DNA from: a virus
Direction: 5' to 3' (one strand)
Length of the DNA: 33,090 nucleotides
IMG/VR virus record: IMGVR_UViG_3300030519_000033
Coordinates: 1 to 33,090 of that record
How positions within the stretch are numbered: position 1 is the first letter of the stretch; each line of letters begins with the position of its first letter. Position numbers and translations under genes: made by a program. Under the pieces are notes generated by a model, which was given only the letters and a program-made list of their open reading frames with translations, had not been told where the DNA came from and searched no databases. Positions 1 to 33,090 of this stretch are shown one piece after another.

Positions 1-71
1 CGCTGCTGCTGCTGCTGCTGGTCCTGGGTCTGCTCCTGACCGTCAAATCCATCGTCATCCAGATCCAATGA
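1..71 (+). CDS. C-terminal end of a gene starting outside the window
   Basis: Reading from base 3, codons run open to TGA at 69-71, giving a Leu-rich hydrophobic tail (five Leu, then VLGLLLTVKSIVIQIQ). The stop overlaps the next ATG at 68 (ATGA), the coupling used throughout this genome, so I take it as the real end of an upstream rightward gene. The tail looks like a C-terminal membrane segment. The CTG triplet run is leucine coding. Nothing else can be said about function. Confidence 0.6.
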   Translation, partial: LLLLLLVLGLLLTVKSIVIQIQ

Positions 72-697
72 AAAAGAAACTTGTCCGGGTCCTGGTCGCG
101 CTGGCGCCGTTGATCGCGCTCGCGTGCGCGCTCGTGGTCATCTCCATCCTCGTGCTGGCGGTCGGCGCGGTGGTCATTTATCAGCTTTACAAGGTGGTGT
201 CGGTGAAGCTGCCGCCCACGGCCACGAACAACGCCGTCTTTTACAATGACATTTACGAGCGCAGCAATCTGGCCAGCGTGGTGAGCGTGCCGATCACCAA
301 ACCCCTGGCGCTGGCCGGCGGCCCGGCCGGTTTCGCGTTGCAATATGCCGTGTGTTCGGCCGACGGTTTGCCGCGCATTTTTGCCGGCACGAACCCCGTG
401 GTGCTGCCCGCGCCGTTCTACAATCCCGACGGCTGGATTTACTGCTTTGAAAATGATGCGGCGTGGTTTGACTTTGTGGTGGCCATTCCCGGGGCGGGCG
501 CGCAGCGCGTGCAGTGCGACCCGAATAGCGGCGACGTGACGAACCTCCCGCTCAACGTGGTGATTGAATCCTCGCCGGACCTCGTAAGCTGGACGGCGAT
601 CTTCACGAATTCCGAGTGCGTGGTGGACGCGACGAACAGCTTCAACGACCCGGCCGCGCCGCCGGACCAGAATTTTTACCGGGTCAAGTATTACTAA
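68..697 (+). CDS. Membrane-anchored protein with Verrucomicrobiota-type C-terminal FYRV domain
   Basis: This is a 209-residue protein. Residues 5-42 are strongly hydrophobic and look like one long or two closely spaced membrane segments. The C-terminal 50 residues (VVIESSPDLVSW, then IFTNSE and NFYRVKYY) match the small beta-rich domain that ends many secreted proteins of Verrucomicrobiota, whose hallmark is a Trp after sL..S and a terminal FYRV. Most of the protein therefore probably lies outside the cytoplasm. It starts inside the stop of the preceding gene (ATGA) and is the last rightward gene; its stop overlaps the stop of the leftward zinc-finger gene. It could be a late lysis, surface or tail-accessory protein. 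The domain resemblance is from memory and function is unknown. Confidence 0.75.
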   Translation: MKKKLVRVLVALAPLIALACALVVISILVLAVGAVVIYQLYKVVSVKLPPTATNNAVFYNDIYERSNLASVVSVPITKPLALAGGPAGFALQYAVCSADGLPRIFAGTNPVVLPAPFYNPDGWIYCFENDAAWFDFVVAIPGAGAQRVQCDPNSGDVTNLPLNVVIESSPDLVSWTAIFTNSECVVDATNSFNDPAAPPDQNFYRVKYY

Positions 698-969
698 CCG
701 AGCGGACGCAGCCGGCGGATCAGGTCCTGGCAGCGCTTCAATTCCTGGTGGGTGCGCGCATCCAGCGCCATCAAATCATTCAACTGGGCGATGCGCGTGG
801 TCAAGGCCTCGGTGTAGCAGCAGATTTCCCCGCACTTAATGCACAGGTTCAAATCGCCGGGCGTCGGTCGTGGGCTGGTATCCTCGAAGGCGGACGCGGC
901 GCAGTCGTGTTGGTGGCCGCAGGTCGGGCAGCAGCTCATCGGCAGGTGATGATGTTTCGACTTTTTCAT
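694..969 (-). CDS. Small cysteine-rich (zinc-ribbon-like) protein
   Basis: This 91-residue protein has a KHHH N-terminus, a CCPTC cluster at residues 13-17, C23, CIKC at 43-46 and CC at 50-51, followed by a helical charged C-terminal half (residues 55-90). The cysteine spacing suggests one or two zinc-binding knuckles. It is the last gene of the leftward block, 23 bases after the preceding gene. Its TAG stop (694-696) interlocks with the TAA stop (695-697) of the opposing gene. No family is recognised. A small zinc-binding regulator or adaptor is an inference. Confidence 0.65.
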   Translation of the reverse strand: MKKSKHHHLPMSCCPTCGHQHDCAASAFEDTSPRPTPGDLNLCIKCGEICCYTEALTTRIAQLNDLMALDARTHQELKRCQDLIRRLRPLG

Positions 970-992
970 TTCGGCCGGTGGCGGCTCGCCAC

Positions 993-1421
993 TTATTTGA
1001 TATGTTGCATCCAGTCCTCGGCGGCACCCGCTTTGAGTAGAAACTCCTTCAAGACGTTGAGCGCGGTGTCGCGCGTCATGGTGGAGACGTAATACAGCCG
1101 GCCGCCTTCGCCATAGTTGGCCACGAGCAGCAGGAAACCATGCTGGTCGGGCAGCTTGTCCGAGATGGCCGACGCGGCGGCCCGGAGATAATCCTTGTTC
1201 ATGGGGTGGGCGGCCGCCTCGGCCGCCTCGGCGGCGTTGGTGGCCAGGGTGGCGTGGATCGCGGTAATGGTCATCTGGATGCCGGCGGCGGTGCCGCGAC
1301 AGACACCCTCCTTGACGACGTTGCCGGCAAGCTCTTCGCCGGCACCTTCATGCTCCCAATAGGTTTTGATTTCAGTGAGCGCGTCGGCCAGGCCGCGCAG
1401 GACCTTTTCGGTGGGACTCAC
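993..1421 (-). CDS. Hypothetical phage protein
   Basis: I choose the GTG start at 1421 (142 aa, SPTEKVLRGL at the N-terminus). It overlaps the upstream stop as GTGA and is preceded by a strong Shine-Dalgarno site (GGGAGG, six bases upstream); the longer in-frame ORF would run into the neighbouring gene. The N-terminal two thirds is Ala-rich and helical. The C-terminal part has an LPDQHGFLLLVANYG segment followed by YYVSTMTRDTALNVLKEFL. That resembles small phage proteins with a GF.LLvF.fG...YvSna.R pattern, whose function is not known to me. It lies in the operon downstream of the integrase. Confidence 0.7.
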   Translation of the reverse strand: MSPTEKVLRGLADALTEIKTYWEHEGAGEELAGNVVKEGVCRGTAAGIQMTITAIHATLATNAAEAAEAAAHPMNKDYLRAAASAISDKLPDQHGFLLLVANYGEGGRLYYVSTMTRDTALNVLKEFLLKAGAAEDWMQHIK

Positions 1422-1609
1422 CGGGCACCTCCCGGCGGTTTTTTCTTTGCGATTTTCCGCACCCGTTCGGCGCAAAAGTCCGCCTCCAGGTCTTTGAGGG
1501 AGATAATCGGAATCAATTTTCCAATCGCGTCACACAGTCGTTTCGCCATGGCGAGGACACATTGCACATGGCCGTGTTCCACCTCCTGAATGAGGCTGAC
1601 GATTTTCAT
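1418..1609 (-). CDS. Small hypothetical protein downstream of integrase
   Basis: This 63-residue protein starts with MKIVSLIQEVEHGHV. Its ATG (1609) overlaps the integrase TGA (1608-1606) and a GAGGAAGG Shine-Dalgarno lies just upstream, which decides the start over a longer in-frame ORF. The protein is helical with a basic C-terminus (RVRKIAKKKPPGGAR). Its stop overlaps the next GTG. It is co-transcribed and translationally coupled to the integrase. A small recombination accessory role is possible, but nothing in the sequence proves it. Confidence 0.65.
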   Translation of the reverse strand: MKIVSLIQEVEHGHVQCVLAMAKRLCDAIGKLIPIISLKDLEADFCAERVRKIAKKKPPGGAR

Positions 1610-2805
1610 ATTGCCTTCCTCGTGGCCCACGCGAGCGGCCGGCCGGCGACGGTCACGGGCGTGGCGTCGGTGTGCCATTCCTCGCGGAGCCAGCCGTAGC
1701 TCTCCAAGGTGGTCTTCTTGTCACTGTGCCGGCAGAACTTGCAGGCGGCGTCCGCGCCGAATTTCATGTAGATCAGGGACCCGGTCCACGCGCGCAGGGA
1801 ATGAAGTTTGAGCCGGGTATCCCAGCCGAGCTTTTCCATCCATTCCGACACGTTGCGGTCAAACTCCGAGTGATTGCCCTGGATCATCCGGCCGCCGGCC
1901 GCATCCCACTTTTCGGCCTTCACGCGTTTCATCATGAGGCTGTAAAACGGTTCGACGACCTGGGCGCGGAGCACGTCGGTGCGGTCCTTGAAATTGCCGG
2001 TGCGGGCGTTCACCCAGAGGTGGCCGCCGTGCATTTCAAACCAGCTCCAGTCCGCAAAGTCCCGAATCTCACCCCGGCGCGCACCACAACAGAGCGCCAT
2101 GCCGACGGCAATAAACTCATTGCGGGGCAGGGTGAGCCAGCCGGCCAGGGTGGCATCGAGCACGGATTGAACGGGCGGATTGAATTCGTTCGTGGTTTTC
2201 TTCGCGTCATTGAATTTCAGGAATTTCAACTGCTGGCGCAGCTCCGCGAAGTCGGGCAGCTCCAATTTCTCTTTGAGGAAATAGACGGCGTGTTCGCTGA
2301 ACACGCACGCGGCATAGGCGATGGTCGAATTAAAAGTGCGCTTCATGGACTGTTTGCGGCCGTTGTCGGCCACGGCTTCAATGGCGCGGGAGGCGCGCGC
2401 GGCGGCGGCGTCGAACATGGCTTTCAAACCATCCATGCGGGTGGGCGGGCAGGGCATGGCGGCGAGGAGCCGGCGGACCGTGAGGACCGCGCAATGCCGG
2501 GACGCGGCCGAATTTTTGCCCGAGGGCATGTTTTCGTAGGCGTTCAAATAAGTTTCGATGTCGCAGTATTCTTTCTGCGCCACGAGCGGCCGGCCGGTGA
2601 TGACGGCCCGGACCTCGGCGAGCTTGTCTTTGCCGGCGGCATCAATCAGGAGTTTAGCCTGGGCGATGGCGGGCGCTTCGGCGGAAGTGCCGAGGCTCAT
2701 CTGTTTGGCGAGTCCGCCGGTCCACGCGCGGAAATACCAGGGCGCATCGGCGGCCGGGCTGCGCTTGTAGAGGATGAAAGTTTTGCCGTCGTAACGAAAT
2801 TTCAT
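1606..2805 (-). CDS. int: Tyrosine recombinase / phage integrase
   Basis: This 399-residue site-specific recombinase would integrate the phage at the tRNA-derived site just upstream. An N-terminal DNA-binding half is followed by a catalytic domain with box I (CCGARRGEI, Arg243), box II (HSLRAW, His335 and Arg338), CRHSDKKTT (His360) and the nucleophile Tyr370 in LESYGW. I start it at MKFRYDGKTF (2805). The frame stays open to an ATG at 3084 with an AAGGAT-like site, but that extension is Pro/Thr-rich, low-complexity, and overlaps DNA repeats that also occur outside the frame. The gene heads an overlapping four-gene leftward set. The family call is firm; the exact start is not. Confidence 0.93.
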   Translation of the reverse strand: MKFRYDGKTFILYKRSPAADAPWYFRAWTGGLAKQMSLGTSAEAPAIAQAKLLIDAAGKDKLAEVRAVITGRPLVAQKEYCDIETYLNAYENMPSGKNSAASRHCAVLTVRRLLAAMPCPPTRMDGLKAMFDAAAARASRAIEAVADNGRKQSMKRTFNSTIAYAACVFSEHAVYFLKEKLELPDFAELRQQLKFLKFNDAKKTTNEFNPPVQSVLDATLAGWLTLPRNEFIAVGMALCCGARRGEIRDFADWSWFEMHGGHLWVNARTGNFKDRTDVLRAQVVEPFYSLMMKRVKAEKWDAAGGRMIQGNHSEFDRNVSEWMEKLGWDTRLKLHSLRAWTGSLIYMKFGADAACKFCRHSDKKTTLESYGWLREEWHTDATPVTVAGRPLAWATRKAI

Positions 2806-2811
2806 TTTACC

Positions 2812-2861
2812 TGGTGCGCTTGGTGCGCTGGTGGTGCGGTCTTTTGGTGCGGTCGGGTGCG
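2812..2861 (+). repeat. TGGTGCG motif cluster A (five copies)
   Basis: TGGTGCG occurs at 2812, 2821, 2832 and 2845, with a GGGTGCG variant at 2855. Copies at 2821 and 2832 are 11 bp apart (one helical turn), inside the shared block TTGGTGCGCTGGTGGTGCGG. The cluster abuts the integrase start codon. It is a candidate integrase arm-binding array or int autoregulatory site. Confidence 0.7.
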
Positions 2862-2926
2862 GTCGGGCCGGGTCAGTAGGTAGAACACCGCATTTCATTG
2901 TGTGGTGGTTTTGCTGGCTTTTAGGT

Positions 2927-2948
2927 GAGTCCAGACGAAGTCTGGCTC
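2927..2948 (-). other. Small hairpin in attP region
   Basis: CCAGAC (2931-2936), loop GAA, GTCTGG (2940-2945) form a perfect 6-bp stem, extendable with GAG/CTC across a one-base bulge. On the minus strand it would sit in the integrase leader. There is no U-tract strong enough to call it a terminator. Confidence 0.4.
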
Positions 2949-2955
2949 CGCCTGC

Positions 2956-2983
2956 TGGTGCGGTTTGGTGCGCTGGTGGTGCG
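2956..2983 (+). repeat. TGGTGCG motif cluster B (three copies)
   Basis: TGGTGCG occurs at 2956, 2966 and 2977 (spacing 10 and 11 bp), containing the same two-copy block as cluster A. It lies about 120 bases from the tRNA fragment, on the integrase side. Confidence 0.7.
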
Positions 2984-3104
2984 GTAATTTGAGGCTGGCG
3001 GGTGCCGATGGTTTCCAATGTGGGGGGGTTAATCATGGGGGCACGATACGCGTTTTTTCCAATGGTGTCAATGGGATTTCTCATATTATCCTTGGGTTAT
3101 CGGG

Positions 3105-3132
3105 TGGTGGAGTCTGCGGGACTCGAACCCGC
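3105..3132 (-). other. 3' end of a tRNA gene (T-arm, acceptor 3' strand, CCA): attP core
   Basis: Read on the minus strand: T-stem GCGGG, loop TTCGAGT, T-stem CCCGC, then acceptor strand AGACTCC, discriminator A and encoded CCA. No matching 5' GGAGTCT half, D-arm or anticodon arm is present upstream, so this is a fragment and not a tRNA gene. Temperate phages carry such 3' ends in attP so that integration restores the host tRNA. The tRNA identity cannot be told without the anticodon. Its place next to int makes it the likely crossover region. Confidence 0.8.
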
Positions 3133-3188
3133 GTTTCCGCAATGCCATTGTGGTGTTTATGGCCTGTTTTACTGGTGTTTTTACTGCT

Positions 3189-3206
3189 TGGTGCGCTGGT
3201 GGTGCG
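3189..3206 (+). repeat. TGGTGCG motif cluster C (two copies)
   Basis: TGGTGCG occurs at 3189 and 3200 (11 bp apart), again inside TTGGTGCGCTGGTGGTGCGG. It lies on the other side of the tRNA fragment from clusters A and B, so motifs flank the presumed core on both sides, and outside any reading of the integrase. Confidence 0.7.
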
Positions 3207-3210
3207 GTTG

Positions 3211-3459
3211 TTAGCGCCGAATTTGGCAGGCGGCCGGGTCGAAGCCGATGAAGGTGCAGTTGGTGCGCGAGACGTAGAGCCGGCCGGTGGCGGTGTCGAA
3301 GACCATGACCTGGCCGTCAGCCATGGTCAGCTCGTAGCGGTGCGCGATGATCGCCGGCAGCGGTGGCGGGGTGAACGGGTGATGACGCACGAGGACCATG
3401 GTGCTGGCATAGAGGGCGGCGCAAACCAGCACGGCACAAATCAGCAGGATTTTTTTCAT
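3211..3459 (-). CDS. Small exported or membrane-anchored protein
   Basis: This 82-residue protein starts MKKILLICAVLVCAALYAS, an N-terminal signal peptide or membrane anchor. The remaining 60 residues are a small soluble domain (RYELTMADGQVMVFDTATGRLYVS) that reads like a short beta-hairpin repeat. I place the start at 3459, where ATG overlaps the upstream stop (ATGA). It is the gene nearest to attP in the leftward operon. Small envelope proteins at such positions often alter the lysogen surface, but that role is inference only. Confidence 0.7.
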   Translation of the reverse strand: MKKILLICAVLVCAALYASTMVLVRHHPFTPPPLPAIIAHRYELTMADGQVMVFDTATGRLYVSRTNCTFIGFDPAACQIRR

Positions 3460-3935
3460 GGATTTTTTTTGGGGCTGTTGAACTCGTGCAGGATCGCCGG
3501 GTTCAAAAAGGTCTTCAGTTCCACGCTGGCTGTATGGAGTCGGCCAACGGTATCCGCCTGGCGCGCGGCCGGGTGTGAACAGCAAACGAGAGGGCCATTC
3601 CAGACCTTTTTTACGGCGTCGCCGGCGATCCTGCCGAAGGCGATTACAACACGGGGTTTGATCTCAGCCAGGACTGCCTGGATATGAACAAAATCGGGCG
3701 GGAAAACATGACGCGAATTGCCAGCAATCTCACGGGTGGATTCTTCCCAGATGATCTGTTCCAGCAGCTCATCCCCAAACGCGGTCTTCAGACGGCGGCC
3801 GGTCAAGCAACCGGCGAACAGGCAATATTGTATCAGCCGAAGACGATGCTGCTCGCCATATTTGGCGATATCAGAGCGGACGCGATCTGGATCCCGGACC
3901 CACATATTTTGGAGGAATGCGACGATGGTCTTCAT
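3456..3935 (-). CDS. Uracil-DNA-glycosylase-superfamily-like protein
   Basis: This 159-residue protein begins MKTIVAFLQNMWVRDP. It has an N-terminal FAGCLTGRRLKTAFG segment (residues 40-54), a hydrophobic strand RVVIAFGRIAGDAV (95-108) and HPAAR at 121-125. The last two resemble the VvaLG..A...L strand and the His-containing C-terminal motif of uracil-DNA glycosylase families. I know similar compact proteins from other phages under that annotation. The start at 3935 overlaps the upstream stop (ATGA). If active it would excise damaged or deaminated bases. The classical water-activating motif is not obvious, so the catalytic claim is weak; the fold is a fair guess. Confidence 0.6.
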   Translation of the reverse strand: MKTIVAFLQNMWVRDPDRVRSDIAKYGEQHRLRLIQYCLFAGCLTGRRLKTAFGDELLEQIIWEESTREIAGNSRHVFPPDFVHIQAVLAEIKPRVVIAFGRIAGDAVKKVWNGPLVCCSHPAARQADTVGRLHTASVELKTFLNPAILHEFNSPKKNP

Positions 3936-4078
3936 TCGTTCACAAAAGCGAGTAAAAGGTTTGAGGCGGCATAGAGCGTCCACACTCCAGCCATCTTCCA
4001 ATTATGTTTATAGGCACACTCGATTCCGGCGCACAATTCGATGACGAACACGAGCAGGCCAAATTTGCACATTTTCAT
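3932..4078 (-). CDS. Small two-helix membrane protein
   Basis: This 48-residue protein, MKMCKFGLLVFVIELCAGIECAYK then WKMAGVWTLYAASNLLLAFVNE, carries two hydrophobic segments. I choose the ATG at 4078 because it follows ACTAAACAAAAT, the A-rich leader seen before many genes here. The alternative ATG at 4105 would overlap the upstream gene by 11 bases. The stop overlaps the next start (ATGA). It is one of three consecutive small genes with hydrophobic segments. Function unknown. Confidence 0.6.
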   Translation of the reverse strand: MKMCKFGLLVFVIELCAGIECAYKHNWKMAGVWTLYAASNLLLAFVNE

Positions 4079-4094
4079 ATTTTGTTTAGTCGAT

Positions 4095-4280
4095 TCAGAT
4101 TTCATAATCAGGCTGCGCAGGCATTGGCTTGAAGAAAGATTCCTCAATAGTATTTCCGGTGGTGACACGGTGGATGAAGGCAAATAGGATGGCGATCGGT
4201 AGGCCGAGAGGCATTGTTTTGGAACGATCCCAGACTTCAATCTCCTGACGGGCGACCTTGATGAGTTGCTTTTGGGTCAT
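4095..4280 (-). CDS. Small hypothetical protein
   Basis: This 61-residue protein begins MTQKQLIKVARQEIEVWDRS and has one moderately hydrophobic stretch (LGLPIAILFAFIHRV, residues 25-39). The tail is acidic and Pro-containing. Its ATG overlaps the preceding TGA, which supports it as real and translationally coupled. No family recognised. Confidence 0.6.
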   Translation of the reverse strand: MTQKQLIKVARQEIEVWDRSKTMPLGLPIAILFAFIHRVTTGNTIEESFFKPMPAQPDYEI

Positions 4281-4576
4281 ATCAAGCCTCCACAGGTGAT
4301 GGAGGGCAAGGGCGACTCCAAACCTTTCAGGGCGCGCGCCAGCACAATGATCTGCTCCAAAGTCTCAAAGCTCCATTCCAGACTGCCCTGGCCGGCGTGC
4401 AAGTCGGCTTTGAGCTGGGTGATGCCGGCGTCCACGTCGGCCTGGTGCGCGCGGAGCCGGTCCTTGTGAAAGCCGAAAATAAATTTCCAGCCGGGAGCCA
4501 TGACCGGGTCGCAGGTGTTTTCATCGTCACGGAAGAGGCAATCAATGAACACCTCGTTGATTTCTTTTTCATTCAT
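4277..4576 (-). CDS. Hypothetical protein
   Basis: This 99-residue soluble protein contains DPVMAPGWKFIFGFHKDRL and a long C-terminal helix (GITQLKADLHAGQGSLEWSFETLEQIIVLARALK). Both ends show ATGA coupling: its start overlaps the stop of a 54-residue gene and its stop overlaps the next start. It is predicted cytoplasmic and I do not recognise it. Confidence 0.65.
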   Translation of the reverse strand: MNEKEINEVFIDCLFRDDENTCDPVMAPGWKFIFGFHKDRLRAHQADVDAGITQLKADLHAGQGSLEWSFETLEQIIVLARALKGLESPLPSITCGGLI

Positions 4577-4737
4577 ACGTCAATGGCGAGCGTCTTCCGC
4601 AGGATCGGATTGATGAGCCGGCCCACGCGTTCGGATGCGAGCGCCACAACGGCCTGGGCGGTGCTGCTGGTCCCGTTCCGATAGTTGGCGGCGCTGATGC
4701 GATGGGTGCCGGCGAGTCCACGGTTGGCGCGGTGCAT
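4573..4737 (-). CDS. Short hypothetical protein (54 aa)
   Basis: On the minus strand an ATG at 4737 opens 54 codons (MHRANRGLAGTHRISAANYR, later RVGRLINPILRKTLAIDV) and stops at TGA 4575-4573, overlapping the next ATG as ATGA. It starts three bases after the preceding gene's stop. It fills exactly the 160-base space between two genes with coupled ends, so I call it real despite its size. The protein is basic and Arg-rich at the N-terminus. Function unknown. Confidence 0.65.
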   Translation of the reverse strand: MHRANRGLAGTHRISAANYRNGTSSTAQAVVALASERVGRLINPILRKTLAIDV

Positions 4738-4740
4738 AAT

Positions 4741-5004
4741 TCAGTGTTCCTTGTTTTTTTTCCGGTTGTTTTTTTTGGGTGCGTGCTTCGGGTAATGGTC
4801 AGCCATGACTGCGCCGCCGGTGTGGCCGCCGTGCTCGAAGTCGCGGCGCACGAGGTCCGCGAAGTAGGAGCTGGCGTTGTTGTTGTAACCTTTGAGCCGC
4901 ATCATGTGGGCGGCCTGATCCAAGACAACCGAGGCGAGCGAGATCGAAATTCGCGTGCCCGGTCCGTTGTAATCCAATGGGTCTTTCATGCTGATGCTTT
5001 TCAT
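4741..5004 (-). CDS. Ribbon-helix-helix (Arc/CopG-like) DNA-binding protein
   Basis: This 87-residue protein has, at about residues 17-55, TRISISLASVVLDQAAHMMRLKGY followed by SSYFADLVRRDFEHG. That fits the ribbon-helix-helix pattern: a beta strand with alternating small residues, helix, a turn with Gly, then helix ending in Lv.rd. The C-terminal 30 residues are His/Lys/Asn-rich and probably disordered. Such dimers bind short inverted repeats, so it is a candidate regulator of the leftward operon or of the divergent promoter at 7128-7250. A second ATG seven codons or fewer in (MKDPLD) is an alternative start. Confidence 0.75.
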   Translation of the reverse strand: MKSISMKDPLDYNGPGTRISISLASVVLDQAAHMMRLKGYNNNASSYFADLVRRDFEHGGHTGGAVMADHYPKHAPKKNNRKKNKEH

Positions 5005-5019
5005 ATCAAATCATAACGC

Positions 5020-5709
5020 TTATGTCAACTCCGCGCAAGGAGTGCTCACGGTGTGCGCCAGTTCGCGCTTCAGTTCATCCAGCGGCATGGAAAAGCGGAC
5101 GCCTTTGCCGAGCGGCACGGCGACGGTGTAGGGATGCAGCTCCAGCCCGGGCGCGAGCTTCACGGCGCGCTTTTTGGCGCGGGCCAGTTTGGGCACGGTG
5201 GCGCGCGCGGGCAGGCGCTGGCCGGCCGGCCGTGCCTCCTGCATGAGTCCATCATATAGGCCGGACAGGAAAGCGGAGCGGTCGGCGGGTTGCACGCCGG
5301 CCACCTGGGAGTAATCGCGCCAGAGATCGGCAAAGGCGAGCGCGACGTGGCCGGTGATGCGCGCGAGATCGGCGAGCGTCCCCGGCGTGGCTTCGGCCAG
5401 GAGCTGGCCGTCGCGCACCAGGCACACGATGCCCGTCCGGTTTTCAATGACGGCTTTGACCGTCCACAAAATCGCTTCGGTGGCCGGTGTCATCGTGGCA
5501 ATCGGCGCGGCCGTGCCAGACCGCGCGAAGCGCCGGCCGCCGAAAATGTCCGCCTTGGCTTCGGTCGGGTCGGGCGCGGTAAAGTCGCACGCGGCTTTGA
5601 GGCGCGCGAGCTTCACGGCCGCCACGTCGCGCTCGCCATTTATCCCGCGCTCGGCCAGTGCCTGTAATTTCAGCAGCAGCGCGCGGGCTTTGGCATTGGC
5701 GGGTTTCAT
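5020..5709 (-). CDS. DUF2786-like hypothetical protein
   Basis: This 229-residue protein begins MKPANAKARALLLKLQALAERG, resembling the N-terminal helical region of DUF2786 proteins (kLLaLa....n..EA..A..KA..L). The middle and C-terminal part (residues 80-150, ATEAILWTVKAVIENRTGIV, then a segment ending AFLSGLYDGLM) is reminiscent of the domain that often follows DUF2786 in phage and plasmid proteins. The start is fixed by an ATGA overlap with the upstream gene. No biochemical function is known to me; the family match is tentative. Confidence 0.65.
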   Translation of the reverse strand: MKPANAKARALLLKLQALAERGINGERDVAAVKLARLKAACDFTAPDPTEAKADIFGGRRFARSGTAAPIATMTPATEAILWTVKAVIENRTGIVCLVRDGQLLAEATPGTLADLARITGHVALAFADLWRDYSQVAGVQPADRSAFLSGLYDGLMQEARPAGQRLPARATVPKLARAKKRAVKLAPGLELHPYTVAVPLGKGVRFSMPLDELKRELAHTVSTPCAELT

Positions 5710-6122
5710 AGGCCGGGGTCGGCGTCGCTCGTGACGTTGTGGCCGTCGAAAACTCCGCCGCACTGGGTTTCATCAAACCCGGGCGGATGGCGCTGGAGTT
5801 TGCCGGGCTTCCAGTCGCCGGTAAGCTGCGCGGCTTTGGAATTGGCGGCGCGATACACCACTTTGAATTTGTCTTCGGCATCAGTCCAGTTGGCGGCGCG
5901 CTCCAGACTGCCGGCCGGGACCGACACGTCGCGCACATAGTCGCCATGACCGGCCACGCACGCGATGAAGTGCGCGGCGTCCTGCGCTGGGCAGGTGAAC
6001 CGGCCGCCACCGCAACGCACGAGCACGGGGTGCAAGCGGTCGAGGTTGGCGAGTTGTTTTAATTGCGGCTCATTTAAAAATCCGCAGTCCAGACCGGCGA
6101 TGAAGGCTTGCAATGTGTTCAT
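5706..6122 (-). CDS. Hypothetical protein
   Basis: This 138-residue protein begins MNTLQAFIAGLDCGFLNEPQ. It holds a VRCGGGRFTCPAQDAAHFIACV segment with three cysteines and one histidine, which could bind metal, and an acidic end. The ATG at 6122 follows AACTAAAACT, five bases after the RadC-like stop, and is preferred over a longer ORF that would overlap RadC. The stop overlaps the next start as ATGA. Not recognised. Confidence 0.65.
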   Translation of the reverse strand: MNTLQAFIAGLDCGFLNEPQLKQLANLDRLHPVLVRCGGGRFTCPAQDAAHFIACVAGHGDYVRDVSVPAGSLERAANWTDAEDKFKVVYRAANSKAAQLTGDWKPGKLQRHPPGFDETQCGGVFDGHNVTSDADPGL

Positions 6123-6126
6123 AGTT

Positions 6127-6624
6127 TTAGTTGTAAAAATAACCAAGTTCGCGGAGCGAGGAAAATGCTTTGGGGCGTTCGGTCGTGGCCGTGCCCATGA
6201 TGACATGGTCCACCACTTCAATTTTGAGGAGCTGGCCGGCGCGGATCAAATCGCGTGTTACCTTTATGTCCGCCTCGCTGGGTGTCGGGTCCCCGCTGGG
6301 GTGATTATGCACGAGCACGATGCCGGCCGCGTTCATCACGATTGCGGCCTTGAAGACTTCGCGCGGGTGCACTAGGAGCGTGTCCAGTGTTCCCATGGTG
6401 ATGATTTCAAAACCGATTGGGCGCTTGCGGGTGTTCAACCCGACGATGGTGAAATTTTCCACGTCCGGCCGATAGATGACGGAGGCCGCAAGGCGCGGCG
6501 TGAGATAGTCGGCGATGGCTTGCGGTTGGTCCAGAATCGTCTCGAAAGGCATGGCTTCATTTAATCTCATCAATTTGTATTCGCTGCCCCGCAGGATCAC
6601 CTGCCAATTTGTGTGTTCGTTCAT
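6127..6624 (-). CDS. radC: RadC-like JAB/MPN-domain protein
   Basis: This 165-residue protein consists of the JAB (MPN+) domain alone. The signature VHNHPSGDPTPSEAD spans about residues 105-119, with metal ligands His106, His108 and Asp119 and the expected Ser110. Upstream it has the typical NTRKRPIGFEIITMGTLDTLLVHPREVFKAA stretch, here residues 65-94. Full-length RadC (about 220 aa) also has an N-terminal helix-hairpin-helix region, which is absent; phage and plasmid RadC proteins are often this short. Despite its name, RadC's role in DNA repair is unproven. The start at 6624 lies just after a 20-bp palindrome. Confidence 0.9.
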   Translation of the reverse strand: MNEHTNWQVILRGSEYKLMRLNEAMPFETILDQPQAIADYLTPRLAASVIYRPDVENFTIVGLNTRKRPIGFEIITMGTLDTLLVHPREVFKAAIVMNAAGIVLVHNHPSGDPTPSEADIKVTRDLIRAGQLLKIEVVDHVIMGTATTERPKAFSSLRELGYFYN

Positions 6625-6640
6625 GGTATTTTTAAAGGTG

Positions 6641-6660
6641 GGCCGGGCACGTGCCCGGCC
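6641..6660. repeat. Perfect 20-bp palindrome between DUF6573 gene and radC-like gene
   Basis: GGCCGGGCAC followed directly by its reverse complement GTGCCCGGCC. It lies in the 44-base gap upstream of the radC-like ATG. As RNA it gives an 8-bp stem with a four-base loop, without a clear U-tract in either direction. As DNA it is a symmetric binding-site candidate. Confidence 0.6.
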
Positions 6661-6668
6661 GTTTGGTT

Positions 6669-7127
6669 TTAGTCTTCGTTCGGTAGCAGGATGGTGAGCA
6701 CTGGCGCGGCCGTGTCGCCGGGTCCGCAAACGGCGTAAAGGTCCACGGGTTGCGGCCGGCCGATGCCGCGCGCATCTATGAGGACACGAAAGTTTAAACG
6801 GTCGGCCGGGTTGCCGGATTCTATGGCGTGCAACATCATGGTGAACACGTCATGCAGCCGGCCGGCGACGTCCTGACCGCCGGGCAATTTGATTTGCGTG
6901 CAACCGCTGCCCTCGGCGGCCGGGACCCATTCACCGCCCGCGCCACACGTCGCGGACCATGCCGACAGCGTCATGGCCACTGGGTATTTGAACGGGCACG
7001 GCGTGAGGACCGTGGACACGTCCACGAGGACACCGTCGGCGATGGCTTGCGCGCGCGAGTAACCCGAAATTACGGGACCAAATAAACTTTCGAGACTTTC
7101 CGTTTCTGCTTCGTCAAATGTTTTCAT
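6669..7127 (-). CDS. DUF6573 family protein
   Basis: This 152-residue protein has the hallmark SGYSRAQAIADGVLVDVS (residues about 21-38) followed by PFKYPVAMTLSAW, which I recognise from the DUF6573 family of phage and plasmid proteins. The C-terminal half (RLHDVFTMMLHAIESGNPADR, then FRVLID and DLYAVCGPGD) also fits. Molecular function is unknown. It is the first gene of the leftward operon, 43 to 45 bases downstream of the predicted start point, with an AAGGAAAAA Shine-Dalgarno-like site upstream of ATG 7127. Confidence 0.8.
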   Translation of the reverse strand: MKTFDEAETESLESLFGPVISGYSRAQAIADGVLVDVSTVLTPCPFKYPVAMTLSAWSATCGAGGEWVPAAEGSGCTQIKLPGGQDVAGRLHDVFTMMLHAIESGNPADRLNFRVLIDARGIGRPQPVDLYAVCGPGDTAAPVLTILLPNED

Positions 7128-7167
7128 GCTTTGTTTTTCCTTGTGTTCATTGATGTTTAACCGTCAC

Positions 7168-7184
7168 TGCATAACCATTATGCA
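7168..7184. promoter_or_regulatory. Second inverted repeat over the leftward -10 box
   Basis: TGCATAA, spacer CCA, TTATGCA: a perfect 7-bp inverted repeat that contains the leftward -10 hexamer (7177-7182). No counterpart is seen over the rightward -10. A protein bound here would block only the leftward promoter. Confidence 0.5.
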
Positions 7185-7205
7185 CCATAGAGCAATGAGT
7201 GTCAA
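7177..7205 (-). promoter_or_regulatory. Leftward sigma70-type promoter
   Basis: On the minus strand TTGACA (7205-7200) and CATAAT (7182-7177) are separated by exactly 17 bases. Start of transcription would fall near 7170, giving a leader of roughly 43 bases to the DUF6573 ATG. The -35 box is one arm of the palindrome at 7200-7219. Confidence 0.7.
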
Positions 7206-7219
7206 ATTTACATTTGACA
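7200..7219. promoter_or_regulatory. Operator-like inverted repeat carrying both -35 boxes
   Basis: TGTCAAAT, spacer TTAC, ATTTGACA: a perfect 8-bp inverted repeat. The two arms are the -35 elements of the leftward and rightward promoters, only eight bases apart, so polymerases could hardly occupy both together. It is also a fitting site for a dimeric repressor such as one of the RHH proteins. Confidence 0.65.
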
Positions 7220-7242
7220 TCCAGTAAGAATGATTCATAATA
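7214..7242 (+). promoter_or_regulatory. Rightward sigma70-type promoter
   Basis: TTGACA (7214-7219) is followed by CATAAT (7236-7241, 16-base spacer) or ATAATA (7237-7242, 17-base spacer). Start of transcription would be about 7248-7250, at or just before the GTG at 7251. The -35 box is the other arm of the same palindrome. Confidence 0.7.
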
Positions 7243-7250
7243 GATGCACA

Positions 7251-7433
7251 GTGAGTGCCAAACGCAACCCCAAGCCAGCGCCGGCCCCGGCGTTTTACCG
7301 CTTCACGTTCTCCCTGCCGGCGGAGCTGAAAGAGTTTGTCGAGACGCGCGCGCGCGCGCCGCGGCACGCGGGCAACCTCTCCAGCTATATCCGTGACCTG
7401 GTCATCACCGACAAGGAGAAATCCGCCGCATGA
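7251..7433 (+). CDS. Ribbon-helix-helix DNA-binding protein, first gene of the rightward operon
   Basis: This is a 60-residue protein. A basic Pro-rich N-terminus is followed at residues 16-54 by YRFTFSLPAELKEFVETRAR, then NLSSYIRDLVITD, a good ribbon-helix-helix pattern. I choose the GTG at 7251 over the ATG at 7230, because the latter lies between the -35 and -10 boxes of the rightward promoter. This makes the mRNA leaderless or nearly so. It likely binds the adjacent inverted repeats and regulates the two divergent operons, like small phage Arc-type repressors. The next gene is coupled by ATGA. Targets are inferred. Confidence 0.7.
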   Translation: MSAKRNPKPAPAPAFYRFTFSLPAELKEFVETRARAPRHAGNLSSYIRDLVITDKEKSAA

Positions 7434-7624
7434 GCGCCTGCGCCGCCATGCCGCTAACCGCCCTCGGCGCCGCCGTGGAGCGTTTCAATGTGGCTTTCAA
7501 TTATTCAATCGCGCTGCCGGTGCCCCGCACGTTTTTTTTCGTCATGGTCGAGGTCGCACACCTGCGCGGCCGGCGTGACATCGGGCAGGAGCTGCTTGCC
7601 GCCATTCGGGAGGTGCCCGAGTGA
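7430..7624 (+). CDS. Small hypothetical protein
   Basis: This 64-residue protein starts MSACAAMPLTALGAAVERFN, with a central VPRTFFFVMVEVAHLRGRRD. It overlaps the RHH gene by four bases (ATGA) and the zinc-ribbon gene by four bases (GTGA), so it is embedded in a coupled early operon. No motif recognised. Confidence 0.6.
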   Translation: MSACAAMPLTALGAAVERFNVAFNYSIALPVPRTFFFVMVEVAHLRGRRDIGQELLAAIREVPE

Positions 7625-7848
7625 AACGTGCCCGGCATGTTCTGCCAAGCCTGTCCGCCTGCGCGCGTGACGGCTACTTTTTTTGCGCGGATTGTCGGCA
7701 GGTCGTGCAAAGGATCGAGCATGACTATCTGCCGGCGGCCTGCGGTCAATGCGGTTCGCATCGGGTTCACTGGCACGCTCCAGTGCTGGAGCTGCCGGAC
7801 GCGGCGCGCTTTTTAACGTCTCATCCTGGCCGGCAATCGGCGGACTGA
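7621..7848 (+). CDS. Small zinc-ribbon protein
   Basis: This 75-residue protein has a zinc-ribbon arrangement CADC (residues 22-25) and CGQC (41-44), with His34, His47 and His50 nearby. It starts at GTG 7621 within the previous stop; a GGGAGG Shine-Dalgarno lies six bases upstream, the same configuration as the gene at 1421. It is probably a small nucleic-acid-binding or adaptor protein of the early region. Specific function unknown. Confidence 0.65.
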   Translation: MKRARHVLPSLSACARDGYFFCADCRQVVQRIEHDYLPAACGQCGSHRVHWHAPVLELPDAARFLTSHPGRQSAD

Positions 7849-7865
7849 AAACCCGCCGCGTTTTT

Positions 7866-8120
7866 ATGCCTACTCCAAACCGTCTTTACAGCGTGCAGGA
7901 CAGCCGGCGGCTTTTCTATCCGTCGCGCTCTGATCGCTGGGTCAAGGACACGTTCACGGACGGCAGCTACGGGCCAGTCATCCGCGATGGTGCCGGCTGG
8001 ATGATCTCCGAGGTGGCGCTGGTCTCATACCAGACCCGCCACGAGGTCGGGACCAGAGTGGTCGAGCTGCGCGCCGGCCAGCGTGCGCTGGTCGAACGGC
8101 AAAAAAGCGCCGCCGGCTAA
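7866..8120 (+). CDS. Putative excisionase-like / HTH_17-type small protein
   Basis: This 84-residue protein has the architecture of excisionase-type MerR-like winged helices. An N-terminal YSVQDSRRLFYPSRSDRWVK helix-turn-helix region (residues 7-26) is followed by a hairpin with GPVIRDGAGWMISEVALVSY (residues 35-54), comparable to the ys..eAA.lL.vs...v..wi..g.......gg.w.i...al..y pattern. ATG 7866 is chosen because earlier in-frame codons overlap the zinc-ribbon gene. If it is an excisionase it would act with the integrase at the TGGTGCG arrays. The match is by pattern only and other small DNA-binding roles are possible. Confidence 0.5.
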   Translation: MPTPNRLYSVQDSRRLFYPSRSDRWVKDTFTDGSYGPVIRDGAGWMISEVALVSYQTRHEVGTRVVELRAGQRALVERQKSAAG

Positions 8121-8280
8121 AGTAGCAGGATTCCGCCTTAATGCAGGGCGCGAAGACTGGTTAGGTTGCTGGCAGAGAAGATTGCAAAAGGCGCTGGCAC
8201 CGCGCACGAGGATCACGACGAGGAGCGCAGTTGATTGGCTCTGCGGTGCGCTCGGTTGCAGTTCAGTCACTTGCATTAGT

Positions 8281-8298
8281 TGGTGCGCTGGTGGTGCG
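8281..8298 (+). repeat. TGGTGCG motif cluster D (two copies), remote from attP
   Basis: TGGTGCG occurs at 8281 and 8292, 11 bp apart, inside the same TTGGTGCGCTGGTGGTGCGG block found three times around attP, about 5 kb away. Identity of the whole 20-base block makes chance unlikely. Confidence 0.7.
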
Positions 8299-8321
8299 GT
8301 TGGCGCGGCCTGGGTCGGGCC

Positions 8322-8363
8322 GGGCAGCTGGCCGGGGGGGGGGTCCCGCCCGGGCCGCTGCCC
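8322..8363. other. GC-rich hairpin with G10 loop strand
   Basis: GGGCAGC (8322-8328) pairs with GCTGCCC (8357-8363). Between them lie GGCC arms and a run of ten G opposite CCCGCCC, so a long imperfect stem is possible. The G-run could also join a G-quadruplex. There is no U-tract. Confidence 0.45.
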
Positions 8364-8441
8364 CGAATTTACTAATGGGTCCGCCACACCGGGATTTACA
8401 GGCAAAGGTTCATCGGTTCAACCACGGGAAATCAAAACAAA

Positions 8442-8756
8442 ATGAAAAACATCGCTCTGCACACATCGCTCAAAAAACGCGGCCTCTCCTTTGGCAAGCT
8501 CGCAGTGCTGGCCAACGTCGGGCGCGCCCATCTATCACAGGTTCTGGCCAACGTGCCGGGACGCGGCTTCAAGACCCGGCCCAAGCTCTTCCTGCACCTG
8601 ACGGAGGAGGAGATCGGACTGCTCGGCTGGACGGAGGAGTATCAGGTTTGGAAAAAAAACCGGCCGGAAAATGCGGCGGCCCCTCGCCGCGAACAAAGTT
8701 CCACGGAGAACATTGTTCCACCCCCAGCGGAGCCGGCGGAAGGAGTGACGCCATGA
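8442..8756 (+). CDS. HTH DNA-binding protein (Cro/CI-type candidate)
   Basis: This is a 104-residue protein. Residues 5-45 (LHTSLKKRGLSFGKLAVLAN, then GRAHLSQVLANVPGRG) fit a helix-turn-helix of the XRE/lambda-repressor type, with a longer loop. LHLTEEEIGLLGW follows, and the C-terminus is Pro/Glu-rich and unstructured. There is no peptidase-type C-terminal domain, so it would be a Cro-like or short repressor. Its ATG follows AAATCAAAACAAA, the A-rich leader, and it is coupled to the replication gene (ATGA). The TGGTGCG pair about 145 bases upstream may be its operator. Confidence 0.65.
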   Translation: MKNIALHTSLKKRGLSFGKLAVLANVGRAHLSQVLANVPGRGFKTRPKLFLHLTEEEIGLLGWTEEYQVWKKNRPENAAAPRREQSSTENIVPPPAEPAEGVTP

Positions 8757-9550
8757 GCGTCAAGGCCTCCTCGGCGGTGTGGCAAACCAGTGTCACCAAG
8801 GGCGGGGAATTGCTCGTCCTCCTGGCGCTGGCGGACCGGGCGAATGACGCCGGCATGTGTTACCCAGGGCTGGAGGACATCGCCGGGAAGAGCCGTTTGA
8901 GCATCCGGCAGGTCCGGCGGTGCATCCGGCAACTGGAGAAAATCGGGGAGCTGATCGTGGAGCTTAACGACGGCCCGCGCTGGTGCAACCGCTACACGTT
9001 GACGGCCGTAACCAAAGGCGCTTACGCGGACATTCCGCGCGGCCGGCCGACCCCGGACAAAATGTCCCACCGGACAAAATGTCCGCCGGACAAATCGGTG
9101 CCGGAAATGTCCGCCGAACCATCAGGAACCGTAACACCCCCCAAGGACCCTGCCGGGTATGACGAGGGCGTCAGGTGTGCGGAGTTTCCGGGACTGGAGG
9201 AAGTCCTGAAATTCGGGGAGGCTTACGCCGGCTGCCCGGCCAAGGGCGTCCCGGCAAAAATCCCGGCGCTGTGGTCCAACAATTATTTCCACTACCGGAC
9301 CTTCGAGGCTGAATCCTGGCCGGTGGCGTGGAAAAAAGCGATGGTCTTCAAGTTCGAGCTGGACTGGGTGAACGGCCACCCCAACGCGCGCGGCATCCTC
9401 CAGTTCAACCGGGGAAAAAACGGCGGCCATTTTCCGGAAAAAAACGGCCTCAAGCGCGAGCGCGGGGAAATCCTCCAACAAATCGAAATTGCCCGCGAGC
9501 GCGGCCTGCCGGGCATCGCGGAATTGGAACGGGAGCTGGCCGCCGCATGA
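8753..9550 (+). CDS. Replication initiator / helicase-loader-like protein with N-terminal HTH_36
   Basis: This is a 265-residue protein. The N-terminal 70 residues (GGELLVLLALADRANDAGMC, PGLEDIAGKSRLSIRQVRRC, IRQLEKIGELIVE) form a winged HTH_36 domain as in phage replication organizers. A polar linker (about 85-130) is followed by a C-terminal part (PALWSNNYFHYRTFEAESWP, then WKKAMVFKFELDWVNGHPNA) whose fold I do not recognise. It is immediately upstream of, and coupled to, the DnaB-like helicase, which is where initiators or loaders sit. A strong AAGGAG site precedes ATG 8753. It likely recognises the origin and recruits helicase. Confidence 0.75.
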   Translation: MSVKASSAVWQTSVTKGGELLVLLALADRANDAGMCYPGLEDIAGKSRLSIRQVRRCIRQLEKIGELIVELNDGPRWCNRYTLTAVTKGAYADIPRGRPTPDKMSHRTKCPPDKSVPEMSAEPSGTVTPPKDPAGYDEGVRCAEFPGLEEVLKFGEAYAGCPAKGVPAKIPALWSNNYFHYRTFEAESWPVAWKKAMVFKFELDWVNGHPNARGILQFNRGKNGGHFPEKNGLKRERGEILQQIEIARERGLPGIAELERELAAA

Positions 9551-10953
9551 ACGAGCCACAATCAGACAACCCCGACCGGCTGCCGCCGCATGATTTGCCG
9601 GCGGAAATGGGCGTGCTGGGCTGCTGCCTGCTGGACCCGGTGGCGGCGTTGCCCGACGCGCAAAGCCGGCTGGGCACGGACGAGGTTTTCTTCGACCTGC
9701 GCAACGCGGAAATCTGGCACGCGCTGACGTTCCTGAAATCCAAGTGCATCCCGATTGATGTCATCACGCTGCGCACGGAGCTGGTGAGCCGCAACCGCTT
9801 TGACAACGTCGGCGGCTTTCAATACCTGGAGCAGTTGCAAGCGGTGGTCCCCTCGGCCGCGAACCTGCCGGAATACCTGGACATCGTCTGGGAGAAATAC
9901 CTGGCGCGCCAGTTGATCGCCAAAAACATCCAGCAGGTGGGCGCGGTGTTTGAGACGAGCGGCCTCTCGGAATCCTTCATTGTGCGGATGGCGGAGCAGC
10001 ACGCCCGCTGGAACGCGCTCTTGGCGCGCGGCGTGGTGACCCCGAAAAATCTGTGCGCGCCGGCCGACTTCGGGGACGCCTACTACAACGTGTGGTTCAA
10101 GCGCGTGCTGGAGGATTACGGCTGGGAGCTGCCGTTTAAATTCCCCATGCGCATCCGGCCGAGCGAGCTGACGCTCTTCACCGGCGACAATGGCGCGGGC
10201 AAAAGTTCGATGCTGGGCCAGATCGCCATTGTCTGCGGCAAACAGTTTGAGCAGGGCGAGAAAATCGTGATTGCGTCCATGGAAGTGCCGCCGGAAATCA
10301 CGCTCTGGATCATGGCGCGGCAACTCCTGGGCGTGGGCAAGCTAGAGGAGAACGACGCGAATTTGCGGCTGATTACCAAGGCGCTGGCGTGGCTCAATGA
10401 GCGCGTGCTCATCTACAATTTCCTGGGCATCACCGACTGGCGCGAGTTGCTGAACACGTTCATCTACGCGCGCGAGCATCTGAAGGGCGCGGTGTTCATC
10501 GTGGACTCGGTCATGCGCATCGGCATCCCGGATGATGACTACGCGATGCAGGGTTTGGTCGCCATGCAGTTCGCGGATTTTGCGGTCAAGCGCGGCGCGC
10601 ACGTCTTCCTGGTGGTCCACGAAAACAAGGGCGAAGGCCGCGCGAAGGACCGCGTGCGCGGCTCTAAACAGTGGACCGACAACGCGCACAATGTCGTGGC
10701 CGTAAAACGCAACGAGGCCAAGGCCGAAAAGTTGGAGGAGTGGAAGCAGCAACTCCTCGCCAAGGAAATCACCAAGGAGGAATTCGACAAGAAGCGCGAC
10801 GGCGTGCGCGGGCTGTGGGACACCAAGTTCATTTTGAACAAGCAGCGCTGGCCGGGCAGCCAGCAGAACGCCAGCCGGTGGCTCTTCTTCAATTTTGAGA
10901 GCCTGCAATTTCACGAATATCCCGACGACGGCAACATTGATTTCATGCTATGA
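9547..10953 (+). CDS. dnaB: Replicative DNA helicase (DnaB-like)
   Basis: This 468-residue protein has DnaB layout. The N-terminal domain is recognisable from PHDLPAEMGVLGCCLLDP (residues 14-31) and DVITLRTEL. A linker leads to a RecA-like domain with Walker A GDNGAGKSS (213-221), then IASMEVPPE, a Walker B strand AVFIVDS, and VVHENKGEGRAKDRVRGSKQ in the H3/DNA-loop region. It unwinds DNA ahead of the phage replication fork. ATG 9547 overlaps the preceding stop; its own stop overlaps the HNH gene start. A charged coiled-coil stretch (KAEKLEEWKQQLLAKEITKE) is inserted near the C-terminus, compatible with T7-gp4- or DnaB-type phage helicases. Confidence 0.93.
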   Translation: MNEPQSDNPDRLPPHDLPAEMGVLGCCLLDPVAALPDAQSRLGTDEVFFDLRNAEIWHALTFLKSKCIPIDVITLRTELVSRNRFDNVGGFQYLEQLQAVVPSAANLPEYLDIVWEKYLARQLIAKNIQQVGAVFETSGLSESFIVRMAEQHARWNALLARGVVTPKNLCAPADFGDAYYNVWFKRVLEDYGWELPFKFPMRIRPSELTLFTGDNGAGKSSMLGQIAIVCGKQFEQGEKIVIASMEVPPEITLWIMARQLLGVGKLEENDANLRLITKALAWLNERVLIYNFLGITDWRELLNTFIYAREHLKGAVFIVDSVMRIGIPDDDYAMQGLVAMQFADFAVKRGAHVFLVVHENKGEGRAKDRVRGSKQWTDNAHNVVAVKRNEAKAEKLEEWKQQLLAKEITKEEFDKKRDGVRGLWDTKFILNKQRWPGSQQNASRWLFFNFESLQFHEYPDDGNIDFML

Positions 10954-11294
10954 GCAAGGACATCAAACACGCATCGGAGATTCATCGCATCACGCGTTAC
11001 GCGCGGGAAATCCGGGCGCGGCTCATCACCAAACTGGGCGGCGTCTGCATCCTTTGCCTGGAGGCCGACCCGGACAAACTGGAGTTTGATCACAAATACG
11101 GCCGGAGTTACGACCCGCGCACTTTGAGCTACTCGGCCCGCATGAAACGCTACGAGCGCGAAGCGGAGCTGGACCTGTTGCGGCTGCTGTGCAGCGACTG
11201 CAACAAGAAAGTCCGCGTTAAAAATGACAACGGCGAAATCATCCGCACCGAACACGCCGGGTTGGTGCCGCTCACCCCGGACCTGCCCTATTAA
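10950..11294 (+). CDS. HNH endonuclease-like protein
   Basis: This 114-residue protein has C33-x2-C36, then LEFDHKYGR with His48 as the general-base candidate, then LLRLLCSDCNKK with C81-x2-C84. That is an HNH fold with a structural zinc site. It overlaps dnaB by four bases. HNH proteins of this size often assist terminase in cos-type phages, but here about 2.5 kb and six genes separate it from terminase, so a replication-linked nicking role is equally possible. The final HNH residue is an Asn (N85 in CNKK). Confidence 0.8.
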   Translation: MSKDIKHASEIHRITRYAREIRARLITKLGGVCILCLEADPDKLEFDHKYGRSYDPRTLSYSARMKRYEREAELDLLRLLCSDCNKKVRVKNDNGEIIRTEHAGLVPLTPDLPY

Positions 11295-11299
11295 AAATT

Positions 11300-11533
11300 A
11301 TGAGTTTGAGAAACCCGACCAATGACGAGCTGCTCAAAAGCTGCTACGCGGACACCCACCGCGCCGCCGACCTCGTGAGCGACCTGGAAAACATCGCGCG
11401 CGATGACGTGGTGCTGGCCCAGGACGCCCTGCCAAAACTCGTGGACCTGCATCGCACGCTGCAAACCGCGTGCGGGGCGGCGCTGGCCCTTTCCCAGCGC
11501 GCGAAGGGCAACGTGCCGCCGCGCCAAGGCTGA
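11300..11533 (+). CDS. Small hypothetical protein
   Basis: This 77-residue, mainly helical protein (MSLRNPTNDELLKSCYADTH, then LVSDLENIARDDVVLAQDAL) is probably cytoplasmic. The ATG follows TATTAAAAATT, five bases after the HNH stop. The next gene begins one base after its stop. No family recognised. Confidence 0.6.
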   Translation: MSLRNPTNDELLKSCYADTHRAADLVSDLENIARDDVVLAQDALPKLVDLHRTLQTACGAALALSQRAKGNVPPRQG

Positions 11534-11534
11534 C

Positions 11535-11822
11535 ATGAAAACGACCCCCAACTGGCGGGCGAAAACGATCACGACGGCGGACGGCCTGTTCGTCAACGTG
11601 AACGATGTGAAGCGCGCGCTCATGGATGTGGACCTGCTGCTGGAGTGCGCGAGCATGATCCGGCTGGCGAAAGAATTCAACCACCCGCCGCTCGCCGGCG
11701 TGCGCCTGTGCATTTTGTGCGCGCTTGCGGAAACGACGGGGCAACTGCTGCCGCAAATTATGGACCTGGTCATCGAGGACCCGCCGAAAATTCCGCCGGC
11801 TCCGCCGGAAAAGAAACCATGA
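11535..11822 (+). CDS. Hypothetical protein
   Basis: This 95-residue protein has an N-terminal TITTADGLFVNVNDVKRAL and a helical core with two Cys in VRLCILCALAETTGQLL. The tail PPKIPPAPPEKKP is Pro-rich. ATG 11535 follows directly on the previous stop, and the stop overlaps the next ATG. Not recognised. Confidence 0.6.
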   Translation: MKTTPNWRAKTITTADGLFVNVNDVKRALMDVDLLLECASMIRLAKEFNHPPLAGVRLCILCALAETTGQLLPQIMDLVIEDPPKIPPAPPEKKP

Positions 11823-12466
11823 ACGGCGAGGACAACATTGTGGATTCAGGTTTGCCGCCGCTCGTCCCGGACGCGGCCCAGCTCCGCGTCGCGCAACAAG
11901 GCGTGGAATTCGCGGCGGACGTGGTGACGAAATCCGCGCGGAAACTGGCGGAGAAAACCTTCGAGCTGGAGCAGCTCGCCATGTTTGGCGAAGTGGAATT
12001 TGAGCCGGCCATGCTGCTGCCGGGTGATGAGCTGCGGAAAAATTACACGGGCGAGCAGGCGGAGAAAATGGAGTGGCGGCGCAACGCGTGCATCCGAATG
12101 ATTTCCTACGGCGTGCCCGCCCAGGATATTGCGAAGGACCTGCACATGAATTTGCGGACCGTGGCGGCCGTGGCCGTCAACAACGGCAAGATGCTCGCCG
12201 GCTTCACCGACCAGTTTGCCAAAGAGTTGCTCGCCAGTGCGGCCGGGGATATTGCACTCGCCGACACGAAAAAGCATGAGGCGAGCTACAAGGATTTGCA
12301 CATCGGCGCGGGGATCAAAATGCAGAACGCCAGCGCCCTCAAAGTGATGGCGGAGATCAGCGCGCCCGCCGTGGACATCGAGGCCGACAACGGGAAGCTC
12401 GCCGGCCTGCGCGAGAAAATCAAACTGCTCAAACCAACCGAACAGCCAACCCCCCAAACTGTATGA
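11819..12466 (+). CDS. HTH protein, candidate small terminase subunit
   Basis: This 215-residue protein has a central helix-turn-helix: ACIRMISYGVPAQDIAKDLH, then MNLRTVAAVAVNNGKML, at about residues 90-125. Predicted helices follow (EASYKDLHIGAGIKMQNASA). Size, a DNA-recognition HTH and a position upstream of the large terminase suit a small terminase (pac/cos recognition) subunit, although two or three genes intervene. A late transcription regulator would look the same. Start coupled by ATGA. Confidence 0.5.
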   Translation: MNGEDNIVDSGLPPLVPDAAQLRVAQQGVEFAADVVTKSARKLAEKTFELEQLAMFGEVEFEPAMLLPGDELRKNYTGEQAEKMEWRRNACIRMISYGVPAQDIAKDLHMNLRTVAAVAVNNGKMLAGFTDQFAKELLASAAGDIALADTKKHEASYKDLHIGAGIKMQNASALKVMAEISAPAVDIEADNGKLAGLREKIKLLKPTEQPTPQTV

Positions 12467-13107
12467 TTGATTACTCAAAAATTCGACCCGGCGACATTCT
12501 GACGGTCAATAAAGTCCGCCACATTCCTCCGACCTACCACGCCGCACCCGGCGACCAAATCACGGTGGTGGACGTGGGTGCCGCTTACATCAAAGGTCAG
12601 AATCAACGGGGTGAAATCAGCGAGTTTGCCGGCCCGGATGGCGCGCGCCAGTTGACCGCCACGGGTAAAAATGTCCCCTACGGGAACCGAAACGCCTGTG
12701 AAAGCGCGCCCGGCACGGACACAACAAACCGCGTGTCCTTTCTCACCCTGGGAGACTTGACCCAGTGGTTTGATGAGCGGCATTGCCCATTTGCCCCCGA
12801 AGAGCGAAAGACCTGGCTCCAGAAACCTGACAATGAACAATGGTATTTCGTGCGCCTGGGTTTTATGAACGAGGTGCTCGTGGCGGCCCAGGAGCGGCAT
12901 CTATCAGTCGTCGCCGAGGTGTTGCAACGGTGCGCGAGTGAGGCCGACAAATTGCTAAAACAAATCGAAGACCGTGATGAAGAAATTAAAGCTCACCAGG
13001 ACATTTGTGCTCAATACGAAAACCGAATTGATTTAAAGAACGAGGAAATTGCCGGCCTAGCGGCCAGACTGAAACGGCGCGCCAAGTCACGCCGCCTGGC
13101 TAAATGA
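12463..13107 (+). CDS. Hypothetical protein with C-terminal coiled coil
   Basis: This is a 214-residue protein. The first 70 residues (SKIRPGDILTVNKVRHIPPT, then DQITVVDVGAAYIKGQNQ) read as a small beta-barrel domain. A middle segment has two Trp-containing stretches (LTQWFDERHCPF, EERKTWLQK). Residues 145-214 form a charged coiled coil ending in a very basic tail (ARLKRRAKSRRLAK). A DNA-associated scaffold or adaptor is possible. The ATG overlaps the upstream stop. Not recognised. Confidence 0.65.
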   Translation: MIDYSKIRPGDILTVNKVRHIPPTYHAAPGDQITVVDVGAAYIKGQNQRGEISEFAGPDGARQLTATGKNVPYGNRNACESAPGTDTTNRVSFLTLGDLTQWFDERHCPFAPEERKTWLQKPDNEQWYFVRLGFMNEVLVAAQERHLSVVAEVLQRCASEADKLLKQIEDRDEEIKAHQDICAQYENRIDLKNEEIAGLAARLKRRAKSRRLAK

Positions 13108-13139
13108 CCACCCCGCTCGAATATGAAAACCGGGAGTGA
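13104..13139 (+). other. 11-codon micro-ORF resembling the terminase N-terminus
   Basis: ATG 13104 overlaps the upstream stop (ATGA) and encodes MTTPLEYENRE before TGA at 13137. The large terminase starts MIPTLEYPKSKE, and the DNA CGCTCGAATAT occurs in both. It may be a fossil terminase start left when the gene at 13123 was inserted, or a coupling leader peptide. Confidence 0.3.
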
Positions 13140-13416
13140 ACTCATCGCCGCCGAGCGCAAGCGGCAAATCAAAGCCGAAGGCTGGACCCCGGAGCAAGAT
13201 GACACGCACCGCGCCAAACAAATGGCGCGCGCCGCCGAAAGCTACCCCTCCCTGCACACGTCACCCGACCATTACAATCAGCCGCCGGAGCCATGCCATG
13301 ATTGGCCGTGGTCAAAGAAATGGTGGAAACCATCCCGGGACACCATCCGAAATCTGGTGAAAGCCGGCGCGCTGATCGCGGCGGAAATTGATCGTCTGCA
13401 ACGCAAGCAGCCATGA
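13123..13416 (+). CDS. Conserved phage protein of unknown function
   Basis: This 97-residue protein shows a pattern I recognise from many phages: N-terminal AAERKRQIKAEGWTPEQDD, a DTHRAKQMARAA stretch, then WPWSKKWWKPSRDTIRNLVK and AGALIAAEIDRLQR. The family has no established function that I know. It is a soluble single domain. The start at 13123 lies inside a micro-ORF, and the stop overlaps the terminase ATG (ATGA). No unusual composition. Confidence 0.75.
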   Translation: MKTGSELIAAERKRQIKAEGWTPEQDDTHRAKQMARAAESYPSLHTSPDHYNQPPEPCHDWPWSKKWWKPSRDTIRNLVKAGALIAAEIDRLQRKQP

Positions 13417-15281
13417 TCCCCACGCTCGAATATCCGAAAAGCAAGGAGGCGGCGCTCGTGTGGACGCCGCACCCGGTCGTGGACCTGGTGGAGGGCGGCC
13501 GTTATCGCGCGCTGGAGGACACCGAAATCAAGGCGCTGCTGGCCGCCGGCACGCCGGGGCACGAGATCGAGGAGTATTGGCGCGAGCGCGAACAGCGCAT
13601 CCAGCGGTCCATTGATGATCCGTTGCGGCACGGCTTCGAGCTGCCGTTTTGGAATGACGTGCGGAAAATGCTGGCACGCAAGGATGAATTATTTGCGCTG
13701 GGGGGCAATGGTCCGGGCAAGACGGAGATCGGCGGCAAGCTGGTCTGTGAAAAATTATGCGAGGCCGGCGGCATGAAGGTTTTGTGTGTGGCCACCAACG
13801 ACGCGAGCAGCAAACAACTCCAGCAGGCCGGCGTCTATAAATATCTGCCCGTGACCGCGCGCGGGGTGAATGAGCGGCTGGGACCGCGCCGCCGGGACAC
13901 CGTGAAGAACATCACGTTTTCCCAAAAGAACGGTTTCACGGAAAGCACGTTCGTGCTGCCCAACCGTTCACAGTGCTGGTTCAAAACCGTGGAGCAATAC
14001 CTGCGCGACTCCAACTCGTTTGAAGGACCGGAGTATGACCTGGTCTGGATTGACGAGCCGGCCCCGATTGCGCTCATCACGACGTTGAGTTTCCGCATCG
14101 CCAAACGGCGCGGGAAATTCTTTTTCACGTTCACGGCCGTCAACGGGTTTGATGCGACCTGCGCCATGGTGTTGAACGGCGCGCGGGTTTTGCAAAGCCT
14201 GCCGATGAACTGGCAGTGGTCCCTGAACGCGGACCCCAACGACGGCCTGGACCCGGGCGGCGCGCCGGAGCCACGCATCAAAATCCCGGAGCTGGCGCTG
14301 GACGAGGTGCAGGTGAAGGACCTGCCCGCCGGCCACATGCCTTACCTGATGCAACCGCTCAACCCGGCGCAAGGCGTGATTTTCCTGTGGACGCAATGGA
14401 ATCGCTTTCTGCCGCGCTCGCGCGAAAACCCGGCCGTGCCGGCGGTGTTCGACAAGGTGGTGCGGAAAAGCAAGGGCACCGTGCGGATGCGCCTCTTTGG
14501 CTGGGCCGAGAAATTGAGCGGCTGCCAGTTTCCCGCGTTCAACCCGAACGTGCATGTCATCCCGCACCTGAAAATTGTGGAGATGCTTTATCCCTTGGAC
14601 GGGCAGGGCGGCCGGCTCACGACCTTCATGGCCTGCGACCCGGCGACGGCGCGCTCGTATTTCATGCTGTGGCTGGGCGTGGACAAGCTGGGCCGCAAAT
14701 TCATTTTCGACGAGTCGCCCCGGATGGAGGAAGGCGAGTGGGTGGGGGATGACGGCCAGCGCGGGGATGGCACGCGCTTGTATGGTGGCCGGGGCACGGA
14801 TTTTTACAAGGGTTACATCCGCGTGCGCGAACATGAACACGGCGTCACCGCCACGCGCCGTTTCGGCGATCCGCGCGCCTTCGCCACGGAGGCCGCCGCC
14901 AAGGATGGCGGCCGTTCGCTCCTCGAATTATTTCGGGACTGCGCGGAGGATGAGCCGGACCCGCTGCTGGCCGCCATGTTTTTCGAGCCGGCCAAGGTGA
15001 TGCGCTCGCTCCTGGCCGAGGCCGCGAGCGGGAGCCTGGACAAGATCAACGACGCCTTTGCCTACGATTCGGAAAAGGAAATCACGGTCGAGAATGAGCC
15101 GCACCTGTATGTGAGCGACCGCTGCCAGAATTTAATTCACGCGCTGCTCAACTGGGACCCGGCGCAAGGGGACAAGTCGCCCTGGAAGGACCCGGTGGAC
15201 GTGCTGCGGTATCTCTTCGGCGAGCCGCTGACGTATGTGGACCCCACCGTGCCGGAAATTGTGACGGGCAAAGGGTGGTGA
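13413..15281 (+). CDS. terL: Terminase large subunit
   Basis: This 622-residue DNA-packaging motor has an ATPase domain with Walker A-like LGGNGPGKTE (residues 96-105) and Walker B YDLVWIDEP (208-216). The nuclease domain is suggested by TTFMACDPATARSYFMLWLG, with the conserved Asp, and the late DPVDVLRYLFG motif. It cuts and pumps concatemeric DNA through the portal encoded next. ATG 13413 overlaps the previous stop. Length is at the upper end for large terminases (450-620 aa). Whether packaging is cos or headful cannot be told. Confidence 0.92.
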   Translation: MIPTLEYPKSKEAALVWTPHPVVDLVEGGRYRALEDTEIKALLAAGTPGHEIEEYWREREQRIQRSIDDPLRHGFELPFWNDVRKMLARKDELFALGGNGPGKTEIGGKLVCEKLCEAGGMKVLCVATNDASSKQLQQAGVYKYLPVTARGVNERLGPRRRDTVKNITFSQKNGFTESTFVLPNRSQCWFKTVEQYLRDSNSFEGPEYDLVWIDEPAPIALITTLSFRIAKRRGKFFFTFTAVNGFDATCAMVLNGARVLQSLPMNWQWSLNADPNDGLDPGGAPEPRIKIPELALDEVQVKDLPAGHMPYLMQPLNPAQGVIFLWTQWNRFLPRSRENPAVPAVFDKVVRKSKGTVRMRLFGWAEKLSGCQFPAFNPNVHVIPHLKIVEMLYPLDGQGGRLTTFMACDPATARSYFMLWLGVDKLGRKFIFDESPRMEEGEWVGDDGQRGDGTRLYGGRGTDFYKGYIRVREHEHGVTATRRFGDPRAFATEAAAKDGGRSLLELFRDCAEDEPDPLLAAMFFEPAKVMRSLLAEAASGSLDKINDAFAYDSEKEITVENEPHLYVSDRCQNLIHALLNWDPAQGDKSPWKDPVDVLRYLFGEPLTYVDPTVPEIVTGKGW

Positions 15282-15313
15282 TGAAACAAACTTAAAACAA
15301 ACCAAACAAAATT

Positions 15314-17572
15314 ATGAACGAACCAAACGAGACGGCAACGATCAACGGCAACCCCGGCGACCTTGACCCGATGGAACGGGCGGAGGAAACGCCCGACGTG
15401 AAGGTGTTGCAAGAGGAGCTGCAATACGCCTGGGATCAGGACTGCACCACTTACAATTCCACGGCCTACAAGGAGGATGTGCGTTATGCGCGCTGGCACG
15501 GGCAGACGGCCGACGGTTTGAAACACCGCGAGCGGATGGGGGACCGCGCCCAGCCGTATGACGGCGCGCCGGACACGCGCATCATGGTGGCGGATGATGT
15601 CATCAATTCGCTGGTGGATGTGCTCTACGCGGCGTTCTTCGGCGCGCGCGTGAAGACCGCGCCGACCACGGCGCGCACGCTCAACGTCGCGCAGGCGGCC
15701 GAGTGGCGCGCGGTGATTTCGTGGATGCTGCACGGCCCCCTGCGCGGGACGCTGATTGACGACGTGGAGCGCGCCGCCCAGTGGCAGAACACGATTGGCT
15801 GGTGTGTGCTGCACCCGAATTGGCGCAAGGAAAAGGTGATGAAAATGCAGACGCTGACCATGCAACAGATCATCCAGCTGGCGGCCCAGGCCGCGCCGCC
15901 ACCGCAAGGCCAGCCGGCCGCCGGCCAGAATCCGAACCCGCCGCCCGCGCCGCCGCAAAGCAGCCTCGAGGCGCGCGCGCCGGAAATGATCATGGACCCG
16001 GCGCTGGAAGACGCGGCGGTCGAATTATTCATGACTTTTTTTCCGGGCATGAACAAGCGCGAAAGCCGCCGGGTGGTGAAGCAGTTGCGCGAGGACCAGA
16101 CGGCGGATTTCCCGGTCGAGACGGACGGGCCGAATGTGCCGGAGCTGCGCGTGCTGATCCCCGGCCAGCACTTCGTCATGCCGCCGGAAAGCACGGCGCT
16201 GCCCGGCGAGGAGCGCTGGATGGCGGTGCGCGAATTTCTGTCCGAACAGGGCGTGCGCGCCCGCGCGGCCGAGGAGGATTGGAATGAGAAATTCACCGAG
16301 CGCCTTTGCAAGCAAAAGGGCATGGCCCTGAATGAAAGTGCGATTGAACACGCGGTGGACGAAAACATGAAGGACATCGAATTCTTTTACATGTATCAGA
16401 AACGCAATTCCGACAACGGGGTGCCCGGACTTTACTGCACCGTCCTCTCCATGTTTGTCAATCCGAGCGCCGGCAAGGACACCAGCGAAGCCGACTATGG
16501 CTACCATCGCCTGGCCGGCTTCGCGCACCATCAGCAGCCGTTCATCATCCTGCAAACCGAAGTCACCGGCCTGCGGCCGATGGACGCGCGCGGCGTGCCG
16601 GAAATTGTGATGACCCAGCAGAATGAAATGAAGAATTCGCGGGACCTGACTTATATTTTTCAGCAGCTCTCCGTGTGCCCGCCGCTGCAAAAGAAGGGCG
16701 CGCAAGCCAGCAAACTGCCGCCGGGCCTCACCCCCATGGGCATCGTCAACAACGTGAACGGCGGCGAGTGGAGCTGGTTTCCGCCCCCGGACGGCAACCC
16801 GGAAGTGGCGTTCAAGCTGATTGAAATGGTGCGCAAAGAAGTGGAAGACCATTTCGGGATCGCCCGGCCGGACAGCATCCCCTCGCGCGCCATGGGCCGG
16901 ATGCAACGGATCGTCACGCGCTGGCTCGCCAAGTGGGGCGAGGCGCTCTGGCAGCTTTCCGTGCTCGCCTACCAGAACCTTTCGCCGGCGGAATTGCAGG
17001 AAATCCTCGGCCGCAAGCCGCTGCTCAACGCGGACCTGGTGGCGCAACAGCGTTTGATGCTCTGGTTTGAGACGCGCTCGATGGACAGCGATTGGTTGGA
17101 TGACATGATCAAAAACATCATCCAGCTTTTGCAGGTGGACACGGGCGGGACCATTGACCGCTCCAAGCTCATCAACTTTCTGCTCGCCTACATGGACCCG
17201 GCGCTGGGTGAGGAAGTCACCCTGGACCAGGCCGGCGCGAAACAGGCGATGTTTAAGGAGGTGCGCGATGAGATTGACAGCATCATGGCCGGCAACAAGC
17301 CCATGCTGCGCGAGAATGATCCCACGGCCGGCATGAAATTGGAATTCGGCAAGCAGGTGGTGATGGGCAATGCGCGCTACAAAATGGCGCTGACGGCGAA
17401 ACTGCCCAACGGCCAAAGCAATCCGAATTTTCAGGAGGACCGCGCGGCGGATTTGCAGACGTATCAGAAAAATCTGGAGCATAACCACCAGGAAATGGTG
17501 ACGAGCAAGATGCAGGGCCGGCTCGGCACCAAGGACACCGGCACCGGGCCGGTGAGCGAGGGGGCGAAATGA
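15314..17572 (+). CDS. Portal protein
   Basis: This 752-residue protein follows terminase and precedes scaffold and capsid genes, the standard portal position. Its size is like P22-type portals (about 725 aa). Features include an N-terminal DVRYARWHGQTADGLKHRER and DDVINSLVDVLYAAFFG, a Pro/Gln-rich loop near residues 195-220, a long helical C-terminal part (PSRAMGRMQRIVTRWLAKWG, ILQEIL-like segments) and a disordered Gln/Gly-rich end. The dodecameric ring would be the DNA gate. ATG 15314 is preceded by AAACCAAACAAAATT, with no Shine-Dalgarno. Confidence 0.85.
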   Translation: MNEPNETATINGNPGDLDPMERAEETPDVKVLQEELQYAWDQDCTTYNSTAYKEDVRYARWHGQTADGLKHRERMGDRAQPYDGAPDTRIMVADDVINSLVDVLYAAFFGARVKTAPTTARTLNVAQAAEWRAVISWMLHGPLRGTLIDDVERAAQWQNTIGWCVLHPNWRKEKVMKMQTLTMQQIIQLAAQAAPPPQGQPAAGQNPNPPPAPPQSSLEARAPEMIMDPALEDAAVELFMTFFPGMNKRESRRVVKQLREDQTADFPVETDGPNVPELRVLIPGQHFVMPPESTALPGEERWMAVREFLSEQGVRARAAEEDWNEKFTERLCKQKGMALNESAIEHAVDENMKDIEFFYMYQKRNSDNGVPGLYCTVLSMFVNPSAGKDTSEADYGYHRLAGFAHHQQPFIILQTEVTGLRPMDARGVPEIVMTQQNEMKNSRDLTYIFQQLSVCPPLQKKGAQASKLPPGLTPMGIVNNVNGGEWSWFPPPDGNPEVAFKLIEMVRKEVEDHFGIARPDSIPSRAMGRMQRIVTRWLAKWGEALWQLSVLAYQNLSPAELQEILGRKPLLNADLVAQQRLMLWFETRSMDSDWLDDMIKNIIQLLQVDTGGTIDRSKLINFLLAYMDPALGEEVTLDQAGAKQAMFKEVRDEIDSIMAGNKPMLRENDPTAGMKLEFGKQVVMGNARYKMALTAKLPNGQSNPNFQEDRAADLQTYQKNLEHNHQEMVTSKMQGRLGTKDTGTGPVSEGAK

Positions 17573-17931
17573 AAACCAAACCTGACTCCATTTGGAACCG
17601 GCTCATCAAACGCCTGCTGCCGGCAGATTATCACGAGCGGCCGGCCCCGGACCTGGACCAAAACTCTAGCACGCTGGCGCGGCTCCAGGAGAATGACCCG
17701 GTTTATCGCGCGGTGATGGACCATGCGTTCGTCCAGTTTGCCAACGCGCTCAACGAGGTGCTGGACCCGACCCAACCGCGCGACAAACGGGTCAGCGCGG
17801 CCGACAGTGCCATCGGCCTGCGGCAGTTCATCGAAGACATTGAATATCGGCGGGCGGGTTGGAATGAGGAGCGCGTAAAACAGCTGCGCGCCGAAGCGGC
17901 GGCCCGGCGGCCAAAGGAAACGAGCCAATGA
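17569..17931 (+). CDS. Hypothetical protein after portal
   Basis: This 120-residue soluble helical protein (NRLIKRLLPADYHERPAPDL, then VYRAVMDHAFVQFANALNEV and IGLRQFIEDIEYRRAGWNEE) is coupled to portal by ATGA and to the next gene by ATGA. The position suggests a small head-assembly or packaging accessory; no family is recognised. Confidence 0.6.
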   Translation: MKTKPDSIWNRLIKRLLPADYHERPAPDLDQNSSTLARLQENDPVYRAVMDHAFVQFANALNEVLDPTQPRDKRVSAADSAIGLRQFIEDIEYRRAGWNEERVKQLRAEAAARRPKETSQ

Positions 17932-18143
17932 AGGAACAGCTTTTGCTCCCGATCAAACTGGGCGACGCGGACTTGATGCCGGTGGGCAAACACGCCGGCA
18001 CGCGCATGGCGGACGTGCCGGTGGATTACCTCCATTACCTGTGGCGACACGGCAAGAAAGATTTACCCGGCTGCCCGGTCGCGGACTACATCCGGCGCAA
18101 TCTGCCGGCGTTCAAAATAAAATACTCCGCCGGGATTTGGTGA
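17928..18143 (+). CDS. DUF3820 family protein
   Basis: This 71-residue protein has the DUF3820 signature: MPVGKHAGTRMADVPVDYLH (residues 17-36), then YLW and L..YIRRNLPAFK, comparable to MPFGKYKGk.l.dvP..YL.wl......l...i...L. The family is found in phages and bacteria and has no firmly assigned biochemical role. It overlaps its neighbours at both ends (ATGA upstream, TGATG downstream). Confidence 0.75.
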   Translation: MKEQLLLPIKLGDADLMPVGKHAGTRMADVPVDYLHYLWRHGKKDLPGCPVADYIRRNLPAFKIKYSAGIW

Positions 18144-18379
18144 TGCCGGACATGACTACCGAGCTTGAAAATTCCGTGCTGGCCGTGCGCACGCTGCCCC
18201 CGCGCCAGCGCGAAATGCTGTGTTTCCTGGGCCAAGGTTTCCAGAAAAAGGAAATCTCGGAGCGTTTGGGGATCAGCCTCAAAACGGTGGAACATCATTG
18301 TGAACGTCTCTATCTCCACCTGGCCATTCACAATTCCCGCGAGGCGGTCCGCATCGCCTTCCACGCCCAACTGGTCTAA
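18143..18379 (+). CDS. Stand-alone LuxR/GerE-type HTH protein
   Basis: This 78-residue protein is almost only a LuxR_C HTH: LPPRQREMLCFLGQGFQKKE, ISERLGISLKTVEHHCERLY, then LHIAIHNSREAVRIA-like helix (residues 17-70). Conserved features such as L..RE.E.L....G...KeIa..L.iS..TV..H are present. No receiver or ligand domain. It would bind DNA, perhaps to time late or capsid gene expression; a terminator and structured leader follow directly. The ATG overlaps the previous TGA (TGATG). Confidence 0.85.
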   Translation: MPDMTTELENSVLAVRTLPPRQREMLCFLGQGFQKKEISERLGISLKTVEHHCERLYLHLAIHNSREAVRIAFHAQLV

Positions 18380-18381
18380 AC

Positions 18382-18417
18382 CGGCAATGGGGTTTTTACC
18401 CCCGTTGCCGTTTCTTC
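18382..18417 (+). terminator. Intrinsic terminator after LuxR-type gene
   Basis: CGGCAA (18382-18387) and GGGG (18389-18392) pair with CCCC (18400-18403) and TTGCCG (18405-18410) around a T-rich loop, followed by TTTCTT. It separates the portal transcript from the scaffold/capsid genes. Confidence 0.65.
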
Positions 18418-18552
18418 GTTCGAGACTATAACTGTAAGCCGAACCGTTTCACGCGCACCGCAGTCGCGTAAAACCCCGGGCGGAAACTTCCGCCGGGTGC
18501 TTCTCTGCGAGTCCCCCAACGCGACGCACTGATTGCGTCCCTAAACAAAATC
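18418..18552 (+). promoter_or_regulatory. Structured leader upstream of scaffold and capsid genes
   Basis: The leader has two hairpins: CCCGGGCGGAA with TTCCGCCGGG (18475-18497, one bulged G) and GACGCA-CTGAT-TGCGTC (18523-18539). It ends in CCCTAAACAAAATC before ATG 18553. No clear -35/-10 pair is seen. It could be an mRNA-stabilising or regulatory 5' leader for the most highly expressed genes. Confidence 0.4.
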
Positions 18553-19791
18553 ATGGCTGAACCAACCATAAAACCAAACGGGGTCGTGAATCCCCCGGTC
18601 GCGGCGAGTCCTGCGGCAAGAATCACTGTCCCCACTGGTCCCGTCTCGGCGGCGGCCGGCGAAGCGATCCTGACTGATGCGCTCACAAATGCCTTTTTGG
18701 AGCCAGGCACGCGGGGAGAACAACCAAAAGGCGAGGCGGGTAAACCCGCCCCGACCGGAACAGCAGCCGGCGCGGCTGCCCCGGACCCGGAAAATAAAAA
18801 TTTAGCGCCGGAACACAATGCGGAACAGGAAGAGGCGGAACTGGCGGCCCGCGCCCAAGCCAATGGCGTGACGGTCGCGGAACAGTCGCAGGCGGAAACG
18901 GATGAACTGGCGCGGCTCGAAGCGCGGGCGGCCGAACTGGGTCAGACGGTGGAACAGGTGGCGGCGGGCGAAGAGGCCGAGGCCACGGCCAAGGCCGGCA
19001 AGACTTACACGCAGGAACAGGTGGAGGGTTTGATTCTCAAACGGGTGAAGAACCTGGGGGAGGAAAACGCGGAGTTGAAACGGCAACTGGCGGCCAAGCC
19101 GGTGGCGGCCGGACCCGGGGCGGGCCGGTTGGACAACGTGAACGACGTGGCCAAGCTGGCGGAAATTTCCGCCGAGGCGCGGGAAGGTCTGAAGTTCACG
19201 GGCAAGATGATCCGGCAACTCGCGTATGCGCCGCAGGCGGTCGCGGAAAAGTTTCAGGAAATGGCGGCGAACAACCCGGCGGTGGCGGCGCGGTTTCGGA
19301 ACGAGGCCGGCGAGGATGATTTCAGCGTGGCGCGCATGTCGGCGGTGCTGGAGGAGTCCGAAGAAAATCTGACCGCGCAGGCGGAGGCCGTGCCGGTGCG
19401 CCAGGCGTATCTGGAAACCTACGAAAAATCGCACGCCGTGGCCTTGAAAGTTCACCCGTGGCTGGGTGACGCGGAGGATGAACGGACGATCCAGTTTCGC
19501 AACATCGAGCGGGCGCTGCCCGGCGTGAAGGCGGCGGCGAGCTGGGAATACTGGGTGGCCTGCGCGGTGGAACGGCACCTGGAGCTGACGCAGGCGGCGG
19601 CGAAGGCGGCCCCGGCCAATGGCAAAGGGAAGTTCATCCCCAAAGTGGTGTTTCCGAAATCGGCGGCGCGCGGCGGCAACCGGCCGGCGGTGAACGGCGA
19701 CCAGCGCAAGGCGGCGCTGGACAACCTGCGCAAAACCGGCTCGGAGAAAGACCTGCAAGTGGCATTGGAAACGATCCTGGGACAGCGGTGA
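18553..19791 (+). CDS. Putative capsid scaffolding protein
   Basis: This 412-residue, acidic, Ala/Glu-rich protein sits directly before the major capsid gene. The first 90 residues are Pro/Ala/Gly-rich and disordered. A central part (residues 95-180) is coiled-coil-like (AELAARAQANGVTVAEQSQA, later EEAEATAKAGKTYTQEQVEG). The C-terminal part is helical with a basic end (GKGKFIPKVVFPKSAARGGN), suited to bind capsid subunits. Composition and location are those of scaffolds; there is no sequence signature that proves it. No protease domain seen. Confidence 0.7.
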   Translation: MAEPTIKPNGVVNPPVAASPAARITVPTGPVSAAAGEAILTDALTNAFLEPGTRGEQPKGEAGKPAPTGTAAGAAAPDPENKNLAPEHNAEQEEAELAARAQANGVTVAEQSQAETDELARLEARAAELGQTVEQVAAGEEAEATAKAGKTYTQEQVEGLILKRVKNLGEENAELKRQLAAKPVAAGPGAGRLDNVNDVAKLAEISAEAREGLKFTGKMIRQLAYAPQAVAEKFQEMAANNPAVAARFRNEAGEDDFSVARMSAVLEESEENLTAQAEAVPVRQAYLETYEKSHAVALKVHPWLGDAEDERTIQFRNIERALPGVKAAASWEYWVACAVERHLELTQAAAKAAPANGKGKFIPKVVFPKSAARGGNRPAVNGDQRKAALDNLRKTGSEKDLQVALETILGQR

Positions 19792-19837
19792 AAGTGCATT
19801 GTGCGACGGATAACGCGGTTTATGGAAAAGGCATTTT

Positions 19838-20953
19838 ATGGCAATCACAGCAGAACCAAATTTACGGCAGGCGAGCAGCGCCTATCGGGACCTCGCGTTT
19901 GAGGACCTGATGGACGTGCTGGACCTGTTCGACCCGGCGGCAACGCCGATGTCAACCCTTTGCAAGACGGAGGCAAAACTGGACAACGTCACGACCGACT
20001 GGGAAGTGGACAAATACGGGGTGCCGAATGGCGCTTTGGGACCGGGCGACGCGTATGCGTTGCAGGCGGGCGAAATCGCGGACGTGACCACCACGCGCCG
20101 CAAGATGGGCAACGGCGGGCAGCTTTTCCGGCGCGGGTTCGGGTCCGGCTACATCGCCGAGCGCGTGCCCCGGCTGCCGGGCACGGGCAAGGGCATCCTC
20201 GCCTCCGCCTACACGAAATTTCTCATCATGCTCAAGCAGGACATCGAGGTTGGCCTCTCCAGCTTTGACCAGACGTATAACACCGACACGGGCGGTTCGA
20301 CCGGCGGCACCATGGCGGGATTGCGGATGATGATTGACCCGGCCAACGCCTACGCGAACGCGAACGCGATGGTCCCCGGCAAGCCGACGGACATCCACAG
20401 CGCCCCGGCGGCCGCGTGCGTGACGGGTTCCCTCGCCGCCAACTTCAACCTGTCGCTCATCAAGACGATGCTGTCCGCCCTGTTTGATAACGTGCAGCGC
20501 GACCGGGAATACTGGTGCCTGTGCAACAAGGGCCTTAACCAGGCGTTTTCGGGTCTGACCGATCCGCAGGCCCTCGGCGGCAACGTGGCCAACTCGACCC
20601 CGGCGCAACAGCGCATTTTCACCAAGGACCAGGACGACGAGACGTTCAAGCAGATCATCACGATTGTGCGGACGGACTTCGGGACCTTGAAGAAGATGCT
20701 GGCTCCGCTGATGGGCACGACGGCCTCGGACATCAACGGCGTGCCGACGGCGGTGCGCGCCAACCGCGTGTTCACCGGCCAGCCGAACTACGGTTACATC
20801 ATCCCGGCGGAGAAGCTCGCCAAAAGGTGGGGCTTCCCGATTGACACGGATGAACTCGGACACGACGGCTCGGGCGTCACCCGGATGCTCTTCACCTATC
20901 TGACCCTCGTGGTCTATAACCCCCAGGGCTTCGGCTTCATGGCGTTGACCTAA
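19838..20953 (+). CDS. Major capsid protein (SU10/DUF5309-like)
   Basis: This is a 371-residue protein. The N-terminal region (SAYRDLAFEDLMDVLDLFDP, AATPMSTLCKTEAKLDNVTT, DWEVDKYG) and the GEIADVTTTRRKMGNGGQLF, RRGFGSGYIAERVP stretch match the SU10-type/DUF5309 capsid pattern (HK97 fold). It forms the icosahedral shell. An AAAAGG-type ribosome site lies eight bases upstream of ATG 19838. It follows scaffold by 46 bases, as in many phages. Codon use is that of the surrounding high-GC genes. Confidence 0.8.
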   Translation: MAITAEPNLRQASSAYRDLAFEDLMDVLDLFDPAATPMSTLCKTEAKLDNVTTDWEVDKYGVPNGALGPGDAYALQAGEIADVTTTRRKMGNGGQLFRRGFGSGYIAERVPRLPGTGKGILASAYTKFLIMLKQDIEVGLSSFDQTYNTDTGGSTGGTMAGLRMMIDPANAYANANAMVPGKPTDIHSAPAAACVTGSLAANFNLSLIKTMLSALFDNVQRDREYWCLCNKGLNQAFSGLTDPQALGGNVANSTPAQQRIFTKDQDDETFKQIITIVRTDFGTLKKMLAPLMGTTASDINGVPTAVRANRVFTGQPNYGYIIPAEKLAKRWGFPIDTDELGHDGSGVTRMLFTYLTLVVYNPQGFGFMALT

Positions 20954-20984
20954 AACCAACCGCAATCATCAACCACACAAAATT

Positions 20985-21350
20985 ATGATTCATTACGATG
21001 AAATTCGCACGGCGCTGGTGAAACTCAAACCCGGCGAACTGCTGATCCTGCGAGTCGAGGGGATGCTTTCCCCCGGCAAGAACTTGCAGACGGGCGAACC
21101 GCTGTTGCCCAAGCTGCGCAACGGCACGCTGGTGAGAGTGGTCAAGGGCGGGCTGGACAATGTGACGGTGGCGACCGAGGACGGTCAGCTCATGGAAGTG
21201 TTGGCCCACACGACGGGCGCGCGGCACCTCTCTGTGGCGCTGGATAACAAGGAGCAGCCGCTCAAGGCGTTCCCCACGGCGGTAAAGAACACGGAAAAGC
21301 CGGTGGCCGGCCAAAAGAACCTGCCGCCGTCGCCGGACCTCGGCAACTGA
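20985..21350 (+). CDS. Hypothetical head-associated protein
   Basis: This 121-residue protein begins MIHYDEIRTALVKLKPGELL. A beta-rich middle (LRNGTLVRVVKGGLDNVTVA, TEDGQLMEVLAH) and a Pro/Lys-rich disordered tail suggest a small capsid accessory or decoration protein, given its place right after the capsid gene. The ATG follows AACCACACAAAATT. A terminator ends this unit. Not recognised by family. Confidence 0.6.
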   Translation: MIHYDEIRTALVKLKPGELLILRVEGMLSPGKNLQTGEPLLPKLRNGTLVRVVKGGLDNVTVATEDGQLMEVLAHTTGARHLSVALDNKEQPLKAFPTAVKNTEKPVAGQKNLPPSPDLGN

Positions 21351-21354
21351 TTTT

Positions 21355-21380
21355 CGGCCGGTCAATTCATGGACCGGCCG
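21355..21380 (+). other. Hairpin after the capsid unit
   Basis: CGGCCGGTC (21355-21363), loop AATTCATG, GACCGGCCG (21372-21380): a perfect 9-bp stem. It is preceded by TTTT and not followed by a U-tract on the plus strand, so it would only terminate minus-strand transcripts weakly; it may protect the capsid mRNA 3' end. Confidence 0.5.
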
Positions 21381-21404
21381 GATTGGCAGAGCTGATAAGG
21401 TTGG

Positions 21405-21438
21405 CGCCCGCCGACGGTTGAGAGTCGGCGGGCGTTTT
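21405..21438 (+). terminator. Strong intrinsic terminator downstream of capsid genes
   Basis: CGCCCGCCGAC (21405-21415), loop GGTTGAGA, GTCGGCGGGCG (21424-21434), then TTTT: a perfect 11-bp GC-rich stem followed by a short U-tract. It marks the end of the head unit before the tail module. Confidence 0.85.
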
Positions 21439-21451
21439 AAAAGAGGCGAAA

Positions 21452-21892
21452 ATGCAGGTCCAGAATTTAACCGAGTTGTGCGCGTTTCTCGCGCCAGTAT
21501 TTGAGGCGGCCGGGTATCCGGCCCCGACGCCGATGGACGTGCTGGATGAGGTGGCGCGCGAGGAGCGCGAACGCGTGGCGAGCATCAACCGAGTGCTGTC
21601 CGCGACGGAAAACCGGCGCAACGAGCGGACGCTCCTGCGCGATGAACGCGGCAGCGCCTACGGCGAGGTGACGGCGGAAATCCCGCGCGCGCTTTATTTC
21701 AACCTGGCCAAAGACCCGCGCTTTGGGCAGGCGGCGCTGGATTGCCCGGAGGGGATCGCGGAGATCGTGAAACAGTTCCCGGCCTGCCGGGTGAAGAATG
21801 TGAATTTGAAATTTGGCGCGACCACGAGCGCCGCGCGCCGGGGCCATGAAGGCATCAACTGGCGCGGCAGCAGCATGAAATTTGCGGTGTAG
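21452..21892 (+). CDS. Hypothetical protein opening the tail module
   Basis: This is a 146-residue cytoplasmic-type protein. An N-terminal helical part (LTELCAFLAPVFEAAGYPAP, then a charged helix with REERERVASINRVL) is followed by GEVTAEIPRALYFNLAKDPR and a basic end (SAARRGHEGINWRGSSMKF). An AAAAGAGG ribosome-binding site lies seven bases before the ATG, 14 bases after the terminator. Head-tail connector roles are possible; not recognised. Confidence 0.6.
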   Translation: MQVQNLTELCAFLAPVFEAAGYPAPTPMDVLDEVAREERERVASINRVLSATENRRNERTLLRDERGSAYGEVTAEIPRALYFNLAKDPRFGQAALDCPEGIAEIVKQFPACRVKNVNLKFGATTSAARRGHEGINWRGSSMKFAV

Positions 21893-21914
21893 CAAACCAA
21901 CACAAAAACAAAAT

Positions 21915-22418
21915 ATGAAACTGAACAAAATTCTTACCGGCGTCGCGGCCCTCGGGCTGGCGATGATCACCCTCACCGCCAGCGCGCAGGAACGCTTCCG
22001 CTATATTTCGCTGACCAACACCGCGATCCCCACCGCCTATGCGCCCGTGGGCACGAACACGAGTTCACTGACGAACAGCCAGGTGTATGCGCCGGCGACG
22101 GCCACCGTCTTCTTCATTGGCGATTTGCAGAACACGCCCGTGCAGTGGGAGCAGGTGGTGACTTCGCTCACGAACGGCGCGTCCACTTCGACGTGCGGTC
22201 TGGACCTTTCGCCGGACGGCACCTACTGGATCAGCAACGCCGTGATGGCCTCGGTGGGCGGGCAGGGGTATGGCACCAACCTGTTCACGACTTATTTCCC
22301 GTTAAGCAACGGCACGAACGTCTTTTCGGGCAACAGTTATGCGCGCTGGGCCTATGGCAACGCCGGCCAGTGGACGAACATGACGTGGCTCGTCAACCGC
22401 CTCATTAACTACCGTTGA
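21915..22418 (+). CDS. Secreted-type virion/tail-module protein with signal peptide
   Basis: This is a 167-residue protein. MKLNKILTGVAALGLAMITL followed by TASA-QE is a textbook Sec signal peptide with an A-x-A cleavage site at about residue 25. The mature part is Thr/Asn/Ser-rich beta-type (SLTNTAIPTAYAPVGTNTSS; STCGLDLSPDGTYW), as in surface or fibre proteins. The ATG follows AACACAAAAACAAAAT, a Shine-Dalgarno-less leader, and a longer frame would only add a short polar stretch. Its position between capsid and fibre genes implies a virion or late role. Export is inferred from the N-terminus. Confidence 0.7.
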   Translation: MKLNKILTGVAALGLAMITLTASAQERFRYISLTNTAIPTAYAPVGTNTSSLTNSQVYAPATATVFFIGDLQNTPVQWEQVVTSLTNGASTSTCGLDLSPDGTYWISNAVMASVGGQGYGTNLFTTYFPLSNGTNVFSGNSYARWAYGNAGQWTNMTWLVNRLINYR

Positions 22419-22452
22419 GGTCCGGGCGGCCGGCCACAACCCCAAAGGCACC

Positions 22453-22830
22453 ATGTATTCAATCTCATACCCGGCGGATGAACATTACAAGAGCGCGGCG
22501 GCGGAGAATGGCGTGCAGGTGATCGCCAAACCCCGCAACCTGGTCAACCTCTATGTGCTGAACGTGAGCGCCGCCACGGTGTATCTGCTGGTGAGCGATG
22601 ATGCGGCCGGACCGCATGGCCTCGCGGTCAATAAGGGGACCCTTTACCCGATTCTGGCCGCGCCGGGTTATGTGGCCATTGCCACGCACGGCGGGGACCA
22701 GTTCTACAAGGGCATTTACATCGGGGCCTACAGCACGGCGGCCCTGGCACTGGCCGGCGGCGCGCCGGACGGCGGGGCGAGCCTGCTCATCAAGGCGGAC
22801 TTTACGGCCAGCAAAATCTTCCCGCAATGA
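22453..22830 (+). CDS. Hypothetical tail-module protein
   Basis: This 125-residue, beta-rich protein has no signal peptide (MYSISYPADEHYKSAAAENG). It contains VNLYVLNVSAATVYLLVSDD and YKGIYIGAYSTAALA, resembling small beta-sandwich phage adaptor or fibre proteins. Its TGA overlaps the ATG of the fibre gene. Upstream context is CCCCAAAGGCACC. No family recognised. Confidence 0.6.
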   Translation: MYSISYPADEHYKSAAAENGVQVIAKPRNLVNLYVLNVSAATVYLLVSDDAAGPHGLAVNKGTLYPILAAPGYVAIATHGGDQFYKGIYIGAYSTAALALAGGAPDGGASLLIKADFTASKIFPQ

Positions 22831-24512
22831 AAACCCTGCTGTCATGGCTCTTGGCGCTGGTGTGGCCCACGGTTTGCCTGGGGCAGGCCGGCGGCGGCGT
22901 CTCCAGCGGGCCGACCACGGGCGGCGGCGGGGGTTCTCAAGGGTCTATTTCTAATGCTCTTATTTCACAAGCACTAGGGAATGGTATTTTAACTAATAGC
23001 GCTGGCAACTACTCCATCCCCGCGCTCAACACAAACTACATGTTCTGCCAAATCGGAAATGCTCCGGTGCAGACGCTTGGCTACACCGCAACATTCACCG
23101 AATGGACGAACGGGACAGCTAGCGGTGTGATTGTGACTGTGGGTGGCAACATCCTGAGCAACAGTGTGACGATTTTCACGAACACAACCGGCTCGCCAGT
23201 CGGTCATAATTTCAGTTCTGCGAACAGCACTTACAATGGAATCACCGCCTACACCTGGTTCGCTGGCACGACTCCGCAGATGGCGGATACGAATGATGTT
23301 ACGTTGCTTACAGCCGCGCAGTTGGCGAATGTGAATAATGCGGTTCAATTAGTTGGGTCAAACTCCTATGTTGCTGGCGGGTTTCAAGACTTGTTAAGCT
23401 CTAACGCATCTTCAAGTTTTGGCCACTATAAATATCAAAACCCACAAATACTATCTGCATTAACCATAGCAACAAATGCCCCGACATCATTTAGCTCTAT
23501 CTCCGTTCAGTCTGGGTGGAATCCGCCAGCAGGTGCAACTGGTGATGCCATCGGTATTGAAGGTTCCGTATGGCCATACGGAACAAATAACGCTCCATCG
23601 GCTTCCGCTGAGGCGTTTAAGGCGACTGCGGTATTACTTTCTGGCACAAACTTTAATACGCTAACCGGCTACAAAACTGAATGCGGAAATGAAACCGGTC
23701 AGTGGGGAACGCCGGGAGGCTTATTGGCTACCTGCTGTGGGTTATGGGTAGGTTCTCCGTTATCTGATACCAACAACTCTATTTCTGGATATGGTCCAAT
23801 TACAACTACGATCGGAGTTAATATTGATGCGCAATCAGGGCCGGGTATTGGCGCCGCTTACGGTATTTGCCAAAACGGCGCAAGCGACCATAATGTGTTT
23901 GCAGGTTCGACGCAAGTGAATAGCGGACTTAGTGTTTCAAACGGACTAACTGTGAATAGCGGAAATGTTGGAATTTCAACTGGCAACCTGACCTTAAGTG
24001 CAGGAACAGCTTCATGCTTTACTTCTTTTTTTGTAAACTCTGCGTCACAAGGGTCTGTTGGTATAATCAACTCTGGAAATGGTTGGGACGAGGATTTTTA
24101 TAATCCTTCTGGTAATCTTCACTGGTATCTTGCTAATAAAAACAGCGGTGGGACAGTTGATGGTAATTTCTATATTCGTGAGTATGCCGGGGCTTTTATT
24201 GACGCATTTAAGTTTGAAACTAATTCAACTTTTACAGCGCTTGGCGCGATTGTAGCCACTACTGGATTTAGCAGTCTTGCCACTTCGACAGCAATGTCCA
24301 CTACTGCCAATGGTTGCACAAACACCACGTCAATGGTTCAGATTGCCTATATCACGGCAGCCACCGGAGCAACCTTGAAAGACAATGCTGGCAACACGGA
24401 GTTTTCAAGTGTGACCATTGCGGCATTTACTCCGGTGCGGATTCAGGTTGGCGGCAAGTTCACTGGAACGGCAATAACCTATGCGGCGGGTGCCGCAGCT
24501 CATGCTTGGTAA
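22827..24512 (+). CDS. Putative tail fibre / receptor-binding protein with signal peptide and AT-rich mature domain
   Basis: This is a 561-residue protein. MKTLLSWLLALVWPTVCLGQ is a signal-peptide-like N-terminus, followed by a Gly/Ser linker (GGGVSS, GGGGGSQGS). The rest is a long Asn/Ser/Thr/Gly-rich beta region with repetitive LTVNSGNVGISTGNLTLSAG near residues 375-395, typical of trimeric fibre shafts, and an Ala/Gly-rich C-terminus (AAGAAAHAW). From about 22937 to the stop the DNA is far AT-richer than both flanks. The start is fixed by an ATGA overlap. It is likely the host-range determinant; enzymatic domains are not evident. Confidence 0.7.
   Translation: MKTLLSWLLALVWPTVCLGQAGGGVSSGPTTGGGGGSQGSISNALISQALGNGILTNSAGNYSIPALNTNYMFCQIGNAPVQTLGYTATFTEWTNGTASGVIVTVGGNILSNSVTIFTNTTGSPVGHNFSSANSTYNGITAYTWFAGTTPQMADTNDVTLLTAAQLANVNNAVQLVGSNSYVAGGFQDLLSSNASSSFGHYKYQNPQILSALTIATNAPTSFSSISVQSGWNPPAGATGDAIGIEGSVWPYGTNNAPSASAEAFKATAVLLSGTNFNTLTGYKTECGNETGQWGTPGGLLATCCGLWVGSPLSDTNNSISGYGPITTTIGVNIDAQSGPGIGAAYGICQNGASDHNVFAGSTQVNSGLSVSNGLTVNSGNVGISTGNLTLSAGTASCFTSFFVNSASQGSVGIINSGNGWDEDFYNPSGNLHWYLANKNSGGTVDGNFYIREYAGAFIDAFKFETNSTFTALGAIVATTGFSSLATSTAMSTTANGCTNTTSMVQIAYITAATGATLKDNAGNTEFSSVTIAAFTPVRIQVGGKFTGTAITYAAGAAAHAW
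22937..24512 (+). other. AT-rich segment, likely recently exchanged fibre domain
   Basis: By hand count, bases 23401-23460 have 21 G/C of 60, while 22741-22800 just upstream have 48 of 60. The change is abrupt after the GGGGG linker codons near 22935 and reverts at the end of the gene (about 24490-24512). The signal peptide and linker lie outside it, so only the mature domain appears foreign. Confidence 0.75.
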
Positions 24513-24513
24513 A

Positions 24514-24804
24514 ATGACCCTCCGCCTCACCATCTTGTTGCTGTGCCTCGGCCTGCCGGCCTTGGGGCAGACGCCCCGCATGGTGGACAATCCGCCCAGT
24601 GTGCCGATGGCGCTGCCGGTCGCGCCGATTACTTATCACCTGGAGTGGACCGTGAACAACGGCTTTCCGCCCGACCATCTGTTTCCCACTTATATTTATC
24701 ACGCTTACAGCGTCAGCGGCCTGTGGACGCTGTGGGGGGTTTCCTTCACCAACAACTGTCTCCTGCCGACCGTGAGCGCCCAGGAGTATTTCCGGGTTTA
24801 TTAA
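24514..24804 (+). CDS. Small secreted protein with C-terminal Verrucomicrobiota-type FYRV-like domain
   Basis: This is a 96-residue protein. MTLRLTILLLCLGLPALGQT is a signal peptide (cleavage after ALG). The mature part ends in LWTLWGVSFTNNCLLPTVSAQEYFRVY, matching the W..l.TN......FYRV terminal domain also seen in the protein at 68-697. It starts one base after the fibre stop (TAA-A-ATG), and the next gene begins the same way. It may be a fibre-associated or chaperone-like partner. The function is not known. Confidence 0.65.
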   Translation: MTLRLTILLLCLGLPALGQTPRMVDNPPSVPMALPVAPITYHLEWTVNNGFPPDHLFPTYIYHAYSVSGLWTLWGVSFTNNCLLPTVSAQEYFRVY

Positions 24805-24805
24805 A

Positions 24806-25240
24806 ATGACCACCGACCCCAACACCCTCGCCCCGACGATCATCCAGTTTGGCCAGATCATCGGCGAATTCTTGATTGGCCTGATCGTGGCCTTTGTGGC
24901 GTGGAAACAGAAGCGCAACACCGACGCCATCAAGGAAAACACCGCCATCACCACCGCAACCAGCTTGACCGCCAACAGCACGGCGGCCGTCGTGAAGGAC
25001 ATCCACACCCTCTCCAACAGCGCCATGGGCGCGCAGCTCAAAGGCGCGATTGAAGTTGCCGAACAGGTGGCCGTGCTCGCGCACCGGCTGGCGGAGAGCG
25101 GCGCGGCCGGCGACGTGGCGGTGGCCGCGGCGGCCGACTTGAAGGTGGCGGCCAACAAGGTGCTCTACCAGGAGCATCAAATTCAGCAAGCCAAGGTGGA
25201 CGCCACCAAGACCACGGCCCCAGTCGCTCCCACCGTATGA
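24806..25240 (+). CDS. Single-span membrane protein, holin-like candidate
   Basis: This 144-residue protein has one clear membrane helix at residues 13-33 (IQFGQIIGEFLIGLIVAFVA). A long Ala/Thr-rich amphipathic helical C-terminal part follows (residues 40-130), with a Pro-rich tail. Similar one-helix proteins with cytosolic coils serve as holins or holin-like regulators in several phages, and it lies among other small membrane proteins and a lipase. That is a contextual inference. It is ATGA-coupled to the next gene. Confidence 0.55.
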   Translation: MTTDPNTLAPTIIQFGQIIGEFLIGLIVAFVAWKQKRNTDAIKENTAITTATSLTANSTAAVVKDIHTLSNSAMGAQLKGAIEVAEQVAVLAHRLAESGAAGDVAVAAAADLKVAANKVLYQEHQIQQAKVDATKTTAPVAPTV

Positions 25241-25608
25241 ACCTCCTGGACCAAATTTTTGATTTGCTGCGCCGGATGGCGGGGCAACACGCGGACAACA
25301 CAAAACTGATACTTAACCGTATCGCAGAAATGGAAAGGAAAGTTATGGCACTCGAAACGACACTCGCAGCGCAGATCACGGACCTCACGACCGAGGTGCA
25401 GAATGAAACCACGGTGGAGCAATCCGCCGTCACGTTGCTCAACGGCATCCCGGCGCTGATCGCGGCGGCCATTGCCAGCGCGACGCAGGCCGGCGCAACC
25501 CCCGCCCAACTGGCGGCCCTCAACGACCTGCAAACCACGCTCGCGGCGAATTCCGCGTCCCTGGCGGCAGCGGTGACGGCGAACACCCCGGCGGCGCCGG
25601 CGGCCTGA
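25237..25608 (+). CDS. Coiled-coil hypothetical protein
   Basis: This 123-residue helical protein starts MNLLDQIFDLLRRMAGQHAD; a coiled coil with ILNRIAEMERKVMALETTLA follows, then TTVEQSAVTLLNGIPALIAA and an Ala/Thr-rich low-complexity end. Such proteins are frequent near phage tail/lysis genes; no function is known. The ATG overlaps the upstream stop. A perfect hairpin follows it. Confidence 0.6.
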   Translation: MNLLDQIFDLLRRMAGQHADNTKLILNRIAEMERKVMALETTLAAQITDLTTEVQNETTVEQSAVTLLNGIPALIAAAIASATQAGATPAQLAALNDLQTTLAANSASLAAAVTANTPAAPAA

Positions 25609-25622
25609 ACAACCAACGGTTT

Positions 25623-25650
25623 CCCCGTCCGGGCCAATGCCCGGACGGGG
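25623..25650 (+). other. Perfect 12-bp hairpin between tail-module genes
   Basis: CCCCGTCCGGGC (25623-25634), loop CAAT, GCCCGGACGGGG (25639-25650). No U-tract follows (CGGCCCCCTTAAAA), so it is more likely an RNA-stability or attenuating element than a full terminator. Confidence 0.55.
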
Positions 25651-25666
25651 CGGCCCCCTTAAAACT

Positions 25667-25918
25667 ATGAATCCAATTCTGGCAGCCACGGCGATTTTTT
25701 CCGGCGGCGGTGATGGCGGCGGTGATGCGGTGCATCAACTGCTTTACCTGGTGGTGATCGGCATTGTGCTGGGCATCATTTATTACCTCGTGCAAATCGC
25801 GCCGTTTTTGCCGGCCCTTTTCAAGACGATCCTCGGCTGGCTCATCATCCTCTTCGGCGCGATTATTTTAATCAACGTGCTGCTGGGCCTGGTGGGTCAT
25901 CCGCTATTCGTATTTTGA
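25667..25918 (+). CDS. Two-span small membrane protein (Thivi_2564-like), holin candidate
   Basis: This 83-residue protein has a short Gly/Asp-rich N-terminus and two membrane helices (AVHQLLYLVVIGIVLGIIYY and FKTILGWLIILFGAIILINV), separated by a PFLPALF turn. The pattern resembles the Thivi_2564 membrane family I know from phages and bacteria. Size and topology are also those of a class II holin. The ATG follows CTTAAAACT, after the 12-bp hairpin. Confidence 0.6.
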   Translation: MNPILAATAIFSGGGDGGGDAVHQLLYLVVIGIVLGIIYYLVQIAPFLPALFKTILGWLIILFGAIILINVLLGLVGHPLFVF

Positions 25919-25958
25919 AACCAACCAACAACCAACCACCATTAAACAAACAAAACTT

Positions 25959-26678
25959 ATGATTGATTATCCCCAACTGATTGCCTCGGGCAGTTACATC
26001 GGCATCGAGGCGGCCACGGCGGCCATCCTCCAGAAGAATCCGGGCATGTTGCCCGGCCTCACCCAGCTTGCGGCGGACCTGCCGGCGATTGCCAATGGCA
26101 CCATCCTCCCGGCGGAAGAGGCGGCGGACCTCGCGTCCATCGTCCAGCAACTGCAAGCCAGCCAGGGCCAGAACGGCGTCATCATTGCCGCCCTGCTCGA
26201 CGGCACGGTGACCCAGGTGCAGTCCAATGTGAACCATTCGGCTCCCTCCATCCTGACCGGCGTGGCCAGCTCGTATGTGCTGATGGCCGCGCACGCCATC
26301 GCGGCCGGTTGCAAAGTGGTGGCCTCGGCGCTGCCCGTGCCAAGCAAAATCAACGTGACCCCGCCCGCGCCAGGCGTGCCCGTGCCCAACTCGCCATATG
26401 TGCCCGGCCCGAACTCGCCCGGCGTGGCCGGTCCCAACCCGCCGTATCCGAACACAGGCGCGCAAGTCCCGGACCGGAACGCCGGCACGTCGGTCGGAAA
26501 CCCGTTCCCCGCGAACCCGCCGGTGGCCAACCCGAACGAGCCGACCCCGCCGATCCCGTCGGCCCAGGCCGAGCTGATGTCGCCAAAACCACAGGTGCCC
26601 GCGCCCCCGACGTCCGATCTGGCGGCCGGCGACCAGTTGGCGACCCCGGCGGAACTCGCGGCGCGTAAACGGAAATAA
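25959..26678 (+). CDS. Hypothetical protein with Pro-rich C-terminal half
   Basis: This is a 239-residue protein. The N-terminal 125 residues are helical and hydrophobic in places (GIEAATAAILQKNPGMLPGL; VASSYVLMAAHAIAAGCK). Residues 130-225 form a Pro/Asn/Gly repeat region (PGVPVPNSPYVPGPNSPGVA, then PNPPYPNTG), likely extended or disordered. The ATG follows an A/C-only leader (ATTAAACAAACAAAACTT) without a Shine-Dalgarno. Could be a virion linker or wall-spanning protein; not recognised. Confidence 0.6.
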   Translation: MIDYPQLIASGSYIGIEAATAAILQKNPGMLPGLTQLAADLPAIANGTILPAEEAADLASIVQQLQASQGQNGVIIAALLDGTVTQVQSNVNHSAPSILTGVASSYVLMAAHAIAAGCKVVASALPVPSKINVTPPAPGVPVPNSPYVPGPNSPGVAGPNPPYPNTGAQVPDRNAGTSVGNPFPANPPVANPNEPTPPIPSAQAELMSPKPQVPAPPTSDLAAGDQLATPAELAARKRK

Positions 26679-26684
26679 CCGATC

Positions 26685-26780
26685 ATGCTCACCATCGGCT
26701 TTTCCGTCATGTGCTGCGCCGTAAGTTTCTTATGCGTGGTGCTGGCGGTGAAGCTGCTGGTGGAGATGCGCCGCAAATAA
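26685..26780 (+). CDS. 31-residue single-span membrane peptide
   Basis: ATG 26685 opens 31 codons: MLTIGFSVMCCAVSFLCVVL, AVKLLVEMRRK, ending TAA 26780. It is one hydrophobic helix with a basic end, in the N-out orientation expected from positive-inside. It fills the gap between two genes, and the lipase ATG comes two bases after its stop. Small pinholin- or spanin-like peptides look like this. Existence is supported by packing and composition only. Confidence 0.45.
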   Translation: MLTIGFSVMCCAVSFLCVVLAVKLLVEMRRK

Positions 26781-26782
26781 TC

Positions 26783-27496
26783 ATGGCTACCATTGGCACG
26801 GCCGGTCCGGTCAGCGGAATCGTTTTCCCGCTGCCGGTGGACTATGCCAAAATGTGCCAGCGGATTTACCTGACGGATGAAGGCTGGACGCATTACTGGG
26901 AGCTGGGTGACATTGTTTGCGGCCACCAGTTGACCGGCGGGGTGGACTACCTGGTGTTTCGGGGATCGGTGACGCTGGTGGATTGGATGCGGGACATCAA
27001 CGCGCTGGCGGTATGGCATCCCAAACTTGGTTTCGTTCATGCCGGCTTCGCGCAGGGGTTGGACTCGCTTTACGCGGTGATCGCACCGTTGATGGGCCGG
27101 AACATTGTGATCCTCGGCCATTCACTGGGCGCGGCGCGCGCGTGCGACGTGGCCGGACTCTTTGCCTATGACGCGGCGGCGGCGGGCGTGGCTTGCCCGG
27201 TAAAGATGCTCTGCACCTTCGGCCAGCCCAAGCCGGGCTTTGCCAACCTCGCGCGCATCATTACCAAAAGCGGGATGACCCATGTGAGCTACCGCAACCG
27301 GAACGACCCGGTGCCGTTGGTGCCGCTCTCTTTCTGGCCGTTCCTGGACTATGTCCACACGGAAGCATGGATCGCGTTAGACGCCGCCCCGGCCATAGAC
27401 AATCTGGAGCCGCTGCGGGACCATCACATCAACCTCTATATCCAGGGCCTGACGCCGGTAACCATCTCCGAGGTCATCCCCGCTGGCGTGCCATGA
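26783..27496 (+). CDS. Class 3 (alpha/beta-hydrolase) lipase
   Basis: This 237-residue protein has lipase class 3 layout: YLVFRGSVTLVDWMRDI (residues 56-72, oxyanion/strand region), the nucleophile elbow LGHSLGAARA with Ser114 (111-120), CTFGQPKPGF (144-153), then RNRNDPVPLVP with Asp175, and DHHINLY with His214/His215. The presumed triad is Ser114-Asp175-His215, and all parts are present. Substrate would be an ester such as phospholipid or other lipid. No signal peptide. It sits after membrane peptides and before tail-tube genes, so either lysis or virion-borne entry is possible. I prefer ATG 26783 since earlier codons overlap the 31-residue gene. Confidence 0.8.
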   Translation: MATIGTAGPVSGIVFPLPVDYAKMCQRIYLTDEGWTHYWELGDIVCGHQLTGGVDYLVFRGSVTLVDWMRDINALAVWHPKLGFVHAGFAQGLDSLYAVIAPLMGRNIVILGHSLGAARACDVAGLFAYDAAAAGVACPVKMLCTFGQPKPGFANLARIITKSGMTHVSYRNRNDPVPLVPLSFWPFLDYVHTEAWIALDAAPAIDNLEPLRDHHINLYIQGLTPVTISEVIPAGVP

Positions 27497-28155
27497 AGAC
27501 CACCACTTTTGGCGACGTGCTCAACCAGGCGGCGGAGCTGGCGCAACGCACGCGCGACAAAATCCCGATAAGCGAGCAGATCATGCTTCAGGGTTTTCTG
27601 GCGACGGAATTCGGGATGCTCGTCACCGCGCAATGCTGGCCGGAATTGATCCCGGATTTTTTGAACGTGGTGAACATCACGAACAACCAGTTTCCGATTG
27701 ACGAGAATAGCGCGGACCCGACCGTGCCGGAGATCGGGGACATTCTCGCCATCCTCTCGCAAAATCCGCATGTGACCGACCATTGGCGGCATGTGGCCTA
27801 CAGCGTGGGGGATGACGTGATTTATCTGGAGGACAGTTGCGCCAGTGTGTGGGTGGAATACATGCTGCCGTATCCGGGCGCGACCTTTCCCGACCTCGCG
27901 CCGGGGGTGATGACGCTCCCGAATTTTCTGGCGGCGACGCTGCCCCGCCGCTGGCGGAACCTGCTGGCGCACAAGACGGCCGCCCATCTCTATGGGGCCG
28001 ACAACAACGCGGCGGCGGCCGGCGTTCAGTTTGGCCTGGCCAACGCGGCGCTGGGGGCCGAGCTGATGCGTTTGCCGCCGGTGCCGGCCTGGCGCGGCTG
28101 CCACATGCCGCTGCCCAAACGCCGGCATTACGGGAGTCCGGTGATGTGGTTTTGA
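27493..28155 (+). CDS. Tail-tube A / head-tail adaptor-like protein
   Basis: This is a 220-residue soluble protein. An N-terminal helical part (FGDVLNQAAELAQRTRDKIP) is followed by Trp-rich segments, and the C-terminal RRWRNLLAHKTAAHLYGADN helix resembles the adaptor proteins of podoviruses (T7 gp11, P22 gp4 type). It is placed immediately before the large tail protein, as gp11 precedes gp12. The call rests on order and size, with weak sequence support. ATGA coupling with the lipase gene. Confidence 0.5.
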   Translation: MKTTTFGDVLNQAAELAQRTRDKIPISEQIMLQGFLATEFGMLVTAQCWPELIPDFLNVVNITNNQFPIDENSADPTVPEIGDILAILSQNPHVTDHWRHVAYSVGDDVIYLEDSCASVWVEYMLPYPGATFPDLAPGVMTLPNFLAATLPRRWRNLLAHKTAAHLYGADNNAAAAGVQFGLANAALGAELMRLPPVPAWRGCHMPLPKRRHYGSPVMWF

Positions 28156-28166
28156 AATGATGAATC

Positions 28167-30818
28167 GTGAACCGTTTAATTTTATTTCTATTTATGGCAC
28201 TGCTGGCTGCTAATGCGGAAGTGGTGAAGGATGAGGACCTGGCGTTCTACCGGGTGGACACGCGCACGCCGCCGCACGAGCTGGCCAAGGGCGTTTGTGC
28301 GGATGCCACCAACAAGCGGTTTGAGGACGGCCGGGCGTGGCCGCGTTTTGGGATCAGCTGCCAGCCGTGGGGACAGATTCCCGGCAACAACCTGATTCCC
28401 GCTGCGGCCGCGTGGCTGGACATTGAGGAAGGGGGCAACACTTACAACCTGGTGGGGCTGAACCCCGGCCAGACCTATGTGTTCCAGAACAACAGCACGC
28501 TGGTCATGAACCTTCAGGCCGAGGGCGGGAGCGCCGAGCAACAACTGGGCAATATCAATCCCGGCCAGTCCCTGACCTTCACGCTGCTCAACACGAACAA
28601 CACGCTGTTCATCACGGCCTATGAGGCCATCGGCGGACCGCAGCCGCCGCTGCCCAACCCGGTGGCCGCCTATGTTTCGGTGGCCCAAAACAACCCGATC
28701 AAAGTTTGCGGCTATGTGCGGTTCAACGATCCGCAATCCTTCGACACGACGGTCGTGCTGACCGATGACTGGCGCACGCTGGCGGGCGAGGACGGCGGGC
28801 GCGGCCGGGCGTGGCGCATCCAAAGCGGCAACGCGCCCATGGCCATCCCCATGAATGGGAATGACATTTACGGGGTGACGCGGCTGGTGGCCTGCTACAA
28901 CGGTTTGGTGATGCTGCGCCAGGACAATGAGCGCCATTACTTCCAGGGTCCGGCCGTGGCGGCGTCCAAAATCCAGCTCAACTGCGAGCCGGACTGGAAC
29001 ACGGGGGATCTGGTGTTCGTGTGGGGCGATGAGACGGTGAATTCCGCGTTCACGGCGGGGACCAGTCCGCCGGCCTTGAACACGACGGCCTTTGTGAAGA
29101 ACGAGGCCGGCAACGCCGTCTCGCTCTGGCAGGACGCGTCGCTGACGATCCAGCTCAATTTCACGGCGGCCCGGGGCCGGTTTTATCTGGAACGGCAGGC
29201 GACCAATCCCGGCTATTTTGGGAACGGCGCGTGGCCCTTGATCGCGCAGCCTTCGGTGGCGGGGGCGACCCTCTGGGAGGCGGGCTTCATCGGGGTGCCC
29301 GTGAATTTGCAGGTGACGGCGACGGCGGCGGCCACGGGCGTTTGGACGGTGCCCAACCACCGGCTGATCCCCGGCGATGCGGTGACCCTCTCCGGGATGC
29401 AGGCGGGCGACACGCCGGTCAACACCGTGCTCGGCCCGCCGGCCACGTTCTACTATGTGTATCCGCTGGGGGACCACACGTTTCAACTCTTCGACACGCA
29501 AAATGATGCGCTGCTGGCGGCGCAGCCGGGCAATACGGTGCTGACGGGTTTGCAGGCGATTCACCTGGTGGCGGCGGGGCCGGCGTCCGTGCCGCTCTTC
29601 ACCAAGGCCGGGGCGAGCGGCCTGCCGATGCCGCCGGCCCGCGAGGGTTACTACATGGACAACGGCCAGCTCGTGCTGGTCAACGGCAACAACAACATTT
29701 TAATTTCCGACCCGCTGGACCCGCTGCACTATACGCCGATGCAGAGCGGCTTCACGGCGAACCTGGGCGAGAGCGATCCCGTGGTGGCGGTGGGGGAAAT
29801 CAGCTCCTCCAACACGCTCATCATCGTGAAGCAAAACAGCGTGATGGCGCTTTACAATTTCAGCCAGGGAGCCGGCTCCTGGAATTTGCAGAGCGTGACG
29901 CGCGAGTATGGGTGCGTGGCGCCGCTCTCCCTGCGGCAATGGGGGAGCAGCCTCATGTTCCTTTCGCGGCGCGGGCTGGACAGCGTGCAATACACGGCCT
30001 TCGGCGTGATCATCGGCACGGAAAAGGCGGTGAGTTTTGACATGTATAAATATCACAATTTGGTGGATTGGAATTATGCGAGCCTGGCCGTGGTGGAGAC
30101 GTGGAACGACCGGCTCTTCCTCGCCTACCCGATGAAGGGGCAGGTGCCGGGCCAGCAGGTGAACAACGCGGTCCTGTCCTTGAATTTTTTGAACAGCGAC
30201 GCCCAGCAGGGGACCTACGGCTGGGAGGGCAACTGGACGGGCGCGGCCCTGGGAGTGTTCGGCTTTGCCCGGCTGACCCTCTACGGCGAGGAGCGGCTGA
30301 CCTTCTGCAATTACGCGGCGCAAGTGTGCTGGCTGGATGACGGCTGGTTTGACCTGGGCCGGCCGATTGCGGACTCCCTGACCACGCGGCGCTACACGGG
30401 CGGGAACAACCAGCGCAAAATCTGGCAGCAGGCGCTGGTGAACTGGGACAGCAACGGCTCGACCCTCACGGTGTCGGCGGTGGCCCCGGGGTGGAATGAG
30501 GTTTATGCGCTGACGCCGCCGGGCGGTTTGCACTATGACCGCACGCAATATGTGGCGGGCGAGGGTCCGGCCTACAACCCGGCGACGCAGGTGCCGCCCT
30601 TCAACAATCCCTTCCGGGAGGATTACACCCTGGCCGGCGCGGGCGAACTGATTGGCGGCCAGCCGGACATCCACCAGAACATCCCGGAAACTTTTCGGAT
30701 GCGCGTGGATGACTGGGGCGTGCAGCTGGTGATTGCCAATGCGGCGGGCAGCACGCGGCTGGTGAGCGTGCTGGTGGCGGGCTTTGCCGGGCCGGGCGCG
30801 GCGACGCGCATCGTATAG
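28167..30818 (+). CDS. Large tail/nozzle-like virion protein with signal-peptide-like N-terminus
   Basis: This 883-residue protein starts at GTG 28167. MNRLILFLFMALLAANA-EVV is a short but typical Sec signal sequence. The body resembles podoviral tail-nozzle or T7 gp12-type proteins: DTRTPPHELAKGVCADATNK (about residues 31-50) recalls their start; in the middle come REYGCVAPLSLRQWGSSLMF and LSRRGLDSVQYTAFG, a common beta-propeller segment. A DHTF-containing insert (LIPGDAVTLSGMQAG) looks like an inserted beta domain. It would close the tail tube. Identification by pattern; an alternative frame at 28160 is short. Confidence 0.6.
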   Translation: MNRLILFLFMALLAANAEVVKDEDLAFYRVDTRTPPHELAKGVCADATNKRFEDGRAWPRFGISCQPWGQIPGNNLIPAAAAWLDIEEGGNTYNLVGLNPGQTYVFQNNSTLVMNLQAEGGSAEQQLGNINPGQSLTFTLLNTNNTLFITAYEAIGGPQPPLPNPVAAYVSVAQNNPIKVCGYVRFNDPQSFDTTVVLTDDWRTLAGEDGGRGRAWRIQSGNAPMAIPMNGNDIYGVTRLVACYNGLVMLRQDNERHYFQGPAVAASKIQLNCEPDWNTGDLVFVWGDETVNSAFTAGTSPPALNTTAFVKNEAGNAVSLWQDASLTIQLNFTAARGRFYLERQATNPGYFGNGAWPLIAQPSVAGATLWEAGFIGVPVNLQVTATAAATGVWTVPNHRLIPGDAVTLSGMQAGDTPVNTVLGPPATFYYVYPLGDHTFQLFDTQNDALLAAQPGNTVLTGLQAIHLVAAGPASVPLFTKAGASGLPMPPAREGYYMDNGQLVLVNGNNNILISDPLDPLHYTPMQSGFTANLGESDPVVAVGEISSSNTLIIVKQNSVMALYNFSQGAGSWNLQSVTREYGCVAPLSLRQWGSSLMFLSRRGLDSVQYTAFGVIIGTEKAVSFDMYKYHNLVDWNYASLAVVETWNDRLFLAYPMKGQVPGQQVNNAVLSLNFLNSDAQQGTYGWEGNWTGAALGVFGFARLTLYGEERLTFCNYAAQVCWLDDGWFDLGRPIADSLTTRRYTGGNNQRKIWQQALVNWDSNGSTLTVSAVAPGWNEVYALTPPGGLHYDRTQYVAGEGPAYNPATQVPPFNNPFREDYTLAGAGELIGGQPDIHQNIPETFRMRVDDWGVQLVIANAAGSTRLVSVLVAGFAGPGAATRIV

Positions 30819-30824
30819 GATTGT

Positions 30825-32147
30825 ATGAAAAATCAGCTGATCATTTTATTTTTGCTGCTGGCGGGGTTGGCGCGCGCGTCCCTCACGGCGGTGGTGCAGC
30901 CGGGTTTTCAATTTCCACTGGACGGCAGCATCGCGCCGACCTTCCAATATCTGAACGAGCTGGCCACGCCGACGGTGGCGATCTACGGGACCATCGGGGG
31001 CGCGAACACGCTGACGCCGGGCAGCGTGACCAGCGTGAGCTTCTCCAGCTCGGTCTGGGACAACCTTTCCATCGGCCTGAACGGCAACACGCCGGGCGGT
31101 TTGCAGGTGCTCGCCGCCGGGGTGTATGGCAACGGCCTGACCAACAGCGGCATTTCGACGCTGGCGGTGAACATTGACGGCACGCTGCAATTCACGCGCT
31201 ACACGAATGGCGCGGGCGGAATTTACGAGCTGGTGGGCGCGAGTCCAAGCTGGGCCTACAACACGGTGTGGCTGCCGGCGGGCATCTGGCCGACCAACCA
31301 GTTTCCCAACGCCTGGGGTTACACCAACACGCAAACCATCACGAATTATTTTGTGACCGGCAACGGCACGCCGACCCTGACCCTGACGGACACGGTGCCC
31401 ATCATTGCCAACCAGCAGGGCGGCAGCAACACGACGGCGAATTTAAACGCGGTGAATGGCGTTTTGAACGCGGCCAACAGCCTGCTCGTGGCGACCTTGA
31501 CGCCCAACGCCAACACGGGCACGAATGACGCCATCAGCTATGTGCAACTGGTGGACGGGAACGGGACGAACTATCCCATGACGGTGACGTATGCGTTCAG
31601 CGTGACCAATGTGTCCCTCGCAAGCCTCGCCACCAACCTCGCGTGGCGGATCAACGGCCAGCCCGGCACGCCGAAATTCACGGCGAGCGTGGTCAACGGC
31701 ACAAACGTGCAGATTTACGAACCGCTGGCCTACTGGCCCCGCAGCGGGGCAACCGTGGGCGTCAATTTCACGACGCGCAGCAACCTTAACTTTGTGGTGG
31801 CCAGTGCCAACAACACGCCGCTCATGGCGAACGACCTGCCGGCGGGCACGAACTCCAACATGGTGGGCGGCAACTCCACCCAGTTTATTTCCGTGACGGG
31901 CCTGGCGAGCGGCGGCACCCCGCCCTACACCTTCACCTGGACGGTGGGCGTGACCTCCAACAGCGGCGTGGGGGTCAACAGCCCTTATGTTTCGTCCTCA
32001 TCCTACAACACCATGGTTTTTGGCACGGGCTTGAATCCCTCGGCGCACGGGGCCACCTGCACCGACTATGCCGCGCTGACGGTGTCGGACATGAGCGGCC
32101 AGGTTTATGTGGTGGCGCATACCAGCTATACCTTTACCTACCCATGA
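30825..32147 (+). CDS. Putative tail fibre or tail-associated protein with signal peptide
   Basis: This is a 440-residue protein. MKNQLIILFLLLAGLARA-SL is a clear signal sequence. The mature protein is Asn/Thr/Gly-rich and beta-type, with an IPlikely-exposed PTFQYLNELATPTVAIYGTI start and a late Ig-like ASGGTPPYTFTWTVGVTSNS (about residues 363-382) similar to PKD/Ig-like domains of surface proteins. An AGGA site is five bases before ATG 30825. GC content is like its neighbours, unlike the fibre at 22827. Fibre or baseplate protein inferred from context. Confidence 0.6.
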   Translation: MKNQLIILFLLLAGLARASLTAVVQPGFQFPLDGSIAPTFQYLNELATPTVAIYGTIGGANTLTPGSVTSVSFSSSVWDNLSIGLNGNTPGGLQVLAAGVYGNGLTNSGISTLAVNIDGTLQFTRYTNGAGGIYELVGASPSWAYNTVWLPAGIWPTNQFPNAWGYTNTQTITNYFVTGNGTPTLTLTDTVPIIANQQGGSNTTANLNAVNGVLNAANSLLVATLTPNANTGTNDAISYVQLVDGNGTNYPMTVTYAFSVTNVSLASLATNLAWRINGQPGTPKFTASVVNGTNVQIYEPLAYWPRSGATVGVNFTTRSNLNFVVASANNTPLMANDLPAGTNSNMVGGNSTQFISVTGLASGGTPPYTFTWTVGVTSNSGVGVNSPYVSSSSYNTMVFGTGLNPSAHGATCTDYAALTVSDMSGQVYVVAHTSYTFTYP

Positions 32148-32557
32148 GCGCCGAAGCCAAGGACATTTTGAGCGCAACGCAGCCCTGGTTGCGCCGGCTG
32201 AACCATGATAACAAGGAGGAGCTGACGCGTGACCTGGCCAAGCTGGAGATCATGGCCGGGGCGGACAACCACACGGTGTGGGGGGCCACGCATGTGGCGG
32301 AGCTGAACGGGGAAATGATCGGCTACGCGAGCATTGGCGCAGTGCCGATGATCAACCTCTGGCTCAATTCCAAGGTGCCCCGGCCGCGCGATGCGATTTC
32401 ACTTTTGAACATGGTGGAGAACGAGGCGGCGCGCGCGGGTTTCCGTGTGGTGTGCATCCCGTGCGACGCGAAAAGCCCGTTCCGGCCCATGATGGAGCGG
32501 TTTGGCTACCGCTTCCTGATGGAGTCCGGCTACTTCACCAAGAAACTGCGGGGATGA
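32144..32557 (+). CDS. GNAT-fold acetyltransferase-like protein
   Basis: This 137-residue protein contains the segments HVAELNGEMIGYASIGAVPM and ISLLNMVENEAARAGFRVVC, then PFRPMMERFGYRFLMESGYF. This is the order of a GNAT core: strand with G..igy, helix, strand and a terminal GYR... hairpin. The classic R/Q-x-x-G-x-G/A acetyl-CoA loop is not obvious, so it may be non-catalytic. Similar GNAT-like genes are often found among podoviral tail genes. ATGA-coupled to the fibre gene. Confidence 0.6.
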   Translation: MSAEAKDILSATQPWLRRLNHDNKEELTRDLAKLEIMAGADNHTVWGATHVAELNGEMIGYASIGAVPMINLWLNSKVPRPRDAISLLNMVENEAARAGFRVVCIPCDAKSPFRPMMERFGYRFLMESGYFTKKLRG

Positions 32558-32590
32558 TTGCGTCACAACCCTCTTTAAACAAAACAAATT

Positions 32591-33090
32591 ATGTGCGCCC
32601 CCAATGCAGGAACCCCAAACGCCGGCCAGGTGGGCCAGCAATACTCCCAGCTGGAGAGCGCCTACGCCCAGGGCGCACCCCAGCAGCTGGCCTTGCAGCA
32701 GACCTACCAGCCCCAATACACCAATCTGGATTTGCAGGGGATGACGGAGTTTTTAAACGGGACGCCGACCGCGCCCGGTTTGTTGAGTAACTACTCTAAT
32801 TCCGTGGTGCCGGCCATCACGGGCGCGCAGAGCACGGCCAACACGGCGACGCGCACGGCCAACACGGCGGACCTGGCCAACCTTGGCCCGTCCACCCTGA
32901 CGGCCATGCAGAACGCCAATCCCGGCCAGGCGGCCTTGCTGGGCAGCTTGACCAACACCGCCACCAACCAGCTGGCGCTGGGCACCCAACTCGATCCGCA
33001 ATCCGTGGATCAGATCAACTCGCAGGTGAACAGCAACTGGGCCAACCGTGGCCTGGGCACGAGCAACCCGGCGCAACTGGACGCGGCGCT
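32591..33090 (+). CDS. Internal virion / DNA-ejection protein (partial, runs off the window)
   Basis: An open frame of 166 codons from ATG 32591 (MCAPNAGTPNAGQVGQQYSQ) has no stop before the window end. It is Gln/Ala/Asn/Thr-rich with helix-type repeats (STANTATRTANTADLANLGP, ALLGSLTNTATNQLALGTQL), as in ejection or internal core proteins of podoviruses. MC-starting proteins at this place are known to me from related phages. The ATG follows TTTAAACAAAACAAATT with no Shine-Dalgarno. Role by position and composition only. Confidence 0.6.
   Translation, partial: MCAPNAGTPNAGQVGQQYSQLESAYAQGAPQQLALQQTYQPQYTNLDLQGMTEFLNGTPTAPGLLSNYSNSVVPAITGAQSTANTATRTANTADLANLGPSTLTAMQNANPGQAALLGSLTNTATNQLALGTQLDPQSVDQINSQVNSNWANRGLGTSNPAQLDAA

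Follow-up and report, generated by a model that had tools for sequence, protein, structure and literature searches.

Assembly of tailed-phage virions is regarded as an entirely cytoplasmic process. In phage P22, the adaptor joins the filled head first, followed by gp10, the needle and the tailspikes. Sec signals on phage proteins are familiar from the coat proteins of filamentous phages, SAR endolysins and spanin lipoproteins. We know of no tailed phage with a part built on the far side of a membrane. A search of the full-text literature, limited to open-access papers and hence weak evidence, found no report of tailed phages whose nozzle or fibre proteins bear signal peptides (SPs), and the target proteins of phage diversity-generating retroelements were described as lacking the signal peptides of the bacterial ones (PMC6199706). 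The podovirus lineage analyzed here carries predicted SPs on such distal tail proteins.

The DNA analyzed here, referred to in its entirety as the window, comprises the 33,090 bases of an IMG/VR virus record and has the gene content of a podovirus. Genes for terminase, portal, scaffold and an SU10-type major capsid protein, all without an SP, occupy 13413..20953 on the plus strand; the large terminase matches Pfam Terminase_6N and the capsid protein PF17236 (E 1e-22). The capsid genes are followed by a variable region, a presumed head-tail adaptor at 27493, the nozzle at 28167, the fibre at 30825 and a conserved GNAT-like gene at 32144. The presumed adaptor (27493..28155, plus strand, 220 aa, no SP) was assigned by position and size, as a conserved gene of 200-300 aa precedes the nozzle in relatives; it has no family match, and PHROGs and PDB profiles gave no recognition. 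Immediately ahead of the presumed adaptor, and within the tail module, is a gene for a class 3 lipase (26783-27496; PF01764, E 3e-12; PHROG esterase/lipase). Between portal and scaffold, a gene for a small LuxR/GerE-type HTH protein was found (18143-18379), and two relatives, G007 and G008, have similar small HTH-like ORFs in that position. The best GTDB relatives of the RadC-like protein of the window (6130-6624, minus strand) come almost all from Verrucomicrobiota, many of them labelled Pedosphaera, Limisphaerales or subdivision 3, a clue that the lineage probably infects Verrucomicrobiota (Pedosphaerales/Limisphaerales-like hosts). Terminases 100% identical to that of the window are encoded by five further IMG/VR contigs (L002-L006), and the window phage thus recurs in several metagenomes.

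N-termini were scored with our own SP scorer, which combines n-region charge, 9-residue hydropathy and a cleavage matrix from -6 to +2, with a threshold of 4.5. The scorer was trained on 32 E. coli SPs; these score 6-14 with all cleavage sites correct, as a training set and not as an independent test. A preliminary description of the window had reported five genes whose products begin with K/R residues, a hydrophobic core and a small-x-small site. All five were recovered with these Sec/SPase I features, scoring 8.4 (21915), 5.7 (22827), 6.9 (24514), 5.7 (28167) and 6.2 (30825). Terminase, portal, scaffold and major capsid protein do lack such N-termini, as the description had stated, and together with the presumed adaptor, the lipase and the GNAT-like protein they score 1.1 or below. 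When the first 60 residues were shuffled 2000 times, the observed score was reached 0 (21915), 4 (22827), 0 (24514), 2 (28167) and 15 (30825) times, and about 1-2.5% of spurious ORFs from the same genomes score above 4.5. Among 100 proteins encoded in the virion-gene regions of T7, P22, SU10, crAss001, C75C1 and a Manatee Spring podovirus, none reaches the threshold. Across six genomes of the lineage, an ATG-started SP-like N-terminus is present in 22 of 217 plus-strand genes; 15 of these encode nozzle, fibre or appendage-region proteins and seven encode lipoproteins or other membrane-type or accessory proteins, with no head, packaging, adaptor or ejection gene among them.

Two further statements of the preliminary description stood in part. 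It had considered the starts so constrained that mis-assignment was unlikely, and for four genes they are indeed firm and well constrained: that of 22827 overlaps the preceding stop (ATGA), those of 24514 and 30825 lie 1 nt and 6 nt past it, and that of 21915 lies 22 nt past it behind an A-rich leader. For the nozzle the statement was too strong, since 28167 begins with GTG, 11 nt past the preceding stop, and an in-frame ATG at 28194 would give MALLAANAEVVKDED and drop most of the hydrophobic core. It had also assigned all five genes to the tail module, which agrees with the predicted structure of 28167, is supported for 30825 and can be extended to 22827 by analogy; 21915 and 24514 have no Pfam or PHROG match and no homology to tail proteins.

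The 167-aa product of 21915 (21915..22418, plus strand) starts with MKLNKILTGVAALGLAMITLTASA^QE, with predicted cleavage after residue 24 (TASA^QE), and its homologues in G007 and G008 have an SP too. Gene 22827 (22827..24512, plus strand) encodes a 561-aa fibre-like protein starting with MKTLLSWLLALVWPTVCLG^QA, with predicted cleavage at CLG^QAGGGVSSGP; the mature N-terminus of its family, GQxxGGGVSSGP, is conserved in G007 and G008. In both families the relatives that carry the gene have SP-like N-termini, some of them below threshold. Although 22827 has no family match, its counterparts in relatives are PKD, lectin-like and beta-helix proteins with weak tail or tail-spike PHROG matches, and by analogy it may be a fibre-like tail part. 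GC content falls to 46-49% within this gene (23000-24500) against about 60-65% around it, which suggests that its central and C-terminal part was recently acquired. The small 96-aa product of gene 24514 (24514..24804, plus strand) starts with MTLRLTILLLCLGLPALG^QT, with predicted cleavage at PALG^QT, and may be a secreted accessory protein instead of a tail part. It shares a C-terminal motif with the protein encoded at 68-697 (SPDLVSWT..FTN...FYRV; SGLWTLWGVSFTN...EYFRVY), presumably one of secreted Verrucomicrobiota proteins; the latter protein has a long hydrophobic segment at its start.

The 883-aa product of 28167 (28167..30818, plus strand) was modelled with AlphaFold2 from 17 sequences (pLDDT 74.7). 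Foldseek matched the model to the nozzle chains of cyanophage A4, SU10, T7, P22, crAss001 and others (E 1e-15 to 1e-8), and the modelled fold is the beta-propeller of nozzles, of the P22 gp10/T7 gp12 type; on this model the protein is a podophage tail nozzle. The nozzles of relatives gave PHROG head-closure Hc2/Hc3 matches. Read from the GTG, its N-terminus is MNRLILFLFMALLAANA^EV, with predicted cleavage at LAANA^EV. Every SP-bearing nozzle has an in-frame ATG inside the SP. In four of the five (window, at 28194, G006, G007 and G008) this codon aligns with the Met that starts the SP-less G001 nozzle, a possible trace of an ancestral start or of initiation at two sites. Cys content, examined as a sign of periplasmic folding, does not differ between SP-bearing and SP-less nozzles. 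We consider it probable that the nozzle SP is translated.

The fibre gene 30825 (30825..32147, plus strand) encodes 440 aa starting with MKNQLIILFLLLAGLARA^SL, with predicted cleavage at LARA^SLTAVVQPG. Its identity as a tail fibre is supported by its place directly after the nozzle and by an N-terminal domain, LTAxVxPGY...LNxL...P..IxGT, that it has in common with SP-less fibres following the nozzle in a sister clade; the AlphaFold model of the fibre is poor (pLDDT 43). An SP or SP-like N-terminus occurs in this family in seven of eight genomes, in eight proteins (window, G004, two in G006, G008, L047, L048 and L050); the fibre of G001 has none, and the gene is cut off in G007. Two of the eight proteins score below threshold, that of L047 with 2.2 and that of G008 with -2.5, the latter owing to a long n-region, and some members could start without the SP at TTG or GTG codons. 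The two G006 genes are a tandem duplication (L049:8607-9536 and 9556-10461), both copies being SP-like. Cleavage is predicted at the conserved LTATVxPGY or no more than a few residues from it, and it is at this SP/mature junction that the initiator Met of the SP-less homologues falls (MPLFVTVTPG or MALSIQLIPG). From the junction onward the family is homologous to the SP-less fibres (hhalign probability 95.6, E 1e-8). The fibre SPs are very probably genuine and translated.

Relatives were collected through alignments. The terminase alignment found the near-complete relatives G001, G004 (with its near-copy G005), G006, G007 and G008, and the nozzle alignment found 80 loci, whereas nozzle and adaptor as single queries against viral contigs found no relatives; searching genome contigs with the terminase revealed no prophage relatives. 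Eight related IMG/VR phages (G001, G004, G006, G007, G008, L047, L048 and L050) were taken as the lineage set. Within it, the head proteins, terminase, presumed adaptor and ejection proteins never bear an SP. The nozzle has an SP-like N-terminus in five of the nine phages examined (window, G004, G006, G007 and G008, the record of G008 beginning inside the nozzle). The nozzles of G001, L047 and L050 lack it; L047 and L050 nevertheless have an SP-like fibre, and in G001 SPs are found on genes of the appendage region, not on nozzle or fibre. An apparent SP on the L048 nozzle was rejected as probably spurious, because its coding region overlaps the gene before it, and 10 nt past the stop of that gene lies a start that corresponds to that of L050. 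In the nozzle tree, SP-bearing rows lie within one group, mixed with SP-less ones, and the starred branches cannot be explained with fewer than two changes, a count that includes the doubtful L048. The hydrophobic cores cannot be aligned between genomes although the mature residues next to them are conserved, as is seen in secreted proteins.

A sister clade of seventy-odd members (L053-L124) has homologues of nozzle (about 28% identity) and fibre with their order unchanged; unlike in the window lineage, neither protein bears an SP in any untruncated member. Its untruncated nozzles start with MPDLPxI..DDGF-like sequences such as MPDLPQI...DDGF (best SP score 3.8), and its fibres with MPLFV(T/N)VTPGTT or nearly so (MPLFVTVTPGTT). 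The preliminary description had proposed comparison with related phages, and held that homologues lacking the N-terminal segment would speak against its view. The comparison shows a lineage-specific trait. Such homologues do exist, in the sister clade and, for the nozzle, in G001, L047 and L050; in the fibre family they mark the segment as an added, separable element. Its contrast between tail parts with export-type N-termini and head parts without them was borne out, since the trait recurs across the lineage and is absent from the sister clade and the six control phages. The trait is beyond chance, because the cores are unalignable, the fibre junction is fixed and no head, packaging, adaptor or ejection gene carries it.

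Short palindromic or tandem repeats lie directly 5′ of genes in several relatives, G004 (L030:2525-2660 and L030:5190-5310), G001 (L018:1847-1960), G008 and L050 (L050:5840-5930), and for three of them the predicted fold is a long hairpin (z -9.6, -5.4 and -4.0). The type of repeat differs from phage to phage, and no tested motif occurs in the window. The strongest hairpin is the long palindrome in the leader of the G004 nozzle, whose 3′ arm codes for the SP core; the fibre SP of G004 and the SPs of G008 also overlap tandem or palindromic repeats, as if repeats had served as raw material for SP cores in these two phages. Because their cores are partly repeat-coded, the G004 and G008 SPs are weaker instances. 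The window genes 28167 and 30825 have no such hairpins (z 0.4 and 1.1), indicating that their SPs were not derived from repeats.

We favor, with a probability of about 0.4, the reading that distal tail proteins of this lineage (the fibres, and the nozzle in five of nine phages) gained genuine Sec SPs, are exported and trimmed, and that the tail is completed at the inner membrane or at lysis. The predicted divide between proteins without and with an SP lies between the presumed adaptor and the nozzle. This matches the order of podophage assembly, and the simplest reading places all parts as far as the adaptor in the cytoplasm and has the more distal ones exported. The nozzle would be translated from its upstream start, the host Sec system would translocate nozzle and fibres, and signal peptidase I would trim them. 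Heads filled with DNA and capped by the adaptor would remain cytoplasmic and nozzle and fibres would collect in the periplasm, with tail completion taking place at the inner membrane or once holin/endolysin action breaches it. Completion of the tail outside the cytoplasm is, as judged from sequence, a tentative proposal, and the full picture of a two-compartment virion, with heads filled and capped in the cytoplasm, exported nozzle and fibres joining them in the periplasm or at the membrane breach, and completion coupled to lysis, is rather doubtful. Withdrawing nozzle protein from the cytoplasm should carry a high cost, which counts against export. Moreover, the SP-less nozzles of G001, L047 and L050 and the SP-less fibre of G001 indicate that the SP is dispensable and that nozzle export is not essential throughout the lineage.

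The in-frame ATG inside the nozzle SPs, with its match to the G001 start column in four of five, also fits a reading with two starts and two pools, in which a long SP form would be exported and act outside the virion, for example by blocking superinfection as a free receptor-binding protein, and a short cytoplasmic form would build virions. The short nozzle forms would be complete by homology; however, Met is common in signal peptides, and in the fibre family no in-frame ATG lies between SP and mature domain, with only rare TTG or GTG codons in some members, and such a division appears unlikely. The downstream ATG and the T-rich leader of the window nozzle could instead reflect an artefact of start choice, in which T-rich leaders or repeat arms before the true start are read as hydrophobic residues and no SP is made. 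The palindrome before the G004 nozzle and the overlap of the L048 segment with the preceding gene point the same way. An artefact leaves the conserved cleavage-site/mature junctions unexplained, however, and such reads are absent upstream of head genes, while the starts of 22827, 24514 and 30825 abut or overlap the preceding stop and 30825 has no hairpin; its probability is accordingly low.

The segments may alternatively stay uncleaved, either as inner-membrane anchors of tail precursors or as membrane-active virion N-termini that aid DNA entry. Their presence on nozzle and fibres, the parts that meet the envelope, would suit this role, but they are short and for the most part terminate in A-x-A/G sites, with Q as a frequent next residue, and G001, L047, L050 and the sister clade do without the nozzle segment. 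Known nozzles, moreover, have their N-terminus near the adaptor rather than at the tip. Ends resembling signal peptidase I sites make the membrane-active version less likely, and the chance of either version is slight. For 21915, 22827 and 24514, together with the PKD, lectin-like and beta-helix genes of relatives, capture of host secreted proteins that are released by the infected cell and are not tail parts would agree with the extracellular-type domains in relatives (PKD, Laminin_G_3 and a Pel9A-like beta helix), the low-GC stretch within 22827 and the Verrucomicrobiota-type C-termini of 24514 and the 68-697 protein. Capture leaves the nozzle and the 30825 family unexplained, as both are phage proteins with SP-less homologues in other phages, and we regard it as improbable.

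Should the tag work, part of a virus would be built beyond the membrane. Export of distal tail proteins, if true, would be relevant to the coordination of lysis with assembly, to a possible role of released fibres in superinfection and to the phages of Verrucomicrobiota, of which little is known. Homologous nozzles and fibres with and without an export signal form a natural experiment, the same machine in two predicted compartments.

In fold, size and position after the presumed adaptor, 28167 resembles P22 gp10, T7 gp12, the SU10 nozzle and the crAss001 muzzle. It differs from them in an SP-like N-terminal extension of about 17-30 residues, which none of the tested counterparts in T7, P22, SU10, crAss001 and C75C1 has. 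OpdA is a cytoplasmic oligopeptidase. The ejection protein gp7 of P22, from which host OpdA removes the N-terminal 20 aa (annotation, NC_002371), is alike in having a removable leader on a virion protein, but, unlike the window nozzle and fibres, gp7 scores no SP. Filamentous phage coats, SAR endolysins and spanins are alike in their use of the host Sec system; these are, however, membrane-assembled coats or lysis factors, whereas in the window lineage it is a tailed dsDNA phage whose nozzle and fibres bear the predicted tag.
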